DNA from: Gammaproteobacteria bacterium
GTDB taxonomy: Bacteria; Pseudomonadota; Gammaproteobacteria; Burkholderiales; Sulfuricellaceae
Direction: 5' to 3'
Assembly: GCA_018823025.1 (NCBI GenBank)
Contig: JAHJJI010000089.1
Location: 1-64,000, forward strand
Length of the DNA: 64,000 nt
Shown here piece after piece: positions 1-64,000 of this stretch; positions within the stretch are counted from its first letter, which is position 1; the number at the start of each line of letters is the position of its first letter. The translations under genes were made by a program, and so were the position numbers. The notes under the pieces were generated by a model that saw only the letters and a list, made by a program, of their open reading frames with translations, was not told where the DNA came from and ran no database searches.

Positions 1-621
1 CTCTCCGCGCGCGATATCGATTTCCATCGTTTCCAGGCAACCCGTCAGAGTGGCGCCTTGGTGCCAAGGCATGTGGTTTCCGGGCGCGGCGATGTTGTCG
101 CCATGCAATGCCGAGAGGGGAATGGAAGTGATGTGTTCCAGCCCGATCTGGCTAGCGAAGCCGCGGTAGTCGGCGGCGATGCGCTGAAACACGACTTCCG
201 AGTAGTCCACAAGATCCATCTTGTTGATGGCCAGGATGACCTTGCGGATGCCAAGCAATGATATCAGGTGGCTATGCTGGCGGCTCTGAGTGAGCATGCC
301 TTGGCTTGCGTCGATGAGGATGACCGCCACATCGGCGGAGAAGAGGTGGCCTGCGGCATCGATCGTCTCTTGATCCGCGGACCCTCCTTCCGCCAACTGG
401 GCGGCGTCAGGGTTGCTTACCCCCTGGGGTTTCTTCTTCGTACCGGCGTCCAGCATGGCCAGCTGACCCTCAAATAGCATTATTGATGGGTAGGGCAGCT
501 TTCCAGTCAGGGTCCTCTTTCCGGAGCCGACGCTGCCACAGATAATGAAGCTCAAAGCCTTCTTGCGCTGCTGGCTGCGAGAGAGTGTATTGATGGCGGT
601 GGCGCCGGGAGCGTAAGTCAT
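1..621 (-). CDS. CysN-like GTPase, degenerate, 3' end outside window
   Basis: An open frame of 207 codons starts at ATG 621 and runs off the left edge without a stop. It reads like the N-terminal GTPase domain of sulfate adenylyltransferase subunit 1 (CysN): ICGSVGSGK at the P-loop, then VAVILIDASQG, SLLGIRKVILAINKMDLVDY and PLSALHGDNI. Several GTPase elements are damaged. The P-loop Ser after Lys is Arg (GKRT instead of GKST). The usual EREQGITID switch I segment is reduced to SADQETID. About 26 residues holding the DTPGHEQYTRNM switch II motif are missing, so HLFS joins directly to ADVAV. NKMD is kept. Active CysN drives ATP sulfurylase by GTP hydrolysis; this copy probably cannot. It is either a decaying paralogue or a non-enzymatic derivative. 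Family assignment is firm, function doubtful. Confidence 0.75.
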   Translation of the reverse strand, partial: MTYAPGATAINTLSRSQQRKKALSFIICGSVGSGKRTLTGKLPYPSIMLFEGQLAMLDAGTKKKPQGVSNPDAAQLAEGGSADQETIDAAGHLFSADVAVILIDASQGMLTQSRQHSHLISLLGIRKVILAINKMDLVDYSEVVFQRIAADYRGFASQIGLEHITSIPLSALHGDNIAAPGNHMPWHQGATLTGCLETMEIDIARGE

Positions 622-763
622 ATTAAAACTCGATAACGTAAGATAATTGGGGTGAATTGCATGTCTGAAGTGCCCCACTTATTTTTGCTAAGTATAGCGG
701 CTTGCTCCCGAAAACTTTTTTAAGGGATTTTTTTGAATCCGGGGTATTTTCGGAAACAGGCCA

Positions 764-2602
764 TTAGCGCTGCCTGAACCACTGTTCCAGCATCATCAAC
801 ACCCACACCATGGTGCCATGATATCCAGCGTGCTCCGCCAGATGCTGCCCGAGCAGTTTGTCGATGAACTCAGCGCGCACGATATTGCGCGATTTCAGGC
901 CATTCAGGCTATCGGTGGCCAGCTCCTGCAGTGGCTTGTGATTCTGGAGCCAGACACCGAAAGGCAGGCCGAAACCGTGCTTTTGCTTGGTGATGATCTC
1001 GCCCGGCAGGAAATCGCGCAGCGCTTCCTTAAAAAAATAACGCAGTTTTGTCCCTTTGAGTTTGAGCTCTGGAGCCAGCCCCGCCGAGAAGGCCACCATT
1101 TCGTTGTTGAGAAACGGAAAAGCCACCTCCATCCCCGCCAGTTCACAGGCCTTGACCACCTTGGGCAGGTCGTTGTCGGCGAGAGTGAACTTCAAATCAA
1201 GGGCAAGCATTTGGTTGATCAAGCTTTGGGCATGGGTTTGACGATAAGCTTCTTGCAAGCGGGAGAGAGGCTGCCCCGGATCAACGGTGGCTAGAAATTC
1301 CCGTGTAAAAATCTCCTCATGGCCGTAACGATCGAGCAGATTGTAAGTTTCCGTGCGCGCCGGCATCGGCACCGAGGCCTGTTCGATGTAGCTGCGGGCC
1401 TTGCGCACCAGCGGCACTCTCTGGCCACCGGGCATGCCGAAAACGGCAGGTTCCAGCACCCCCTTGCGCAATAACGAGGGAATACGTTCATAGAGGGAAA
1501 AGATATGTTGCTTCGCATAACGATCGTTACCGCCAAATAGCTCGTCACCCCCGTCACCGCCCAGGATCCTGTTCAGGCCGTCCGCTCTCGCCATGCGTGC
1601 GCAATAAAACGTGGGCACGGCCGAAGCGTTGCCAAAGGGCTGATCGAAGATTCCGGCAATCTGCGGGATGGCTGCCACCACGTCATCCGGAGTGACATAG
1701 TATTCGTGATGCTCGGTAGAAAAATGCCGGGCCGCAAGGCGGGCGTATTCCATCTCGTCATAGCCATCGGCTTCGAAGCCGATGGAGTAGGTACGGGCCG
1801 GTCGGCCTCCAACCTCCCCCAGGATGCCCGCGATCGTGGAACTGTCTGTCCCGCCGCTAAGGAAGGCGCCGACTTCCTGATCTGACGCGGCCTCGCGCAC
1901 GCTTGAGCGCAGCAACCGCAAAAATTCCTGCTTGAGTTCGCCAAAGGGGCGCTTTTGACCTTCCAGGAACTGCATTTCCCAGTGTTTTTTTGTTTCCGCC
2001 CTACCCTTACTGAAAACCAGATATTCGCCCGGCAGGAGGCGCTTTTGCCCCGTGTAGATCGTGTCGGGACCAGGCACCATATGAAAATAGAGGTAATTGT
2101 AGAGGCTCTGCGGATCGATCTCCGGTCTTGCCAACGGATGAAGAATGATGGCATCCGCCGATGAACCAAACACCAGTCCATCCCCAGAAAGCAGGTAGGA
2201 AAGTGGCTGGGTTCCCATGCGATCAACCGCCAGAACACCCTCTCCGGCAGCGTCATCCAGAATGCAAAGAGCATACGCACCCTCCAGAAGCGGGAGGACG
2301 GCTTCTCTCCCTTGCCGCCAGCCGTCCGCCAGTGCTTTGGCCACACCCTCGGCCTGCGCAAGCAGGGCCAGACGGGAGTCCATAAACCTGACCCGGCCCC
2401 ACACCGCGACCAAAAGCCCTTCCTGTTGGTAGAGGTGGGCGCTGTCGCCGCGAGCGGCGACAGCCAGAGCGCTACCCCCGCCCACCAACGCCTGGACCTC
2501 GCTACCATCAAAGCGCGCCAGCGGCCCGACCATTCGCTCGACAATCTGCCGATTTTCGGCACTTGTGGCGCCGTAGCCTATCCAGCCGCACAGACCGCTC
2601 AC
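764..2602 (-). CDS. Asparagine synthase-like amidotransferase of the PEP-CTERM/EPS locus
   Basis: This 612-residue protein has the asparagine synthetase B layout: an N-terminal class II glutaminase-like domain (about 1-200) and a C-terminal ATP-pyrophosphatase synthetase domain. The PP-loop SGGTDSS is intact at 249-255. The start is GTG 2602, with AAGGAA six bases upstream. The glutaminase half is unusual. Its Cys is residue 5 (MSGLCGW) instead of residue 2, the RGPD motif is absent, and the NGEIYN position reads WGRVRF. Glutamine hydrolysis may therefore be lost, with free ammonia or another amine used instead. Asparagine synthase paralogues are common in exosortase-linked polysaccharide loci, where they are thought to amidate sugars or peptides. 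It lies 170 bases downstream of prsR on the same strand, with a perfect inverted repeat between them. Confidence 0.85.
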   Translation of the reverse strand: MSGLCGWIGYGATSAENRQIVERMVGPLARFDGSEVQALVGGGSALAVAARGDSAHLYQQEGLLVAVWGRVRFMDSRLALLAQAEGVAKALADGWRQGREAVLPLLEGAYALCILDDAAGEGVLAVDRMGTQPLSYLLSGDGLVFGSSADAIILHPLARPEIDPQSLYNYLYFHMVPGPDTIYTGQKRLLPGEYLVFSKGRAETKKHWEMQFLEGQKRPFGELKQEFLRLLRSSVREAASDQEVGAFLSGGTDSSTIAGILGEVGGRPARTYSIGFEADGYDEMEYARLAARHFSTEHHEYYVTPDDVVAAIPQIAGIFDQPFGNASAVPTFYCARMARADGLNRILGGDGGDELFGGNDRYAKQHIFSLYERIPSLLRKGVLEPAVFGMPGGQRVPLVRKARSYIEQASVPMPARTETYNLLDRYGHEEIFTREFLATVDPGQPLSRLQEAYRQTHAQSLINQMLALDLKFTLADNDLPKVVKACELAGMEVAFPFLNNEMVAFSAGLAPELKLKGTKLRYFFKEALRDFLPGEIITKQKHGFGLPFGVWLQNHKPLQELATDSLNGLKSRNIVRAEFIDKLLGQHLAEHAGYHGTMVWVLMMLEQWFRQR

Positions 2603-2700
2603 AACAATTTCCTTGTTTTTTTGAACATCGCCGCCCCTTTATTTTTGGGCTATTAAACCCATTGCCGTTCCATTATTATGGCTATGCCATCACGGCTTGT

Positions 2701-2718
2701 TGATGTTGTATAACATCA
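2701..2718. promoter_or_regulatory. Inverted repeat between prsR and the asparagine synthase-like gene
   Basis: TGATGTT-gtat-AACATCA is a perfect palindrome with 7-base arms and a 4-base centre. It lies about 100 bases upstream of the GTG start at 2602, in the 170-base gap after prsR. Its size suits a dimeric regulator operator. No T-run follows it, so it is not a terminator. Which protein binds it is unknown; PrsR is one candidate. Confidence 0.4.
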
Positions 2719-2772
2719 TGAATTTATGTGGAATATACAGAATTGAAAACGGGATTCTTCTCGGCAAGCAGT

Positions 2773-4125
2773 TTACTTTATCCCATGGCGCTTCATCAGG
2801 TCATACAGGGCAGGGCGGCTGACGCCCAGTAAGTCGGCCGACTTGGTAATATTACCATCTACTCTCGCCAGCACCTTCACAAAGGCCCTGTATTCAGCTT
2901 CTTCCCGCACCTGACGCAGATTGAGAGGCTCGTCCTCCATGGGTAATGCCTGTAGCCCGAGATCCTCCACACTGATCTGTGAGCCATCTGCCATGATGAC
3001 GGCACGCTTGATGCAGTTTTCCATTTCCCGCACATTGCCAGGCCATGAATAGCTTTCTATCGTGGCCAGCGCCTCCTGGCTGAAGTTGAGCGCGGAACGC
3101 CCCTCCTGAACGCTGAACTTGTTCCTGAAGTGATGTGCTAACAATGCAGCGTCGCCAACCCGATCCCGTAGCGGGGGAATGGAAACAACGATCTCGCTCA
3201 ACCGGTAATAGAGGTCTTCACGAAAACTTCCCGCAGCTATCATTTCCTTCAGGTTCTGATGTGTCGCACAGACAATGCGCACGTCCACAGGAATCTCTTC
3301 GCGCCCCCCTATCCGTTCTATCACCCTTTCCTGCAGGAAACGCAAAATTTTTGCCTGCAGGGCCATGGGCAAGTCACCCATTTCATCGAGGAAAAAGGTA
3401 CCCCCATTGGCAACCTCGATTTTACCCAAGGTCTGCTTGGCAGCCCCGGTAAAAGCGCCCTTCTCGTAACCGAACAGCTCGCTTTCCAGAAGGCTTTCCG
3501 GGATCGCCGCACAGTTGATCGCCATAAAACGCTCCCCTTGCCGCGGGCTCAACTGGTGCAGGGCCTTTGCCAGCAGTTCCTTACCGGTTCCGCTTTCGCC
3601 CAATAGCATTACTGTGGCGCTGGAGGACGCGACCCTTTCAACGTTGCGGCATATCTTTAACATGCCCGGATCCCTGCTGATGATGCCCGACAAGGGGGAA
3701 TCCATTTGGACTTGCTGCATCCGGCGGTTTTCTTGCTGCAACGCATGCAGAAAAAAGGCCCGCTCGACTACCAGGCCAAGCATCTCGGGGTCAAAAGGTT
3801 TTTGGTGAAAATCGTAAGCGCCCATGCCGATGGCCTTCACCGCGTTGGCGTGATCCTGGTTGCCGGTAAGGACGATCACCTTGGTATCCGGTGCAAGAGC
3901 TCGTATTTGCTGTAGCGTGGCCAAACCCTCCGAGGCGCCATCAGGATCTGGGGGAAGCCCGAGGTCCATGGTAGCAACCGCCGGTTCATGACGGCGAATC
4001 AACGCAAGCGCGCTTTCACGATCCCCTGCCACCAATACTTCATAAGCCTCGAAGCTCCAGCGCAGCAGCTTCTGCAGACCGGGATCGTCCTCAATAATCA
4101 GCAGGAGGGGTTTGTCTCTTTTCAC
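2773..4125 (-). CDS. prsR: PEP-CTERM-box response regulator, sigma54 activator PrsR
   Basis: This 450-residue NtrC-type response regulator has three domains. The receiver domain (1-120) has the acidic pair D13/D14, phospho-acceptor D54 in MDLGLPP and K109. The AAA+ sigma54-interaction domain has Walker A GESGTGKE at 176-183, the sigma54 loop GAFTGA at 223-228 and Walker B FLDE at 245-248. A Fis-type helix-turn-helix ends the protein (NITKSADLLGVSRPALYDLM). It matches the PrsR regulator that accompanies PEP-CTERM/exosortase systems. It follows prsK by 15 bases, so the pair is co-transcribed. Its likely targets include the three -24/-12 promoters at 10319, 18811 and 27360. Work in Zoogloea has tied PrsK/PrsR and RpoN to PEP-CTERM gene transcription; the link here is inferred. 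Confidence 0.93.
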   Translation of the reverse strand: MKRDKPLLLIIEDDPGLQKLLRWSFEAYEVLVAGDRESALALIRRHEPAVATMDLGLPPDPDGASEGLATLQQIRALAPDTKVIVLTGNQDHANAVKAIGMGAYDFHQKPFDPEMLGLVVERAFFLHALQQENRRMQQVQMDSPLSGIISRDPGMLKICRNVERVASSSATVMLLGESGTGKELLAKALHQLSPRQGERFMAINCAAIPESLLESELFGYEKGAFTGAAKQTLGKIEVANGGTFFLDEMGDLPMALQAKILRFLQERVIERIGGREEIPVDVRIVCATHQNLKEMIAAGSFREDLYYRLSEIVVSIPPLRDRVGDAALLAHHFRNKFSVQEGRSALNFSQEALATIESYSWPGNVREMENCIKRAVIMADGSQISVEDLGLQALPMEDEPLNLRQVREEAEYRAFVKVLARVDGNITKSADLLGVSRPALYDLMKRHGIK

Positions 4126-4140
4126 CGGTTCCCTTTCACG

Positions 4141-6210
4141 CTATGCGGCTCTCTCGACAACCTGATTCCGGGAGTGTAGCGGCAGAATCACATGGAAAGT
4201 AGTGCCGCTCGACTGGCTGCTGGCGACTTCCAGCTGGCCCCCAAGCTCACGAATATATTCCCTGCTTTCAAACACGCCTATCCCCATACCCGCCGACTTG
4301 GTAGACTCGAAAGGCTTGAACAGCCGCTCACGAATAAACTCCTCGCTCATGCCATGCCCACTGTCTTTGACCTCTATGATCGCGGAGTCATCCTGCCTGG
4401 TCAGGTGGACAACAACCTGGCCGTCCCTTGGGGTAGCCTCAATGGCGTTCTGGATGAGATGCCCGATCACCCGTTCCAGGCGTACCCAATTGGCAAAGAC
4501 CACCAGACCGGGATCCTGGATCTCAAGCACCGGCTTCGGCGTGTCAGCCAGCTTGGCCGCCACCGCCTGCTGCAGCAGATTTTCAATAGGAAGTGGGGCG
4601 GACTTCTCATCAGAAGTGCCGCTGCTCAATTTCTGAAGTAGCAGCTTCATTTTCTGTACCGAGAAATCTACCGTATCGGTCATGTCTTTCTGGAACTCCG
4701 GATTATTTTTGTGTTTTTCGGAAAGGGAAAGCAGCAGTGACAACTGGGAAACCAGATTTTTCAGGTCGTGCACGACAAAAGTAGACATGCGATTGAATGA
4801 TTCAAACTGTCGTGCAACCAGAAGCGCATTGGCCGCTTCCTGTTGTGCAAGATAGCTTGCTGCCTGGCGGCCGGCGATCTTGAGCAGATCGTTCACCTCC
4901 CAGTTCAGCCTGATTCTGCTCCTGGGTTGTGCCAGCACCACAAAACCAAATAATCCTCCATGCTGGATCAACGGAACCACCAGCCATGCCTTGGGAATGG
5001 CGCGCAGCCATTGAGGCATGGCAATAGCAGAGTATTTTTCCGGATGGGTATCGTACTCCTGCAAATCCATCACCCACTGCTGATTTTCGAGAAACCGGCA
5101 AAAAGGGCTGTTCACTGGCTCAACCCCAGCAGCCAGCGGCATGTTCCAATGCGCCACCAGCTCGCAATCACCGGACTCATTGCTGATCCACAAAGCCCCG
5201 CCAGGACTTTCCACCAGCTCCGCAATGGCCTGGATGGCACGCTCGCCCAGACCATGTCCATCCTCGGAGAGGGTGCTGATAAAACGCAACCATTCCTCCC
5301 GATAGTCGTAATTGTAGCTGAAAAAATTCTTGCTGATGAAGACCTTGAGCCAGGAACGCAAAGTGCCCGAGAACAGCACGACCAGAAGCAATGCCACAGC
5401 ACCGAACAGAAAACCAACCTGCAATACCGGACCCCAATTTCCCCCAAAAAAACGCAGGTAGTAACCGGCAGCCGACATGACCAGCAAGTACATGGCGGCT
5501 CCTAACAGCGCCGTGGAATGAAACAGGATACGGCGTGAAACCGAGATTCCCAATGACCATTGAGGGTTGCGCGCTGCTGACACAGCCAGCAGGGGAACGA
5601 CCAGGGCATTGACTATCCCTCGTGCTGTCCAGATCTCCGGGCTCACCTGCCTGAACAACATGGCATCGCTGTAAAGATAGAAATCATAAGCGAACAACCC
5701 ACCTATCCCCAGGCAGGCGAATTTTATCCCCCAGCGTTGCTTGGCAGGCGTGTTCCTGTAAAGCTGCTCCACCAGGATCATGCCAATAACCGCCATTGCC
5801 CCGCGTCCGACGACACTGGCCATCGCCCCAAAGGGGGAAGAGCCTCCATAGGAGTAGAGGGTGGCAAGACAGAGCAAAAGGTAAAACCCTGCCACAGCCA
5901 CCACAGCTGGCTTGACCTTGGGGGGAGACAAAGCTTCTGTCTGCCGTAAGGGTCCCAGCAGCATGACCAGAAAAGCGGTCCAGCCTGCATTCCGAAAGAT
6001 TTCCAGGATATCCGTCAGAAGCGATATCGGACGCCCCAAAGTAGCCTGATAAGCGACCGTCGCCGCCCAAAGCGCAGAAAGCAGGCACGCGACAGTGAGC
6101 ACCATCCCGTGCAGACGTCCGCGCCAACTGGTCAACAGGAGGCCGGACAAGAAAAAAAATGCTGCCGCCGCGGCAGCATAGCTGAGTGCCGCAATGTTTG
6201 TTGTCAACAT
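4141..6210 (-). CDS. prsK: PEP-CTERM system membrane histidine kinase PrsK
   Basis: The 689-residue sensor kinase has a long N-terminal membrane part of many hydrophobic helices (first ~290 residues) and then a GAF-like region. The C-terminal kinase has the H-box VVHDLKNLVSQL, N-box HLIQNAIEAT, G1 box DSGHGMS and G2 box GMGIGVFES. The HDLKN variant is typical of PrsK. The frame stays open to 6261, but ATG 6210 (MLTTNIAALSYAA) is preferred: it removes a 28-base overlap with the upstream gene, and the hydrophobic region begins there. It should phosphorylate PrsR, encoded 15 bases downstream. The sensed signal is not evident from the sequence. Confidence 0.92.
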   Translation of the reverse strand: MLTTNIAALSYAAAAAAFFFLSGLLLTSWRGRLHGMVLTVACLLSALWAATVAYQATLGRPISLLTDILEIFRNAGWTAFLVMLLGPLRQTEALSPPKVKPAVVAVAGFYLLLCLATLYSYGGSSPFGAMASVVGRGAMAVIGMILVEQLYRNTPAKQRWGIKFACLGIGGLFAYDFYLYSDAMLFRQVSPEIWTARGIVNALVVPLLAVSAARNPQWSLGISVSRRILFHSTALLGAAMYLLVMSAAGYYLRFFGGNWGPVLQVGFLFGAVALLLVVLFSGTLRSWLKVFISKNFFSYNYDYREEWLRFISTLSEDGHGLGERAIQAIAELVESPGGALWISNESGDCELVAHWNMPLAAGVEPVNSPFCRFLENQQWVMDLQEYDTHPEKYSAIAMPQWLRAIPKAWLVVPLIQHGGLFGFVVLAQPRSRIRLNWEVNDLLKIAGRQAASYLAQQEAANALLVARQFESFNRMSTFVVHDLKNLVSQLSLLLSLSEKHKNNPEFQKDMTDTVDFSVQKMKLLLQKLSSGTSDEKSAPLPIENLLQQAVAAKLADTPKPVLEIQDPGLVVFANWVRLERVIGHLIQNAIEATPRDGQVVVHLTRQDDSAIIEVKDSGHGMSEEFIRERLFKPFESTKSAGMGIGVFESREYIRELGGQLEVASSQSSGTTFHVILPLHSRNQVVERAA

Positions 6211-6232
6211 GGAATATCTCGGTGACCTGAGC

Positions 6233-7630
6233 TCACCTTCCCCCCTTGCCCAACAAGACAACCTGGATTGTATCTATCAAAATAATGACATCCAGAAACA
6301 GGCTGTTATTCTTTACATAGTACAGGTCGTACTGCAGCTTTTCGATGGCATCCCCCACCGAGGCGCCATACTGGTAGCGCACTTGGGCCCATCCGGTTAT
6401 CCCCGGCTTGATGCTATGCCTCGTATTGTAATAGGGAATCTTGGCGCTGAGCAGGTCAACAAAATAGGGCCTTTCCGGGCGGGGGCCCACAAAGCTCATT
6501 TCCCCTTTCAACACGTTGAATATCTGGGGGAGCTCGTCTATCCTTAATTTCCGGATAATTCTGCCCACCCTTGTTGTCCGCGGATCGTTCGCTGCCGCCC
6601 ATTGCGGCTTTCCTTCTTGCTCAGCATCATTTCTCATGCTGCGAAACTTCAGGACCATAAACGTTTCGCCCCCTTTCCCCACCCTTTCCTGCCGAAAAAG
6701 GATAGGTGCACCATCTTCGAAGAAAATACAGAGGGCAGTAACCAGCATGACCGGAAATGTGGCCACCAGAAGGATCACGCTTGCGGTCGAGTCGAACCCT
6801 CTCTTGACGACCCTTCTCAAGATCCCTTGCTCAAATCCATCGCCAAAGACCAACCAGCTCGGAAAAAGGGAATCGACCCGGATCTGGCCTCGCTCGCGTT
6901 CGTAAAATTTGGCGGCATCGCTCACCTTGACCCCATGCAGCTTGCATTCCAGAAGCTCTTGAATTGGGAAGCCACCGTTGCGCCGGTCTCCAACCGCGAC
7001 GATGACCTCGCTTACAGAGTATTTATTGACCATGACCATCAGGAGCCCTTCCGCAGGCAAAACGGAGGCGGGAGGGACCAGATGTTTCTCACCTGGTAGC
7101 GCCACAAAACCAACGATCTTGAATTTATGGCAACCAGGATCATTCCCGATCAGATCGCCGAATTCCTTAGCCCTGGCACCCGTACCCAGCACCATGACCC
7201 GAGACTCCGAAATCCCCAGGCTGGACCACTTGAAAAAAACGGCCCGCGTCAGAAATACCCCCACCATGGCAAGAAACAATACTATCCCCAATATGCCACG
7301 ACCGAAATAAAGGTCGGGTGCCCAGTAGAAAACCAGACTCATGAGGCCCAACCCCAAAACCAGGGAAGGCATGAGGCGAAGCAACGTCGCTTTGGGGTCC
7401 GGCCTGGAATCCAGTTGATACATCCCCATCGCAGTCATGCTCAAGACCATAACAACAGCAAAGGTGCCAGCCTGGGGAAACAGGTCAGTAAGCGCGGCTG
7501 AAAAAAGCTGGGGGTGGTCAAGAAAACGTATTTTTGTCCCCAGGTAAACCGAGATCATCAGTACGAACGCTTCCACGCTAAAAAGAAAGATTGCCGTTGT
7601 GGAAATGTGATGATTGGAAATTCGAGCCAA
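6233..7630 (-). CDS. EpsB-type polyprenyl sugar-phosphate transferase (exosortase-associated)
   Basis: This 465-residue inner-membrane protein resembles the PEP-CTERM-associated sugar transferases that start exopolysaccharide repeat units by moving a sugar-phosphate onto undecaprenyl phosphate. Four to five N-terminal membrane helices are followed by a Rossmann-like domain (MVLGTGARAKEFGDLI). The bacterial sugar transferase core comes next, with KRGFDSTASVILL, FRQERVGKGGETFMVLKFRSM, RKLRIDELPQIFNVLKGEMS and FVGPRPERPYF. The start is TTG 7630, supported by GGAG eight bases upstream. It lies 15 bases after the protease gene and 22 bases before prsK, so it belongs to one minus-strand operon. Confidence 0.93.
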   Translation of the reverse strand: MARISNHHISTTAIFLFSVEAFVLMISVYLGTKIRFLDHPQLFSAALTDLFPQAGTFAVVMVLSMTAMGMYQLDSRPDPKATLLRLMPSLVLGLGLMSLVFYWAPDLYFGRGILGIVLFLAMVGVFLTRAVFFKWSSLGISESRVMVLGTGARAKEFGDLIGNDPGCHKFKIVGFVALPGEKHLVPPASVLPAEGLLMVMVNKYSVSEVIVAVGDRRNGGFPIQELLECKLHGVKVSDAAKFYERERGQIRVDSLFPSWLVFGDGFEQGILRRVVKRGFDSTASVILLVATFPVMLVTALCIFFEDGAPILFRQERVGKGGETFMVLKFRSMRNDAEQEGKPQWAAANDPRTTRVGRIIRKLRIDELPQIFNVLKGEMSFVGPRPERPYFVDLLSAKIPYYNTRHSIKPGITGWAQVRYQYGASVGDAIEKLQYDLYYVKNNSLFLDVIILIDTIQVVLLGKGGR

Positions 7631-7645
7631 CTCAGGTACTCCCTT

Positions 7646-8464
7646 TTACGGTATTTTTCGACCCAGCAAATCGACGATGTAATTTCCGGGGATAGCATAG
7701 GTTATGCCGCTCGGATGAGTGAGGGCGGCTTCCTTCATTCCCTTTACATACACCATGTTGATGATGCCGTACACCAACCCGGTTTCAGGATCGTAGAGGG
7801 GGCTCCCGCTACTGCCGGGATAGGCTGTGCCATCAAGCTGAAACACGGTATAGGCGGACCGATGCAACTGACCGATCATCTTTGCGTCAAGTCCACGGGA
7901 GTTCCGTGCTGGCAACACGACGGGGGTGATCGCGGAAACGATGGCGCGGTGAGTCACCGGATAAAATCCCAGAACCATGCCGATTGGAAACCCGGTGAAG
8001 GCCAATGCCTGTCCCTCCCGTGTAGCGCCTGAATCCCCGAGCTGCAATGCAGGCAGAGCCGTCCCGCTAATCCTCAGCAGGGCCAGATCGTGCTCCTTGT
8101 CCAGAGCAACCGGAGTCGCCGCCCTGAGTTCCGGCTGTTTGCCTTTGCCGGTGATCACGACAAGCGACTCCTTGTTCCCGACATCCAGCAATTCGGGAAC
8201 GACGTGGGCATTGGTGACCACGTGGAGACCGTCATCCAGCACAAAGCCTGTGCCCAGAAAATTCACTGGCGGGGTACGCGTCTTTTGAAAAGTTCCTATA
8301 CCCACAACGGCCGGCTTGATATGTTCAATTGTTTGGACCAGCTCGGCACCCCGAAGCGGGGAAACCATCAGCAACCCCAGTCCCACAAGGACAATATTTC
8401 TGACGCGCCCCAAACAATGACCCAAGAAAGCACTGCAGTCATTCAATCGTGTATTGCTATTCAT
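7646..8464 (-). CDS. Secreted trypsin-like serine protease
   Basis: This S1/DegP-type protease has the full triad: His in VVTNAHVV, Asp in DKEHDLALL and Ser in YPGSSGSPLYD. A hydrophobic segment before AELVQTIEHIKP looks like a signal peptide, placing the enzyme in the periplasm or cell surface. No PDZ domain follows. The frame is open to ATG 8611, but that start would put about 70 residues before the signal sequence; ATG 8464 (MNSNTRL) fits better, although its ribosome site is weak. It is first in the operon ahead of the sugar transferase, prsK and prsR. Such proteases recur in PEP-CTERM loci, perhaps for processing sorted proteins; substrate unknown. Confidence 0.8.
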   Translation of the reverse strand: MNSNTRLNDCSAFLGHCLGRVRNIVLVGLGLLMVSPLRGAELVQTIEHIKPAVVGIGTFQKTRTPPVNFLGTGFVLDDGLHVVTNAHVVPELLDVGNKESLVVITGKGKQPELRAATPVALDKEHDLALLRISGTALPALQLGDSGATREGQALAFTGFPIGMVLGFYPVTHRAIVSAITPVVLPARNSRGLDAKMIGQLHRSAYTVFQLDGTAYPGSSGSPLYDPETGLVYGIINMVYVKGMKEAALTHPSGITYAIPGNYIVDLLGRKIP

Positions 8465-8769
8465 ACCCATCCCGCTACGGGCCCCTGTCGCGCTTATCGC
8501 GCAAATAATTATGCGGTCCCTCTTCATCTGCATCAAGAGCCAACCCCTCAAAGCCCTCTGCCATGACGAAACCATCTCTATTTCACTATAGCGCATTATA
8601 AAATGGGGCATGGTACTCGCTGAACACTACAAGCTCGAACTAGCCCCAGTTTCCGAACGTGACAGGTATGCTGTGATTTAGAAAGGTCCGCAGGTCTAGT
8701 GGACCATCAAAAAATCCACTTAGTCCTGGCTTATCAGCTAAAGACAAAACACTTCTGATAGCGGCGGAC

Positions 8770-9317
8770 TCAAGTCCGAAGGACGGCAGCGCGATGACAG
8801 GAGTGTATCTGTTTCACGAAGACCTCGTAGGGGATTTTATAAACGCGAGGCATTTTCTGGGGCGGTGATTGGGCCGACGCATGACGAATGCGACATGCTC
8901 GAGAATATTAGGAATCAAAGCGCATCTTCCTCGGAAAGAACTGTCAGATCAGGCTAATCACGTTCTCGCTGGTGCCGCGTTCCCGGAAGTGCAGGGATGA
9001 ACGAAGAATTATTCTGTGGCAAGTTTTACGGCAGCCTCATTTAGAGTAGCGAGAAGTGTGCTCGTTACGATAAATGTAGGCCTGTTTCTGTCCGGCGCCG
9101 ATAACCCGGTCCGTCTCATAGACGAAAATTTTCTGGCAACTGTCGACAATGGCCGGGCATTGTTCGGTCGATACCCGGTGGGACTTGGATGCGTCGCCTT
9201 CGCCCTTCCTACGCTTCCTGCGAGCCTTCTGGCAGCGTAGCTGCTCATGCCTGACGGCTGAATGTCCATTGACCTTGGGGTAGCCGGAGATATTTTGCAG
9301 ATGCCAGATCTCGTCAA
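8770..9317 (-). pseudogene. Decayed IS30-family transposase
   Basis: The minus strand carries pieces of an IS30-type DDE transposase in more than one frame. One frame gives HEQLRCQKARRKRRKG, then HRVSTEQCPAIVD, then ETDRVIGAGQKQAYIYRNEH before a stop. These match the linker and first catalytic-Asp region (normally WEGDTVIGAGHKQAIVT). Further on, after more stops and a shift, NHRPRKCLAF, KIPYEVFVKQ and AAVLRT correspond to the usual C-terminus (RPRKCLGYKTPYEVF...ALRT). The catalytic domain is interrupted, so it is inactive. Nothing else coding is seen from 8612 to 9350; target-site duplications or terminal repeats were not identified. Confidence 0.7.
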
Positions 9318-9350
9318 GCTTGAAGTGTCTAATTCAAACCTAGGAGCCAG

Positions 9351-10274
9351 TTACTGGTATTGATGATAGTTGACCGGCAACGCCACAAATGATGACGTCT
9401 CTGCCAGGTTGGGCAAGAAGGGGTGGGTGGGTTTCCTGTAAAGGGAGGTGACTTTTCGTACGTAGTCCCTAGTTTCGGGATAGGGAGGAATCCCGCGGTG
9501 CCTTTCCACCGCCCGTTCCCCAGCGTTGTAGGCCGCAGCCACCAGCGGTACGTTGCCCTTGAAGAATGCCAGCAGCCATTGCAGGTAGGCCAGCCCACCC
9601 TTGATGTTTTGCGCCGGATCGAAGGCATTTTTGACGCGGAAACGATGAGCCGTTTCGGGAATAAGTTGCATCAGGCCTTGTGCATTTTTAGGCGATATGG
9701 CTCGCACGTTAAAACCGGATTCGACCGATATAATCGCCAAAACCAGCTGGGGATCTACCGAGTAGCTGGGCGACAGTTGTTGCACCAGGTCGAAGATGGG
9801 ACCTTTCGGATAGACCTTTGCATCCACCGGCTCCGGACCGTTTCCCGTTTCCGGCTTGGATTCCTCGGGCAACAAACAGCGTGGCAACGATGTCGCTGCA
9901 GAAGAGCGCGTATAGCGCACCATTTCCCGCGCGTGACCATGCCCCTGTTCGGCCGCCATAGCAAATAAATGCGCGGCCACCCCATCGTCGCGGGAAACGC
10001 CGCGTCCATTGGCATACATCCAGCCAAGGGCAAACTGGGCATCGGCAAAGCCAAGGCGGGCGGCGCGACAATACAAGTCTGCCGCCTTGGCAAAATTCTG
10101 CGTTACGCCCTCGGCATGTTCGTACTTTACTGCCAACGCGACCAGCGCCCCAGAATTGTCCAAACTGGCTTCCTGCACCGCCAGTGGTGGGCGCGGATGG
10201 TCGTCGGCGCCGGCACTGCTGACACACAAGACCCACGCTACCAGCACTACCAAGAGCTTGCCTGAAAAAGCCAT
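9351..10274 (-). CDS. Sel1-repeat lytic transglycosylase (SLT domain)
   Basis: This 307-residue exported protein has an N-terminal signal peptide cut near SSAGA-DD. Two Sel1-like repeats follow (about 42-115: YEHAEGVTQNFAKAADLY, LGWMYANGRGVSRDDGVA), then a lytic transglycosylase domain (about 160-285). The catalytic Glu is in ISVESGFN, with GLMQLIPETA and AAAYNAGERAV as the other family motifs. It would cleave murein to 1,6-anhydro products in the periplasm, making room for envelope or secretion assemblies. The start is ATG 10274 with GGTGAG upstream. A -24/-12 promoter lies 44 bases upstream, so it probably belongs to the PrsR/RpoN regulon. Confidence 0.9.
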   Translation of the reverse strand: MAFSGKLLVVLVAWVLCVSSAGADDHPRPPLAVQEASLDNSGALVALAVKYEHAEGVTQNFAKAADLYCRAARLGFADAQFALGWMYANGRGVSRDDGVAAHLFAMAAEQGHGHAREMVRYTRSSAATSLPRCLLPEESKPETGNGPEPVDAKVYPKGPIFDLVQQLSPSYSVDPQLVLAIISVESGFNVRAISPKNAQGLMQLIPETAHRFRVKNAFDPAQNIKGGLAYLQWLLAFFKGNVPLVAAAYNAGERAVERHRGIPPYPETRDYVRKVTSLYRKPTHPFLPNLAETSSFVALPVNYHQYQ

Positions 10275-10318
10275 TGCAACTCACCACCATATTTTGTTCA
10301 AGACATGTGATTCAACAC

Positions 10319-10333
10319 GCAAGTTTCACGCCA
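10319..10333 (-). promoter_or_regulatory. Sigma54 promoter of the lytic transglycosylase gene
   Basis: Read on the minus strand, TGGCGTGAAACTTGC has the -24 GG and -12 GC elements with the required 10-base spacing (consensus TGGCAC-N5-TTGC). It ends 44 bases before ATG 10274. Upstream at 10348-10357 lies TGTAATTATA, also present before the PEP-CTERM gene promoter at 18811. Confidence 0.65.
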
Positions 10334-10613
10334 AAACATAATTTTCTTATAATTACAACAGATTAACCAACAGCGCTCGACGCCTGACAGCGATGTGTGT
10401 AAAAAATACCGACATTATTCGGAGCCTGGCATCACCAACCTAAACGCCACAAGCAACGCACTCACTTGCATTTTGTTGTTAAGAGATTACGACAGCCATG
10501 ACCTTGGCAACCTTGACTCCCCTTTGGGCAAGGTCTATCAATAAATAATAATAAATAATAGAATGTGTTATGAGAGTCTTTCTCCATTCCCGTCTAAATT
10601 TAAACATTTGGTC

Positions 10614-10641
10614 TTGTAAAATATTGCGGCAAAAATAGATA
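10614..10641 (+). promoter_or_regulatory. Possible sigma70 promoter of prsT
   Basis: TTGTAA (10614-10619) and TAGATA (10636-10641) are separated by 16 bases and end about 50 bases before the prsT ATG. The match is moderate. No plus-strand -24/-12 motif with correct spacing was found between 10275 and 10690. The rest of this 416-base gap is AT-rich, with a short TAAATAATA repeat near 10541-10560, and shows no gene. Confidence 0.3.
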
Positions 10642-10690
10642 CCATATAAGACCGGGTTGCCTAGCAAAACTCTATAAGCAGAAAGTACCT

Positions 10691-13486
10691 ATGCATAATT
10701 TCGGCAGTAATAAGCGGGTAAACAAGTGGGTTATGCTTTTGACGATCGTCGTGCTAATCGGGGGAGGAACAACCGCCTGTAGCAAGGTCGAAAACACCCA
10801 GGCACTAATCTCTCAAGCCAAGCAGTTTCAGCAAAAGGGGGACAACCAGGCCGCCATTATTCAGCTTAAGAACGCCTTGCAGAAAACCCCGGATGATGCC
10901 GAAGCCCGCTATCTCTTAGGCATGATTTATCAGGAAACCGGCGATCCCGCTTCGGCCGAGAAAGAACTACGCAAGGCTCTGGCGCTAGGCATGGGCCGTG
11001 ACAAGGTGGCGCCGGGACTAGGAAAAGTCTTGCTGGTGCAAGGACAATTCCAGAATGTTCTGGATGAAACAGACCAAACCGCAGCCAAGAAACCAACCTC
11101 CCCGGAAATACTGGGTTTGCGCGGAAATGCCTATCTCGGCCTGGGTAAACACCAGGATGCCAAGCAATCATTCGAGCAGGCGCTCCAGTCCAGGGCTGAC
11201 TTTGCCGATGCCCTGCTCGGGATGGCCCGTCTCGCCATCGCGGACAAAAACATCGATGCTGCTGTGAGCTTCACCGATCTCGCGGTGAACAAAAACCCGA
11301 AAAATATCGACGCCTGGCTTTTCAAAGGTGATTTGCTTCGAGCCCAAGGGAAGATCGAACCTGCCCTGGACGCCTACGGCGAAACTCTGAAGATCATGCC
11401 GGACAACACGTCGGCACGTCTGAGCAGAGCGTCTGTAGAACTTGCCGCCGGAAAATTTGACGCGGCCCGCGCCGACATCGAGGCAGCGCGTAAGAAGGAG
11501 CCAAAAAACCTAATGGTCGGTTACTTGCAGGCGCTGCTCGATTTCCGCCAGGGGAAACACGCCGCAGCGCGTGACTCCCTACAGCAAATAATGCGCGTCG
11601 CACCCAATCATATGCCCAGCGTGCTACTTGCAGGCGCAGTCCAATTTTACTTGGGCTCGCTACAACAGGCCGAACAACATCTGAAAACCTATCTGGGCAA
11701 TGACCCGAACAGCCTCTACGCACGCAAACTGCTGGCCACAACCCAATTGCGGCAGGGGCAGCCGGACGAGGCTGCGCGCACGCTTGTGCCGCTTGACCCT
11801 GACAACTCGAACGACGCCGGCGTGCAGATAATCGCCGCTGAAATAGCCCTCACGAAAAAACAGTTCGCGCAAGCCTCTGTGCACTTCGAGAAGGCCGCGC
11901 AGATCAACCCGAGTAACGCCGCCATCCGCACCGAACTGGGTCTTTCGCGTATGGCGCAAGGCGACAAGCGCGCGCTTGCCGACCTGCAAATCGCCTCTGG
12001 ACTGGAGGATGAAAGCGGTCGCGCCGACATCTTTATCGTCCTCAGCCAGATCAAAAACAAGCAATACGATGCGGCACTCACCAGCATAGCCGTGCTTGAA
12101 AAGAAAATTCCGCAAAGCCCTTTGCCGTGGAATTACCGGGCAGCCGCCTACCTTGGCAAAAAAGACATCGCAAAAGCGCGCGACAGTCTCGAACACGCGC
12201 TCAAACTCGATCCCAAATTTTTCCCTGCTGCCGCCAATCTCGCCCAGCTTGATCTCAAGGACGGACAGACCACGAATGCGCGCAAACGCTTCGAGGCCAT
12301 TCTCAAAGCCGATCCCAAACATCTCCAGGCCATGCTGGCCATGGCTGATCTGAGCCTGCTCCAGAAGGACGAAAAAGCTTACACCAGCTGGCTGGAAAAA
12401 GCGGCCATCGCTAACCCGCAAGCCATCCAGCCGAACTTACTATTAGCGCGCTATCTGCTGGCCAAAGGCGAAAACACCAAAGCCGTGCTCGCCGCGCGCG
12501 AAGCGGTCAACGCCCAACCCAAAAATCCGACTGCGCTCGACCTGCTCGGCACCGCCCAGTTCGCCAGCAAAGATCTGAGCAACGCCTTGGACACCTACCG
12601 CAAACTCGCCAATCAACTCCCCAATCAGGCTGAACCGCGATTGAAACTCGCCCAGGTTCAGATAGCGATGAAGCAACCCGGGGACGCGCGCAAAACCCTG
12701 CAAGAGGCACTGGGGATGAAACCCGATTTGATCGAGGCGCAGCTCATGCTCGGCGTCCTCGAGATCCAGTCTGCGCGGTATGACGAGGCGCATAAAATCG
12801 CCAAACAGATCCAGCAGCGACAACCCGCCTCCCCAGCGGGACTGGTGCTGGAAGGAGACATAGCCCTGGCGCGCAAGCAATATACCGCCGCGCTCGCCGC
12901 ATTTGAACGGGCACACAAACTCTCCCCCTCTCCTGCCACGCTGATTCGCCTGCACCAGGCGCTGGTCGGTACCGGGCGATTTGAAGAAGGTGAGAAACGG
13001 CTTGCCTCTTGGCTCGCCAGCCATCCGCAGGACGGCGGAACCCGGCTTTATCTGGCTGAGCACCTGATCGCGCGCGGCGCATTCAAAGCGGCCTCGGAAC
13101 ATTACCTGCTCCAGAATCAGCAAAGCCCGGGTAACCTTATTGTCCTCAACAATCTCGCTTGGGCGTTATCGGAACTCAAAGACAATCGCGCACTTTCGTA
13201 TGCCGAACAGGCGCTCAAACTCAAGCCCGACAATCCAACCATTATGGACACACTGGGCTGGATCCTGGTACAGCAAGGACAAACTGAACGCGGAATTAAA
13301 TTGTTGCAGCAGGCGCTGTCGAAGGTGCCCGATGCGGGTTCGATTCACTGGCACCTGGCTTATGGATTTTACCGGGCGGGCGACCGCACCCACGCCAGGC
13401 AGGAACTAAAACGATTGCTCGACAGCGGCCTAGGCTTCCCGGAAGAAGCCGGAGCACGCGAATTACTCAAACAACTGGGAGGATAA
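10691..13486 (+). CDS. prsT: PEP-CTERM system TPR-repeat lipoprotein PrsT
   Basis: This 931-residue exported protein has an N-terminal hydrophobic segment ending in TTAC-SK, consistent with a lipoprotein signal cut before Cys. The remainder is almost entirely tandem tetratricopeptide repeats (for example AIIQLKNALQKTPDDAEARYLLGMIYQETGDPASAEKEL split over repeats 1-2), running to LLKQLGG. Length and layout fit PrsT, the giant TPR lipoprotein that travels with prsK/prsR in exosortase systems and is thought to scaffold polysaccharide export or surface-protein sorting. A second copy follows after only six bases. Base composition and codon use resemble the neighbours. Confidence 0.93.
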   Translation: MHNFGSNKRVNKWVMLLTIVVLIGGGTTACSKVENTQALISQAKQFQQKGDNQAAIIQLKNALQKTPDDAEARYLLGMIYQETGDPASAEKELRKALALGMGRDKVAPGLGKVLLVQGQFQNVLDETDQTAAKKPTSPEILGLRGNAYLGLGKHQDAKQSFEQALQSRADFADALLGMARLAIADKNIDAAVSFTDLAVNKNPKNIDAWLFKGDLLRAQGKIEPALDAYGETLKIMPDNTSARLSRASVELAAGKFDAARADIEAARKKEPKNLMVGYLQALLDFRQGKHAAARDSLQQIMRVAPNHMPSVLLAGAVQFYLGSLQQAEQHLKTYLGNDPNSLYARKLLATTQLRQGQPDEAARTLVPLDPDNSNDAGVQIIAAEIALTKKQFAQASVHFEKAAQINPSNAAIRTELGLSRMAQGDKRALADLQIASGLEDESGRADIFIVLSQIKNKQYDAALTSIAVLEKKIPQSPLPWNYRAAAYLGKKDIAKARDSLEHALKLDPKFFPAAANLAQLDLKDGQTTNARKRFEAILKADPKHLQAMLAMADLSLLQKDEKAYTSWLEKAAIANPQAIQPNLLLARYLLAKGENTKAVLAAREAVNAQPKNPTALDLLGTAQFASKDLSNALDTYRKLANQLPNQAEPRLKLAQVQIAMKQPGDARKTLQEALGMKPDLIEAQLMLGVLEIQSARYDEAHKIAKQIQQRQPASPAGLVLEGDIALARKQYTAALAAFERAHKLSPSPATLIRLHQALVGTGRFEEGEKRLASWLASHPQDGGTRLYLAEHLIARGAFKAASEHYLLQNQQSPGNLIVLNNLAWALSELKDNRALSYAEQALKLKPDNPTIMDTLGWILVQQGQTERGIKLLQQALSKVPDAGSIHWHLAYGFYRAGDRTHARQELKRLLDSGLGFPEEAGARELLKQLGG

Positions 13487-13492
13487 TTAATC

Positions 13493-16372
13493 ATGAAGAA
13501 ATACGCTGTTGCGCACCCCTGTACACGCTGGGACTCCGCAATTCTCAAGCATCCAGCAAGATCGATCATGCGCCACTTCAGCCTGATGATTCTTCTCCCG
13601 CTTCTATTACTGGCTGGTCTGTCCCCAATCAGCGGCTGTAGCCGCAATCTAACTCCTGTCGAACATGTCACAAAGGCCAAGGAGCACATGGACAAAGGCG
13701 AATATCGCCCAGCACTTATTGAATTAAACAACGCGCTTCAAAAAGATCCCAACTCGGTAGAAGGGCGCTGGTTACTAGGTAAAGTCGCAGTAAATCTGGG
13801 TGATGGCGCCCGCGCAGAAAAAGAAATCAAAAAAGCCACTGAGTTGGGTTTGAAGCGCGCGTCAACACAGGTTACTTTAGTCAAGGCCATTCTGTTACAG
13901 GGCGACCTGGATCGGGTGATGACAGAAAGCGGCACACTGCCGCCCGATGTGTCTAAAACGGATCAGGCCGCTATCCTCGGACTGCGGGGACAGGCCTTTA
14001 TCGCCAAGGGCCAGTTCGACCTGGCGCAACAGGCCCTGGAGCAGGCCTTGCAAATCAAGTCCGATTCGGTCCCTGCATTGATCGGCATGACCGCCCTGCA
14101 TGGCTACCAGCGCCACTATGATATCGCCCGATCATGGGTAGAAAAAGCGCTGAAGGCGGATTCGTCCTCTGTCGATGCCTGGAGCGCTCTGGGAGATCTG
14201 GAACTGGCCCAGGAGAGGTTGGCAGAGGCGGAAAAAGCCTACGATAGTGCCATCAAGCACAGAGCTACACCCTATTTCGAACACGCCAAACGAGCACAAG
14301 TACGTACCCAGCTTAAAAAATTCCAGGAGGCGGCAGCCGACATCAAGGTCTTAAAAGAATCGGGGTTTAAAGACCATCCCTATGTGAATTACATCGCCGG
14401 GCTGAATTATTTCGCCCAGAAAAAATATCAGGAAGCGGCAACGGCATTCCAGGCCAGCTACCAGGCTGTTCCCGCCTTTCTGCCCAACAGAATCTACCTG
14501 GCCACCGCCCATCTCATGCTCGGCAACACCGAGCAGGCGCTCAATCATGCGCAACAGATTTTTGCGCTCGCGCCCCGCTCCAGAGCGGCTAAAAACCTGC
14601 TTGGCAGCATTCTGATCAGCCGAGTCGAATACGATGGCGCAAAAGGCATCCTGCAAAAAACCCTGACCAATTCCCCCAATGATCCCCAGGCACTGGGCAT
14701 GATGGCCACCGTCTCCATGCTGGAGGGCGAGACGGCAAAAGGGCTGGAATACGCCAAAAAACTTGCCGCGCTGGAACCCGACTCGAAACCGGCCCAGGAC
14801 ATGCTCATGGTGGCAAAACTGATGGCCGGTGAAGCGCTAGACAAGACTATCAGCCAGACCGGCAATCAGGCCGGCGCTACGGGCGATGCTTACACCCAGG
14901 AACTCATGCTGGCGCTCGCCGCCTTCCGTGACAACAAACTCAAGGAAACCCTCGAACTCGCCAAAGCGCTCCATGCCCGTTACCCGGACAAAGTTGACCC
15001 GCCCAAACTGATGGCAGCCTGCTATCTCGCCGCAGCCCAGTGGGATCAGGGCAAGGCCGAACTGGAAAAAGTCCTCAAGCTCCAGCCCAATGAACCCTCT
15101 GCCACCCGCAACCTCGCCAAGGTAGAAGCCCTGCAAGGCAACTATCCGCGGGCGAAAACCCTGCTGAAAGCCCTGCTGAAAGCCCAGCCCGGCGACACCA
15201 ATGCCGCACAGCTACTGGCCAGTGTCGATAGCCTGCTGGGCAATCCTGTTGCTGCCCTCGAGGTGCTGGAGCAGGCGTCGAAAAGTAACCCCAATGACCT
15301 GAACCTGCGCGCTCACCTCGGACAAACCGCTCTAACAGCGGGCCGCCCTGCCGCGGCGCTGGACATCACCCGCGAACTGACGGATGCCCAGTTTCGCCAG
15401 CAACCAGCGCTGCTGGAACTGCGCGGCAAAGCTCTGCTGTTGACTGGAGATAACGCATCCGCCGCCAGCACCTTCGAGAAGTGGACGAAAATCGCCCCTA
15501 ACTCTGCTCCCGCCCATTTTCAATACGCCAATGCCCTGGCCGGCCAGAATGATGCATCCCGCGCCCGCAAAGCACTAGAGCAAGCGATAAAACTCGACCC
15601 CCGCTACCTGCCTGCTCGCGTGGGAGAAATCAAGATGCGCGCGCAATTCCGCGAACTGGATCAGGCAAAAAAGGCGCTCGCCAAACTCCGGCAGGATTTT
15701 GGCGACCGGGTCGAAGTGCTGAGCATCGAGGGATGGTTTGCGTTGGGTACCAACGATTTCCCTGTTGCCGAACAAAAATTTGCCGCGGCCCTCAAGAAAG
15801 CCCCGGCTTCGGAACTGGTTGTTCTCACCAGCCGGGCGCAGTGGGCACAGAAAAAACGGGAGCCCGCCCTCAAAACCTTGCGCGACTGGCTGAAGGACCA
15901 CCCCAATGATGTGCTAGTCCATATGCAACTGGCTGGCGCTTATTTGGATATGGGCAAGGACGCGGATGCCTTGGCAGCCTATGGCCAGGTCGTCAAAATC
16001 GTCCCCCAGCATGTGCCTGCTCTCAACAACCTGGCCTGGCTGAATCGGGACAAAGCCCCCAAACAAGCCATGGACTACGCCCAGCAGGCCTATCAATTGG
16101 CTCCCCAAGACCCCTACGTGCTTGATACCCTGGGCATGCTGACACTCAAAAATGGCAATCCGATGCGCGCCGTCAGCCTGTTGCGCGATGCCGCCACCCG
16201 TGCCCCGGCCGATCCCAAAATCCAGATGCATCTGGGCAACGTGCTGGTCCAGCAGAAACGCTTTGGCGAAGCGCAGAAAGTCCTGGAAACCCTGATGCAG
16301 AAGCATCCCAACACGCCTGAGGCCAAGGAAGCCCGCACTTTGTTGGAGTCATCCCGCAGCTCGGGACGCTGA
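13493..16372 (+). CDS. Second PrsT-type TPR lipoprotein
   Basis: This 959-residue protein is a PrsT homologue: a hydrophobic stretch ending at SGC-SRN (lipobox-like), then TPR units over nearly the whole length (ALIELNNALQKDPNSVEGRW resembles AIIQLKNALQKTPDDAEARY of the first copy). The start at 13493 is favoured by GGGAGGA nine bases upstream, overlapping the prsT stop. It leaves a long 50-residue leader; ATG 13568 (MRHFSLMILL) would give a more usual signal peptide but has no good ribosome site. Co-transcribed with prsT and the glycosyltransferase. Two tandem but diverged copies suggest division of labour, or hetero-assembly. Confidence 0.9.
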   Translation: MKKYAVAHPCTRWDSAILKHPARSIMRHFSLMILLPLLLLAGLSPISGCSRNLTPVEHVTKAKEHMDKGEYRPALIELNNALQKDPNSVEGRWLLGKVAVNLGDGARAEKEIKKATELGLKRASTQVTLVKAILLQGDLDRVMTESGTLPPDVSKTDQAAILGLRGQAFIAKGQFDLAQQALEQALQIKSDSVPALIGMTALHGYQRHYDIARSWVEKALKADSSSVDAWSALGDLELAQERLAEAEKAYDSAIKHRATPYFEHAKRAQVRTQLKKFQEAAADIKVLKESGFKDHPYVNYIAGLNYFAQKKYQEAATAFQASYQAVPAFLPNRIYLATAHLMLGNTEQALNHAQQIFALAPRSRAAKNLLGSILISRVEYDGAKGILQKTLTNSPNDPQALGMMATVSMLEGETAKGLEYAKKLAALEPDSKPAQDMLMVAKLMAGEALDKTISQTGNQAGATGDAYTQELMLALAAFRDNKLKETLELAKALHARYPDKVDPPKLMAACYLAAAQWDQGKAELEKVLKLQPNEPSATRNLAKVEALQGNYPRAKTLLKALLKAQPGDTNAAQLLASVDSLLGNPVAALEVLEQASKSNPNDLNLRAHLGQTALTAGRPAAALDITRELTDAQFRQQPALLELRGKALLLTGDNASAASTFEKWTKIAPNSAPAHFQYANALAGQNDASRARKALEQAIKLDPRYLPARVGEIKMRAQFRELDQAKKALAKLRQDFGDRVEVLSIEGWFALGTNDFPVAEQKFAAALKKAPASELVVLTSRAQWAQKKREPALKTLRDWLKDHPNDVLVHMQLAGAYLDMGKDADALAAYGQVVKIVPQHVPALNNLAWLNRDKAPKQAMDYAQQAYQLAPQDPYVLDTLGMLTLKNGNPMRAVSLLRDAATRAPADPKIQMHLGNVLVQQKRFGEAQKVLETLMQKHPNTPEAKEARTLLESSRSSGR

Positions 16373-16378
16373 CCACCC

Positions 16379-17581
16379 ATGAAGATTCTGGCGATTGCCA
16401 ATGCCCATGCCCTGGCGCATGTCTCGCGTCTGCTCGAAATCGCCAAGGTCTTGCGCACGCGCGGTCACGAGGTGGCGTTCGCCGGGCACGGAAAATACCT
16501 CCAGGCCGCAGGGTGGGATGGCTTCGCTACCCATAAACTGCCTTACATTTCGGTCGAACGGGTGGTCGAGGCGGTACGCAGCCAAAAACTCTGGACACTT
16601 TACCGCGAGGTCGAGCTGGAAACTTTCATCGCCGCCGAGCTGGCGTTATACAAAACCGTCCAACCTGACCTTGTGCTGCTGGACAATCGCCCCAGTGCCC
16701 GCACCTCGGCCGACATCGCTGGCATCAAGACCGCCGCGGTGCTCAATGTGCACATGAGCAATTACCGGCGCATTCCCTTCTTCAGCTACAGCCAGCTTAG
16801 CGGCGGTCTGCCCGGTACGGCGCTGGCCGACCGGCTGGAAAACGCCATCGAGCGCCAGATTTATGACCTCCTGGTGATGGGCGGGCTCAACGCCCTGCGT
16901 AAAAAACGCGGCCTGAAGCGGCGCTACGCCTACGAACACGAAGAGGGCGATTTGAGCCTGTTGGCCGACATCCCTGAATTCAATCCAGTGGGCGCCTTGC
17001 CATCCCATGCCCGTTACATCGGCCCGCTGACCTGGCACAACACCCTCCCGGCTCCGATCTGTCTGGATAAGCTTGACCCTGACAAACCCACCGCCTATTT
17101 CACCCTAGGCAGCGAGGGGCTGGACGAACTCGTAGCTCATCTGGGCGAACTTGCCCGCCAGGGGGTACAGATTGTGGTGGCCACCGGAGCGGCGAATCTG
17201 GCAAATATGGCCGCACCCGAAGGAGTATTTCTGGAGCAATACGTCAACACTGAAACCCTGCTGCCCCTTTGCGATCTGGTCTGCTGCCACGGCGGCAATG
17301 GCACCCTGTATCAGGCACTGAGCTTTGGCCTGCCCTGCGTGGTGGTCGCCACCCACGCCGAGCAGCATTACGGCGGAAAACGCATCCAGGAGCTGGGGCT
17401 GGGCTTGAGCCTCACCCTCAAACAACTGCGGCGGGCAGGCATAGTCAAACTGGTGGAAGCCGTGCGGCAGGTGCTGGCCACGCCAGACTACCGGAACCGA
17501 GCACAGGCATTCTCGCAATACTTCAAAAATGGGAACAGCGCAGTACGGGCGGCTGACGCGATAGAACAGACCTTGCGTTAG
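16379..17581 (+). CDS. GT1-type (MGT-like) glycosyltransferase
   Basis: This 400-residue protein has the GT-B fold pattern of UDP-glycosyltransferases (GT1/MurG-like). The N-terminal half begins MKILAIANAHALAHVSRLLE. The C-terminal donor-binding half has YFTLGSEGLDEL and VCCHGGNGTLYQALSFGLPCVV, with the conserved GGxGT segment. It starts six bases after the second TPR gene, so it ends that operon. It is paralogous to the enzyme at 19757-20977: both contain LxADxPEfxP...LPxhxRYxGPl.W. Acceptor and sugar are not predictable; a role in making the local polysaccharide or a glycolipid is likely from context. Confidence 0.85.
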   Translation: MKILAIANAHALAHVSRLLEIAKVLRTRGHEVAFAGHGKYLQAAGWDGFATHKLPYISVERVVEAVRSQKLWTLYREVELETFIAAELALYKTVQPDLVLLDNRPSARTSADIAGIKTAAVLNVHMSNYRRIPFFSYSQLSGGLPGTALADRLENAIERQIYDLLVMGGLNALRKKRGLKRRYAYEHEEGDLSLLADIPEFNPVGALPSHARYIGPLTWHNTLPAPICLDKLDPDKPTAYFTLGSEGLDELVAHLGELARQGVQIVVATGAANLANMAAPEGVFLEQYVNTETLLPLCDLVCCHGGNGTLYQALSFGLPCVVVATHAEQHYGGKRIQELGLGLSLTLKQLRRAGIVKLVEAVRQVLATPDYRNRAQAFSQYFKNGNSAVRAADAIEQTLR

Positions 17582-17625
17582 TCATCACCCATGCTTCACC
17601 GGTATAGCCAGGTGAACAAGCAAAA

Positions 17626-17651
17626 AAAAGCGCAGCCGAAGCTGCGCTTTT
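17626..17651. terminator. Bidirectional terminator
   Basis: AAAAGCGCAGC and GCTGCGCTTTT form an 11-pair stem with a CGAA loop. It has A and T runs on the two sides, so it can stop the plus-strand prsT operon and the convergent minus-strand PEP-CTERM gene, whose stop is at 17668. Confidence 0.85.
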
Positions 17652-17667
17652 CTGGCAGTCAAGAACC

Positions 17668-18708
17668 TCAGACGTGATTCTTGCGGCGGGCCGATACCAC
17701 CAAGCCCAAGAGGCCAATCCCCATCAGGGCCAGCATGCCAGGTTCAGGCACGCGCGTTACCAGAGTGGAAGTCAAGGCATTCAGCGTCAATGTCCAGGTA
17801 CCCGCAGACAAACCCGCGGTGTTGATTCCATAAGACCCAAGACCATATGCCCCAGGCCCCCAACTGGAATCGGCAGCAGTACCGTTGGTAGAGGTACCAA
17901 CATTGACGTTGAGATCTTCAGTGTCAGTTCCGGCCATTTCTACACAAGTAAGACCTAGGCCAGCAGCAATGCAATCATTGACACCTACAGTCCCCTGCGG
18001 GTTCCAGTTAATGAAGCCACCACCGCCATCTTTTTGCAGCGTAAAGGAAGTGTTCATATTGGCCTGCGCCTGGTAGGCGCCTGGAGCTTCGCCAAAAATC
18101 GCCGCCCGCATATCAGGGTCAGCGAGGAAGGACAAGTCCAGCGTGGCCGAGGAACCCGTAACCTGGAACGTAAAGGTAAACGAGGTCGTAGATTTGATCT
18201 CGGCATTGGCTGCTGCCGCGCCACTGTTTGAAATCAGGGATTCTGCAATCTGGTTGGTGCTGGACGGCAAGCCATTAACCAGTTCAGCCGTGTAAATGAC
18301 CGAGTCGGAATTAGACCAGTTGCCAGCCAGGTTAGCCGGGGTATCCCCGTAGAAGGTGAAGGAATTGGCCGTGGTGGCATTGTTGGCACGGGTGACAACG
18401 GTGCTACCCGGTGCATTCACCGCGTTAGCGTCCAGTACCGGGGATACTCCACAGTTATTGGAACCCGGCGTACCGAAACAGGTCCCGGTGGCGATACCGC
18501 TGACGCCGTTGAGGGTAGCGGTATTGGTCAGGTTGAAATTGAAATTGAAGCCGCCGACCGAGCCACCCGCACCTGGGTTGATGCTGATAATAAGGTCTTG
18601 CATATTCAGCCCTGAGGCTGCGTACACATAAGCGGCCGCCTGCTGGCTGACGCCCAGAGCGAGTGCGGCTGTTACGGCTGCCGCCAGCACTGATTGTTTA
18701 ATTTTCAT
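17668..18708 (-). CDS. PEP-CTERM sorting-domain surface protein
   Basis: This 346-residue secreted protein has a clear signal peptide (MKIKQSVLAAAVTAALALGV, cut near QAAA-YV). A low-Cys body rich in Asn, Gly, Ser and Thr follows. The C-terminal PEP-CTERM tripartite signal is VPEPG, then LALMGIGLLGLVVS, then ARRK. It would be processed by an exosortase of the XrtA type, not encoded in this window. The start has AAGGAGAT upstream. A near-consensus sigma54 promoter ends 102 bases before the ATG. The body shows no domain that I recognise; its function is unknown beyond being an exported, sorted protein, perhaps part of the extracellular matrix. Confidence 0.9.
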   Translation of the reverse strand: MKIKQSVLAAAVTAALALGVSQQAAAYVYAASGLNMQDLIISINPGAGGSVGGFNFNFNLTNTATLNGVSGIATGTCFGTPGSNNCGVSPVLDANAVNAPGSTVVTRANNATTANSFTFYGDTPANLAGNWSNSDSVIYTAELVNGLPSSTNQIAESLISNSGAAAANAEIKSTTSFTFTFQVTGSSATLDLSFLADPDMRAAIFGEAPGAYQAQANMNTSFTLQKDGGGGFINWNPQGTVGVNDCIAAGLGLTCVEMAGTDTEDLNVNVGTSTNGTAADSSWGPGAYGLGSYGINTAGLSAGTWTLTLNALTSTLVTRVPEPGMLALMGIGLLGLVVSARRKNHV

Positions 18709-18810
18709 GATTATCTCCTTACGTAGATTGATTAATTACTTAACCAGTGCCAATGTCGGGTTGTACTAAGATCTATGTAACGGATCATTGCACTTCGTAC
18801 ACAATCATAA

Positions 18811-18825
18811 GCAATTGGTGTGCCA
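18811..18825 (-). promoter_or_regulatory. Sigma54 promoter of PEP-CTERM gene 17668-18708
   Basis: On the minus strand TGGCACACCAATTGC is an exact TGGCAC-N5-TTGC. Its last base lies 102 bases from ATG 18708. TGTAATTATA follows four bases upstream (18830-18839). The rest of the gap up to 19075 is AT-rich to about 18890 and shows no convincing gene. Confidence 0.8.
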
Positions 18826-19075
18826 TGTATATAATTACACGTATAAACAATATGTTATAAAATATGATTGGGATTTCATCGTGAACCGGCGTCAATACCG
18901 TAAAAAAAACCGACGGTCATTGCAGCGGGTATGTGAACGATGCGACTACGGGGAGAGCCAATGAATACAAGGCTTTTGAATGGGTGCTGCCTGCATGGCC
19001 ACGTGTATCGACACCTTCCAGGGGTTGCATCGACTTTCGAGTGTAAATTATTCCGACGTTGCCCATTTAGTGGCG

Positions 19076-19732
19076 CTATCTGAGGCGTTTTGCCGGCACG
19101 CCGCCCCAGACCTCATTCGGTCCGATATGGGTGTCTTTAAGTACCACGGCACCTGCCGAGACGATAGCCCCATCGCCGATCTGCACTCCGGACATGATGA
19201 CGGCGGTGGCGCCGATGGTGACGTTGTCGCCAACCCGGATGCGGGAGAGGGCAAAATGCTGGCCCTCGATGGCATGGCAAAACAACACCGCATCATGGCC
19301 GATGATGCAGTTGGCGCCGAACTCGGTGAGCGGCGGATCAAGGAGGGTGCCGGCGCTGTAGGTGTTTTCGCCCAAGCGTGCCCCCAGCGCCAGATACACT
19401 AAGCGCATCAGCGGCACCGGCAGGAAGTGGGTGCGAATCAGGCTGTTGAAAAGCATCAGGTAGAACAGGATGTTGACCTGAGCGGCGAATTCCTCTCGCG
19501 AACCCTCGGCCAGTTCGCCCTCTTTGAGCGGCATGAAATGCAAAAACAGCCGGTACACGGCAAAGCCGTACAAATAGACAAGCACGATCGCCCCCCCCAC
19601 TACGCTGACACCGCGAAAATCCCCTAACGGCAACGCCCCCAGCAACCCATATGCAGTAATGATACCGAGCAGCAGAATACTGCCGAAAAGCAGAAAAAAC
19701 AGCGTGATTTGCGGCGGGGTGATTTTGCGCAT
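19076..19732 (-). CDS. Membrane-anchored hexapeptide-repeat acyltransferase
   Basis: This 218-residue protein has two N-terminal membrane helices (about 10-32 and 42-65). A left-handed beta-helix domain of hexapeptide repeats follows (FGANCIIGHDAVLF, RVGDNVTIGATAVIMSGVQIGDGAIVSAGAVVLKD), ending in the family's WGGVPAKRL. Enzymes of this type O- or N-acetylate sugars; the membrane anchor suggests work on lipid-linked or nascent polysaccharide at the inner membrane. It begins 24 bases after the glycosyltransferase at 19757-20977 and forms an operon with it. The substrate cannot be told. Confidence 0.85.
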   Translation of the reverse strand: MRKITPPQITLFFLLFGSILLLGIITAYGLLGALPLGDFRGVSVVGGAIVLVYLYGFAVYRLFLHFMPLKEGELAEGSREEFAAQVNILFYLMLFNSLIRTHFLPVPLMRLVYLALGARLGENTYSAGTLLDPPLTEFGANCIIGHDAVLFCHAIEGQHFALSRIRVGDNVTIGATAVIMSGVQIGDGAIVSAGAVVLKDTHIGPNEVWGGVPAKRLR

Positions 19733-19756
19733 GACTTTCCTCCTGACCGAGCTTGG

Positions 19757-20977
19757 CTAACCCAAAACTTCCGAAACGAACGCCCGAAAACGTTGCCCGG
19801 TATCCACTTGCCTGAACCGCTCGCCCGCCTGCACGGCTGCCTGAGCGTAGACGGGGGTTTCAAGCAGGGCACGGACAGCTTCTTTCAGTTGGGCGGATCG
19901 GACACACGCTGCCCGCAGGGATAAGCCCGCGCCCAAGAGTTCGATGGCGTTCATGTTGAGCAACTGATCCATGTTGGAGCAGATTCCCAGGATGGGCACC
20001 CCAGTGGCTAAAGCCTGGTAGGTGGTCAGGCTGCCGCCATTGCAGATGACCAGGCTTGCGCGCTGAGCAACGATATCCAGTGGCAGATAGTCGGCCACGA
20101 AGGCATTGGCGGGCACATCAGGCAGGTCAATTTTGCCTGCGGTGGCGGCTATCACAGTGATCGGCAGTTCAGACAAGGCGAATAAGGCCATCGGCAACAA
20201 GTCCGCTCGGCCCGAGCTGCCCAGGGTCAACAATACCACGGGGTTTTTGTCCGGCAGGCGATCCCACCAGTCCGGCAGGGGCGCGCGAGCAGACCAGAGT
20301 GGCGGACCAAGATAACGGTGGTTGGCAGGCAACGGTCGTGTGGGAACCAACTCGGGCACATCGGCATACAGGGTGTAATCGCCCCAGGCGTAGACATTTC
20401 TTAAATCCGACCCCAGCGGCGGCAGCCCGTAATGACGGCGCACCCGGTTCAAGGGTCGGGCATGCAGGGCAAAGGCCATGGGCCTGACGGTGTCGAACAG
20501 TTTTTGCGCCAGGCGGACGCCCAGAATCCGGGTCATGGGCAGATCGGGTACCGGATAGACAGTGTCGGCGAACGGGCTCCAGTAGGCATTAACCAAGGCG
20601 GCATAGGGGATGCGGCGCAGCGGCGCGCTCACGGCCAGCGACAGCCGGAAGTCTCCGACCACCAGATCGGGTTTGACGCTGTCGAGCAGCACCAGGTCGT
20701 CTTCGACGTACTGGGTGAGCGTCTCGACGCTATACAGTGGCTTGCCCCGGGCAAGGGCTTGTGCGAATTCGGCGGAGGGGATGGATCGAATGGGATGGAA
20801 GGCGCAGTCAAGCGGCGCTTCCAGGTCAGCATAGCGGGGGTCCGATGCGACAACCACTTCGTACGCAGCCGGATCGAGCGCCTTCGCCAGCGTTACAATC
20901 CGCGCGAAATGCGCAAGCGTGACCGCTTCAGCAACAAGAAGAATGACTGGCTTGTTTCGGGTTTGCATTACACTCAT
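19757..20977 (-). CDS. GT1-type (MGT-like) glycosyltransferase
   Basis: This 406-residue GT-B glycosyltransferase is related to the one at 16379-17581. The N-terminal region (ILLVAEAVTLAHFARIVTLAKAL) is the acceptor half. The donor half has VVLLTLGSSGRADLL and LVICNGGSLTTYQALATGVPILGI, where the usual GGxGT is GGSLT. The start could be ATG 20977 or ATG 20968. It is the first gene of a two-gene minus-strand operon with the hexapeptide transferase. It is divergent from the permease operon across 266 bases in which I see no gene or -24/-12 motif. Confidence 0.85.
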   Translation of the reverse strand: MSVMQTRNKPVILLVAEAVTLAHFARIVTLAKALDPAAYEVVVASDPRYADLEAPLDCAFHPIRSIPSAEFAQALARGKPLYSVETLTQYVEDDLVLLDSVKPDLVVGDFRLSLAVSAPLRRIPYAALVNAYWSPFADTVYPVPDLPMTRILGVRLAQKLFDTVRPMAFALHARPLNRVRRHYGLPPLGSDLRNVYAWGDYTLYADVPELVPTRPLPANHRYLGPPLWSARAPLPDWWDRLPDKNPVVLLTLGSSGRADLLPMALFALSELPITVIAATAGKIDLPDVPANAFVADYLPLDIVAQRASLVICNGGSLTTYQALATGVPILGICSNMDQLLNMNAIELLGAGLSLRAACVRSAQLKEAVRALLETPVYAQAAVQAGERFRQVDTGQRFRAFVSEVLG

Positions 20978-21243
20978 TCGCGGGAAAGTAATACCATAAC
21001 ACAGTGATTATTTTGTATTATGGCTCATGCAATGAAATTAGTGGGAGTTCACCCGGATGCGTGGCATCACAAGGATAACCCGACGGTCAATACGAAGTGC
21101 GCCGAAGCCGCGAGCCACAGGCGTGACTGGTCGTGCATCCATCGCTCGCAGCCCGGATTGCCACGACTCCTTGGCTTTCGTAAGGACGCTATTCCGGCAA
21201 TTATTGGATTGCTCAATTGAAGATTCCACCACAGGGGCGTTCC

Positions 21244-22467
21244 ATGGCTAACCTGCTGATTGCTGCGCGCAACCTTGCACGCAATCGGCGGCGGGCACTG
21301 TCAGCCTTGCTTACGGTGGCTGCCGGCGTTGTTGCGCTGGTGCTCGCCGACGGCTTCACTCAGTGGATTTTATGGGCGATGCGCGAAGGTACGATCCAGT
21401 CCCAATTAGGCCACATTCAGGTCATGCGACCCGGATATCTCAAAGCGGGCGCGGCCAATCCTTATGCTTATGTATTGCCGGAGAGCTTGCCGCAGCGCAA
21501 AGAGATCGAATCCACTCCCGGCATCAAGGTGGTGGCGCCAAGGCTGGCGGTGACCGGGCTCATCAGCCACGGCGAGACGACAATAGCTTTTGTAGCGGAT
21601 GGTGTCGACCCGCAAAAGGAGGCGCTGTTGAGCAAGGCATTCCGTATCGTGGATGGCCATGATCTGTCGAGCCTGACTGCCCAGGAGGTGGTGCTGGGGC
21701 GTGGCTTGGCGCGCAATCTCGGGGTAACCCAGGGTGCCACCATAGCACTGCTGGCAACCACTTCAGGCGGTAGCATCAACGCTGTCGAGGCGAAAGTCGC
21801 CGGGATATTTATCAGCGCCAATCAAGCCTACGACGATGCCGCTCTGCGTCTGCCCATCGGCTTGGCACAGTCACTGCTGCGCGTTAACGGCGCCCACGCC
21901 TGGCTGGTGCTGCTCGATGACACCGAGCGCACGGACGATTATCTCACCCAGTTCCGCGCCCGCTTCCCCATGCCGGAGAATAAGCTAGAGTTCGTGCCCT
22001 GGTACCAGCAGGCAGATTTCTACAACAAGACGGTGGCGCTGTTCTCGCAGCAGATGAACGTGCTGCGGCTGATCATTGGCTGCATTATCGTGCTCAGCAT
22101 TTCCAACATGCTGGTGATGAATGTGCTCGAGCGTACCGGCGAGATCGGCACGCTGCTGGCCATTGGCTTTAAGCGCAAAAAAATCCTTCACCTGTTCGCC
22201 ATCGAGGGACTGTTGCTCGGGCTGGCCGGCGCATCTCTGGGGCTGGGCGCCGGCTACGGGCTGGCCGAAGCGATCTCCGCGATTGGCATTCCCATGCCAC
22301 CGCCCCCCGGCATGGAAGAGGGTTACACCGGCGAAATCCGGGTCACCTTGAACGTGGTGATAAATGCGTTTCTGATTGCATTCATCACCACTGCGCTGGC
22401 GGGTTTGTATCCGGCATGGAAAGCTTCGCGCCTGCAAATCATCAACGCGTTGCGTCACAATATTTGA
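21244..22467 (+). CDS. FtsX/LolCE/MacB-type ABC permease, first copy
   Basis: This 407-residue inner-membrane permease has the MacB/LolC topology: one N-terminal helix (LSALLTVAAGVVALVLA), a large periplasmic domain of about 220 residues and three C-terminal helices, ending WKASRLQIINALRHNI. The frame extends to TTG 21217, but ATG 21244 with AGGGG upstream is the better start. It shares the motif MPPPPG followed by GYT and IR with the permease 14 bases downstream, so the two arose by duplication and probably form a heterodimer. The ATPase is likely the FHA-ABC protein at 24671. Type VII ABC systems of this kind extract lipoproteins or export molecules mechanically; cargo unknown. Confidence 0.9.
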   Translation: MANLLIAARNLARNRRRALSALLTVAAGVVALVLADGFTQWILWAMREGTIQSQLGHIQVMRPGYLKAGAANPYAYVLPESLPQRKEIESTPGIKVVAPRLAVTGLISHGETTIAFVADGVDPQKEALLSKAFRIVDGHDLSSLTAQEVVLGRGLARNLGVTQGATIALLATTSGGSINAVEAKVAGIFISANQAYDDAALRLPIGLAQSLLRVNGAHAWLVLLDDTERTDDYLTQFRARFPMPENKLEFVPWYQQADFYNKTVALFSQQMNVLRLIIGCIIVLSISNMLVMNVLERTGEIGTLLAIGFKRKKILHLFAIEGLLLGLAGASLGLGAGYGLAEAISAIGIPMPPPPGMEEGYTGEIRVTLNVVINAFLIAFITTALAGLYPAWKASRLQIINALRHNI

Positions 22468-22481
22468 GGACTGCGTAAGCC

Positions 22482-23693
22482 ATGTTCAAGCTCGCCTTCC
22501 GCAACATCTTCCGCCAGCGTTTGCGCACTGCACTGACACTGGCGGCAATCATCACCGGGGTGGTCGCCATCATCATCAGCGGCGGCTTTGTCGAGGATGT
22601 GTTCGTGCAGCTGCGCGAATCGACAATCCATTCGCGCATCGGGCACGTGCAAATTTTGAGGAGCGGCTATCTCGAGTACGGTCGGCGCGACCCGGCGCAT
22701 TATATGATCGCGCAGCCGAAGGACGTAGTGGACGCGGTACAGTCCATTCCGCATGTGCAGGCCATGATGACCCGAGTAAACTTTTCCGGGCTGGCCAACA
22801 ACGGACGCGCCGATTTGCCCATTATCGGCGAAGGCGTTGAACCAGGCAGGGAAGCGCAACTGGGAACAGCCACCACCATTGTTGCCGGCCGCCCGTTGAA
22901 GGATGCGGACACCTTCGGCGCCGTGATCGGTGAAGGTGTCGCCGCCGCCCTGCATCTGCGCCCCGGCAGCTTCGTAACCTTGATGGTGAATACGCCAGAA
23001 GGTGCACTGAACACCCTTGAGTATGAAGTCGTCGGCGTGTTCCGAACTTTCTCCAAGGATTACGATGATCGAGCCGTACGCATTCCGTTATCAGCCGCCC
23101 AGGAATTACTGTTTACCCGGTCGGTACATAGCGCTGTCGTGTTGTTGGATGACACCGCCGCAACCGATGCGGTGGCCGCGATCATCAGAGCCAAGCTGGA
23201 GCCACTCGGTTACGTCGTGAAGCCCTGGCATGAATTGGCCGATTTTTATCAAAAGACCGAGGCCCTGTACCGACGCCAGTTCGGTGCGCTGCAGGCTATC
23301 ATTCTTGTCATGCTGGTATTGAGCGTGGCCAGCACCATCAACATGGTGGTCTATGAACGCACCGGCGAATTCGGAACCCTGCTCGCTCTGGGCCTGCGCC
23401 GGCGCCAAATCTTCAAGCTCGTCCTGCTCGAAAATGCGCTGCTGGGCTTGCTCGGCAGCCTGGTCGGCGTGGTCGTGGGAAGCGTGCTTGCGAGCTTGAT
23501 ATCGGGCATCGGCATATCCATGCCGCCGCCGCCCGGCTCGAACGTGGGCTACACTGCTACGATTCGACTGGTGCCGTGGGTGCTTGTGATGGCGGCCCTG
23601 ACTGGCGCGCTGGCGGCGATTATGGCTGCCGTGCTTCCGGCTCGTCGCGCCTCACGCCTGCCGGTAGTGGAGGCGCTGCGCCATAATATTTGA
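22482..23693 (+). CDS. FtsX/LolCE/MacB-type ABC permease, second copy
   Basis: This 403-residue paralogue of the preceding permease has the same layout: an N-terminal helix (LTLAAIITGVVAIIISGG), a periplasmic MacB-type domain and three C-terminal helices (MLVLSVASTINMVVYERTGEFGTLLALG, NALLGLLGSLVGVVVGS and VLVMAALTGALAAIMAAV regions). It carries MPPPPGSNVGYT and ends RLPVVEALRHNI. Its stop lies nine bases from the convergent stop of the LolA-like gene, with no evident terminator between them. Confidence 0.9.
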   Translation: MFKLAFRNIFRQRLRTALTLAAIITGVVAIIISGGFVEDVFVQLRESTIHSRIGHVQILRSGYLEYGRRDPAHYMIAQPKDVVDAVQSIPHVQAMMTRVNFSGLANNGRADLPIIGEGVEPGREAQLGTATTIVAGRPLKDADTFGAVIGEGVAAALHLRPGSFVTLMVNTPEGALNTLEYEVVGVFRTFSKDYDDRAVRIPLSAAQELLFTRSVHSAVVLLDDTAATDAVAAIIRAKLEPLGYVVKPWHELADFYQKTEALYRRQFGALQAIILVMLVLSVASTINMVVYERTGEFGTLLALGLRRRQIFKLVLLENALLGLLGSLVGVVVGSVLASLISGIGISMPPPPGSNVGYTATIRLVPWVLVMAALTGALAAIMAAVLPARRASRLPVVEALRHNI

Positions 23694-23702
23694 AACACTG
23701 CT

Positions 23703-24515
23703 TCAGCGACTGAGTTTCTTCAGGTAATCCTTGGTGAATACCTTGTCCGGCAGGTCACGCATGACCATGTCGCCATATTCGAGCACCGAACGTCGACCGC
23801 GGCGCAAGGCATCTTCTATCACCAGTCGAGTCGGTCGCGTTTCCCCGCCCAGTGCACGAAACTCCTGGTAGAGGCCGGTTTTCAGCAGACGGCCCGAAAG
23901 CGCATAGAACTCGGCTTTATAAGGCCGACTGTTTTTTGAGTTCACCCAGAAGAGCACCTTGCGATATGTGACACCGCTATCGACTGCATCCAATTGTAAA
24001 ACGTGATAGGACTCACCATCGATTTTCTCTGTGCGCAGAAGTCTGGGTTCGTAATCACCCACAAAATTGGCGCGAGCCAGGTCGCCATTCGCAACCTGTC
24101 CGGTCAGTTTCTGCGAGAGCGGCAAACGAATCGGTTGTGACAGGTTGGGCAGGAAGGCCCACAGGTCGCGATCCCGCATCAGCAGAATCTGCCCCCGGTC
24201 AACCACCGGCGCCGTTGTCTGCACCAGGGTCTGGTCGTTACCTTTGGAGAGTATCCGGTAAGCGCGTACGTCTTCAGCGGCATCGGGTTCGGTTGTCGTG
24301 ATGGTCACGTCAACCTGGAAGCTTTCGTCAGGGAAACGGATACGGTCTGCGCGAGTCAGCATTTCACGAGCAACGGAATCTCCACCTGTGGTGTCGGCAG
24401 CCAGCGCCGGCCTGAAAATCAACAACAGCAGCGCGACGGCAAAAACCGTCCAGAAAGGCTTCCTCCGATAGCACGTAATAAAAATGTCGCGGGGATAAGA
24501 TGGAATCATAGCCAT
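23703..24515 (-). CDS. LolA-like outer-membrane lipoprotein-sorting protein
   Basis: This 270-residue protein has a signal peptide (FWTVFAVALLLLIFRPALA-AD). The mature domain has the beta-rich pattern of the LolA-like family often annotated as outer membrane lipoprotein-sorting protein: SFQVDVTITTTEPDAAEDVRAY, LLMRDRDLWAFLPNLSQPIRLPL, then YHVLQLDAVDSGVTYRKVLFWVN and TRLVIEDALRRG. These proteins carry lipid-modified cargo across the periplasm in a hydrophobic half-barrel. It sits on the opposite strand between the permeases and the ATPase. Its presence makes a complete inner membrane-periplasm-outer membrane route likely; it is not the housekeeping LolA by sequence or context. Confidence 0.85.
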   Translation of the reverse strand: MAMIPSYPRDIFITCYRRKPFWTVFAVALLLLIFRPALAADTTGGDSVAREMLTRADRIRFPDESFQVDVTITTTEPDAAEDVRAYRILSKGNDQTLVQTTAPVVDRGQILLMRDRDLWAFLPNLSQPIRLPLSQKLTGQVANGDLARANFVGDYEPRLLRTEKIDGESYHVLQLDAVDSGVTYRKVLFWVNSKNSRPYKAEFYALSGRLLKTGLYQEFRALGGETRPTRLVIEDALRRGRRSVLEYGDMVMRDLPDKVFTKDYLKKLSR

Positions 24516-24670
24516 AAGAGGTGTCCTGTCAGCTCAAAACGAATAAACTAAGATTATCGAATACTATATGATAAAGAGAATAAGTGGAGTCATGTGCATG
24601 CCAGGCAATAAGCAAAAATCTGAGTTTTGTCCGCGCCAGTATTGTTCCTGGACTACCAGAAGGAGGGGTC

Positions 24671-25654
24671 GTGGCTAGCCTCCTGATAAGTCAGGACCAG
24701 CAAATCCTGCGGAATATTCGACTCCACTCGGCGGACCTCAAGATTGGCCGCGCCTCGGAATGCGAGATACAACTGCCAGATCCGGGAATCAGCCGCAAAC
24801 ATGCGCGGATTACTTTAGTCGACGGCGTCTATTACCTGGAAGACTTGGGGAGCAGATGTGGCGTCTTCCTGAACGGAGAAAAAATCCAGCGTGCCCCACT
24901 GAAAAATGGCGACAAGCTCACGATTCACCACTTTCAACTGGATTTTGTTGCCGATGAAGAAAGCAATGCTGAACCTACGGCAGTAATCGTCGAGGCCAAA
25001 GGAGTAGGCAAAGAGTATGCCCTTGGAAAGCAAACCGTTACGGCATTGCGCAACATTTCCCTCACGATCCGTAAAGGCGAATTCATGGCGTTGGCGGGGC
25101 CGTCGGGGAGCGGCAAATCGACCATGCTCAACCTGATTGGCTGTATTGACACGCCGACCACGGGAAGCATCCTGATCGGGGGGCAGGACATCAGCGACAA
25201 AACACCCGATGAACTGGCCGATTTGCGACTGAACACGCTGGGTTTTGTCTTCCAGACCTTCAATCTGCTGCCGGTATTGTCAGCCTGGGAAAATGTCGAA
25301 TATCCCTTGTTGCAGCAACCTAATGTAACCAGAAAAACGCGGCAAGAACGCGTCCAGCATTATCTGAAGGTGGTTGGCCTGGAACCCTATGCGCACCACC
25401 GCCCCAACGAATTGAGCGGCGGGCAGCGCCAGCGGGTGGCGATCGCGCGCGCCCTCGCCACCCGTCCAAGCATCGTCCTGGCAGACGAACCGACTGCCAA
25501 CCTTGACCACAAAACCGGCGAAGGTATTCTCAGGCTGATGAAAGACCTCAACCAGGAAGAAGGCACGACCTTCATTTTTTCCACCCATGATGCGCGCGTC
25601 ATGGAGATGGCCGACCGGGTGATAGAACTGGCCGATGGCCAGATAATGGAATAG
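24671..25654 (+). CDS. ABC ATPase with N-terminal FHA domain
   Basis: This is a 327-residue cytoplasmic ATPase. The first ~100 residues are a forkhead-associated domain (LKIGRASECEIQLPDPGISRKHARI, then NGEKI), a phosphothreonine reader. The remainder is a LolD/MacB-type ABC domain with Walker A GPSGSGKST, Q-loop FVFQTFNLLP, signature LSGGQRQRVAIARAL, Walker B IVLADEPT and switch STHD. The start is GTG 24671 with AAGGAGGGG four bases upstream; the frame is open to 24584, but that extension has no ribosome site. The fusion implies control by a Ser/Thr kinase, or docking to a phosphorylated partner. It probably powers the two permeases upstream. Confidence 0.92.
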   Translation: MASLLISQDQQILRNIRLHSADLKIGRASECEIQLPDPGISRKHARITLVDGVYYLEDLGSRCGVFLNGEKIQRAPLKNGDKLTIHHFQLDFVADEESNAEPTAVIVEAKGVGKEYALGKQTVTALRNISLTIRKGEFMALAGPSGSGKSTMLNLIGCIDTPTTGSILIGGQDISDKTPDELADLRLNTLGFVFQTFNLLPVLSAWENVEYPLLQQPNVTRKTRQERVQHYLKVVGLEPYAHHRPNELSGGQRQRVAIARALATRPSIVLADEPTANLDHKTGEGILRLMKDLNQEEGTTFIFSTHDARVMEMADRVIELADGQIME

Positions 25655-25664
25655 GGAGAACACC

Positions 25665-27158
25665 ATGGGAGACCATTTTTTCCCAAAAACCCGATGGCTG
25701 GGTCAGCCACCAAGGTTTCTCGGGGTCTTGCTGCTGGGCCTGCTGATCACCCCCATCCCGGCGGGCGCAGCAGAAAAGAGCAAAAACCGCATGGATGTGG
25801 AATCCATCGACGACCTCTTTGGCAGCCCTCCCCCTGCCCCCAAGAAACCGGCAGAGAAAACCACCCCCCAGGACAAACCGACCGAAGCGCCGCAAGACAT
25901 CAGCGCACCTGCCGTGCCTGAATCCGTGCCGCCAAACCAGCCCTCATCCTCCGAACCGCACTTGGCCGGTTTTTATCAGAATGACCTGGCTTACACCTAT
26001 GCCGACAAAAAGCATTGGTCCAGATTCAACAACACCCTCGATCTCTCCACCCAAGGCCGCACGTCGGGTGGCGTGGCGTGGAAGCTGGGCGGGCGCGTCA
26101 ATTACGACCCAATCTACGACCTCGCCGACACCTACCCACAAGCGGTGCGCAATGATCAGCGTTTCGAGGCCATAATCCGTGAAGCCTATATGGATTTTTC
26201 GTCCGGCGACTGGGATTTTCGCTTGGGTCGACAGCATGTCGTCTGGGGCGAAATGGTCGGGCTGTTTTTTGCTGACGTGGTATCGGCCAAGGATATGCGC
26301 CAACTCGTGCTGCCGGATTTCGACATCATCCGCATCCCGCAATGGGCGGCGCGAGCCGAGTATTTTCTGGGCGATTTTCACGTCGAGGGCGTATGGATAC
26401 CCTACATGAGCTACGACAACATCGGCAAGCCCGGGGCCGAGTTCTACCCGTTCAATCCACCCGCCGTAGCCGGTACCGTCATTGCCGCGGAAAAACAACC
26501 CGTCGGCCTGGGTGAGGCGGCTTACGGAACGCGCTTGTCCTGGCTCAAGAGTGGCTGGGACGTTTCGGGTTTCTACTACACCGCCAACGATCCATCGGCA
26601 GCCTTCTCGCGCCAGATTGCGCTGCTACCCACCCCCACCATCACCTATCAGCCCATTCATGAGCGGATTCACCAATTGGGTGCCACTCTGGGCAAGGATC
26701 TGGGGCCGATGGTACTCAAGGCTGAGGCAATCTACACCAAAGACAAACTGTTCAACACCACCAGCGCCACCGATGCGGACGGCCTGGTCAAGCAAAACAT
26801 TCTGGATTACATCGTCGGGCTGGAATGGAGCTTTCCTCAGGAAACCCGCTTCAACGCGCAATTTTTTCAGCGCTGGTTCCCCGGCCACGATGCAGGCATC
26901 GTGCCGGACAAGACCGAAAGCGGTATCTCCCTCCTGTTCAGCACCCAGGCCCTGCACCCTAAGCTCGAACCAAAATTGCTGCTGATCCGGAGTTTAAACC
27001 GCGAAGACTGGGCCGCCCAGTTCAAACTCACCTGGAAACTGGACGGCAACTGGCGACTGGCAACCGGTGTCGATATTTTTACAGGGCCGCCAACGGGCCT
27101 GTTCGGTGCGTTCGACGATAAAGACCGGGTTTATACCGAGGTGCGCTACAGTTTTTGA
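25665..27158 (+). CDS. DUF1302-like outer-membrane beta-barrel protein
   Basis: This 497-residue exported protein has a signal peptide ending PAGA-AE. A Pro-rich linker follows (about 50-98, PPPAPKKPAEKTT and similar), then a long beta-barrel domain ending in VRYSF, whose C-terminal Phe is typical for Bam-assembled barrels. The segment WDFRLGRQHVVWGEMVGLFFADVVSAKDMRQ resembles the DUF1302 family. It starts ten bases after the FHA-ABC gene and is co-transcribed with it. Context suggests it is the outer-membrane end of the transport route; whether it is a channel or a receptor is open. Confidence 0.82.
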   Translation: MGDHFFPKTRWLGQPPRFLGVLLLGLLITPIPAGAAEKSKNRMDVESIDDLFGSPPPAPKKPAEKTTPQDKPTEAPQDISAPAVPESVPPNQPSSSEPHLAGFYQNDLAYTYADKKHWSRFNNTLDLSTQGRTSGGVAWKLGGRVNYDPIYDLADTYPQAVRNDQRFEAIIREAYMDFSSGDWDFRLGRQHVVWGEMVGLFFADVVSAKDMRQLVLPDFDIIRIPQWAARAEYFLGDFHVEGVWIPYMSYDNIGKPGAEFYPFNPPAVAGTVIAAEKQPVGLGEAAYGTRLSWLKSGWDVSGFYYTANDPSAAFSRQIALLPTPTITYQPIHERIHQLGATLGKDLGPMVLKAEAIYTKDKLFNTTSATDADGLVKQNILDYIVGLEWSFPQETRFNAQFFQRWFPGHDAGIVPDKTESGISLLFSTQALHPKLEPKLLLIRSLNREDWAAQFKLTWKLDGNWRLATGVDIFTGPPTGLFGAFDDKDRVYTEVRYSF

Positions 27159-27359
27159 GAAATCGCAAGTAAAACGGCCCCCAAATGTCGTTTATTAGGG
27201 CAGCGGCCACAGACCAGGTGAATCATGTCGGCTATTCGGATATGACCGTCGGAAAATTTTACAGTCGTGGACAGAAACCAACCCAACGAACTGAATCGGC
27301 CGCAGCACAAACAGTTAACACAATGTAATTCCATAGTATTTTGTCTTTTGTCCCGCAAC

Positions 27360-27374
27360 TGGCATGTTTGATGC
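27360..27374 (+). promoter_or_regulatory. Sigma54 promoter of the THxN PEP-CTERM gene
   Basis: TGGCATGTTTGATGC keeps the -24 TGGCA and the -12 TGC with a 10-base GG-to-GC spacing. It ends 102 bases before ATG 27477, the same distance as at the other PEP-CTERM gene. TGTAATT lies upstream at 27324-27330. The rest of the 318-base gap (27159-27476) shows no gene. Confidence 0.72.
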
Positions 27375-27476
27375 ATTGGATTCAGGTGAGAGTAGAACGA
27401 GAGTGACTAGTGCAGTTCAGTCATCATGTATCTGGCTCGGCTTTTCCTTGCTGCTTTTCCATCAGGAGTCCGCATC

Positions 27477-28298
27477 ATGAAAACTCTAAATATGAAACTT
27501 AAGTTACTGCTAGCTGCCTTTGCCGCCCTCGCAGCCTGCAACGCCTCTGCAGGCTTGATCACCCAGTGGACGGTGGGCGTCAATACGATCTTCGATACCA
27601 CAACCGTAGTGCCGATACCGGGTGTCACCGTGGTCAATAACCAGACCCTGCGGTGGGGCACCAGCACAGGTTCCGGGCAAAGCGGGCTGAATATCACCGA
27701 TTCACCCAGCTCGGCCACCGTCTTCACCGATGGCGCCGCCGTTGCCAATGTATCGATTACCCACTTGAACCGGCCGGTCACCGGAACCTCTCTCAGCTCC
27801 GTTGATATATTGTCCACCTTGACACTGACGCCATTGGTTCCCGCACTTCCTGGACTGCCTTCGGCAACCATCACGTTCGGGGTCAACTTCGCGGAGACCC
27901 CCAACGGCGATAACCCATGCGCCGGCGGAGGTGCAAACGGTGTAGGCGTGAACATAAATGGCTGTGCCGATGTTTTCGTTATCGACCAGAATGCACTGAA
28001 CTTCGGCTTCATGTACGACACCGATGGTATCGGCGGAGATGATCCAGTTCAGTACTACATCAGCTTCTTCGAGCTCACCAGCGGACTCAACCCGCTGCCT
28101 TCTGTTGCCTGTGGTGCTGCTGGATCAACCGCACCTTGCCTCGGCTTCAGGACTCCGGAAGGGGCGGATACGACTTTCCAATTCGCATCGCTGATTACCA
28201 CCGAGCGTGTTTCAGTTCCCGAGCCTGGCATCTTGTCCCTGATGGGACTGGGGTTGGCTGGCATGGTCTTCGCCTCCCGCCGCCGCAAACAGGCCTAG
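27477..28298 (+). CDS. THxN-type PEP-CTERM surface protein
   Basis: This 273-residue secreted protein has a signal peptide (MKLKLLLAAFAALAACNASA) and a C-terminal sorting signal of VPEPG, LSLMGLGLAGMVFA and SRRRK. The body contains NNQTLRWGTSTGSGQSGL, VFTDG and SITHLNRPV, fitting the THxN family of PEP-CTERM proteins. ATG 27477 is chosen over 27426 because AGGAG lies nine bases upstream and the signal peptide then has normal length. Expected to be cut and released or anchored by an exosortase coded elsewhere. Function of the family is unknown. Confidence 0.9.
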   Translation: MKTLNMKLKLLLAAFAALAACNASAGLITQWTVGVNTIFDTTTVVPIPGVTVVNNQTLRWGTSTGSGQSGLNITDSPSSATVFTDGAAVANVSITHLNRPVTGTSLSSVDILSTLTLTPLVPALPGLPSATITFGVNFAETPNGDNPCAGGGANGVGVNINGCADVFVIDQNALNFGFMYDTDGIGGDDPVQYYISFFELTSGLNPLPSVACGAAGSTAPCLGFRTPEGADTTFQFASLITTERVSVPEPGILSLMGLGLAGMVFASRRRKQA

Positions 28299-28318
28299 CG
28301 CGCCTCGCTGGCTGCTTG

Positions 28319-28350
28319 AAAGGGCAAGGGGTCAACCCCTTACCCTTTTT
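28319..28350 (+). terminator. Rho-independent terminator after the THxN PEP-CTERM gene
   Basis: AAGGGcAAGGGG pairs with CCCCTTaCCCTT around a TCAA loop and is followed by T residues. It lies 21 bases after the stop at 28298. Confidence 0.8.
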
Positions 28351-28435
28351 CATTCATCCCTGCCTCTGTCACCACAGCAGCGCATTCATCGAGTTGCCCA
28401 CCAGCCTTTTCAGGAGATTCCTCAGCCAGGAGGCA

Positions 28436-29512
28436 TCAAAGCTGCAACAGCTTCTGCATGGGCAGGCGCAGGGATCGGCTGTCTGCTGACCGCCCGCTGC
28501 CGATTCGTCCGAGAAAGACAGCTTGTCCCACTGCATCGTTCCGCAACAACCGGGAAAGACGGGCACCCAGGTTTGCCGCTGTTTCCATGGCACCGGGCAA
28601 GCGGCTGAACACCCTGTTTTCACGCACATAGCGGGCAAAAATCAGCGGGGTCATCTCTGGCTGCAGTTGCAGACCCAGGCTTGTAGCCGTCAGCCAGAAG
28701 CGCTGAACCGCCCGGCCTGCAGCAACGTAATCGTCTATCGTCTCAGGCGCTTTGTGCGCCAGAAGGGCGAAATGGGCAGCACAGAACAGGCCGGGCAACA
28801 GATCCATTTCAATCCGCGGCATCAGGTGCCCAGCCAAATAAGTGTTAAAAAAATCGACACGTTGCCAACTCCCCATGACCCAGCGCATCAATTTGAGAGT
28901 CATCTTATCCAGCCCCAGCGCCTGATCGGGCACCTTGTCCTCGCTGTATCGGGCTTGCCATTCGATGATGCTGCGGTGAACCGTATAGGCCTCCGGCAGG
29001 GTGAGCCTGAGCTTGGCATTGTCGTACATTAATTTGGCCAACTGCCAGCGTTGTGGCCCGCCCTCGAACCAACGTACGGCGTAAGATTTTCCGACAGCGA
29101 TTTGCAGGGCCTGTTTTTGTGCTTCGGTGAGAGGAGTAGTACGCATGGGCCGACGCTGCACGGAGCGGTTCTTGATGTAGGGCAGCAAGGAATCCGGCGG
29201 CAATTGGCTATCCGGGATCAGGTCCACGAAATAGTCAGGGTGAGTATCCGGTGAGTCGGGATGGCGCCTGAACTCCGCCCGCAGGCCATGCGCACTGGCA
29301 GCGATGGCGAGGGTTTCCAGCAGCGCGCCCAAGGCAATCTGGCTGGGGTGGCCATCCAGGTCATAGACGCAATGATCGCGGGTATCAAAAGCGTGGACGA
29401 CCAGATGGCGTTCGTCGATGATCTCAAAGCGCCAGGGCTGAGTATTGTCGCCGGAGGGCGCCCAGCGGGCGAATTCGAGAATATCTGAGATGGGCTGGGG
29501 AATCGGGTCCAT
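28436..29512 (-). CDS. Nitroreductase-family protein of the acyl amino acid operon
   Basis: This 358-residue protein starts with ILEFARWAPSGDNTQPWRFEI, the FMN-binding N-terminus of nitroreductases. It also has a middle ALGALLETLAIAASAHGL segment and a C-terminal LTATSLGLQLQPEM segment typical of the fold. It is longer than simple nitroreductases (about 200 residues) and resembles the C-terminal half of Rv1355c-type fusions, in which a ThiF domain precedes a nitroreductase domain. Its ATG follows the ThiF stop with no gap (TAAATG), implying translational coupling. It may reduce or oxidise an intermediate activated by the E1-like partner; the reaction is not known. Confidence 0.85.
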   Translation of the reverse strand: MDPIPQPISDILEFARWAPSGDNTQPWRFEIIDERHLVVHAFDTRDHCVYDLDGHPSQIALGALLETLAIAASAHGLRAEFRRHPDSPDTHPDYFVDLIPDSQLPPDSLLPYIKNRSVQRRPMRTTPLTEAQKQALQIAVGKSYAVRWFEGGPQRWQLAKLMYDNAKLRLTLPEAYTVHRSIIEWQARYSEDKVPDQALGLDKMTLKLMRWVMGSWQRVDFFNTYLAGHLMPRIEMDLLPGLFCAAHFALLAHKAPETIDDYVAAGRAVQRFWLTATSLGLQLQPEMTPLIFARYVRENRVFSRLPGAMETAANLGARLSRLLRNDAVGQAVFLGRIGSGRSADSRSLRLPMQKLLQL

Positions 29513-30370
29513 TTAAAGTCCGAGCATGCGTTTGGCAAGGGCAATGGCGAGACGTTGCAGGGGGTTACGGTTACCGCCAGGTCGCCAGGTCAGCGCCAGC
29601 TTGTTGCGGTAGGCATCGAAGTGATAACCCCTGGGAGCTGTCCGAATCGGGCCTCGACCCAGAAGAATTTTCAGAGCTTCAGTCGCCGCCACGCCCGCGC
29701 AAAGCTGGCAAGCCATGATAGTGGATGGGCCCTTGCGGTTGGCCAGATCAACTGCTGAAGGGTCAGCCAGGTAGCCCATTTGCAGGCGGGCGGGTGCAAG
29801 TCCCATGAGGAAACGCAGGGGCTTTTCCGCCTCAGGACCATCGTCCAGACGAAAATAATCATTAAAGCTCATGCCTCCCGGCAAAAAATTGAGTATGGCC
29901 GTGCCCATGCCCAGAGGGGCGGCAGTAACGGCGGGAATATTTTTGGTCTCACAAGCAGCAAAGACCTGCTGACGAGCCTGAAAGGCGAAGAAATCCAGAC
30001 CATCGACGTAGATATCCACGCCATCCAGAAAGGCATCCAGGTTGTCTGCTGTCACACCGCCGGCAAATTCCTTGATTTCAAGCTCCGGATTGATGTCGCG
30101 CGCCTGGCGGATCATCACCTCCATCTTGCCCAGACCCAGAGTGCTGACCGTCGCTCCAGCCTGGCGGTTGAAATTAGCCAGATCGAAGGTATCGAACTCG
30201 GCCAGATGGAATTTTCCTATGCCCAGCCGACAAAGCGTCAGCAGGTGTACCCCTCCCACGCCACCCAAACCGGCAATCGCCACGCGTTTATGACGCAACT
30301 GTTGCTGCTCCTGCCGGGTAAGCCAGCCGATATTGCGGGAAAAAGCTTCATCATAGGTAAAGGATTGCAT
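29513..30370 (-). CDS. ThiF/MoeB-type E1-like adenylyltransferase
   Basis: This 285-residue protein has the E1-like adenylation fold. VAIAGLGGVGGVHLLTLCRLGIG is the nucleotide-binding loop, EFDTFDLANFNRQAG carries the conserved Asp, Asn and Arg, and VTADNLDAFLDGVDIYVDGLD is the second half. ACQLCAGVAATEALKILLG is the usual C-terminal helix. The paired CxxC zinc motifs of MoeB are absent. These enzymes adenylate a C-terminal carboxylate. No ubiquitin-like or ThiS-like partner is encoded nearby, so a small-molecule carboxylate, for example an N-acyl amino acid, is a possible substrate. It lies 30 bases after the FeeM-like gene and abuts the nitroreductase. Confidence 0.88.
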   Translation of the reverse strand: MQSFTYDEAFSRNIGWLTRQEQQQLRHKRVAIAGLGGVGGVHLLTLCRLGIGKFHLAEFDTFDLANFNRQAGATVSTLGLGKMEVMIRQARDINPELEIKEFAGGVTADNLDAFLDGVDIYVDGLDFFAFQARQQVFAACETKNIPAVTAAPLGMGTAILNFLPGGMSFNDYFRLDDGPEAEKPLRFLMGLAPARLQMGYLADPSAVDLANRKGPSTIMACQLCAGVAATEALKILLGRGPIRTAPRGYHFDAYRNKLALTWRPGGNRNPLQRLAIALAKRMLGL

Positions 30371-30400
30371 GCGATCAAACCAGAGAACCCCATCAGGGGA

Positions 30401-31270
30401 TCATTCTCCCCTAAGCAGGCGCTGCGTGATACCCAATTCATCATCATGCGAGAAAAAATAGGGGTAGATCGACCTCACACCAGTGGCGGCCGCCCCCATC
30501 CCGCCATAGCGGACTATCTGTTCATCCGCGTGGGTTGCATCCAGTCTCATCAGTACGGCTGGCGCATTGACCCTGGGGCACGTCTTTTCTTCTCCAAATG
30601 GTTCAAATCCCATCATGCGTTCATAGAAAAGCACATGGCGCGGATTCACTTCAATCAGAAAATCCGATGCGTGATGAATGTTGTGTCCATAAATGAATGC
30701 CATATGAAACAAAGAGGCCAATACACTTTTTGACTTGATATCATGATCCACGGCTAGCCGAGTGATATCGCAAAGTTTTCTTCCTTCTGCGCGCAGTTGA
30801 TCTGCTTCCTGCTTGTAAAGCTGGTCTACCACCATCCCTTGAGGGGAGTCCATGCCCAAAGACATTGTGCCCACCACTTTATCTTCCTGGTAGACCGCCA
30901 AGGTTATCTTGTTGGGATCATGTCTTAACGCATCGGCATCATAGCCGCGCCAGTCATACATTTTCTGGATGAGCAAACTGGCTGATTTACGGCGGTCTTC
31001 GCTGTTGGCAAGACGAACCTTGAAAACCTGCTGTTCGGCCTTTTCATCCTGCTGGTTCGCAATGTCCTGGGGCGCCGGTAAGGCGAGGTCTCTTAACCAG
31101 TTGGGTGCGAAGTTAGGCGAGAAGGCGACGATGGTTTTGTCCCATTCATCTGGCGTTCTATGGCGCTTCTTATTGCCAAAAAGAAATTTGCGAACATCCA
31201 GCATACTCCATGCATCCGCCTTCCTGCGGCCATGCATGATGCCAGAAAAGAAATTGTGTATATCAAGCAT
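30401..31270 (-). CDS. FeeM-like long-chain N-acyl amino acid synthase (GNAT fold)
   Basis: This 289-residue protein has a GNAT-type acyltransferase core of the FeeM kind: KVRLANSEDRRKSASLLIQ, ITLAVYQEDKVVGTMSLGMD, KLCDITRLAVDHD, then VNPRHVLFYERMMGFEPFG and CPRVNAPAVLMRLD. FeeM enzymes join a long-chain acyl group from acyl carrier protein to an amino acid. Such synthases have been reported linked to PEP-CTERM/exosortase systems in Gram-negative bacteria, which matches this context. An N-terminal ~95-residue extension (MLDVRKFLFGNKKRHRTPDE) is of unknown role. It is first in a three-gene operon with the ThiF-like and nitroreductase genes. The ribosome site at 31270 is weak. Confidence 0.82.
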   Translation of the reverse strand: MLDIHNFFSGIMHGRRKADAWSMLDVRKFLFGNKKRHRTPDEWDKTIVAFSPNFAPNWLRDLALPAPQDIANQQDEKAEQQVFKVRLANSEDRRKSASLLIQKMYDWRGYDADALRHDPNKITLAVYQEDKVVGTMSLGMDSPQGMVVDQLYKQEADQLRAEGRKLCDITRLAVDHDIKSKSVLASLFHMAFIYGHNIHHASDFLIEVNPRHVLFYERMMGFEPFGEEKTCPRVNAPAVLMRLDATHADEQIVRYGGMGAAATGVRSIYPYFFSHDDELGITQRLLRGE

Positions 31271-31816
31271 GCTCTGGGCCGAATAGGTTGTATGCAGTTT
31301 TAAATTGTCTCATCATCTGTTTGTTGCTGCTAACTTGTGATGACAACAATGCAAGATAACTCGATGCTTTAACAGTAATCTACGCTTTATTGGGTAGGCA
31401 ATCAATCGCACATCCGTCATTCCTCTTCGGCCCGCCCTAACCATCCCCAACATTCTTGTTGGCCATAATTCCTGGGCAAGGAATCGAAAGAGATAGAAAT
31501 CATATCAATTGCCAAGTGGCTTTCCGTGATTCAGTCCTGTTCCGCAATCTACTTATTTATTTATAGCGTATAACCGAACTTATACATAACCCCAATGACT
31601 CAGTTCCGCGTCCCACACCCTTAAAGTGAAACCACCCCAAACCGATAAGGCCCGACCTCTCAATGCAGAGTCAATGTTACGTACGGGAAGAGGCCCGTGG
31701 TATTGGCACATGGTTGCCATTCAGCTCTAGACGGGGTAACATTTCCGCCCTTTCGCGCTGATTTTGCCATAGGCATCGCGGCGTTATGGAATCAACACTT
31801 TAAAAATTAGCTGACC
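31271..31816. other. Intergenic region between the acyl amino acid operon and gltB
   Basis: 546 bases without a convincing gene, presumably holding divergent promoters for the FeeM-like operon and gltB. A TGGCAC-N4-TTGC string at 31704-31717 is one base short of sigma54 spacing. Nothing else stands out. Confidence 0.6.
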
Positions 31817-34800
31817 ATGAATTTGATGAGGAACAACGTGAGCCATCTTTCGTTGCCGGTACAACAGGGCTTGTATGATCCCCGCCAAGAGCACGACGCG
31901 TGCGGCGTGGGCTTTGTCGCGCACATCAAGGGCAAACAGAGCCATGACATGGTACGTCAGGGCTTGCAGATTCTGGAAAATCTCACCCATCGCGGCGCAG
32001 TGGGTGCGGACCCTCTGGCGGGCGATGGTGCGGGTATACTGATCCAGGTTCCTGACGCATTTTTGCGACTAGCCTGTTCCGCTCAGGGCGTGAATTTGCC
32101 CGAGGCCGGAGAATACGGGGTCGGCATGATCTTTCTGCCGCGCGATATTGCGGCGCGAGCAGCCTGTGAACACGCGATTGCCGAAAAAATCGCTGTGGAA
32201 GGTCAAATCTTGCTGGGCTGGCGCGATGTGCCGGTGGACAACGCCAGCCTGGGCGAAAGCGTCAAGGCGGTAGAGCCGGCCGTACGCCAGGTATTCATCG
32301 GTCGAGGGGCACAGTGCCTGGATGCCGACAGTTTCGAACGCAAACTATTTGTTATCCGCAAAACCGCGGAACATGCAGTGCGCAGTCTGCCCAACGAACA
32401 AGGCGGGGGCTTCTATATCCCCTCCCTGTCCGCGCGCACCATCGTTTACAAAGGCATGTTGCTGGCCAATCAGGTCGGCAAGTATTACCTCGACCTGCAA
32501 AACGATAGCGTGATCAGCGCACTGGCGCTGGTGCATCAACGATTCTCCACCAACACCTTCCCCACTTGGGATCTGGCTCACCCTTTCCGCATGATCGCCC
32601 ACAACGGCGAGATCAACACCATGCGCGGCAACGTAAACTGGATGACAGCACGCCATGCGGCGATGTCCTCAAAGTTGCTGGGTGATGACTTGGAAAAACT
32701 GTGGCCATTGATCGTGGACGGCCAGTCTGATTCTGCCTGCTTCGACAATGCCCTCGAGTTGCTGGTGGCCGGCGGCTACTCGCTTCCTCACGCGATGATG
32801 CTGCTGATCCCTGAAGCTTGGGCAGGCAACCCGCTGATGGACGAAGAACGCCGCGCTTTTTACGAATATCATGCCGCCCTGATGGAACCCTGGGACGGCC
32901 CTGCCGCCGTGGCCTTCACCGATGGCCGCCAGATCGGCGCGACTCTGGATCGCAATGGCCTGCGTCCGGCGCGCTACCTGATTACCGACGATGATGTCGT
33001 GCTGATGGCGTCCGAAATGGGCGTGCTCGACATTCCACAACACAAGATCGTAAAAAAATGGCGCTTGCAGCCGGGCAAGATGTTCCTGATCGACCTGGAG
33101 GCAGGCCGTATTGTGGACGACGCCGAACTGAAGCAGCAGCTCGCCACCGCCAAGCCTTACCGCGAATGGATCGAAAAATCGCGCTATTTCCTTGGCGACT
33201 TGCCTGGCGTAGATAGCAAGCCAGCGCTCCAGGAAACATTGCTCGACACCCAGCAAGCCTTTGGCTACTCGCAGGAAGACCTCAAGTTTATCCTCGCGCC
33301 CATGGCTGCGGCAGGCGAGGAAGCGACCGGCTCCATGGGCAACGATACTGCGTTGCCGGTGCTCTCCGACAAGAACAAATCGCTGTACGATTACTTTCAG
33401 CAACTGTTTGCCCAGGTGACTAACCCGCCGATCGATCCGATCCGCGAAGAGATCGTGATGTCGCTGACCTCGTTCATCGGACCGAAGCCCAATCTGCTCG
33501 GCATCGACGAGACTGATCCGCCGCTGCGCCTGGAAGTCCATCAACCGGTGCTGTCCAATGAGGATTTGGCGAAGCTGCGCGATATCGACCAGCTGACGCA
33601 GGGGCGCTACAAAACCCGGATACTGGATATCACTTATCCGGTTACTCAAGGTGCGGCAGGCTGCGAGACAGCCATTGCGGCCTTGTGCGAAGCTGCCGAC
33701 ACGGCCGTGGCAGGAGGTTATAACGTGTTGATCCTGTCCGACCGGGCCATATCGCGTGACCGTGCAGCCATCCCGGCACTGTTGGCTTGCGCGGGCGTGC
33801 ACCATCACCTGGTTCGCGAAGGCCTGCGTACCAGCGCCGGTCTGGTAGTAGACACAGGTTCTGCCCGCGAAACACATCACTTCGCCCTGCTCGCCGGCTA
33901 TGGCGCTGAAGCGGTATGCCCCTGGCTGGCCTTTGAAACTGTTGACGCCCTGGCTGGCACCTTGCCCGCCGGACTGACCGGCAAAGAAGCCAACAAACGC
34001 TATATCAAAGCGATCAATAAGGGACTGTTGAAAGTCATGTCCAAAATGGGCATTTCCACTTACCAGTCCTATTGCGGCTCCCAGATTTTTGAGGCGGTCG
34101 GCCTTAACGCCGGTTTCGTCGCGCAATATTTCACCGGCACGCCAACCCAGATCGAAGGCATCGGCCTGAACGAAATCGCCGATGAAACCGTACGCACCCA
34201 CCAGTCCGCATTCGGCAACGATCCGGTGCTGTCCAACGCACTGGACGCGGGCGGCGAATACGCCTACCGGGTGCGCGGCGAAGCCCACATGTGGACGCCG
34301 GATGTCATCGCCAAACTGCAACACGCCACGCGCTCCAACAATACTCAGACTTACAAAGAATATGCCAAGCTGATCAACGACCAGAGCGAGCACCTGAAAA
34401 CCTTGCGTGGACTGTTCGAAATTAAGACAGCAGGCGCGCCGGTGCCGCTGGATGAAGTTGAACCGGCAAAAGAGATCGTCAAGCGCTTCGTCACCGGCGC
34501 GATGTCGCTCGGCTCCATTTCCACCGAGGCGCACACCACGCTGGCCATCGCGATGAACCGCATCGGCGGCAAATCCAATACCGGTGAAGGCGGTGAAGAC
34601 GCCGCTCGCTTCAGGGCAGTGAAGGACGGCGAAAAACTCTCCGAGATTATCGGCAAAGGCCGCATCGAACGCGACCTGGTGATGAAAGAAGGCGATTCGC
34701 TGCGCTCCCGGATCAAGCAGGTGGCCTCCGGCCGCTTCGGTGTGACGGCAGAATACCTGTCCAGCGCCGACCAGATCCAGATCAAGATGGCGCAAGGCGC

Positions 34801-36508
34801 CAAGCCCGGCGAGGGCGGCCAGCTGCCCGGCCACAAGGTCTCCGAATACATCGCCCAGTTGCGTTTCTCGGTGCCCGGCGTGGGCCTGATTTCTCCACCG
34901 CCGCACCATGACATTTATTCGATCGAGGATCTCGCGCAGCTGATCCATGATCTGAAAAATGCCAACCCCGCCGCTTCCATCTCGGTCAAGCTGGTTTCCG
35001 AAGTGGGCGTGGGCACAGTAGCAGCCGGTGTATCCAAAGCCAAGGCGGACCATATCGTGGTCGCCGGCTACGATGGCGGCACCGGCGCATCGCCACTGTC
35101 TTCCATCAAGCACGCCGGCACCTCGTGGGAACTCGGCCTGGCGGAAACTCAGCAGACCCTGGTGCTGAACCAGTTACGCGGACGCGTTGCCTTGCAGGTG
35201 GACGGACAACTCAAGACCGGTCGCGACGTGCTGATCGGCGCCTTGCTGGGCGCGGACGAATTCGGCTTCGCCACCGCGCCGCTGGTGGTGGAAGGTTGCA
35301 TCATGATGCGCAAGTGCCACCTGAATACCTGCCCGGTGGGCGTGGCGACACAAGATCCCGTGCTGCGCAGGAAATTCACCGGCCAGCCCGAGCATGTGGT
35401 GAACTACTTCTTCTTCGTCGCCGAGGAAGCGCGCGAACTCATGGCGCAGATGGGCATCCGCAAGTTTGACGACCTGATTGGCCGCAGCGATCTGCTCGAC
35501 ATGAAGCAGGGCATCACGCACTGGAAAGCCAAGGGGCTGGATTTCTCCAAGGTATTCCATCAGCCCGCCATGCCGTCCAGCGTGGCGCGCCTCCACACCG
35601 AGACGCAGGATCACGGTCTGGACAAGGCGCTGGACCATCAGCTCATTGCGCAGGCCAAAGCCGCTCTGGAAACTCGGCAACCGGTGGTAATAAACAGCAC
35701 CATCGGCAACGTCAACCGCACCGCCGGCACCATGCTGTCGCACGAGGTCGCGAAACGCTACGGTCACGCCGGACTGCCGGACGACACCATCACAGTGAAG
35801 CTGACCGGCACGGCAGGGCAGAGCTTCGGCGCATTCCTCGCCCATGGCGTGACCTTTGAGCTGTCCGGCGAAGGCAACGACTATGTCGGCAAGGGCTTGT
35901 GCGGCGGGCGCATCGTGGTGATGCCGCCCAAAGAATGCAAAATCGTGGCCGAAGAAAACATCATCGTCGGCAACACCGTACTGTACGGGGCGACCAGCGG
36001 CGAATGCTACTTCCGCGGCGTAGCGGGTGAGCGCTTCGCAGTGCGTAATTCTGGAGCCGTTGCCGTAGTGGAGGGCCTGGGTGACCACGGCTGCGAATAC
36101 ATGACTGGGGGCTTGGTTATCGTGCTGGGCCAGACCGGGCGTAATTTTGCCGCGGGCATGTCCGGTGGCGTAGCCTACGTGCTCGATGAGGACGGCAGCT
36201 TCGAGCGCCGCTGCAATTTGTCCATGGTACAGTTGGAGCCGATTCCAGAAGAAGCGGCCATCAGCGAAACCGGTGAAGTAGAGACGCATGGCCGGGTGCA
36301 CTTCAATCCTCTCGGCAAAGCCGACGAAGCGGCGCTACGCGGGAAAATCGAGAAGCACCTGCGCTACACCAGCAGCACGCGCGCAAAGGAAATTCTGGAT
36401 AACTGGGCGCACTATCTGCCGAAGTTCGTCAAGGTCATGCCGACCGAGTATCGCCGCGCCTTGCAGGAAATCGCAACGCAACAGGCCCAGTTGAAGGAGG
36501 TTGCATAA
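31817..36508 (+). CDS. gltB: Glutamate synthase (NADPH) large subunit
   Basis: This 1563-residue subunit makes two glutamates from glutamine and 2-oxoglutarate in the cytoplasm. A short propeptide precedes the N-terminal nucleophile in [15 protein letters not shown], so Cys should become residue 1 after processing. The central and FMN-binding domains follow ([37 protein letters not shown]). The 3Fe-4S cluster motif is [11 protein letters not shown], and the protein ends in the GXGXG beta-helix domain. The frame opens at ATG 31817, but GTG 31838, with GAGGAA seven bases upstream, may be the real start. The stop TAA is followed directly by the gltD ATG. Confidence 0.97.
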
Positions 36509-37936
36509 ATGGGCAAGCCTACTGGATTCATGGAATTGCGCCGCCTGAACGAGGCGAGCCTTCCCGTTGCGGAGCGCCTGAAGAACTACCGCGAATTCGT
36601 TCAGCCCCTGGCCGACGAACAAGCCGCCATACAGGGAGCACGCTGCATGGACTGCGGCATTCCTTTCTGTACCAGCGGCTGCCCCGTCAACAACATCATT
36701 CCGGACTGGAATGACCTTGTTTACCGGAGCAACTGGAAACAAGCGCTGGACGTACTACATTCCACCAACAACTTTCCCGAGTTCACTGGTCGCGTTTGCC
36801 CTGCACCCTGCGAGGCTGCGTGTACGCTGAACATCAACGATGATGCGGTGGGCATCAAGTCCATCGAGCACGCGATTATCGACAAGGGATGGGAGCAAGG
36901 CTGGGTCGTTCCGCTGCCGGCACAGAAGAAGACCGGCAAGACGATCGCGATAGTCGGCTCTGGCCCAGCCGGTCTGGCATGCGCGCAGCAACTGGCGCGT
37001 GCCGGACATGACGTGGTGGTGTTCGAAAAGAATGACCGCATCGGTGGACTGTTGCGCTATGGTATTCCCGATTTCAAATTCGAGAAGTCGCACATCGACC
37101 GCCGCATCGAACAAATGCGCGCAGAGGGCGTGGAATTCCGCATCAATCAACAAGTCGGCGAGAACGTGCCGGCTCAAAAACTGAAGGACGAGTTCGACGC
37201 CGTGGTTTTGACCGGAGGTGCCGAACAAGCCCGCGATTTGCCGGTGCCGGGACGGGAACTGTCGGGTGTCCATTTCGCCATGGAGTTCCTGCCGCAACAG
37301 AACAAGGTGGTTGCCGGCGATGTGCTGCCTCAACAGATATCGGCCTCCGGCAAACATGTCGTAGTGATCGGCGGCGGCGATACGGGCTCCGACTGCGTGG
37401 GCACCTCGATCCGTCAGGGAGCGGCTTCGGTAACCCAGATCGAAGTGATGCCGCGTCCTGCCGAACAGGAAGACAAAGCGCTGACCTGGCCCAACTGGCC
37501 ACTCAAGCTGCGCACTTCCAGTTCACAGGAAGAAGGCTGCACGCGCGATTGGTCGGTCACCACCAAGGCATTCCTCGGCGCCAATGGCAAGGTCGAAAAA
37601 CTGAGCTGCGTACGCGTGGAATGGAATGCCGGCAAGATGGTTGAAATGCCCGGCAGCGAATTCGAGATACAGGCTGATCTGGTGCTGCTGGCGATGGGAT
37701 TCGTCAGCCCGGTGCAAAAAGTTCTGGATGCCTTTGGCGTGGAAAAGGACGGCCGCGGCAACGCCAAGGCCGCGACGGAGGGTGCGGGCTGCTACAAAAC
37801 TTCGGTGGACAAGGTATTCGCTGCCGGCGATATGCGCCGCGGCCAATCGCTGATAGTGTGGGCCATACGCGAAGGCCGCCAGGCTGCACGTGCCGTCGAT
37901 GAAACCCTGATGGGCTTTTCCGATTTACCCCGGTAA
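36509..37936 (+). CDS. gltD: Glutamate synthase small subunit
   Basis: This 475-residue FAD/NADPH-dependent subunit passes electrons to GltB. N-terminal cysteines for two 4Fe-4S clusters are in [15 protein letters not shown] and [11 protein letters not shown]. The FAD-binding loop is [16 protein letters not shown], and the second dinucleotide site is [14 protein letters not shown]. The C-terminal FAD segment includes [19 protein letters not shown]. It abuts gltB without a gap, so subunit synthesis is coupled. Confidence 0.97.
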
Positions 37937-37943
37937 TTTTACC

Positions 37944-37969
37944 CCCCTCGTCCGCAAGCGGGCGAGGGG
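37944..37969 (+). other. Hairpin between gltD and hemE
   Basis: CCCCTCG-t-CCGC and GCGG-g-CGAGGGG fold into a long GC-rich stem eight bases after the gltD stop region, with no T-run after it. It may protect the gltBD transcript or cause partial termination before hemE, which starts 20 bases further on. Confidence 0.5.
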
Positions 37970-37989
37970 TTGGGGAAGAGGGTTATAAA

Positions 37990-39057
37990 ATGAGCAATAA
38001 ACCAAAAAACGATACCTTTCTGCGCGCCCTGTTGCGCCAGCCAACCGAATACACCCCGGTATGGATGATGCGGCAGGCCGGACGCTATCTACCGGAATAC
38101 AACCAGACACGTGGCAGAGCAGGTGATTTCCTGTCTTTATGCAAGAACCCCAACCTCGCCACCGAAGTCACCATGCAGCCGCTGGCGCGCTTCCCACTCG
38201 ATGCCGCCATCCTGTTTTCAGACATCCTCACCATTCCCGACGCCATGGGTCTGGGTCTTTATTTCAGCACCGGCGAAGGACCGAAATTCGAGCGCCCGCT
38301 ACGCGACGAATGGGAAATTCGCGACCTGGCCGTACCTGACCCAAACGTGCATCTGCGCTATGTGATGGATGCCGTAAGCCAGATCCGCAAAACGCTCAAC
38401 AACGAAGTGCCGTTGATCGGTTTTGCCGGCAGCCCGTTCACGCTGGCCTGCTACATGGTCGAAGGCGGTAGCAGCTCGGATTTTGCTTTGGTCAAGACCA
38501 TGCTCTACCAGCGCCCGGAACTGCTGCATCACATCCTCGACATCAACGCCCGCGCCGTGACCAGCTATCTCAATGCGCAAATCGAAGCCGGCGCGCAGGC
38601 GGTGATGATTTTCGACTCCTGGGGCGGGGCGCTGTCCCACGCTGCTTACCATGAATTCTCCCTGCCCTATATGGAGCAGATTGTCAGCGGGCTGATCCGT
38701 GAACATAATGGCGCCACCATACCCAATATCATCTTCACCAAGGGTGGCGGACTGTGGCTGGAAAGCATCGCCGCTACCGGCTGCAACGCGGTCGGGCTGG
38801 ACTGGGCTATCGACATTGGCCAGGCGCGCGCCCGCATCGGTGACAAAGTGGCGTTGCAAGGCAATCTCGACCCGAACGTACTGTTCAGCAACCCCGATGC
38901 CATCCGCGCCGAAGTGGGCAAAGTCCTGGCGAGTTATGGCAAGGGCAGCGGCCACGTATTCAACCTGGGCCATGGCATTTCGCAGTTCACCAAGCCCGAG
39001 AACGCCGGCGCCATGGTCGAAGCGGTGCACGAACTGAGCAAGCCGTACCACGCGTAG
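37990..39057 (+). CDS. hemE: Uroporphyrinogen decarboxylase
   Basis: This 355-residue cytoplasmic enzyme of haem synthesis removes four acetate carboxyls from uroporphyrinogen III to give coproporphyrinogen III. It has the signature [15 protein letters not shown] near the N-terminus, [14 protein letters not shown] with the catalytic Asp, [17 protein letters not shown] and FNLGHGI near the C-terminus. Length is normal for the family. It lies 53 bases after gltD across a hairpin and 25 bases before priA, so transcription may continue into priA. Confidence 0.97.
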
Positions 39058-39082
39058 TCGTCAAGAAAAGGTGTCGCCTGGC

Positions 39083-41266
39083 ATGAAGATTCTTCGTGTC
39101 GCACTGGATGTCCCGCTCGACACCCTGTTTGATTATTCCGCAGCAGAACAGGGCGAGATCGCCATCGGCGACCGGGTTCTGGTTTCATTCGGTCGGCGTC
39201 AGATGGTCGGCGTGGTCGCCGAAATTACTGACCACTCCAACTTGGCACCGGGGCGCATCAAGCCGGTTCTTCAGGTCTTTCGCGACACCCCGCCCCTTTC
39301 AGAGGAAATATTCCGGCTGCTGCGCTTCTGCGCCGACTACTATCACCATCCTTTGGGTGAAGTTGTTCTCAACGCCCTGCCCGTCCCCCTGCGCCAGACC
39401 AAGCCGGTTGCGCGCGCCAAACCGACTGGATACCGCCTGACCGAGGCGGGTCTCGCGCTCAAAATCGAGGCCTTGCCCGCCCGCGCCATCGTCAAGCGCA
39501 AGTTGCTGCAACGCCTGAAGCAAGCCGGCACACTTCTGCGCAGCGATATTGCCGCTATTTCCCCGAGCGCCCCGCAAGCTATCAAGGGATTTATCGCGCA
39601 GGGGTGGGCGGCGGAAAGCGATGAAATTACCGAGCCTGCGCCCGCACCGGCCAAGGCGGATGATCTGCCGCCCCTGACACCACCGCAGGAACAAGCCGTC
39701 ACCGCCATTCTGTCCGGCCGGGATCATTTTCAGGTCTGGCTGCTGTACGGCATCACCGGCAGCGGCAAGACGGAAGTCTATTTGCGGGTCATCGCAGAGG
39801 TTTTGCAAAGCGGCGGGCAGGCCTTGGTGCTGGTGCCGGAAATCAACCTCACGCCACAGCTGGAATCGCGCTTTCGCGCCCGCTTCCCGGATATCTGCCA
39901 GGTCAGCCTGCACAGCCGCCTCTCCGCCGGGGAGCGTCTGCGCAACTGGTCTCTGGCGCAGTGCGGCCGCGCCCGCATTGTGCTCGGTACCCGCCTGGCC
40001 CTGTTCACGCCGATGCCGAAACTGAAACTGATCGTGGTGGACGAAGAGCACGACGGCTCGTTCAAGCAGCAGGACGGCCTGCGCTATTCTGCACGCGATA
40101 TGGCCGTCGCACGCGGCAAACAGGCCGGCACGCCAGTGATACTCGGCTCGGCCACGCCCGCGCTGGAAACCTGGTACAACGCCAGCATCGGCCGCTACCA
40201 AAAGCTGGAACTGCCGGCACGAGCCATCGCAGAAGCCGCGCTACCAGCCATCCACTGCATCGACATCAGCCGCGCCAAGCTGGCCGATGGCCTATCCGAC
40301 TCCTTGATCGATGCGCTGCGCGCGCGCCTTGAGCGTGGCGAGCAAAGCCTGATTTTCATCAACCGCCGCGGCTATGCCCCGGTGATGCGCTGCGGCCAGT
40401 GCGGATGGGTCTCCACCTGCCACCGTTGTTCTAGCCGGCTGGTTGTTCACCTGCGCGAGAAACGCCTGCGCTGCCATCATTGCGGCCACGAATCTCGCAT
40501 TCCTCCCACCTGCCCGGATTGCGGCAATGCCGATCTGGCGCCTCTCGGCCAAGGCACGCAACGGCTGGAGGATACATTGGGCAGCCTGTTTCCCAGCGCC
40601 CGCATCCTGCGCGTCGACCGCGACAGCACCAAGCGCAAGCAGGCCTTGCCCGAAATGCTGGAGCGCATCCACGCGGCGGAGGTGGATATCGTGATCGGCA
40701 CCCAGTTGCTGGCGAAAGGCCACGACTTCAAGAAGCTCACCCTGGTTGGGGTAGTGAATGCGGACGGCGCACTGTACAGCGCCGATTTCCGCGCCTCGGA
40801 GCGGCTCTTCGCGCAGCTTATGCAAGTTTCGGGGCGCGCCGGGCGCGATACCCTCCCCGGCATAGTGCTGATCCAGACCCAATTCCCCACCCACCCCCTG
40901 TTTCAGGCGCTGATCAAGCACGATTACCCGGGATTTGCCGAAACCCTGTTGACCGAGCGCAAGCAGGCGGAATTCCCGCCCTTTTGCCACCAGGCCCTGC
41001 TACGTGCCGAAGCACCGCAAATCGAAACCGCCTTGGCCTTCCTGCGCAAAGCGCAGGGAGTTTTTCCCCATGATTTCGACGTCAACCTGTTCGACCCGGT
41101 GCCGGCCCAAATGTCTCGCCTGGCAGGCATGGAGCGTGCGCACCTGCTAGTTCAGGCCGCATCCAGAGGTGCTTTGCAGGCTTTTCTCGGCGCCTGGAAC
41201 AAGGCTCTGTTCGGCCTGGGCGGAAATGTCCGCTGGTCTCTGGATGTCGACCCTCTGGAGTTTTAG
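39083..41266 (+). CDS. priA: Primosomal replication restart helicase PriA
   Basis: This ~727-residue DNA helicase restarts collapsed replication forks. An N-terminal DNA-binding domain (VALDVPLDTLFDYS) precedes Walker A GITGSGKTEVYL and Walker B VVDEEHDGSFKQQDG. Zinc-binding cysteine pairs lie in CGQCGWVSTCHRC, CHHCG and CPDCG, and helicase motifs V and VI in IGTQLLAKGHDFKKLTL and QVSGRAGR. ATG 39083 is chosen; GTG 39071 in frame is possible but has no spaced ribosome site. Confidence 0.96.
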   Translation: MKILRVALDVPLDTLFDYSAAEQGEIAIGDRVLVSFGRRQMVGVVAEITDHSNLAPGRIKPVLQVFRDTPPLSEEIFRLLRFCADYYHHPLGEVVLNALPVPLRQTKPVARAKPTGYRLTEAGLALKIEALPARAIVKRKLLQRLKQAGTLLRSDIAAISPSAPQAIKGFIAQGWAAESDEITEPAPAPAKADDLPPLTPPQEQAVTAILSGRDHFQVWLLYGITGSGKTEVYLRVIAEVLQSGGQALVLVPEINLTPQLESRFRARFPDICQVSLHSRLSAGERLRNWSLAQCGRARIVLGTRLALFTPMPKLKLIVVDEEHDGSFKQQDGLRYSARDMAVARGKQAGTPVILGSATPALETWYNASIGRYQKLELPARAIAEAALPAIHCIDISRAKLADGLSDSLIDALRARLERGEQSLIFINRRGYAPVMRCGQCGWVSTCHRCSSRLVVHLREKRLRCHHCGHESRIPPTCPDCGNADLAPLGQGTQRLEDTLGSLFPSARILRVDRDSTKRKQALPEMLERIHAAEVDIVIGTQLLAKGHDFKKLTLVGVVNADGALYSADFRASERLFAQLMQVSGRAGRDTLPGIVLIQTQFPTHPLFQALIKHDYPGFAETLLTERKQAEFPPFCHQALLRAEAPQIETALAFLRKAQGVFPHDFDVNLFDPVPAQMSRLAGMERAHLLVQAASRGALQAFLGAWNKALFGLGGNVRWSLDVDPLEF

Positions 41267-41320
41267 TGCAGCCCAACCGAATAGCCGTTAAAATGGCTGT
41301 TTTACGCAAGAGTTACCGCT

Positions 41321-43042
41321 TTGAAACATCATCTTTCCGAACTATTTGCCCAAGCCCTGAAAGACGTCGCGCCGGAACACGCCGGCACCGCTTTTGAAAT
41401 CACTCGCCCCAAGCAGGCGCAACACGGTGATTTCGCCTGCAATCTGGCGATGCAGCTGGCGCGCCCGTTGCGCGGCAACCCACGGGAAATCGCGACCAAG
41501 CTGCTCAGCGCTCTACCCGCCTCGCCTTTTGTGGAAAAAACTGAAATTGCCGGCGCCGGCTTCATCAACCTTTTTTTGACATCCGCTGCCAAGCAACAGG
41601 TCATCAAGCAGGTTCTGGCGCAGGGATCAAATTTTGGCTGCAGCACCCTGGGACAAGGACTCAAAGTTCAGGTCGAATTCGTTTCCGCCAACCCCACCGG
41701 CCCGCTGCATGTCGGCCATGGACGAGGCGCGGCGTTTGGCATGAGCCTCGCGAATGTGCTTGGCGCTGCCGGATATAAAGTTGCCCGCGAGTATTACGTC
41801 AACGATGCCGGTCGGCAGATGGATATCCTGGCACTCTCCACCTGGCTACGCTATCTGGAACTGAACGGCGTGCACGTCGCCTTCCCAGCCAACGCCTATC
41901 AGGGCGGCTACGTGCGCGACATGGCAGGACTGATCCAGGAAGCCCACGGTGATCGTTACCTGCACCAGCCGGGCCCCATTCTGGAGAGCGTCCCCGCCCA
42001 TGAGGAGGATGCCGATGGGCATCTCGACGCGCTGATCGCCAATGCCAAGAAGCTGCTGGGCGAAGGTTACGCCTATATCCACAACATTGCCCTGACCGAG
42101 CAGCTAGAGGATTGCCGCAACGACCTGACCGAGTTCGGCGTTACTTTCGACTCCTGGTTTTCGGAAAAATCGCTATTCGACACCGGACTGGTGGATCGCG
42201 CCGTTGACGCCCTGGAAACCCACGGCCATATTTACCTGCAGGACGGCGCAAAGTGGTTCCGCTCCACCCACTTTGGCGACGAGAAAGACCGTGTAGTACA
42301 GCGCGAGAATGGCCTTTACACCTATTTCGCCTCTGATATCGCCTATCACCTGAACAAATATGAACGCGGCTTCGACCGCGTCGTTAATGTCTGGGGTGCG
42401 GACCACCATGGCTACATTGCCCGCGTTAAAGGCGCTCTGACCGCACTGGAACTGGATGCCGAGCGACTGGTTATCGCCTTGGTCCAATTCGCCGTGCTCT
42501 GGCGCGGCGCGGAAAAATTGCCGATGTCTACGCGCAGCGGCAACTTCGTCACCTTGCGCGAATTGCGCGAGGAAGTCGGTAACGATGCCGCGCGGTTTTT
42601 TTACGTGCTGCGCAAAAGCGACCAGCATCTCGACTTCGATCTGGAACTAGCCAAATCGCAGAGCAACGAAAATCCGGTGTATTACATCCAGTATGCACAT
42701 GCCCGAATCTGCAGCGTACTTGGGCAATGGGGGGGCGATGCAGCCGAACTGGCTGAAGTGGGGACGAGCGCCTTGAGCGGCAAGCACGAGCTTGCCCTGA
42801 TGAACCTCCTGAACGACTATTCGGGTATTGTGGAAAGCGCGGCCAGGGAACTTTCTCCCCACCTGATCGCCTATTACCTCAAGGAACTGGCTGGAGAGTT
42901 TCACAGTTACTATAATGCGGAGCAGTTCCTGGTTCCCGACAACGGTTTGCGACTGGCCCGCTTGGCGCTGATTACCTCCATCCGGCAAGTATTGCGTAAC
43001 GGGTTGGCGCTACTTGGCGTCAGCAGCCCGGAAAAAATGTAG
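41321..43042 (+). CDS. argS: Arginyl-tRNA synthetase
   Basis: This 573-residue class I synthetase charges tRNA-Arg. It has the N-terminal Add-1 domain (LKDVAPEHAGTAFEITRPKQAQHGDFACN) and the HIGH motif as HVGH in SANPTGPLHVGHGRGAAFG. The KMSK region is reduced to LPMSTRSGN, as is usual in many ArgRS, and a DALR anticodon-binding domain ends the protein. The start is TTG 41321 with AAGAG about eight bases upstream; no ATG nearby fits. It is 13 bases upstream of the SPOR-domain gene. Confidence 0.96.
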   Translation: MKHHLSELFAQALKDVAPEHAGTAFEITRPKQAQHGDFACNLAMQLARPLRGNPREIATKLLSALPASPFVEKTEIAGAGFINLFLTSAAKQQVIKQVLAQGSNFGCSTLGQGLKVQVEFVSANPTGPLHVGHGRGAAFGMSLANVLGAAGYKVAREYYVNDAGRQMDILALSTWLRYLELNGVHVAFPANAYQGGYVRDMAGLIQEAHGDRYLHQPGPILESVPAHEEDADGHLDALIANAKKLLGEGYAYIHNIALTEQLEDCRNDLTEFGVTFDSWFSEKSLFDTGLVDRAVDALETHGHIYLQDGAKWFRSTHFGDEKDRVVQRENGLYTYFASDIAYHLNKYERGFDRVVNVWGADHHGYIARVKGALTALELDAERLVIALVQFAVLWRGAEKLPMSTRSGNFVTLRELREEVGNDAARFFYVLRKSDQHLDFDLELAKSQSNENPVYYIQYAHARICSVLGQWGGDAAELAEVGTSALSGKHELALMNLLNDYSGIVESAARELSPHLIAYYLKELAGEFHSYYNAEQFLVPDNGLRLARLALITSIRQVLRNGLALLGVSSPEKM

Positions 43043-43055
43043 ATTTGGTCACTTT

Positions 43056-43670
43056 ATGAGCCGCGATTACAAAAAAACCGACCGTTCTTCCTCCAGAAAA
43101 GGGGGTAGCCCGTTATTTATGGGTGTTCTGATCGGGCTGACCGTCGGTCTCGCCGTAGCGATTGGTGTTGCCCTTTACATTAACTTCAGCCCCAAGCCCT
43201 TCGCCAGCCGAGACAAACAGCCTGAGGCATCCACATCCACCAAGGCAGCGACAAAAAACGACACCGCCTCGCAAGATACTGCGCCACTCGATGTGGCAGG
43301 CAAAAATGGCAAGCCTTCCGACAAACCCCGGTTTGATTTCTATACTATCCTGCCTGGCAGCGAGGCGCCGGTGTCAGAACAGGAAATCAAGCAAGCCACC
43401 AAGCAGGAAGGGGTCGCCAAAGATAGCTATTTTCTTCAGGTCGGTTCTTTTCAAGCGGCAGCTGAAGCTGACAACATGAAGGCGCGTCTCGCCCTCCTCG
43501 GCTTGGAAGCGGTCATCCAAACGGCGGACATTCCCGACAAGGGCGTCTGGCACCGGGTACGCATCGGGCCTTTTGCCAACATCGAGGACATGAGCCGCTC
43601 TCGCACCTTGCTCACGCAGAACGACATTGCCTCCAGCCTGGTCAAGGTTAAAGATCCGTCGACACATTAA
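43056..43670 (+). CDS. SPOR-domain membrane protein (FtsN-like)
   Basis: This 204-residue bitopic protein has a short basic cytoplasmic tail (MSRDYKKTDRSSSRKGG) and one membrane helix (LFMGVLIGLTVGLAVAIGVAL). A Lys/Thr/Ala-rich periplasmic linker leads to a C-terminal SPOR domain (YFLQVGSFQAAAEADNMKA to VWHRVRIGPF) that binds denuded septal murein. This is the layout of FtsN-type division proteins, and the argS-SPOR-dsbA order is common in betaproteobacteria. ATG 43056 is chosen over an upstream TTG at 43014 because the tail then has normal length. Confidence 0.9.
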   Translation: MSRDYKKTDRSSSRKGGSPLFMGVLIGLTVGLAVAIGVALYINFSPKPFASRDKQPEASTSTKAATKNDTASQDTAPLDVAGKNGKPSDKPRFDFYTILPGSEAPVSEQEIKQATKQEGVAKDSYFLQVGSFQAAAEADNMKARLALLGLEAVIQTADIPDKGVWHRVRIGPFANIEDMSRSRTLLTQNDIASSLVKVKDPSTH

Positions 43671-43703
43671 CTCACTGAAATTATTTATTCCGGAGTAGAC
43701 AAC

Positions 43704-44360
43704 ATGAACTTTACCCCTTTCTTCCGCCCCTTTTTCCTGCGCATTTTCCTGGCTATTGCTTTGTCCCTGGTCGGGTTCACTGCAACAGCAGATCTCCGTC
43801 CCGGCAAGGAATATGAGCTGCTTTCCCCGCCGCAGGCCGTGGAGACCGGGAAAAAGATCGAGGTTCTGGAAATCTTCTCCTACGCCTGCTCACATTGTTT
43901 CGACCTCGAGGCAGATATCAACAAATGGGCGAAGCAGCTTCCCAACGATGTCGAGTTTCGCCGCTTGCCGGCGATTTTCCGTGCCGACTGGGCACCTCTT
44001 GCCAAAGTGTTTTATACCTTCGAAGCCATGGGGCTGACAGAAAGGCTGAACGGCGAATTTTTCAATGCCATACACGTCCGCCACACTCGCTTCGCTGACG
44101 ACAATGCCATCTTTGACTGGGTTGAAAAACAGGGCATCCCCCGGAAAAGCTTTATCGATAATTATTCTTCATTCTCTACCCAGAGCAAGGCATTGCGTGC
44201 CAAGCAGCTTACCCAGGCCTACGGCATCAGTGGTGTTCCCGCGGTTATCGTGGATGGCAAATATCGCACATCTGTATCAAACACTGGCAGCCATGCCGGC
44301 CTGATGTCGGCTCTCGACCAGTTGATCAAACGGGCGCGGCAGGAACGTGCCGGTAACTAG
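43704..44360 (+). CDS. dsbA: Periplasmic thiol:disulfide interchange protein DsbA
   Basis: This 218-residue exported oxidoreductase has a signal peptide (FFLRIFLAIALSLVGFTATA-DL). The thioredoxin-fold active site is CSHC in EIFSYACSHCFDLE, and the cis-Pro loop is GISGVPAVIVDG. It inserts disulfides into exported proteins. CSHC replaces the E. coli CPHC, a variant seen in other betaproteobacterial DsbA proteins, which should alter redox potential somewhat. It lies 33 bases after the SPOR gene with GGAG upstream. Confidence 0.95.
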   Translation: MNFTPFFRPFFLRIFLAIALSLVGFTATADLRPGKEYELLSPPQAVETGKKIEVLEIFSYACSHCFDLEADINKWAKQLPNDVEFRRLPAIFRADWAPLAKVFYTFEAMGLTERLNGEFFNAIHVRHTRFADDNAIFDWVEKQGIPRKSFIDNYSSFSTQSKALRAKQLTQAYGISGVPAVIVDGKYRTSVSNTGSHAGLMSALDQLIKRARQERAGN

Positions 44361-44383
44361 GGGAAATATCTAACCTCTCTGCC

Positions 44384-45025
44384 ATGAGCATCTCCGTCAT
44401 TCTGGTCGACGACCACCCTCTGTTTCGCAAAGGGTTGTCGCACCTGCTCGAGGCTGGTGCGGAAGGAATCACTGTTGCAGGGCAATTTGCCGAGATAGGC
44501 GGCGTCCTCGACTGGTTGCGGAATGGCGGACACGCAGAGGTTGCCTTGCTGGATCGTAACTTGCGTGACGAGGATGGACTGACTCTGGTTCCCGAACTGA
44601 AGCGGTTCGGCATCAAGGTGATCATGCTGACCGTTGCTGATGAAGCCCACGAAATTCGTGAGGCTATAGAGCGTGGGGTTGACGGCTACGTATCCAAAAC
44701 CAGCGAGCCCGCTCAAATTCTTCAGGCGATATCTACTGTCGCGCGAGGTTCCGGGTTACATCTCTCCCCCGTCATGGATGAAGCCATGCAGGGGAAACTG
44801 GCATCCGATGCCGGCAGCAAACTTTCAACCCGCGAACTGGAAATCGTTGGTTTGGTTGCGCGCGGCATGAGCAACAAGGCCATTGGCGATGAACTGGGAC
44901 TTTCGGACAACACCGTACGCAATCACCTGGGCAGCATCCTGGAAAAGCTCGGACTCGACAACCGAGTGCAGGTAGCCACCTTTGCCATGAAACAGGGTAT
45001 CAGCAGAAAGTCCGGCGCAACATAA
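44384..45025 (+). CDS. NarL/LuxR-family response regulator
   Basis: This 213-residue two-component regulator has a receiver domain with acidic pair VDDHP, phospho-acceptor Asp in ALLDRNLRDEDGL and Lys in YVSKTSEP. A C-terminal LuxR-type helix-turn-helix follows (LSTRELEIVGLVARGMSNKAIGDELGLSDNTVRNHL). The usual Pro after the acceptor region is Arg (NLRDEDG), a mild oddity. No intact kinase is adjacent; the following PAS-GGDEF remnant may have been its functional partner. It starts 23 bases after dsbA. Confidence 0.9.
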   Translation: MSISVILVDDHPLFRKGLSHLLEAGAEGITVAGQFAEIGGVLDWLRNGGHAEVALLDRNLRDEDGLTLVPELKRFGIKVIMLTVADEAHEIREAIERGVDGYVSKTSEPAQILQAISTVARGSGLHLSPVMDEAMQGKLASDAGSKLSTRELEIVGLVARGMSNKAIGDELGLSDNTVRNHLGSILEKLGLDNRVQVATFAMKQGISRKSGAT

Positions 45026-45046
45026 CCCCAGACGGGTGTTGTTATA

Positions 45047-45703
45047 ATGGTTTCCTGCCTGTATCACGAGATAGCCTTATGTTGTATGGTTCCGCCATCC
45101 TATCAGGTTCCTGTGCTTGCTGCGTTAACCGAGCAGGACGATGTGGCTTATCTGTTGGCTGATTGCCAACTCAACGTCCTATACCTGAGCGACCGAATCA
45201 GCGAATTTGGCGTCCCCTCTCACGGCATAGGCTTGCCACTAACCTCCGTTTATCCTGATCTGGCCGAGAACCGGGGGAACTACACGCCGCGCAACCACGG
45301 GTTATTCATTTGCGCAGCGATCACAATGTCGCGCCGCATCGAGGAAGAAATTTCCTGGATGAAACGCTATCAGCAAAAAATCCGTCTGCTCCAGCTCTAA
45401 TTTCCGAATGCCGGTCAGGAGCAGTTCCTTCAGATCGCGGACATGATCGAGTTCATCTACGCTTGATGGATATCGTGGAAAACCACAAAGATGGTCAGTT
45501 TCTGGCGATTCTGCCGGAAACCGCTCTAGAAAATGCGCGACTGCGCAGACCGTCTGCAAAGACGCCTTACGTGAAGAAAACCTAGATGGAAGAGAATCCA
45601 GCTACTTTACAATGTCGCCGAAGCAATCGAAGAAGAAAACGTCAATGCCTTGCTTGACCGGCTTGATGATGTTTACCCGGAAATTCCGGAACAGAATACC
45701 TAG
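45047..45703 (+). pseudogene. Frameshifted PAS-GGDEF diguanylate cyclase remnant
   Basis: The first part (45047-45400) reads as a short sensor fragment, YLLADCQLNVLYLSDRISEFG, resembling a PAS-like input domain, and ends at a stop. In a second frame, MDIVENHKDGQFLAILPETALENAR follows, where an active cyclase would have ARYGGDEFLAILPET. Later frames give ENLDGRESSYFTMS and then VAEAIEEENVNALLDRLDDVY, which match the C-terminal GGDEF region. At least two frameshifts and a lost GGDEF signature make it inactive. Its position after a response regulator suggests a former signalling pair. Any short protein from the 117-residue first frame is uncertain. Confidence 0.6.
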
Positions 45704-46468
45704 CTACTGAATGAAGCCTTTTTCAAGCAATTCTGCTGTCAACGCAAAATAGTCTTTTGCCCCTTGGCTGCGGGGTGCAAAATCAAACACGCTCTTGCCA
45801 TGCTCCGGGCTCTCCGCCAGGCTGACGTTTTCAGCGATGCGTGTTTCGCACAATGCATCGCCGTAACGCACCCTCAACTGCTCATAAACGTGATGGGAAA
45901 ACTTTCTGCGGGAATCGAAGCGGGTCACCACCACTTTGCGTTCGATTTTACGCTTCAGTCCTCTCTCCAGAACATTTAGTGCTGCATCCAGCCTCTCAAC
46001 CCCCTGCATGGAAAGATAATCGGCCGACACCGGAATCAACACTCGGTCGGCAGCAAAAATCGCATTCAATGACAACACGCCAAGCATCGGGCAGCAGTCG
46101 ATCAAAATCGGACTATCCTCCCATGCCAGGCTTTCCTGCAGGCCCTCGCGCAGGCGCGATGCAATGCTGGTACTTTTTCCATATAGCGCATCGATTTTTG
46201 ACAACTCCAGATGCCCTGGAATCAGCCGCATACCGTCAGCGACCTCACGCACCAGGCTAGCCAACGGAGTCTCCTCGCGGTAAAACGCCGCAATGCTCTC
46301 ATCCCGGTTTTCTGCGAGGATTCCACATGAAAGGGTCAGATGCGCCTGGGGATCGAGGTCAATCGCAATCGGCCGTTTTTCCAGATGCGCCAAGGCGGCC
46401 GCCAGATTCAGGGTTGTGGTGGTTTTACCCACCCCGCCTTTCTGGTTGAAGACCGCGATCACAGCCAT
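45704..46468 (-). CDS. Orphan ParA/MinD-family ATPase
   Basis: This 254-residue ATPase has the deviant Walker A FNQKGGVGKTTTTLNLA, Walker A' region ILIDCCPMLGVLSLNA and DLDPQAH. It resembles small ParA proteins that position plasmids, chemosensory arrays or other cargo on the nucleoid. No ParB-like gene is adjacent, and it differs from the chromosomal parA at 57673-58431. It begins 13 bases after the glmS stop on the same strand, so it may be the last gene of a glmU-glmS-parA unit. Its cargo is unknown. Confidence 0.88.
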   Translation of the reverse strand: MAVIAVFNQKGGVGKTTTTLNLAAALAHLEKRPIAIDLDPQAHLTLSCGILAENRDESIAAFYREETPLASLVREVADGMRLIPGHLELSKIDALYGKSTSIASRLREGLQESLAWEDSPILIDCCPMLGVLSLNAIFAADRVLIPVSADYLSMQGVERLDAALNVLERGLKRKIERKVVVTRFDSRRKFSHHVYEQLRVRYGDALCETRIAENVSLAESPEHGKSVFDFAPRSQGAKDYFALTAELLEKGFIQ

Positions 46469-46481
46469 GTTATTGCCTCCA

Positions 46482-48314
46482 CTATTCCACTGTGACAGAT
46501 TTTGCCAGGTTTCTTGGCTTGTCCACGTCCGTTCCCTTTTGCAAGGCCGTATGATAGGCCAGCAACTGTAGCGGCACCGTATGCAGGATCGGACTCAGCA
46601 GTCCAGCGTGCTCCGGCAGCTTGATCAGGTGAACGCCCTCCTGTGCCTGCATCTGGCTATCTTGGTCAGCAAGCACGTACAACTCGCCGCCGCGAGCGCG
46701 AACTTCCTGCAGGTTGGATTTCAGTTTTTCCAGCAAGGCATCGTTGGGGGCGATCGCGACCACCGGCATGTCGCTATCGACCAGCGCCAGCGGGCCGTGC
46801 TTTAGCTCTCCCGCCGGGTAGGCTTCGGCATGGATGTAGGAGATTTCCTTCAGCTTCAGCGCGCCTTCCATGGCGATCGGATAATGCAATCCACGCCCAA
46901 GAAACAGGGCATGCTGCTTGAATGCCATACGCTCAGCCCAAAGCTCAATCTGCGGTTCGAGCAGCAGCACCTGGTTGACCATCGCAGGCAAGTGGCGCAG
47001 CGCATCGAGGTGCGCTGTTTCCTGCGCGGCGCTGATGCGGCCGCGCAGCTTGCCCAACACCAGTGCCAGCAAAAGCAATGCGGTTAGTTGGGTGGTGAAC
47101 GCTTTGGTAGAGGCAACACCAATTTCAGGGCCCGCGCGAGTCAGAAAGCGTAGCCCCGATTCGCGTACCAGCGCGCTTTCAGGGGCATTACAAATAGACA
47201 GGCAATGTACATGGCCGAGGGATTTGGCATGCTTTAGCGCTGCCAGGGTGTCCGCCGTTTCGCCTGACTGGGAAATGGTCACGATCAGCGCATTGGGATT
47301 GGGCACACTGTCGCGATATCGGTATTCGCTCGCCACTTCGGCACTGCATGGAATTCCCGCAACACTCTCAATCCAGTAGCGTGCCACCATCGCGGCGTGA
47401 AAACTGGTGCCGCAAGCAATGATGGTTACACTATCGATTTCGCTTAGTACGTTACTCGCGTGATCACCAAATATTGTCGGGTTAAGGTCACCGTGACTCA
47501 GCGCCTCTTCCAGGGTTTCAGCCAAAGCGCGAGGCTGCTCGAAAATTTCTTTCTGCATGTAGTGTCGGTAACTGCCCAGCTCCGCCCGGTCCGCGCTGAG
47601 TTCGCTGATTTGTACCGGCCTGGATACTGGCTCGCCGTTGCGGTCAACAATCCTGAAGTCGAGCAGGCCGATATCAGCCACGTCACCCTCTTCCAGGTAA
47701 ACCACTTTTTGTGTAACGGGGAGTAATGCCGAAACATCGGAAGCGATGAAGTGCTCCTCGATGCCGACACCGATCAACAGCGGACTGCCCTCGCGCGCGC
47801 ACACCAGTCGATTTGGCTCAGCGGCACAGATCACCCCTATCGCGTACGTACCCTTGAGTTCGGTGACAGCCTTGCGGGTAGCCTGGAACAGGTCTTTTTC
47901 CTGATGGAAATGAAAATGAATCAAATGGACGATGACTTCGGTGTCGGTATCGGAAGTGAATTGGTAACCGATTTCGCTTAACCGCTGGCGCAACGCTTCG
48001 TGGTTTTCGATAATGCCATTGTGCACAACGGCAAGTGATTCCTCGCTAACATGGGGGTGGGCGTTGCGCTCGCTGGGTATGCCATGCGTCGCCCAACGAG
48101 TATGTGCAATGCCGAGATTGCCATGCGTTTTCTGGATTTTTATTTCCGCTTCCAACTCGGCCACGCGCCCCGGCTTCCGCACTCGAGTTAGCCCACCATT
48201 CACCGCCACGGCCAGGCCTGCCGAATCGTATCCACGATATTCCAGCCGCCTCAAGCCTTCCAGCAGGATAGGCACGACATTGCGCTGTGCAACAGCGCCG
48301 ATGATTCCACACAT
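46482..48314 (-). CDS. glmS: Glucosamine-6-phosphate synthase
   Basis: This 610-residue enzyme converts fructose-6-phosphate and glutamine to glucosamine-6-phosphate, the entry to murein and LPS amino sugars. The N-terminal nucleophile Cys2 is in [15 protein letters not shown], with [20 protein letters not shown] and NGIIENH. Two SIS sugar-isomerase domains follow ([48 protein letters not shown]), and the protein ends KSVTVE. It is 12 bases downstream of glmU. No glmS ribozyme is seen, as expected for a proteobacterium. Confidence 0.97.
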
Positions 48315-48326
48315 ATTTAGACTCCG

Positions 48327-49706
48327 TCAGGGAGAAGGTTTGTTTTTTTGAGGCCGTTTCCAGCCTGGGATTGTAACCTGCTTTGCCCGCGACAGAGTAA
48401 GTTGCTCCGCCGGTGCATCCCTGGTGATCGTCGCTCCCGCACCAATGGTTGCACCCTTGCCTACGGTAACCGGGGCTACCAGTTGGGTGTCCGAACCGAT
48501 AAACGCGTCGTCTTCGATAACCGTCCTGTGCTTGTAGGCGCCATCGTAGTTGCAGGTAATAGTACCGGCGCCGATATTCACGTTTTTCCCTACCGTGGTA
48601 TCACCGATATAACTCAGGTGGTTGATCTTGCTGCCACGGTCAACCTGGCTATTCTTCAGCTCGACGAAGTTGCCGACATGCACATCTTCTGCCAGTTCGG
48701 TACCAGGGCGAAGTCGGGCAAACGGTCCAATACGTCCATTATCACCAATTCGCGCCTCCTCAATCAGGCTGAATGGCGCAATCCGGGTCCCCTCTCCGAC
48801 ACTGACATCGCGCAGAACGCAGTTGGCGGCAATAGTGACATTATCGCCCAACACCACCTTGCCTTCAAAAACGCAGTTGACGTCGATGCTGACATCTCGG
48901 CCACAGACCAATTCGCCACGCACGTCGATTCGCTTTGGGTCCATCAGACGTACGCCTCGCTCCATCAACCTTGTGGCAACTTCATGCTGGTGCAGACGTT
49001 CCAGATGCGCCAACTGAGCGGCGCTGTTTACCCCTATCACCTCCCAGTGGTGGCCAGGGTGGCGAGCATTCACTCTCACGCCATCCCCCACAGCCATGGC
49101 GATAACGTCAGTCAAATAGTACTCTCCCTGGGCATTGTCGCTGCGCAAGGCACTAAGCCATTTTTTCATCTTAGCATTGGGTAGTGCCATGATGCCCGTA
49201 TTCACTTCATGTATGGCGCGCTCCGCCTCATTCGCATCTTTGTGCTCTACAATGGATTTTACTTGGCCTTGCGCATCGCGCAGGATTCGGCCGTATCCCT
49301 CCGGATCCGGTAACGACACCGTCAGCAAGCCAACCGAATCTCCATTCATTGAGTCCAGCAGGTTACGTAGCGTACTGACGGAGATCAGCGGCACGTCACC
49401 ATACAGAATCAGGGTCACCCCGTCATCATCCAACTCCGCCGCCGCCTGCTGTAAGGCATGTCCGGTTCCAAGTTGCTGCACCTGATTGACCCAGGTGATG
49501 TCGCTGTCAGCGTATGCCTGCGGCACGGCCTCACCACCATGGCCATAAACCACCAGTAGTTTTGCAGGGTCAAGTTCTCGCGCGGCATTGATGACATGCC
49601 CGAGTAGTGGACGGCCCGCAAGCGGGTGCAGAACCTTCGGGCGGGCTGAGTGCATGCGCGAACCTTTTCCGGCCGCCAATATAACGATGTTAAGTTTTGA
49701 TATCAT
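48327..49706 (-). CDS. glmU: Bifunctional UDP-N-acetylglucosamine synthesis enzyme GlmU
   Basis: This 459-residue enzyme acetylates glucosamine-1-phosphate and then adds UMP. The N-terminal uridylyltransferase has the signature [25 protein letters not shown]. The C-terminal left-handed beta-helix acetyltransferase has repeats such as [26 protein letters not shown] and [15 protein letters not shown]. It pairs with glmS downstream. The ATP synthase terminator at 49728-49754 separates it from atpC, so glmUS likely has its own promoter. Confidence 0.97.
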
Positions 49707-49727
49707 CAGTTTGTTTTGCCTATAAAA

Positions 49728-49754
49728 AAATGGCAGCCTCTAGGGCTGCCATTT
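49728..49754 (-). terminator. Terminator of the ATP synthase operon
   Basis: AAATGGCAGCC and GGCTGCCATTT pair around a TCTAG loop. On the minus strand a run of T follows, 29 bases after the atpC stop. Confidence 0.82.
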
Positions 49755-49782
49755 CAACACTACCGACCCACTCGCACAAGCA

Positions 49783-50205
49783 TTACCTCTGCTTGCGCAG
49801 GTGTTGAATCGCATGTAACTGGGCGATGGCCTCGGCCAACTCGGCCTGTGCCTGAGCGTAATCGATCGACGCCGTGCGATCGCGCATGGCCTCCTCAGCT
49901 CGTTGCTTGGCTTCCATTGCCTTCACCTCATCCAGGTCTCTGCCGCGAACCGCGGTGTCGGCAAGGATGGTCACCACCGAAGGTTGAACCTCGAGCAAGC
50001 CGCCGGAAACGTAGATCAACTCCTCTTCGTCGCGGTCAGGTAACTTGAGACGAACCGAGCCCGCCTTGATTTTTGTAATCATCGGCGCATGACGTGGGTA
50101 AATACCCACTTCGCCCATTGCCGCCGGAGCGACGAGGAATTCTACCACTCCGGAGAAAAGCGAACGTTCCGCACTGACCACGTCCACATGCATTGTCATT
50201 GCCAT
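49783..50205 (-). CDS. atpC: ATP synthase epsilon subunit
   Basis: This 140-residue subunit of the F1 rotor stalk is a coupling and inhibitory subunit. The N-terminal beta-sandwich starts [17 protein letters not shown] and includes [19 protein letters not shown]. The C-terminal helical hairpin is rich in Ala and Glu ([29 protein letters not shown]). It is the last gene of the operon, 12 bases after atpD. Confidence 0.95.
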
Positions 50206-50217
50206 GGTTGATTTGCC

Positions 50218-51618
<1,401 letters not shown>

Positions 51619-51626
51619 TCATTCGG

Positions 51627-52490
51627 TTAAACCGCTGCGGCGCCCGCAACGATCTCGGATAGTTCCTTGGTGATGGCTGCCTGACGGGTTTTGTTGTAAA
51701 TCAGCTTGAGTTCGTCAATCACGTTCCCGGCATTATCCGAAGCCGCCTTCATCGCCACCATCCGTGAGCTTTGCTCGGAGGCAATATTTTCAGCCACTGA
51801 CTGATAAATCAGGGTCTCGATATACCGCACCAGCAGCTCGTCAATGACCTGTTTAGCATCTGGCTCATAAATATAATCCCAATGGCCGCTTGCGCTTCCC
51901 AACGCTTCACCACTAATGGGCAGTAGCTGCTCCATCACCGGCTCCTGCTTCATGGTATTGACGAAGCGGGTGAAACAGATATGCAACGCGTCGATGCGGC
52001 CATCATTATAGGCATCCAACATCAACTTAACCGGCCCGATCAGTTTTTCCATGTGCGGTGTATCGCCCAGATGCGTCGCCTGTGAAAGCACGCTAGCTCC
52101 GATGCGCTGCATGAAACCTAGTGCCTTGTTGCCTATAGCGCAAACCTCAACGCCATGCTTGCCACCTTCCCATTCCTTCATCCTGGCCAGGGTCATACGC
52201 AGGACGTTGGTGTTCAGTCCACCGCACAACCCCTTATCCGAGGTCACCACGATCACCCCGATACGGCTCGGGTTCTCGCGTTTTACCAGAAAAGGATGTT
52301 TGTATTCCGGATTGGCGTGGCTCAAGTGTGCCGCTACATTGCGAATTTTCTCTGCATAGGGCCTGGCCGCACGCATCCGATCCTGCGCTTTGCGCATTTT
52401 GGAGGCCGCAACCATTTCCATGGCTCGGGTTATCTTCTGGGTATTCTGGACGCTCTTGATCTTGGTCCGAATTTCTTTACCGCCAGCCAT
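51627..52490 (-). CDS. atpG: ATP synthase gamma subunit
   Basis: This 287-residue central shaft of F1 has the long N-terminal helix [35 protein letters not shown] (residues 1-35) and a C-terminal helix [42 protein letters not shown] (about 243-284). These two coil together inside the alpha-beta hexamer. [13 protein letters not shown] lies in the Rossmann-like middle. Length is normal. It lies 30 bases after atpA. Confidence 0.96.
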
Positions 52491-52520
52491 CAGTCAACTC
52501 CGCTGTGAATTCGTTTGCGC

Positions 52521-54056
52521 TCAATAAACGGCGCTGGCTTTGAAATCATCGATCGCCGCGCTCAACGCTTTTTCTGCTTCCGCGTCCATTTCCTTGGTTT
52601 CTTCGATCTTGTCTCGCAACGCGCTGTACTTGCTCTTGATGAAAGCGTGCAAAGCAGCCTCGAAGGCCAGCGCTTTTTTCACGTCGACATCGTCAAGATA
52701 ACCCTTGTTTACGGCAAACAACGTGAGGGCCGTATCGGCCACAGTCATCGGAGCGAACTGAGCCTGCTTCATCAGCTCGGTAACCATTTTGCCGCGTTCC
52801 AGCTGCTTGCGGGTTGCCTCGTCAAGATCGGAGGCAAACTGGGCAAACGCAGCCAGCTCACGGTACTGCGCCAGCGCCATACGAATACCGCCGCCCAGCT
52901 TCTTGATCACCTTGGTCTGCGCCGCACCACCGACGCGGGACACGGAAAGACCGGCGTTGATTGCGGGACGAATGCCGGCGTTGAACAAGTCAGTTTCCAG
53001 GAAAATCTGACCATCGGTAATCGAAATCACGTTGGTCGGAACGAACGCCGAAACGTCGCCGGCCTGGGTTTCAATGATCGGCAGCGCGGTGAGCGAGCCT
53101 GTCTTGCCTTTTACCCCGGAACGCTTTTCAACGTCTTCCGCGTTAATGCGCGCAGCGCGCTCGAGCAGACGGGAGTGCAAGTAGAACACATCCCCCGGGT
53201 AAGCTTCGCGGCCAGGCGGACGCCGCAGCAACAGGGAAATCTGGCGGTAGGCCCAAGCCTGCTTGGTGAGGTCGTCATAAATGATCAGTGCGTCCTGACC
53301 ACGGTCGCGGAAGTATTCGCCCATCGAGCAACCCGAATAAGGCGCGATATACTGCATGGCTGCCGAGTCGGATGCGGTTGCGGCCACTACGATGGTGTGG
53401 CCCATGGCGCCGTGCTCTTCCAGTTTGCGCACCACGTTGATAATGCTCGACGCTTTCTGGCCGATAGCCACGTAGATGCAGACGACCCCGGTACCCTTCT
53501 GGTTGATGATAGCATCCACGGCCACGGCGGTTTTTCCGGTTTGCCGGTCGCCGATGATCAGTTCGCGCTGGCCGCGGCCGATTGGCACCATGGCGTCAAT
53601 AGACTTGAGGCCGGTTTGTACTGGTTGAGACACTGACTGGCGAGCAATAACACCAGGAGCAATTTTTTCGATCGGGGATTTTTCGGTGGTGTTGATCGGC
53701 CCCTTGCCGTCGATCGGCTGACCCAACGAGTTCACCACGCGTCCCATCAGTGCTTCGCCGACCGGCACCTCCAGAATGCGGCCGGTACACTTGACGGTGT
53801 CGCCTTCAGTAATGTGCTCGTATTCGCCCAACACCACGGCGCCGACCGAGTCTCGCTCAAGGTTGAGAGCCAGGCCGAAGGTGTTACCGGGAAACTCCAG
53901 CATCTCACCCTGCATTGCGTCACTCAGGCCATGAACTCGGACAATACCGTCGGTAACCGACACGACCGTGCCCTGATTCCGCGCCTCGGCCGTGGTGGCC
54001 AGGTTTTCGATTTTGCTCTTGATCAGCTCACTGATCTCTGAAGGATTCAACTGCAT
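52521..54056 (-). CDS. atpA: ATP synthase alpha subunit
   Basis: This 511-residue non-catalytic nucleotide-binding F1 subunit has an N-terminal helix ([19 protein letters not shown]), P-loop [19 protein letters not shown], and [17 protein letters not shown]. The Arg finger region is in [19 protein letters not shown]. It is eight bases after atpH. Confidence 0.97.
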
Positions 54057-54064
54057 GATCTCTC

Positions 54065-54601
54065 CTAACTTTTGAGCGTAAACGCCATGTTTTGTAATTG
54101 GCCGCGCACCGACGCGTCAATCACGACGTCGCCCGCTACGATTCTGACACCGCCGATAAGTTCGGGATCCAGGGTTACGGTCGCCTCAACTTTGCGCTTG
54201 TATTTGGTTTCCAGGCGACGCACTAAATCTTCTTTCTCTGCGTCACTCAGGGGATAGGCACTGAAAATCTCGGTATCCATGACGCCGCCGTGCAGTGCCC
54301 GTAGCAGCTCGAACTGCTCGCGGATTATCGGCAGCAAGGTCAGCCGCCCATTCTCCAGCAGCAGCTTCACCATGTTTACACCTTGTGCATCGATACTCTT
54401 TTCGCACACGGCGAGAAACGCGTTTCGCTGTTGTGCCGCCGTCAGCCGGGGGTTGCCGATCACCGCCTGCATCTGCGGGTCGCTAACAACCATTGACGCA
54501 AATTCCAGCATCTGCGACCACTTATCGAGTGTGTCACCCTGCTCGGCGATGCGGTAAACCGCTTCGGCATAGGGTCTGGCTATGGTAGTGACTTCTGCCA
54601 T
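54065..54601 (-). CDS. atpH: ATP synthase delta subunit
   Basis: This 178-residue subunit links F1 alpha to the b-subunit stator. The N-terminal helical domain begins [21 protein letters not shown], and the C-terminal part carries [39 protein letters not shown], the family signature region. It is seven bases after atpF. Confidence 0.95.
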
Positions 54602-54608
54602 GATGTCT

Positions 54609-55079
54609 CTATAGCTCGCTTTTGATCGATGTCAGGAGCTCTGCGTGAACCTTGGCATCTATTTCGCGACGAAGGATTTTCTCCGCGCCGGCTATCGCCA
54701 GGTCAGCTACCTGCTGGCGCAAACTTTCCTTGGCCCGATGAACCTCCTGCTCTATTTCTGCCTTGGCTCCAGCAACGAGACGGTCACCTTCTTCCTTGGC
54801 ATGGTCTTTGGCTTCCTCGATGATCTGGGTTGCGCGCTTCTCTGCCAGGGCGATCACATCAGCCGCTTTCTGCTTGGCCTCATGCATGCCCTCAGTAGCA
54901 CGGCGGGAGGCCAGCTCCAGTTCGTGCTTTCCGCGCTCACCAGCGGCCAATCCATCGGCGATGACCTGCTTGCGAGCGGTCAACACCTGCATGATGGGCG
55001 GCCAAACGAACCTCATGCAGAACCAGACGAACATGATGAACATGATCGTTTGCCCGAGAAGGGTTGCATTGATATTCAT
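54609..55079 (-). CDS. atpF: ATP synthase b subunit
   Basis: This 156-residue stator subunit has one N-terminal membrane helix (LLGQTIMFIMFVWFCMRFVW) and a long charged coiled coil (about 35-140; AAGERGKHELELASRRATEG and onward) that reaches F1. It is 37 bases after atpE. Confidence 0.95.
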   Translation of the reverse strand: MNINATLLGQTIMFIMFVWFCMRFVWPPIMQVLTARKQVIADGLAAGERGKHELELASRRATEGMHEAKQKAADVIALAEKRATQIIEEAKDHAKEEGDRLVAGAKAEIEQEVHRAKESLRQQVADLAIAGAEKILRREIDAKVHAELLTSIKSEL

Positions 55080-55116
55080 GCATGAACCTTTCTTATGTTA
55101 AGAATTACTATCCGCC

Positions 55117-56258
<1,142 letters not shown>

Positions 56259-56633
56259 TTATTGTTTCTCTATTCCACTGAATATTGTCGAAAATACCAA
56301 GGTCAACTGCCCCAGAACAAAACCGATCAGCAAAGGCACCGGCATCAGCTTCAACCATCCCAATCCCGCCACTATCAGCAGCGCGACCATCAAAAAACGC
56401 TCCATGCTGAAGCGTACCAACCAAGCCAGTTCTTGACGCGCTTCTTGCACTGGCCGCTGCGCACCGGCACGCATGCACCAGATCAGAAACAACGCATTTG
56501 CCACGGCTACCGCGCCACCAAAAAATGCCGCAACAGCAACATTTCTTTCCTGCCAGATTAACAACAACGATGCGCCAAGCATTACCGTAACAGCCTGCAC
56601 ACCGACCGCCCCGTAACCTACGCCCATTTGCAA
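56259..56633 (-). CDS. atpI: ATP synthase subunit I
   Basis: This 124-residue protein has four predicted membrane helices (VQAVTVMLGASLLLIW, VAAFFGGAVAVANALFLIW, FLMVALLIVAGLGWL, LLIGFVLGQLTLVFSTIF). As first gene of the operon it fits AtpI, which helps assemble the c-ring. Sequence conservation in this family is low, so the call rests on topology and position. Confidence 0.85.
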   Translation of the reverse strand: MQMGVGYGAVGVQAVTVMLGASLLLIWQERNVAVAAFFGGAVAVANALFLIWCMRAGAQRPVQEARQELAWLVRFSMERFLMVALLIVAGLGWLKLMPVPLLIGFVLGQLTLVFSTIFSGIEKQ

Positions 56634-56662
56634 ATCACAGTCAGAAATAAAAAGTGACGCGA

Positions 56663-56691
56663 TTTTAATCCCTCCTTGACCCGCTCGTCAA
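56663..56691 (-). promoter_or_regulatory. Possible promoter of the ATP synthase operon
   Basis: On the minus strand TTGACG (56691-56686) and TTAAAA (56668-56663) are 17 bases apart, about 30 bases before atpI. The -10 match is weak. This lies in the 183-base gap between parB and atpI. Confidence 0.35.
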
Positions 56692-56816
56692 TTTAAGGGC
56701 ATTCCAGAGGCTCGCTCAACCGGGTATTTCATTTAGGACCTAAACATCAGATTACAGGCAATTTAATACATAGGCAAATACTTATATTCTTATATGCCCA
56801 TAAGAAATTCTACACA

Positions 56817-57665
56817 TCATCTTTCGCTCAGTCGACTAACAATATCGTCCAGTTGCTCCAGGCTATCGTAATTAATGATCAGCTTGCCCCGGCCCTTATT
56901 TTGTGTTTTTAGCGTTACTATGGCACCCAGTTTTTCCGCCAAGTCTTCCTGCAGCCTTAAAATATCCCGGTCCGGCTTGGTCTTGGGCTTTGAGTCCGGC
57001 GGTTGTTGCTGACGCTGAACCAGCCTTTCCGCTTCGCGCACTGACAAGCCTTTGCCCACAATCTCATTGGCCACCGTAATTTGTCCCACATTAGGCAGGC
57101 TTAGTAGCGCTCTGGCATGCCCCATGTCGAGTTGATTGTGCATCAGCAGCTCCTGCACCGGCGCTGCCAGATTGAGCAGGCGCAGCAGATTGCTTACCGC
57201 GCTACGCGATCGCCCTACCGCTTCAGCGGCGAGCTGGTGAGTCATATCAAACTCGTTAATCAGGCGCTGGATTCCCGTAGCCTCCTCCAGCGGATTGAGG
57301 TTCTCTCGCTGAATATTCTCAATCAACGACATTGCCAATGCAGCCTCATCCGCCACCACCCGAACCAGCACCGGCACTTCTGTCAGCCCGGCAAGCCGAG
57401 CTGCGCGCCAACGCCGCTCGCCGGCAATAATTTCATAGTTGCCCGCAATCAGCGCCCTGGCCAGTATGGGCTGCATGATGCCCTGGGATTTGATGGATTC
57501 GGCCAATTCCGCCAGGGATTCCTGGTCCATGTGGGTGCGCGGCTGATATTTTCCTGGCTGGAGCTGATCCAGTTGTAAATTTTGCAGCCTATCTGTATTT
57601 TCTTCTTCACCGCCGCCAGCCAGCAGTGCATCAAGACCGCGTCCCAATCCCTTCATTTTTACCAT
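56817..57665 (-). CDS. parB: Chromosome partitioning protein ParB
   Basis: This 282-residue DNA-binding CTPase spreads from parS. It starts MKGLGRGLDALLAGG, carries the CTP-binding GERRWRAARLAGL and AMSLIENIQRENLNPLEEA segments, a helix-turn-helix (MTHQLAAEAVGRSRSAVSNLLRLL) and a C-terminal dimer domain. Its parS site lies at 61027-61042. It follows parA by seven bases. The start may be ATG 57665 or ATG 57656. Confidence 0.96.
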   Translation of the reverse strand: MVKMKGLGRGLDALLAGGGEEENTDRLQNLQLDQLQPGKYQPRTHMDQESLAELAESIKSQGIMQPILARALIAGNYEIIAGERRWRAARLAGLTEVPVLVRVVADEAALAMSLIENIQRENLNPLEEATGIQRLINEFDMTHQLAAEAVGRSRSAVSNLLRLLNLAAPVQELLMHNQLDMGHARALLSLPNVGQITVANEIVGKGLSVREAERLVQRQQQPPDSKPKTKPDRDILRLQEDLAEKLGAIVTLKTQNKGRGKLIINYDSLEQLDDIVSRLSER

Positions 57666-57672
57666 TTCCCTC

Positions 57673-58431
57673 TCACTTTCTTACCATTTCGCCAGCCAGC
57701 GCCAAATAGGCCAGTGCGCCTTTCGATGTTTTGTCGTGATACAGCACTGGCACACCATAGCTGGGCGCTTCCGCCAACCTGACATTACGCGGAATCACGG
57801 TGCGGTATACCTTATCGCCGAAATGTCGTTGCAGTTGCTCCGACACCTGTTGCGCTAGGGTATTCCTCGGATCGAACATCGTCCGCAGCAACCCCTCGAT
57901 TTCCAGTTGCGGGTTAAGGCTGGCACGAACTCGTTTGATGGTTTGCACCAGATCGCTCAATCCCTCAAGAGCATAATATTCGCATTGCATCGGGATCATC
58001 ACCGCCTGCGCAGCGCAAAGACCGTTCACCGTCAGAAGGTTGAGCGCCGGCGGGCAGTCGATCAGCACAAAATCGTAATCTGCCTCAATATTTGCCAAGG
58101 CGTTCTTAAGACGTTTTTCCCGGTGCGGCAAATCCACCAGTTCGACCTCCGCACCCGCCAATTCGCGGTTGGAAGGGATCAGGTCAAACTTGCCGCAGGT
58201 GTTGGTGATACGCACCTCCGCGATGCTCTTTTCCTCCAGCAGCACATGATATACCGTCTGCGTCAGAGCCATTTTGTCGACACCACAACCCATGGTGGCG
58301 TTGCCCTGTGGATCAAGGTCGATCAGCAGCACACGGCGTTTGGTTGCCGCCAGGCTGGCCGCAAGATTAACTGTGGTGGTGGTCTTCCCCACCCCTCCTT
58401 TTTGATTTGTAATTGCGAGTACTTTTGCCAT
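57673..58431 (-). CDS. parA: Chromosome partitioning ATPase ParA
   Basis: This 252-residue Soj-type ATPase has ITNQKGGVGKTTTTVNLAASLA, DLDPQGNATMGCGVD and VLIDCPPALNLLTVNGL. With ParB and parS it moves the origin region. ATG 58431 is preferred to the preceding ATG 58434. It lies nine bases after rsmG. Confidence 0.96.
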   Translation of the reverse strand: MAKVLAITNQKGGVGKTTTTVNLAASLAATKRRVLLIDLDPQGNATMGCGVDKMALTQTVYHVLLEEKSIAEVRITNTCGKFDLIPSNRELAGAEVELVDLPHREKRLKNALANIEADYDFVLIDCPPALNLLTVNGLCAAQAVMIPMQCEYYALEGLSDLVQTIKRVRASLNPQLEIEGLLRTMFDPRNTLAQQVSEQLQRHFGDKVYRTVIPRNVRLAEAPSYGVPVLYHDKTSKGALAYLALAGEMVRK

Positions 58432-58440
58432 CACTCCACC

Positions 58441-59082
58441 CTAACCCATTGCTTCCATTTTTATCGGTCGCAGCAAAACCAGATGCCGCTCAGCATCCAG
58501 GCTCGGCACCTTGAGCGGCTCCACTCCCTGCAATGCAACGGTAGCCGGCAATCGGGTCAACTCCTCATATGGATAAAGCCCCTTCATGGCCAGCATCTGC
58601 CCAGTATCACTACATAAATGCAACGCCAGGCCGGCGAACTCGGCCAAATCAGAAAATGCCCGAGAAATCACTACATCGTACTTTTCTTCCGGCCGCCATG
58701 CCTCTACCCTTTCGCAGACTATTGTCGTGTTATTCAAGCCCAACTCCAGACAGGCTTGCCGGAGAAAACTGGTTTTTTTATGGTTGCTGTCCAGCAGGGT
58801 AACCTCAAGTGACGGATTCGCCAGTGCCAAGGGGATTCCCGGCAGACCGGGACCAGTTCCGACGTCAATGATTCGGCGCCCGCCGATATGCGGCAAAACC
58901 GCCAAGCTATCGAGCAAATGCTGGGTTACCATTTTTTGTGGATCACGCACGGCAGTCAGGTTATAAACCTTGTTCCATTTCTGTATGAGCTCAACATAGC
59001 TCAGCAATCTCGATTGCGTTGCCGGGTCTAAATACAGGCCCATTTCCTCCAGACCACAGGCTAATATTTCTTCCAGGCTCAT
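58441..59082 (-). CDS. rsmG: 16S rRNA (guanine-N7) methyltransferase RsmG
   Basis: This 213-residue SAM-dependent enzyme methylates G527 (E. coli numbering) of 16S rRNA. It has [22 protein letters not shown], the SAM loop [17 protein letters not shown] and [16 protein letters not shown]. Its ATG overlaps the mnmG stop by four bases (ATGA), so translation is coupled. Confidence 0.96.
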
Positions 59083-60977
59083 GCGCTTTTCTTCTCATCA
59101 CTAATCTTTTGGCTACGTTTCAAGTGCACCAGCAGTACAGAAATCGCCGCTGGCGTCACCCCGGAAACACGCCCCGCCTGCCCCAAGGTTTCAGGCTTGT
59201 GCTGGTTAAGCTTCTGCTGCACTTCTATGGAGAGCCCGTGCACCTCGCGGTAATCTAAACTCAAAGGCAGGGCCATGGCTTCATAATGCTGGTGACGGGC
59301 AACCTCCTCCTGCTGACGCGCGATGTAACCCTGGTACTTGGCTTGGATCTCAACCTGTTCGGCCACCTTTGAGTCTCCAACCCCAACTCCGGCGCCCGTC
59401 AGCGTCATCAAGTCGCTGTAGCTGACATCAGGCCGGCGCAGTAAATCCAATAACGAATACTCCCGCTCGATCCCCTTTCCCAGCACCCTTTCCGCATCTT
59501 CCTGGGGCAGCAACTTCGGATTAACCCAGACGCTTTTCAAGCGTTCCTGTTCGCGCGCGATAGCCTCACGCTTTTCCACGAAACACCGCCACCGCGCATC
59601 ATCAACCACGCCGAGTAGCCGCCCCTCTTCCGTCAATCGCAGGTCAGCATTGTCCTCGCGCAACATCAACCGGTATTCGGCGCGACTGGTAAACATGCGG
59701 TAAGGCTCAACCACGCCACGAGTGATCAGGTCATCCACCATCACCCCGAGATAGGCCTGATCCCGACCTGGATACCAAGCTTCTTTTCCCTGTGCCGACA
59801 ACCCGGCATTAATACCCGCCAGGATTCCCTGCGCGGCGGCTTCTTCATAGCCGGTTGTCCCATTGATCTGGCCCGCGAAGAATAGTCCCTGTATTAGCTT
59901 GGTTTCCAATGAGTGCTTTAGCCCGAGTGGGTCAAAAAAATCGTACTCTATTGCGTAGCCAGGCCGAGTAATATGCGCATTTTCAAATCCTTGTATCGAC
60001 CGCACCAGTTCAACCTGCACATCGAAAGGCAAACTGGTAGAGATGCCGTTGGGATAGATTTCATGGGTATTCAACCCTTCCGGCTCAACGAAAATCTGGT
60101 GCGAATCCTTGCCGGAAAAACGCATGATCTTGTCTTCGATAGACGGGCAATAGCGTGGCCCCACGCCCTCAATCACGCCCGTATAAAGCGGCGAGCGGTC
60201 CAGTCCGCCGCGGATAATATCGTGAGTACGCAGATTGGTTTGAGTGATCCAGCATGGCAATTGGCGCGGATGCTGTGCAGAAGAGCCAAGGAAGGAAAAT
60301 GCCGGCGCCGGGTCGTCGCCGGGCTGCTCCACCATCACCGAATAATCCAGACTGCGTCCATCGATACGCGGCGGAGTGCCCGTCTTAAAACGCTTCACTG
60401 GCAATTGGATCTCGCGCAACCGTTGCGCCAAGGTAATCGAAGGGGGGTCTCCGGCGCGCCCAGCCTGATAATTCGACTGCCCAACATGGACCAAACCCGC
60501 CAGAAACGTGCCTGCCGTTAACACCACGGCCTTAGCCTGAAAACGCAAACCCAGCTGGGTAATCACGCCCACCACACGGTCTTGCTCAAGGATCAGGTCA
60601 TCGACCGCCTGCTGGAACAACCACAGATTGGGTTGATTCTCCAGTCGACCCCGAATCGCCTGCCGATAAAGGACACGGTCGGCCTGCGCGCGCGTTGCCC
60701 GCACCGCCGGCCCCTTGCTGGAGTTGAGTATGCGGAACTGGATGCCCGCCTCATCTGTCGCCGCCGCCATAGCGCCACCCAGGGCATCGACCTCCTTCAC
60801 CAAATGGCCCTTGCCGATGCCGCCAATCGAGGGATTACACGACATCTGGCCGAGCGTTTCGATGTTATGCGTCAACAATAGCGTTTTCAGCCCCATGCGG
60901 GCGCTGGCCAGTGCAGCCTCGGTTCCTGCATGGCCGCCGCCGATCACGATAACATCAAACTGGGAGGGATAAAGCAT
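59079..60977 (-). CDS. mnmG: tRNA uridine 5-carboxymethylaminomethyl modification enzyme MnmG
   Basis: This 632-residue FAD enzyme works with MnmE to modify U34 of tRNAs. It has the FAD loop [21 protein letters not shown], the signature [22 protein letters not shown] and [26 protein letters not shown] 60977 ([15 protein letters not shown]) is chosen; the in-frame ATG 61010 adds an atypical leader. The parS site lies just upstream. Confidence 0.96.
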
Positions 60978-61026
60978 GGTCAACCGGAGTGCGAAATGAG
61001 TGCGAATCATAACCCAAAAAAGCTAT

Positions 61027-61042
61027 TGTTTCACGTGAAACG
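61027..61042. promoter_or_regulatory. parS: parS centromere site
   Basis: TGTTTCACGTGAAACG matches the bacterial parS consensus TGTTTCACGTGAAACA at 15 of 16 positions. It sits between mnmE and mnmG, about 3.4 kb from parB. It marks the ParB loading site and an origin-proximal position. Confidence 0.9.
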
Positions 61043-62383
61043 CTATTTTCCGATACAGAAACGGGAAAAAATCTCCCCCAGCAAATCGTCTGATGTAAAT
61101 TCACCGGTTATGCTGGAAAGCGCATTCTGGGCCAACCGAAGCTCCTCAGCAAAAAACTCGACCCGGCCCTCACAAGCCGCCGCAAGAGACAGTCGCTCCT
61201 TGGCTTCGCGCAATGCACTCAGGTGGCGCTCACGCGCCATGAATACACCCTCGGCACCCGTCTGCCACCCGACGACTCGCAGCAGATGCTCATGCAGCAG
61301 ATCGATTCCAGCGCCAGTCTTGGCTGAGAGGTAAATGTCCACCACGCCGCCCGCAGCATCCACTCTAGGCTCATGGCCGAGGAGATCAACCTTGTTGAAA
61401 ACCCGGAGCAACGGCAGGTCTGCCGGCAATTTGGCAATAATGTCCAAGTCAGCCGAAGCGATTCCTTTCGCCGCATCGATCAGTAGCAAGGCTGCGTTGG
61501 CTTGCTGTATCGCGCTCCAGGTGCGGGCGATACCGATTTTCTCTACTTCATCTTCGGTGACGCGCAATCCAGCTGTGTCGATAAAATGCAGCGCCACGCC
61601 CTCTATAGCGATGTGCTGACGGATCGCATCACGAGTGGTTCCCGCCACAGGGGTAACGATTGCCACTTCCTCGCCAGCAAGCTGGTTAAGCAAGCTGGAT
61701 TTACCCACATTCGGCTGGCCAATAAGAACAATATGCAAGCCTTCACGCAACAGGCTACCCTGATTTGATTGGCGGAAGACCTTATCCAGCTGAGCGCTGA
61801 TAGCGGCTAGCTGGTTTAGCGCATTGGACTCCTCGAGAAAATCGATTTCCTCTTCCGGGAAATCCAGGGTCGCCTCCACCAGCATACGCAGGTTGATCAG
61901 CGCCTCCACCAGTTGATGAATGGCATAAGAAAACTCCCCACGCAGTGAACGCATTGCGGTTATCGCCGCCTCAGTGGTGGCCGCATCGATCAGGTCTGCA
62001 ACGCTTTCCGCCTGAGCCAGGTCCATCTTGTCGTTAATAAAAGCGCGCTGGGTAAACTCTCCCGGCAGCGCCGGGCGCGCGCCCAATTCCAGGCAACGGC
62101 CCAGCAACCGGCGCAACACCGCGTCGCCACCATGACCTTGCAGTTCGAGAACATCCTGACCAGTATAGGAATGGGGGGCGGGGAAATACAGGGCGATACC
62201 CTGATCAATTACCTCCCCATCTGCCGCCAGGAAATTACTCAGCGTAGCGACGCGGGGAACGGGGGTTTTCCCTAGGATACTATTGGCTAAGCCGCTCAGG
62301 TCTTCCCCGGAAACACGCACCACGCCAATACCACCGCGCCCATGGGCAGTGGCAATTGCGGCGATAATATCAGTGCTTACCAT
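61043..62383 (-). CDS. mnmE: tRNA modification GTPase MnmE
   Basis: This 446-residue GTPase has the N-terminal formyl-tetrahydrofolate-binding domain ([23 protein letters not shown]) and helical domain. The inserted G domain has P-loop [12 protein letters not shown], switch TTRDAI, DTAGLR and NKVD. The C-terminal motif is the usual FCIGK. ATG 62383 overlaps yidC by 14 bases; the frame open to 62443 lies inside yidC and is not used. Confidence 0.96.
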
Positions 62384-64000
62384 GCCTCTTGGCTGCGACC
62401 TTTTCCTGCTCGACACCATGCGTGACATACCATTGCTGAGCAATCGACAGCACGTTGTTCACTACCCAGTATAGAACCAGGCCGGCGGGGAAGAAAAAGA
62501 AGAAAACGCTGAAGGCGATCGGCATGATCATCATCACCTTGGCCTGAATGGGGTCAGGCGGCGTTGGGTTAAGCTTGGTCTGGATGATCATGGTGATTCC
62601 CATCACGATCGGCAAGATGTAATAAGGGTCGGGGGAGGACAGATCGTGGATCCACAGCATGAATGGTGCCTGGCGCATTTCGACACTATTCAGCAGCGCC
62701 CAGTAAAGCGCGATAAATACCGGGATCTGCACCACGACCGGAAGACACCCCCCAAGCGGGTTGACTTTCTCGGTCTTGTATAGCTCCATCATGGCCGTAT
62801 GCAGGCGCTGGCGGTCGTCGCCGTATTGCTCCTTGAGTTTTTGCAGCTTAGGCCCGAGCACACGCATTTGCGCCATAGAGCGGTAGCTTTTTGCGGACAG
62901 CGGATAAAAAGCCAGCTTGATCAGGACGGTCAGCAGAATTATGGCCACCCCCCAGTTCTGAACGAGTTTATTAAGCCACGCCAAGACCCAGAACAGGGGG
63001 GCAGAAATCACTGTCAGTATGCCGTAATCGACAACCAGATCCAAGCCGGGGGCAACCATGCTGAGATGATCCTGTTCCTGAGGCCCGGCGTAAAGAGGAA
63101 CGGTTGTTTTTTTCAAGCTTCCTGGCTCAATCGACCCAACTGGCAGTACCACTCCGATGGTATAAAGATCGTCACCCAGTTTTTTTGCATAATATTCGCG
63201 CGGTTGATCGTTAGCGGGCAGCCAGGCGCTGAGAAAATAAAGCTGGATCATGGCGACCCAGCCATCATTACTTTGCTTGGCAAAGCTCGCTTTGTTTTTC
63301 TCGATGTCGGGAAAACCGATTTTCTGAAATTTTTCCTTCTCAGTGTAAACCGCTGCCCCAGTATAAGTCATGATGAACTTCGGATCCCCTATAGGAGGTT
63401 GTCCGTTTCTTACCAACTGATAATATGAATGCGGCTCAAGTCGAGTTGTGCTGCTATTGTTGATCTCATAGGTCACATCAACCACGTAGCTACCCTTGCG
63501 AAAGATAAAAACCTTATCTACCTTGATGCCATTAGCACCCACCCAAGTCAACCTTACTTGTATGTCATTCGCCCCATCGGCGAGTTTGTATTGGGTTGCA
63601 GCAACTGAAAATAGCGATTTATGTGTTGGCAAATCGTTGCCTATCAACCCAGATTGAGCAACATAGAGATGTTTCGGATCGTCATTCAGCAAGATGAGAT
63701 TTTTAGTTTTATCATGCGTGTCATGGTGCTTCAGCAATTCCAGTTTGCGTACGTCACCACCAAGAGTGTCAATTTCAGCATAAACCAGATCTGTTTGTAC
63801 TTTTACCCGTTCCCCTGTTTGTAGCGGTCCGCCAGCATCCTTCGCAGGTGCGTCAACAGCCCGCGCCGTCGGGGAGGGCGTTTGAGATATCCCCGCTTTT
63901 TCTTGCACGACTTGGCCAACCGGGGCAGGATGCTGATCCTTTTGCCAAGCATCCCATAACATCAGAACGGAAAATGAAAAAACGATGAAAAGTATCAGAC
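62370..64000 (-). CDS. yidC: Membrane protein insertase YidC, 5' end outside window
   Basis: The frame continues to the right edge; before the [12 protein letters not shown] segment it reads [12 protein letters not shown], the expected first membrane helix, so only about five N-terminal codons are missing. A large periplasmic domain (about 60-330) precedes the conserved insertase core: [63 protein letters not shown] and [23 protein letters not shown]. It inserts and folds inner-membrane proteins. Upstream rnpA/rpmH are expected outside the window. Confidence 0.97.

Follow-up and report, generated by a model that had tools for sequence, protein, structure and literature searches.

PrsR-box sigma54 promoters of two PEP-CTERM genes with helically phased spacers and probable IHF-bent enhancer loops

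The window, i.e. the whole stretch of 64,000 nucleotides analysed here, carries two PEP-CTERM genes on opposite strands (genes A and B), each with a sigma54 promoter and a PrsR box upstream:

17668..18708, minus strand: gene A, EDSAP-1 family PEP-CTERM protein of 346 aa (NF041538 289 bits, PF07589 27.4 bits)
18709..18810, minus strand: leader of gene A, 102 nt between GC and ATG (18708)
18811..18825, minus strand: sigma54 promoter (-24/-12) of gene A, TGGCACACCAATTGC, spacer from the box 73 nt
18845..18857, minus strand: IHF-like site of gene A, TAACATATTGTTT, 19 bp before TGG, 8/9 of the reverse-complement consensus
18897..18917, minus strand: PrsR box of gene A, ACCGTCGGTTTTTTTTACGGT, matching Haft motif 1 (17 nt, 3' end TTTACA) except for the last letter, G
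19040..19060, minus strand: distal second PrsR box of gene A, AACGTCGGAATAATTTACACT, 143 bp farther upstream
27245..27265, plus strand: PrsR box of gene B, ACCGTCGGAAAATTTTACAGT
27316..27328, plus strand: weak, tentative IHF-like site of gene B, TAACACAATGTAA, 31 bp before TGG, the usual position for the 97-nt spacer class
27360..27374, plus strand: sigma54 promoter (-24/-12) of gene B, TGGCATGTTTGATGC, spacer from the box 96 nt
27375..27476, plus strand: leader of gene B, 102 nt between GC and ATG (27477)
27477..28298, plus strand: gene B, THxN family PEP-CTERM protein of 273 aa (NF038125 226.7 bits, PF07589 29.3 bits)

Both proteins pass the curated PEP-CTERM cut-off (C-terminal PEP, hydrophobic stretch and basic end). 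A preliminary description of this DNA had regarded them as unrelated outside their sorting signals, and this holds: significant alignment is confined to the last 40 residues, and the NCBIfam families differ (NF041538 and NF038125). The positions it gave for the sigma54 sites (18825-18811, minus; 27360-27374, plus) and the distances of 102 bases to the ATG at 18708 and 27477 proved exact on recheck. Both sites have the GG-N10-GC geometry. About 91 nt of the gene A leader would be transcribed if the +1 position lies 12 nt past the GC. For gene B an alternative in-frame ATG is located upstream at 27426 (leader of 51 nt), without a Shine-Dalgarno sequence. Since the ATG at 27477 is preceded by CAGGAG and a signal peptide is encoded, 102 nt is preferred. 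Taken by themselves, the sigma54 sites do not exceed chance, as three matches to TGGCAY-N5-WTGC were found in the window versus 1.32 expected and 14 of 100 shuffles reach three.

The same window encodes the Prs proteins and a third promoter of this kind:

2773..4125, minus strand: PrsR, response regulator and sigma54 activator (TIGR02915 744.6 bits, cut-off 502.6)
4141..6261, minus strand: PrsK histidine kinase (TIGR02916 903.1 bits)
9351..10274, minus strand: Sel1/SLT lytic-transglycosylase-like gene (PF01464 99.1 bits, PF08238 49.8 bits)
10319..10333, minus strand: third sigma54-like promoter, TGGCGTGAAACTTGC, spacer 64 nt, leader 44 nt to the ATG at 10274
10353..10365, minus strand: IHF-like site of the third promoter, TAATCTGTTGTAA, 19 bp before TGG, 7/9 of the consensus
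10398..10413, minus strand: third PrsR box, GTCGGTATTTTTTACA
10691..13486, plus strand: PrsT TPR lipoprotein (TIGR02917 970.2 bits)
13493-16372, after PrsT: second TIGR02917 protein (624.6 bits)

PrsR had already been placed in this region, and its score bears this out. A second PrsR, 79% identical, is encoded in the genome. The Sel1/SLT gene, not of the PEP-CTERM kind, is probably a target of PrsR.

The PrsR box is known since Haft 2006 (PMC1569441), where the PEP-CTERM cis-regulatory region consists of motif 1 and motif 2. Our loci resemble that description in the box ending in TTTACA (TTTACA in gene B, TTTACG in gene A), the sigma54 motif, their order and approximate spacing, and the position before PEP-CTERM genes; as there, PrsK, PrsR and PrsT are all encoded in the genome and boxes are repeated. 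With -24 GG and -12 GC in place, the spacers of 73 nt (gene A) and 96 nt (gene B) compare with 62.8 +/- 10.6 nt (range 32-92) in that study, gene B being slightly over the maximum with motif ends set here a little differently from Haft's. In the whole genome, the 21-mer box pattern is matched with 0 mismatches only at 18897..18917 and at the gene B box. The shorter pattern GTCG-N7-TTAC gave six matches in the window versus 0.69 expected, and none of 100 shuffles reached six, thus the upstream boxes are beyond chance. An additional box within 250 bp was found at 27 sites over 182 loci, versus 0 for the reversed motif. A box/promoter pair precedes 10 of the 17 PF07589 entries of this genome, the remaining ones having none or a weak one, and one extra gene was detected by the pair alone. 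Two UAS types (GTCGG and GTCGA) were considered as being tied to PEP versus PxPA sorting signals; this was rejected, no association being seen (61:43 versus 7:7, Fisher p 0.57).

We collected 186 box/promoter pairs with spacers from 41 nt up: 14 from this genome, further sets of 28, at least 118, 19 and 30 loci, and a few others, identical sequences being removed and only part of the matches entering the set. Among these listed pairs the spacers fall into clusters with means of 42.7, 51.8, 62.6, 74.2, 84.3 and 97.1 nt (n = 6, 25, 80, 37, 19 and 19), and none measures 44-49, 55-59, 68-70, 78-79 or 89-94 nt. In statistics over loci, which ignore kinship, the best period is 11.22 (bootstrap 11.04-11.44; R 0.72), or 11.06 for spacers below 91 nt. 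For the PEP-CTERM subset R is 0.78, and none of 500 smeared controls exceeded 0.27. Such clustering at multiples of the helical repeat is that of a helically phased enhancer loop: the values lie about 11 bp apart, and the box is therefore always on the same face of the helix as the promoter. The spacers of genes A and B differ in length by two helical turns (73 versus 96 nt). Reversed box/promoter patterns gave 0 matches in four of the searches. In 32 genomes already known to contain matches, longer spacers (101-161 nt) turned up only twice, at 108 and 145 nt. Two congeners have gene A homologues whose spacer is still exactly 73 nt, with leaders of 92 and 96 nt (102 in gene A); the third homologue, also in a congener, showed no such pair.

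Between box and promoter, sites resembling the IHF consensus recur. Reverse-orientation sites of at least 8/9 occur in 66 of the 186 listed spacers, versus 15.9 +/- 5.4 (maximum 36) across 300 permutations of the consensus string; the modal position pair holds 37 such sites versus at most 14 for the permuted ones. Such sites number 6.9 per kb in the spacers of the listed pairs, 1.2 per kb in their leaders and none in the 30 bp preceding the box. A weight matrix built from spacers of 50-78 nt also picks out sites in the two longer classes, 84 and 97, at distances of 19-20 and 30-31 bp. An IHF consensus at a fixed helical position between enhancer and promoter was found for the whole set and for gene A, whose site has a PWM score of 10.7 versus a shuffle 95% level of 7.6. 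The gene B site scores 7.5 versus 6.7; by eye it matches 6/9 of the consensus and it is outside the two best consensus matches. The two putative sites are one turn apart (19 versus 31 bp from TGG). Among 142 listed spacers, 43 have reverse sites only, 22 forward only, 2 both and 75 neither. Putative forward sites take the place of reverse ones and lie 6 bp upstream of TGG. IHF may not be involved at every promoter, since 35 of the 142 (52-74 classes) have no 7/9 match in either usual position. The genome encodes IHF-alpha (over the cut-off), an IHF-beta-like protein and RpoN.

The phasing could be real and the AT-rich spacer site could reflect intrinsic curvature or another protein (HU, Fis or a second regulator) rather than IHF. 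The spacer background is indeed 63% A+T, a good consensus match is missing from several spacers, and further DNABII proteins are encoded in the genome. However, the permuted consensus falls short in both counts and positional focus, and the two site orientations replace each other; we consider this explanation unlikely. In Geobacter (PMC7962754), the PEP-motif gene GSU1943 is reported to be up about 3-fold in ihf mutants, which would argue against simple co-activation by IHF in that organism.

It is much less probable that the periodicity stems from shared ancestry, with a few old promoters copied along with their genes. Some loci do come from related species or paralogues, e.g. the repeated GTCGAC/ATAAA promoters of one genome. 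Against this, the phasing repeats in separate samples (n = 118 listed matches, period 11.08, R 0.718; the remaining 68, period 11.32, R 0.746), identical clusters are found in Alpha-, Beta-, Gamma- and Deltaproteobacterial records, the spacer sequences diverge widely, and the leaders of the very same loci are unphased.

These leaders have a median of 62 nt among the listed PEP-CTERM loci (n = 132), with no periodicity (R 0.155 versus a null mean of 0.158); start codons and the PEP-CTERM flag were assigned by our own regex and scoring rules, and a leader of 0 is a mis-call in at least one case. Haft 2006 (PMC1569441) reports 71 +/- 38.5 nt (range 23-221). The preliminary description had suggested a conserved 5' UTR length, to be abandoned if other PEP-CTERM genes showed a broad spread of distances. 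In this genome, 11 PEP-CTERM genes preceded by such a promoter show just that, with leaders of 42, 61, 67, 99, 102, 102, 135, 149, 166, 375 and 421 nt, the start codons being uncertain for 61 (no ATG start), 375 and 421. A shared RNA structure was also rejected, neither 102-nt leader folding better than its own shuffles (z -0.44 and +1.30). No gene B homologue was found in the 11 other congeners searched. That leader length itself is selected, through a common 5' UTR ruler or element, is scarcely credible and as a general rule already refuted: both genes stand at 102 nt and two leaders drawn at random from the listed PEP-CTERM set coincide in only 1.2% of cases, but an exact tie among 11 draws from that set has a probability of 0.51, and the spread in this genome, the 132 listed loci, the gene A homologues and the unremarkable folding all speak against it. 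Leader length is unconstrained, and it is by coincidence that both genes have 102 nt.

The other suggestion of that description, a shared sigma factor and upstream architecture, is strengthened well past its original basis by the PrsR boxes, phased spacers and IHF-like sites. Section 7 of Haft 2006 (PMC1569441) gives a spacer mean and range with no middle element, in contrast to the spacers quantised by about 11 bp and the IHF-consensus sites described here. The Vibrio qrr enhancers of LuxO (PMC4740811) likewise involve an NtrC-like activator and sigma54, and loop lengths of 61 natural enhancers are reported to cluster about 11 bp apart; these are from one genus with loops of about 80-120 bp, whereas ours span many proteobacterial classes and 43-100 bp, with a different activator and IHF-like sites. 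IHF-assisted RpoN promoters (PMC7962754) share the IHF site between enhancer and promoter, but are described with enhancer-promoter distances of 100-140 bp; the literature found does not link them to PrsR boxes. The pepA gene of Aquincola tertiaricarbonis (PMC9850573) is also a PEP-CTERM gene with a TGGCAC-type RpoN promoter, a mapped start and a predicted upstream enhancer. RpoN dependence is reported for pepA only, and neither phasing nor IHF was found in its account.

What can be read directly from the DNA is a box upstream of each gene, spacer steps of about 11 bp and an IHF-consensus site that tends to lie between, at whole-turn positions from both. Very probably, genes A and B thus have the known PrsR-box sigma54 promoters, here resolved as short, helically phased enhancer loops that IHF probably bends. 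Phosphorylated PrsR would bind the box, IHF would bend the intervening 43-100 bp of DNA, and the AAA+ ring of PrsR would reach sigma54-RNA polymerase at -24/-12 and open the promoter. The weak gene B IHF-like site, the spacers lacking an IHF match, the Geobacter result, the second PrsR copy and the gene A homologue without a pair were counted against this explanation. More tentatively, and at somewhat less than even chances, PrsR-box promoters across Proteobacteria may be modular whole-turn builds, with about 21, 31, 42 or 53 bp from box to IHF site, about 8, 19 or 31 bp from IHF site to promoter and IHF in either orientation, and may be among the shortest IHF-bent enhancer loops known. If so, the natural spacings, at about 11.0-11.2 bp per turn, would be a readout of the helical repeat that DNA has in the living cell when looped over much less than one persistence length.

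The tempting 102/102 coincidence is replaced by a predictive rule, namely that the distance from box to promoter equals whole turns with a bend site between. With this rule the PrsR regulon, to which genes lacking a PEP-CTERM signal also belong here, can be predicted more sharply, and the box/promoter pairs constitute an extensive natural collection of short DNA loops. IHF is added as a likely missing factor in the regulation of surface proteins linked to exopolysaccharide and of floc formation.

The sigma54 sites of gene A (17668-18708, minus strand; site 18825-18811) and gene B (27477-28298, plus strand; site 27360-27374), each ending 102 nt before its ATG, are exactly as given in the preliminary description. 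Gene A encodes an EDSAP-1 PEP-CTERM protein and gene B a THxN PEP-CTERM protein; the two were described as unrelated outside their sorting signals, and their likeness is indeed confined to the sorting signal. PrsR, said to be encoded in the same region, is found within the window as a TIGR02915 protein; the window also encodes PrsK (TIGR02916), two TPR proteins resembling PrsT, and an EpsB_2 transferase. A gene for a FeeM-type N-acyl amino acid synthase (PF21926, 192.5 bits; 30401-31270) adjoins this PEP-CTERM/EPS region. By itself, the sigma54 pattern occurs in the window at about chance level (3 found versus 1.32 expected). Upstream of each of the two promoters lies a putative PrsR site (PrsR box), described as motif 1 by Haft et al. 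(2006):

18917-18897, minus strand: PrsR box of gene A, upstream of the sigma54 promoter, ACCGTCGGTTTTTTTTACGGT
27245-27265, plus strand: PrsR box of gene B, upstream of the sigma54 promoter, ACCGTCGGAAAATTTTACAGT
19060-19040, minus strand: second box of gene A

The only exact matches to the 21-mer box pattern in the 3.35-Mb genome are the boxes of genes A and B. Haft et al. (PMC1569441) report motif 1 together with the sigma54 motif 2 upstream of 99 PEP-CTERM genes out of 167 from proteobacteria; the spacer there measures 62.8 +/- 10.6 nt and the leader 71 +/- 38.5 nt (23-221). They propose PrsR as the probable motif 1 binder. One gene of this type, pepA of Aquincola, is reported to be RpoN-dependent and to have a mapped start (PMC9850573). 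The promoters of genes A and B are thus instances of an already known promoter type.

The suggestion that the equal distances reflect either a conserved 5' UTR length or a shared upstream architecture was half right: the architecture is shared, the leader length (promoter end to ATG) is not conserved. Eleven PEP-CTERM genes of this genome carry a box/promoter pair; their leaders measure 42, 61, 67, 99, 102, 102, 135, 149, 166, 375 and 421 nt (starts uncertain for 61, 375 and 421). Homologues of gene A occur in 3 of 11 congeners; two (L218, L220) have the same box, a TGGCACAC promoter and a spacer of exactly 73 nt, with leaders of 92 and 96 nt, and in the third (L219) no such pair was found. 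No homologue of gene B was found among the 11. Over 132 PEP-CTERM loci the leaders average 75.8 nt (sd 53, median 62, interquartile range 46-88) and show no periodicity (R, the strength of periodicity, 0.155 versus a null mean of 0.158). For two leaders taken at random the chance of an exact match is 1.2%, and at least one tie is expected in 51% of draws of 11; with this and the wide spread, equal 102-nt leaders were rejected as a rule, and the match is a coincidence.

It is the spacer between box and promoter that is constrained. Matched spacer lengths from 61 genomes were grouped, and a wider collection of pairs was therefore assembled from 84,980 scanned species genomes (at least 118 stretches, among the matches listed), 275 genomes of the class and 20 named genomes. 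The spacers of the 186 distinct pairs, among the matches listed, cluster at means of 42.7, 51.8, 62.6, 74.2, 84.3 and 97.1 nt (classes 43 to 97), lengths of 44-49, 55-59, 68-70, 78-79 and 89-94 nt being empty. The period that fits best is 11.22 bp (bootstrap 11.04-11.44; R 0.72, kinship among the pairs ignored), or 11.06 bp (10.77-11.34) for spacers below 91 nt. The species-genome sample alone (R 0.718, n=118, among the matches listed) and the other pairs (R 0.746, n=68) agree. For the PEP-CTERM subset R reaches 0.78, versus at most 0.27 across 500 smeared controls; phasing is weaker where no PEP-CTERM gene was recognised (R 0.53 within the first 130 pairs). In this last group the clearly off-phase pairs are mostly from contexts that are odd or not proteobacterial (Bacteroidales 67, Omnitrophota 87, Martelella 88); Tepidiphilus (87) and Latescibacterota (80) are contrary exceptions, off-phase yet PEP-CTERM. 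Second boxes, present at 27 sites over 182 loci (none for the reversed motif), are also phased relative to the first, with a period of 11.02 and R 0.64, equalled by 0.05% of smeared controls.

The spacers are also enriched in matches to the IHF consensus. In reverse orientation, 9/9 matches occur in 18 spacers (0.9 expected from shuffles) and 8/9 in 48 (14.3); in forward orientation the figures are 8 (0.8) and 32 (14.2). A reverse site of at least 8/9 is present in 66 spacers, versus 15.9 +/- 5.4 (largest 36) for 300 permuted consensus strings. With the IHF consensus given in PMC7962754, simple shuffles yield 20.3 and 12.1 spacers with an 8/9 site for the species-genome sample and the other pairs, and the real spacers 76/118 and 35/68. 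In the 52, 63 and 74 classes, the distance from the end of a reverse site to the downstream TGG of the promoter is 17-18, 18-19 and 19-20 bp respectively; forward sites stop 6 bp upstream of the TGG. The orientations substitute for each other (142 spacers: reverse only 43, forward only 22, both 2, neither 75); judging by the IHF-DNA structure, both placements would presumably bend the DNA around almost the same point. A weight matrix built from the 50-78 nt spacers also picks up sites in classes 84 and 97, outside its training set, at 19-20 and 30-31 bp, and at 8-9 bp in the 43 class. Box-to-site gaps peak at 21, 31 and 42 bp, and subtraction gives about 53 bp for the 97 class. For gene A the site matches at 8/9 and lies 19 bp from the TGG; that of gene B is weak and lies at 31 bp. 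In the 52-74 classes, 35 of 142 spacers, about one in four, have no 7/9 match at the usual places. The genome encodes IHF-alpha (above cut-off), an IHF-beta-like protein and RpoN. Judged from sequence, the middle element is probably an IHF element.

At the sequence level, these promoters have a three-part anatomy with whole-turn spacing. That NtrC-type activators work via DNA looping from upstream sites is established knowledge, and IHF bends DNA between such sites and sigma54 promoters (both in PMC7962754). Here PrsR would bind the boxes and IHF the middle site, and with loops as short as 43-100 bp the helical alignment may have to be exact. For the phasing, the LuxO/qrr system offers the best precedent: there, 61 natural enhancers cluster about 11 bp apart (PMC4740811). 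A Geobacter PEP-motif gene that goes up in ihf mutants (PMC7962754) counts against this scheme, as do the spacers with no 7/9 match and the presence of a second PrsR in the genome. Among the open-licence PMC papers searched, none was found that describes phasing or IHF at PEP-CTERM/PrsR promoters, and as far as this literature shows, the helical quantisation and the probable IHF element of PrsR-box promoters are new.

Further PrsR-related elements in this genome are:

C31:3007-4329: second PrsR (TIGR02915, 733 bits), 79% identical to that of the window
10413-10319 of the window, minus strand: third PrsR-type promoter, with a 64-nt spacer, a 44-nt leader and an IHF-like site 19 bp from the TGG

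Near the second PrsR, two further PEP-CTERM genes carry box/promoter pairs. Downstream of the third promoter lies a Sel1/SLT lytic-transglycosylase-like gene (9351-10274) that has no PEP-CTERM signal. The same holds for proteins of 72 aa (contig C64, locus L060; spacer 98) and 248 aa (C137:19851, locus L068; spacer 85) preceded by pairs; in another genome (L095), a 97-nt spacer is followed by a protein whose C-terminus resembles that of the 248-aa protein. In sphingomonads (L099, L164), spacer-43 promoters precede two alike proteins of about 80 aa, also with no PEP-CTERM signal. Only 10 of the 17 PF07589 rows of the genome have a box/promoter pair, and some of its PEP-CTERM genes are therefore probably under other control.

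Follow-up and report, generated by a model that had tools for sequence, protein, structure and literature searches.

A Lol-like trans-envelope exporter of the exosortase A/PEP-CTERM locus with a possible N-acyl-amino-acid-derived lipid cargo

Introduction

Exporters that combine an inner-membrane transporter, a LolA-like periplasmic protein and an outer-membrane protein have been described in two other settings. For Borrelia, a clustered Type VII ABC transporter, LolA-like carrier and outer-membrane barrel (BBJ23-BBJ29) were proposed in 2026 to export a non-polar ligand; this system has a homodimeric permease, an Omp85-family barrel and TPR proteins, and no biosynthetic or exosortase link is reported in the accessible part of the article (PMC13078400). 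The Castellaniella AmeABCD exporter, encoded in a monoterpene island, also unites an inner-membrane pump with a LolA-superfamily periplasmic protein and a DUF1302 outer-membrane protein, but its pump is of the RND (HAE3) and not the ABC type and its carrier belongs to DUF1329 (PMC6394551).

A compact and conserved exporter tied to both PEP-CTERM proteins and N-acyl-amino-acid lipids would offer a direct genetic handle on the way in which these molecules depart from the inner membrane. For the exosortase system, Haft in 2006 proposed transfer to an acceptor, depicted as an 'unknown periplasmic nucleophile', followed by passage through the outer membrane, with no exporter of the kind treated here among the components as described in the accessible text (PMC1569441). 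Acyl-oxazolones, on the other side, are produced in M. tuberculosis and Pseudoalteromonas by a trio of FeeM, ThiF and flavin-oxidase type, their export being unresolved and their fate called undetermined in 2023 (PMC10404671). The OxzAB, TyzABC and TrzAS systems share an N-acyl amino acid synthase, a ThiF protein and a nitroreductase-family oxidase, but the accessible parts of the reports describe no ABC-LolA-like-barrel exporter, and the neighbour of tyz is mmpL9 (PMC10404671, PMC12856293).

Here we analyse a cluster found in a 64,000-nucleotide stretch of DNA (the window). Its architecture as an exporter is well supported, and our preferred though tentative reading is that it constitutes a dedicated Lol-type trans-envelope exporter of the XrtA/PEP-CTERM locus, most likely moving an N-acyl-amino-acid-derived lipid. 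No description of this cluster was found among the titles and abstracts listed from open-licence PMC papers, and among the matches listed from the open-licence PMC literature none joined exosortase/PEP-CTERM with LolA, LolC or DUF1302. The word 'undescribed' in the initial annotation is not supported in the strict sense, because the Borrelia exporter of ABC transporter, LolA-like protein and barrel (PMC13078400) and the Castellaniella exporter of RND pump, LolA-superfamily protein and DUF1302 protein (PMC6394551) precede it, at least as far as the accessible parts of both reports describe them.

Gene content of the cluster

All five genes that had been proposed from the letters of the DNA at 21244-27158 are present, and their Pfam domains agree with the proposal. 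PermA (21244-22467, plus strand) and PermB (22482-23693, plus) are FtsX/MacB_PCD-type ABC permeases, each with an FtsX C-terminal and a MacB_PCD domain, and the loop motif MPPPPG that they were said to share was found in both. The LolA-like periplasmic carrier (23703-24515, minus) indeed belongs to this superfamily, with PF17131 (E 1.7e-46) as its sole Pfam family at E 0.001; in a PDB sequence search its ortholog NE2245, solved as 3buu, scored 380 bits with the family profile, so that the carrier already has a solved relative. As noted earlier, the carrier gene alone lies on the minus strand, the two permeases, the ATPase and the barrel being encoded on the plus strand; it is divergent from the ABC gene and convergent with PermB. 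The FHA-ABC ATPase (24584-25654, plus) contains an FHA domain (1.1e-20) and an ABC_tran domain (5e-35) of LolD/DevA-like type, its likelier start being the GTG at 24671, which is preceded by AAGGAGGGG. The last gene (25665-27158, plus) encodes a DUF1302-type outer-membrane beta-barrel (PF06980, E 3.5e-19) with a signal region and a low-complexity N-terminal stretch. A structural model of the barrel is beta-rich and of low confidence (pLDDT 67.8), and fold comparison with it gave generic porins only (TM about 0.42 of the query), which is uninformative; comparison of its sequence with the PDB did not identify the barrel credibly either, since the matches had E values of 0.1 or worse and were kinase noise.

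The PEP-CTERM genes (17668-18708, minus; 27426-28298, plus) and the EryCIII/MGT-type glycosyltransferase gene (19757-20977, minus) flank the cluster as previously remarked. The extent assigned at first holds for the five genes, but the conserved unit runs beyond them in both directions, to a FeeM-ThiF-flavin-oxidase operon (28436-31270, minus) and to PEP-CTERM regulatory and EPS genes (764-16372).

Relationship to the Lol pathway

What is the relation of this cluster to LolCDE/LolDF-LolA? Shared are the permease fold, a LolD-like ATPase, a LolA-superfamily carrier and the duplication of the permease. An AlphaFold2 model of PermA (pLDDT 87.6) has LolCDE chains as its best PDB matches (Z 25-30 over about 370-390 residues), and PermA is thus predicted to fold like LolC/LolE, periplasmic domain included. 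PermA and PermB derive from one duplication, the PermB clade having a support of 1.0 in the permease tree, and in this cluster a LolC/E-like permease has for a second time been doubled to form a pair, apart from the housekeeping Lol pathway. In contrast to Lol proteins, permeases and ATPase score below the curated cut-offs: PermA and PermB reach 115 and 101 bits with the LolC/E model TIGR02212 (cut-off 362), and the ATPase reaches 229.9 bits with the LolD model TIGR02211 (cut-off 307.75), which is still its top-scoring model. Moreover, the carrier is of PF17131 and not PF03548, a DUF1302 barrel stands where LolB would be, and the loop at the position of the LolC Hook has 23 residues, five fewer than the 28 of the LolC/E-type permease that the genome has besides; docking in the style of LolA is therefore not assured. 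This housekeeping permease (one gene, 521 bits) lies apart from the cluster and the PF03548 LolA on another contig, and because the genome has both, the exporter is an extra system. The earlier idea that the Lol pathway has here been refashioned to move a different cargo is borne out by the predicted fold of PermA, the scores under the cut-offs and the separate housekeeping genes.

It could be imagined that the cluster is instead a second Lol pathway that serves some of the usual triacylated lipoproteins, such as PrsT or those of EPS export. The LolC/E-like fold and the LolA-superfamily carrier would fit, as would two PrsT genes that lie in tandem in the window and encode TPR lipoproteins of the XrtA/PEP-CTERM system (10691-16372, plus; 970 and 625 bits with TIGR02917, both above the cut-off of 312). 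However, a Pfam scan of the cluster genes found no PF03548 or LolB-type member, canonical Lol has no place for a barrel, housekeeping Lol genes are present and the Hook-position loop is shortened, and we regard this explanation as improbable. MacAB-TolC type exporters differ in carrying ATPase and permease on one chain, whereas the cluster has a separate ATPase gene, and a scan of the cluster genes found no MacA/TolC partners. A DUF1329-type carrier was ruled out, as PF07044 was not found in the genome.

Conservation across loci

The 61 high-scoring carrier loci were reduced to 58 non-redundant ones by removing L021 and L050, which equal loci L001 and L003, and L051, whose carrier C-terminus is identical to that of L003. 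A carrier was counted above 300 bits or as the split G092 gene, FeeM at 100 bits or more and XrtA above its own cut-off, thresholds that were chosen after the gap in the scores was visible. An ABC gene accompanies the carrier in all 58 loci, the DUF1302 barrel is found in 56 and two permeases lie within 10 kb in 47, and the divergent carrier/ABC core is retained in 52 of the 54 loci with both genes mapped. Co-occurrence of the exporter families exceeds chance by far; the recurrence elsewhere that the initial annotation had named as a check was therefore found. The FHA domain, listed there as a component, occurs in only 12 of the 58 loci, which rules it out as a core part and marks it as a lineage-specific addition. 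Exporter carriers span 13 families and, as read from the genome list, 16 genera; wider sampling of 299 genomes of the phylum yielded only two high-scoring carriers, neither new to the locus set.

As controls served the neighbourhoods of 38 of roughly 60 mid-scoring carrier matches. These operons likewise contain ABC protein, FtsX permease and PF17131 carrier, their permeases form the next branches to the exporter permeases in the tree, and those shown have the same short loop. They differ in having one permease (36/38), carrier and ABC genes on one strand, no DUF1302 match and no XrtA link.

Alternatively, the cluster may act in AmeABCD-like efflux of glycolipids or hydrophobics, either products of the glycosyltransferase and a hexapeptide acyltransferase (19076-19732, minus) or environmental hydrophobes. 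A DUF1302 barrel with a LolA-superfamily protein is the AmeA/AmeB combination, deletion of which lowers monoterpene tolerance according to the accessible text (PMC6394551), and the glycosyltransferase gene, divergent from PermA, and the hexapeptide gene adjoin PermA in close relatives too. Of the 58 loci, only 14 have a glycosyltransferase gene of this family nearby and only 15 a hexapeptide gene of this family, which rules the pair out as universal cargo makers, and the genome-wide association is with XrtA; efflux of this kind thus has a small chance of being the main function.

Link to the exosortase A/PEP-CTERM system

That the exporter forms part of the locus of exosortase A (XrtA) and PEP-CTERM genes is newly seen here. 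XrtA is present in 30 of 31 exporter genomes as compared to 43 of 269 exporter-free ones (300 genomes of the order), and in a second, class-level sample in 13 of 13 genomes with the exporter and 0 of 7 controls. As the sampled genomes are related, the association was also bounded at genus level (p 7e-8). Where both lie on the same contig, 12 of 13 pairs are within 68 kb. Furthermore, the window contains PrsR, PrsK and an XrtA-type EPS glycosyltransferase, EpsB_2 (2773-7630, minus; TIGR02915, TIGR02916 and TIGR03013 above cut-off). Both PEP-CTERM genes have sigma-54-like sites, an exact -24/-12 match at 18810-18825 upstream of the first and a promoter of its own before the second, albeit the pattern overall occurs at chance frequency in the window. 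No such site was found before the exporter genes, which gives no support to sigma-54 control of the exporter.

The cargo might accordingly be an exosortase product, either PEP-CTERM proteins that XrtA has joined to a lipid in the inner membrane or the lipid acceptor, carried to the surface. XrtA is the strongest genome-wide association and is physically linked to the exporter, PrsK, PrsR, two PrsT and the two PEP-CTERM genes with their sigma-54-like sites flank it, and the periplasmic nucleophile and onward outer-membrane passage of Haft's proposal would agree with such a route, as far as its accessible text goes (PMC1569441). Yet the exporter is missing from 43 of 73 XrtA genomes, two Deltaproteobacterial exporter loci have exosortase matches only below the XrtA cut-off, two Sterolibacterium loci gave no exosortase matches, and sigma-54 sites were not found before the exporter genes. 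We consider an exosortase product rather unlikely, if somewhat less so than lipoproteins or efflux substrates.

The neighbouring FeeM-ThiF-flavin-oxidase operon

The preferred cargo, an N-acyl-amino-acid-derived lipid, is suggested by the neighbouring operon, which encodes a FeeM-family N-acyl amino acid synthase (PF21926; 30401-31270, minus; E 5e-57; matching PDB 2g0b), a ThiF-type adenylating enzyme and probable cyclase (29513-30370, minus; PRK08223 equivalog above cut-off) and a nitroreductase-superfamily flavin oxidase of the Acg/Rv1355c C-terminal type, a probable desaturase (28436-29512, minus). N-acyl amino acid synthases and PEP-CTERM have reportedly been connected before by Craig et al. 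(2011), whose family we take to be TIGR03694. FeeM and exporter share a contig in 20 of 25 genomes, at a median distance of 6.2 kb and in 18 of them under 20 kb apart; for ThiF this holds in 19 of 21, with a median of 5.7 kb. Within 10 kb, 46 of the 58 loci have some N-acyl synthase or ThiF/flavin oxidase, and by mapped calls the other 12 have neither; a truncated ThiF sits at the contig end in L018. The 38 control loci contain no FeeM, ThiF or flavin oxidase.

Within the 73 XrtA genomes, the link of the exporter is significant neither to FeeM (24/30 vs 27/43, p 0.13) nor to ThiF (21/30 vs 27/43, p 0.62), which weakens each as sole cause of the association. FeeM and exporter could each track XrtA independently, and the result for FeeM therefore leaves room for a PEP-CTERM-related cargo. 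The exporter is inherited almost only with the exosortase system and fatty-acyl-amino-acid enzymes, and a lipid of this kind is therefore the most likely cargo to be carried to the cell surface.

Proposed mechanism

How would such a lipid reach the outer membrane? We infer a PermA-PermB heterodimer that together with the ABC ATPase would form a LolCDE-like machine pulling a lipid or lipid-tagged molecule from the inner membrane. By contact with the permeases the PF17131 carrier would take over the cargo and cross the periplasm, and the DUF1302 barrel as receiver may accept it at the outer membrane and then insert or release it. An acyl-oxazolone or N-acyl-dehydro-amino acid type from the adjoining operon would be the most likely cargo. 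A bolder version, to which we give little credence, sees here the missing envelope-crossing branch of XrtA, in which XrtA would join the FeeM/ThiF/oxidase amino-lipid, or a product of it, to PEP-CTERM proteins, and these C-terminally lipidated proteins would be delivered to the surface by the heterodimeric Lol-like PermAB-ABC/PF17131/DUF1302 system. The cluster also suggests that PF17131 proteins, named by Pfam for lipoprotein sorting, may carry other lipids.

The N-acyl-amino-acid cargo is also favoured by L017, a distant locus with one permease, where the barrel gene is directly followed on its strand by genes for ThiF and flavin oxidase. In the FeeM protein encoded here, Asp168 takes the place of the Glu proposed to be catalytic, and the 25 aligned rows, two of them duplicates, have Glu in 16 and Asp in 9.

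Gene set and recurrence

In a source genome of 3.35 Mb on 145 contigs, whose nearest named relative judged by the carrier is Sulfuricella (91%), gene calls and Pfam matches confirm the five exporter genes described by the initial annotation. Both permeases, PermA (21244-22467, +) and PermB (22482-23693, +), contain FtsX and MacB_PCD domains and their genes are closely spaced, as are those of the FHA-ABC ATPase (24584-25654, +) and the DUF1302 barrel (25665-27158, +). The carrier gene (PF17131; 23703-24515, -) indeed lies on the minus strand between permeases and ATPase, divergent from the ABC gene. The carrier is an ortholog of NE2245, the structure of which is solved (3buu, 380 bits), and the barrel model is a beta-rich prediction of low confidence.

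How widespread is this arrangement? A scan of species genomes yielded 18 carrier relatives, most of them surrounded by the five exporter genes, and profile searches gave a match in 68 of the 300 genomes covered at the level of the order and in 90 of 369 at that of the class. Carrier scores fall into two widely separated groups, high (>300 bits) and mid (about 90-180 bits), for which 42 and 38 neighbourhoods were retrieved, respectively; high-group counts refer to 58 non-redundant loci, the window included. The co-occurrence that the initial annotation had proposed as a check is found in the high loci, where the exporter families recur together: the ABC protein in 58/58 (direct profile listing; mapped count 54), the DUF1302 barrel in 56/58, and within 10 kb at least two permeases in 47/58 and one in 9/58. 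The divergent carrier/ABC core is retained in 52 of 54 high loci, and an FHA domain occurs in 12/58 high loci versus no mid locus. Mid loci usually have a single permease (36/38), carrier and ABC gene are co-stranded in all 35 that were mapped, and DUF1302, FeeM, ThiF and flavin oxidase were not detected in any of the 38. These mid loci (L063-L100) represent a separate widespread operon type of ABC protein, single FtsX permease and PF17131 carrier. Many have an adjoining ORF of about 420 aa, for which neither of two scanned examples matched a Pfam family, and in 11/38 ORFs of about 350 and 246 aa recur nearby, scanned representatives being a histidine kinase and a LytTR regulator.

Relation to the Lol system

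The PermA structure model (pLDDT 87.6) finds its nearest fold matches among chains of LolC and LolE (Z 25-30), followed by MacB (about 20). In a tree of 141 permeases, a PermA clade unites 47 high-group permeases with those of two Deltaproteobacterial loci that have one permease each, and 50 high-group permeases form a PermB clade (support 1.0). Because the high-group permeases split in this way, the pair is taken as the product of one duplication, parallel to LolC/LolE. The joint high clade has a support of only 0.58; mid-group permeases branch next, and beyond them the genome's own LolC/E-type permease. The motif MPPPP is present in 83/99 high and 7/38 mid permeases and in 0/4 other FtsX proteins of the window's genome. 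At the position of the LolC Hook, which is essential in E. coli (PMC10865981, in excerpt), the window's permeases and the relatives shown have a loop of 23 residues and the genome's own LolC/E-type protein one of 28.

The exporter is distinct from the housekeeping Lol system. Other contigs of the genome encode one LolC/E protein, which at 521 bits exceeds the curated cut-off, and one LolA of family PF03548, and the window's carrier is the only PF17131 member above cut-off in its genome. At L020 (G000:C124), a weak second PF17131-like match in the same genome reaches 21.5 bits, below cut-off. The exporter would work like Lol, yet the curated tests do not assign it to Lol; we infer all steps of its mechanism beyond gene content. 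The two nearest ideas, from excerpts of the literature, are Borrelia BBJ23-29 and AmeABCD.

Association with exosortase A

Upstream in the window, PrsR, PrsK, an XrtA-type EPS glycosyltransferase and two tandem PrsT genes (10691-16372; 970 and 625 bits) all score above curated cut-offs; an asparagine-synthase-like gene (764-2602, -) reaches 300 bits with the XrtA/PEP-CTERM amidotransferase model, far under its cut-off of 817. Sigma-54 -24/-12-like sites, a pattern that across the whole window occurs at chance frequency, precede both flanking PEP-CTERM genes (18810-18825, -, exact; 27360-27375, +, one mismatch, with TTTACA about 100 bases ahead), like those of the Prs regulon (Haft 2006, PMC1569441, in excerpt); none was found before exporter genes.

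Among 300 genomes of the order, 31 with the exporter and 73 with XrtA, XrtA is present in 30/31 exporter genomes versus 43/269 others (odds ratio 158, p 4e-20), and it is not significantly enriched in mid-group-only genomes (9/29 versus 64/271, p 0.37). In the class sample it is above cut-off in 13/13 exporter genomes versus 0/7 mid controls. Eight further genomes reached via loci comprise four with XrtA above cut-off, two Deltaproteobacteria with exosortase matches under the XrtA cut-off only, and two with none. On shared contigs, exporter and XrtA are 11-67 kb apart in 12/13 cases (exception 908 kb) and, by class sample coordinates, about 16-50 kb in 5/6 (exception 435 kb).

The neighbouring operon and the cargo

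What might be exported? Directly beyond the barrel lies a minus-strand operon (28436-31270) of FeeM (PF21926, E 5e-57), ThiF (PRK08223, above cut-off) and a flavin oxidase of the Acg/Rv1355c type. Excerpts of the literature credit such trios with acyl-oxazolone synthesis, by TyzABC in M. tuberculosis and by OxzAB in Pseudoalteromonas (PMC10404671; likewise PMC12856293), and tie them to the N-acyl dehydrotyrosines of Massilia, Thalassotalea and Stieleria (PMC12479983). In 46/58 high loci, ThiF/flavin oxidase or an N-acyl synthase lies within 10 kb; the synthases are FeeM or TIGR03694 proteins, and for a cluster of 16 loci the TIGR03694 family was assigned by scanning a single representative. 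FeeM shares the exporter's contig in 20/25 genomes, at a median distance of 6.2 kb and in 18 of them at less than 20 kb; ThiF does so in 19/21 (median 5.7 kb), and the median for XrtA is 25.6 kb (n=12). At locus L017, ABC, permease, carrier, barrel, ThiF and oxidase genes follow one another on one strand. Within XrtA genomes, however, the exporter is not significantly associated with FeeM (24/30 versus 27/43, p 0.13) or ThiF (p 0.62), and FeeM itself tracks XrtA (51/73 XrtA genomes versus 4/227 others). Genome-level co-occurrence therefore supports the XrtA link and leaves an N-acyl-amino-acid-derived lipid as cargo to physical proximity and the L017 arrangement, which favour it.

Two or three tandem FeeM copies adjoin the exporter at L036 (10351-13205), L047 and L001 (1414-3361), comparable to the clustered synthase genes reported in Stieleria (PMC12479983, in excerpt). 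The window's FeeM (30404-31270, -) has Asp at residue 168, where N-acyl amino acid synthases have their proposed catalytic Glu, and its relatives have either Asp or Glu at this position.

Follow-up and report, generated by a model that had tools for sequence, protein, structure and literature searches.

The biosynthesis of acyl-oxazolones (azlactones), small lipids known from tuberculosis bacteria and from marine ones, has been described in several bacterial systems. In Mycobacterium tuberculosis, C12 tyrazolone is made by the acyltransferase TyzA, the ATP-dependent cyclase TyzB, which is a ThiF homologue, and the O2-dependent flavin desaturase TyzC, a flavin oxidase of the nitroreductase superfamily (PMC10404671). 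The genes Rv1356c–Rv1355c encode TrzAS, the product of which is a set of N-acyl tryptazolones. TrzS (Rv1355c) combines a ThiF cyclase and an FMN desaturase in one chain, variants at D217, R540, and Q651 are impaired, and ring closure must come before desaturation in this enzyme (PMC12856293). OxzAB of Pseudoalteromonas rubra is also an acyl-oxazolone maker, as cited in PMC10404671. A three-gene operon that is the same as the one described below has been reported from Massilia kyonggiensis, which makes kyonggic acid, and in Thalassotalea, which makes thalassotalic acid; the triad-bearing Massilia, Thalassotalea, and Stieleria are producers of N-acyl dehydrotyrosines, and only open dehydroamino acids, with no oxazolone, were seen in them (PMC12479983). 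Oxazolones have been detected in cells of M. tuberculosis, M. smegmatis, and R. jostii (PMC10404671, PMC12856293), and these compounds are hydrolysed by acid and reactive with alcohols during work-up (PMC12856293).

The stretch of DNA analysed here (the window, 64,000 nucleotides from a member of the Sulfuricellaceae) contains what the original prediction described as a tight operon of a FeeM-like acyl amino acid synthase, an E1-like enzyme, and a nitroreductase. Open reading frames and family scans confirm all three genes (Table 1). They are read from the minus strand in the order FeeM-like, ThiF, nitroreductase, with a gap of 30 bp between the first two, while the ThiF stop abuts the nitroreductase start (0 bp). 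The nearest named locus is that of Sulfuricella sp. T08, where the three orthologues are 93, 97, and 91% identical and in the same order, indicating that these frames are real genes and that the source is a species of Sulfuricella or a close relative. Scans for promoters and terminators returned hits no more numerous than those in shuffles.

Table 1. Genes of the triad and its neighbourhood, in coordinates of the window.
Feature	Coordinates	Strand	Family evidence and remarks
FeeM-type N-acyl amino acid synthase	30401-31270	-	PF21926; 289 aa; role of TyzA/OxzA/TrzA
ThiF-type ATP-dependent cyclase (putative)	29513-30370	-	PF00899, PRK08223; 285 aa; role of TyzB
Nitroreductase-superfamily flavin-dependent oxidase/desaturase (putative)	28436-29512	-	PF00881; 358 aa; role of TyzC
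THxN family PEP-CTERM surface protein	27426-28298	+	NF038125 226.4 bits (cut-off 85); convergent with the triad
Predicted outer-membrane beta-barrel, DUF1302	25665-27158	+	PF06980 69.7 bits
FHA domain fused to LolD/MacB-type ABC ATPase	24584-25654	+	PF00498, PF00005; LolD model 229.9 bits (equivalog cut-off 307.75)
LolA-like periplasmic lipid/lipoprotein carrier (predicted)	23703-24515	-	PF17131 158.7 bits
LolC/E- or MacB-like permease 2	22482-23693	+	PF12704, PF02687
LolC/E- or MacB-like permease 1	21217-22467	+	PF02687, PF12704; lolCE model 117.2 bits (cut-off 362.45)
Two PrsT genes (TPR proteins, XrtA/PEP-CTERM system)	10691-16372	+	TIGR02917 970.2 and 624.6 bits (cut-off 312.2)

The identity of the first protein as a FeeM-type synthase holds, as it matches PF21926 at 192.5 bits (cut-off 27) and the solved FeeM structure 2G0B with a phmmer E value of 3.4e-16. 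Its catalytic domain covers approximately residues 97–244 and follows an N-terminal extension of about 90 amino acids. The window has, as expected for an oxazolone pathway, a FeeM-fold synthase that adjoins both partner genes.

The ThiF protein matches PF00899 (140.6 bits), NCBIfam NF006077/PRK08223 (460.9 bits, cut-off 266), and the fusion models PRK14851 and PRK14852. Alignment places its GxGGVGG motif and Asp126 on the corresponding positions of ThiF and TrzS. The TrzS numbering was transferred by way of a homologue from Mycolicibacterium sp. TY66, wherein D217 of TrzS corresponds to D202 and this in turn to D126 of the window protein, with the spacing off by 2 residues; mapped in this way, the ATP-binding Asp expected of a ThiF-type cyclase is present. 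ThiF homologues from Massilia share 62–68% identity with the window protein.

The third protein matches PF00881 at 40.9 bits (cut-off 23.5). Its Arg169 and Gln284 are invariant across 20 homologues and align with Arg540 and Gln651 of TrzS, as judged through the TY66 homologue, in which the spacing of Arg527 and Gln638 (111 residues) is exactly that of R540 and Q651. The window protein is a putative flavin oxidase with equivalents of both side chains. The best solved match of its predicted structure (mean pLDDT 92.3) is MsAcg (2YMV; Z 29.2, rmsd 3.0, 297 residues aligned), with the second-best match far below at Z 16.1, and the authors of the TrzS study likewise named MsAcg as the nearest relative of known structure (PMC12856293). 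Against the Rv1355c-family model NF005901 (the TrzS equivalog, cut-off 476) the flavoenzyme scores 118.2 bits and the ThiF protein 78.9 bits, suggesting that the window proteins are of the same kind as TrzS and belong to another subfamily. Similarly, a score of 126.7 bits against the Acg-family FMN oxidoreductase model NF047509 (cut-off 199) suggests that the flavoenzyme is related to Acg and shares its fold as a separate subfamily. The likeness to Rv1355c-type fusions noted in the original prediction is well founded, as Rv1355c is TrzS itself, a ThiF domain joined to an FMN desaturase (PMC12856293).

Conservation of the triad, on which the original prediction had staked its reading, was surveyed in 200 genomes of the order using an E value of 1e-60 or better for the ThiF subtype. 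A strong FeeM match is present in 37 genomes, the ThiF subtype in 35, and both in 32, and the two lie within 12 kb of one another in 29 of these 32, mostly at a few hundred bases. A second sample of 70 loci from named genomes was fetched independently by ThiF alone. The flavoenzyme is less than 1 kb from ThiF in 63 of these loci, several of the remainder having a second, divergent flavoenzyme close by, and an acyltransferase of the FeeM type or the exosortase-associated type lies within 4 kb in 55. ThiF and flavoenzyme stand without a recognised acyltransferase nearby at 14 of the 70 loci, which counts against the oxazolone reading. Fusions are also on record. NCBIfam PRK14851 describes ThiF joined to a nitroreductase and PRK14852 describes FeeM, ThiF, and nitroreductase in one chain; both are annotated merely as 'hypothetical protein', and each of the three window proteins matches its counterpart in these models. 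Plasmid pDVUL01 of Nitratidesulfovibrio vulgaris encodes such a three-domain fusion, 989 residues long. ThiF and nitroreductase form one open frame in two genomes of the window's own genus, and in the order survey 8 of the 35 hits to ThiF fall in open frames that are 660 residues or longer. The occurrence of fusion and splitting within one genus argues that the parts act together. Linkage or fusion of all three activities is conserved in the order survey, the fetched loci, the N. vulgaris plasmid, and the genus itself.

The genes next to the triad resemble a dedicated lipid exporter, a neighbour that many relatives share. The LolCE- and LolD-like proteins score below the equivalog cut-offs (117 against 362 bits and 230 against 308 bits), which suggests a Lol-like system that is not the housekeeping Lol machinery. 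The model of the DUF1302 protein is all-beta, with Occ porins, AlgE, and Wzi as best matches at Z of about 20; this model is of middling confidence (mean pLDDT only 59.9) and was used for fold class only. The PrsT genes lie about 12–18 kb from the triad, and the source genome has two exosortases. Glycosyltransferases share the stretch with the PrsT and PEP-CTERM genes. In Massilia and other Oxalobacteraceae, PrsT is often found directly upstream of FeeM. The THxN family occurs beside the fused triad of N. vulgaris and beside exporter genes in other genomes. A special link between THxN and the triad was considered and fails over the 200 genomes, where THxN and ThiF occur together in four and are close only in the window's own. 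In the same genomes THxN is within 12 kb of the exporter permease in 5 of 7 cases and close to the barrel in 4 of 7; proximity to the permease and barrel, and not to ThiF, suggests that THxN belongs with the exporter.

Taken with the reactions described for the homologues, the gene identities, conservation, fusions, and active-site residues found here make it very probable that the operon encodes an N-acyl-oxazolone (azlactone) pathway. In the proposed pathway, an L-amino acid, probably an aromatic one, would first be N-acylated by the FeeM-type enzyme, as its family suggests, with acyl-ACP or acyl-CoA as the donor of the fatty acyl group. Next, the ThiF protein would activate the free carboxylate with ATP, presumably as the acyl-adenylate typical of the ThiF family, and the amide oxygen would close the five-membered oxazolone ring, a closure demonstrated in TyzB and TrzS. 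The FMN flavoenzyme would then use O2 to introduce the alpha-beta double bond, as demonstrated for TyzC and TrzS. The resulting lipid would be conjugated, yellowish, and acylating, and on hydrolysis it would open to N-acyl dehydroamino acids similar in type to kyonggic acid. Finally, the Lol-like system may export the product, as its position beside the triad suggests, and one may speculate that the azlactone reacts with surface proteins. Carboxylate activation by ThiF followed by a flavoenzyme acting on the product had been foreseen, and this order of chemistry appears to match that of the Tyz and Trz homologues. The accompanying statement that the chemistry of the E1/flavoenzyme pair is undescribed must be withdrawn, as it has been published for TyzACB, TrzAS, and OxzAB, and the operon also occurs in the producers of kyonggic and thalassotalic acids. 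The three genes almost certainly make fatty-acyl oxazolones by chemistry that is not new, and the window triad would join the known acyl-oxazolone pathway, from which we infer its product.

The final product could instead be an open-chain N-acyl-2,3-dehydroamino acid, with ThiF serving only to supply a short-lived oxazolone, which would prime the substrate for desaturation and then be opened by hydrolysis inside the cell. This reading is plausible, although it falls well short of probable. The compounds known from Massilia and Thalassotalea, which have the same operon, are dehydro acids, and the order of cyclisation and desaturation in TrzS would suit such a transient. The oxazolone missing from the products of Massilia, Thalassotalea, and Stieleria is formally a point against the oxazolone reading in these organisms. 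However, because acid and alcohols destroy oxazolones, the open dehydro acids may be artefacts of extraction, or they may be end products, and the mycobacterial and R. jostii oxazolones were found in cells. It is very improbable that ThiF has as its substrate a small ubiquitin-like or sulfur-carrier protein from elsewhere in the genome, making the operon a module for protein modification or sulfur transfer. While the window ThiF does match E. coli ThiF and MoeB and so belongs to the E1 superfamily, the first CxxC of the E. coli protein has no counterpart in it, its PRK08223/PRK14851-2 family is fused or adjacent to flavoenzyme and FeeM, and N-acyl amino acids are the substrates of its nearest relatives of known function. 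The operon holds only three genes, none of them a carrier, E2, or rhodanese, in agreement with the original observation that there is no ubiquitin-like acceptor nearby. Ubiquitin-like conjugation was rejected as a role for the operon, as partner genes are missing from it and this subfamily of ThiF goes together with FeeM and the flavoenzyme.

The product, or the precursor of it, may reach the outer membrane or the surface of the cell by way of the adjacent LolCE-, LolD-, and LolA-like proteins and the barrel, a tentative reading of the gene neighbourhood that we hold to be somewhat less than an even prospect. The chances are only a little below even that the Lol-like transporter, barrel, and PEP-CTERM genes have nothing to do with the triad and form a lipoprotein or exopolysaccharide system that happens to occupy the same genomic hotspot. 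The presence of PrsT, glycosyltransferase, and PEP-CTERM genes in the same stretch favours the hotspot, as do the several genomes in which exporter and barrel occur without ThiF (8 of 20 genomes have exporter genes without ThiF). Exporter genes were not found in the triad flanks of Oxalobacteraceae (Massilia and relatives). Against a shared hotspot, the permease is less than 10 kb from the triad ThiF in every one of the 12 order genomes where the two occur together, with varying gene order and orientation, and the barrel is less than 9 kb from it in 10 of 12; the p-values for these associations assume independent genomes and a 2% chance of closeness and are indicative only. Relatedness was controlled for on the ThiF tree, where the linkage to the exporter needs at least 5 changes, or 10 by parsimony, a count that truncated contigs can inflate. 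Together with the varied gene orders, this suggests repeated association rather than one inherited block. Furthermore, a Bdellovibrio plasmid groups LolA-like, ABC ATPase, permease, and ThiF genes, and two genomes without the triad ThiF keep FeeM beside the exporter. A fuller coupling of the triad to a dedicated trans-envelope route, wherein the Lol-like ABC transporter (two permeases, the FHA-ATPase, and the LolA-like carrier) and barrel display N-acyl-oxazolones or precursor N-acyl amino acids on the surface and the azlactone acylates or anchors exosortase-sorted PEP-CTERM proteins such as THxN, is unlikely.

Assignment of the triad to the oxazolone pathway gives a context to genes that are widespread in betaproteobacteria, including Sulfuricella, Nitrosospira, Nitrotoga, Thiobacillus, and Massilia. 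The triad would predict which environmental bacteria make acyl-oxazolones, and extraction with acid or methanol may explain why oxazolones have been missed in them. The conserved Lol-like exporter, barrel, and PEP-CTERM genes suggest that the product works at the envelope or outside the cell. What may be new is this setting, a recurrent LolCE/LolD/LolA-like exporter with an outer-membrane barrel and a THxN PEP-CTERM gene, of which no description was found in open-licence papers. In that literature nothing was found that couples N-acyl amino acids with LolA-like, DUF1302, or permease proteins, and for PEP-CTERM coupled with Lol, MacB, or DUF1302 only general papers of the LolCDE/MacB/FtsX type were among the matches listed. 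If true, the fuller coupling described above would connect two unexplained associations, one between PEP-CTERM systems and N-acyl amino acid synthases, the other between the cell envelope and oxazolones.

The PRK14852 fusion of N. vulgaris has the same three domains in the same order as the window, with THxN PEP-CTERM genes alongside; it differs in being a single chain rather than three genes, and its role is a predicted one. The kyonggic and thalassotalic acid loci share the arrangement of N-acyl amino acid synthase, ThiF, and nitroreductase with short or overlapping junctions, and the Massilia homologues retrieved here have the gene order of the window. In contrast to the window, the products reported for these loci are open dehydro acids, and at the Massilia loci PrsT often comes immediately before the triad, with no Lol-like exporter in the flanks. 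As far as OxzAB is described in the citing paper, it resembles the window in combining acyltransferase, ThiF, and flavin oxidase for the synthesis of acyl-oxazolones in a proteobacterial host, while OxzB is a fusion. TrzAS has ThiF followed by the flavin oxidase, and its mutation-tested Asp, Arg, and Gln are kept in the window; TrzS is fused in one chain where the window genes abut, and TrzA uses tryptophan and short chains. The TyzACB system is like the window in having the acyltransferase, single-domain FMN oxidase, and ThiF cyclase as separate enzymes with adjacent genes. In that system, however, tyzA is read from the other strand and its product has a divergent form of the FeeM fold, whereas the window is betaproteobacterial and its three genes make up a single operon close to exporter and PEP-CTERM genes.

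The first enzyme of the proposed N-acyl-oxazolone pathway, the acyltransferase, seems to be exchangeable, as in five comparison loci from other genomes (L058, L059, L078, L108, L109) the ThiF cyclase and the flavoenzyme are fused and the adjoining acyltransferase resembles the kind associated with PEP-CTERM/exosortase systems rather than FeeM. FeeM genes can also be multiplied. In the Sulfuricella locus L034, a single ThiF-flavoenzyme pair lies downstream of two tandem FeeM genes, one sharing 93% identity with the FeeM of the window and the other 45%, and genome G243 carries three in tandem. Such additional copies may broaden the range of acyl amino acids entering a single cyclase.

The flavoenzyme varies as well. 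In L093 and L101 a divergent nitroreductase-family protein is present instead of the usual one, separated from ThiF by one further, secreted-looking ORF. The host of the L042 fusion is a sulfate reducer, although O2 is the oxidant of this pathway's known flavin oxidases; the fusion would reflect either an alternative electron acceptor or an oxygen response.

Homologues of the second window glycosyltransferase recur close to the triad in many loci. The product might be glycosylated. The EDSAP-1 gene is the second PEP-CTERM gene of the stretch.

Features of the window and of comparison loci (L-numbers)
Feature	Location	Remark
EryCIII/macrolide-type glycosyltransferase, first	window 16379-17581	
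EDSAP-1 family PEP-CTERM protein	window 17668-18708	289 bits
EryCIII/macrolide-type glycosyltransferase, second	window 19757-20977	
Tandem FeeM pair	L034 4267-6082	Sulfuricella T08; same as L046
FeeM-ThiF-flavin oxidase, single chain	L042 4068-7037	N. vulgaris plasmid pDVUL01
MMPL/RND-like transporter close to FeeM-ThiF	L071 8690-11056	judged by eye
Divergent second nitroreductase-family protein close to ThiF	L075 6909-7934	motif APSADNSQ or similar
Divergent second nitroreductase-family protein close to ThiF	L093 7965-9074	motif APSADNSQ or similar
Divergent second nitroreductase-family protein close to ThiF	L101 8150-9199	motif APSADNSQ or similar

On plasmid pBdHAGR2 of the predator Bdellovibrio (L043), ThiF is grouped with a permease, an ABC ATPase and a LolA-like gene, and the stretch shown contains neither FeeM nor the flavoenzyme. 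The transporter of L071 is a possible alternative exporter; its position near FeeM-ThiF is similar to the arrangement in M. tuberculosis, where mmpL9 adjoins the tyz genes.
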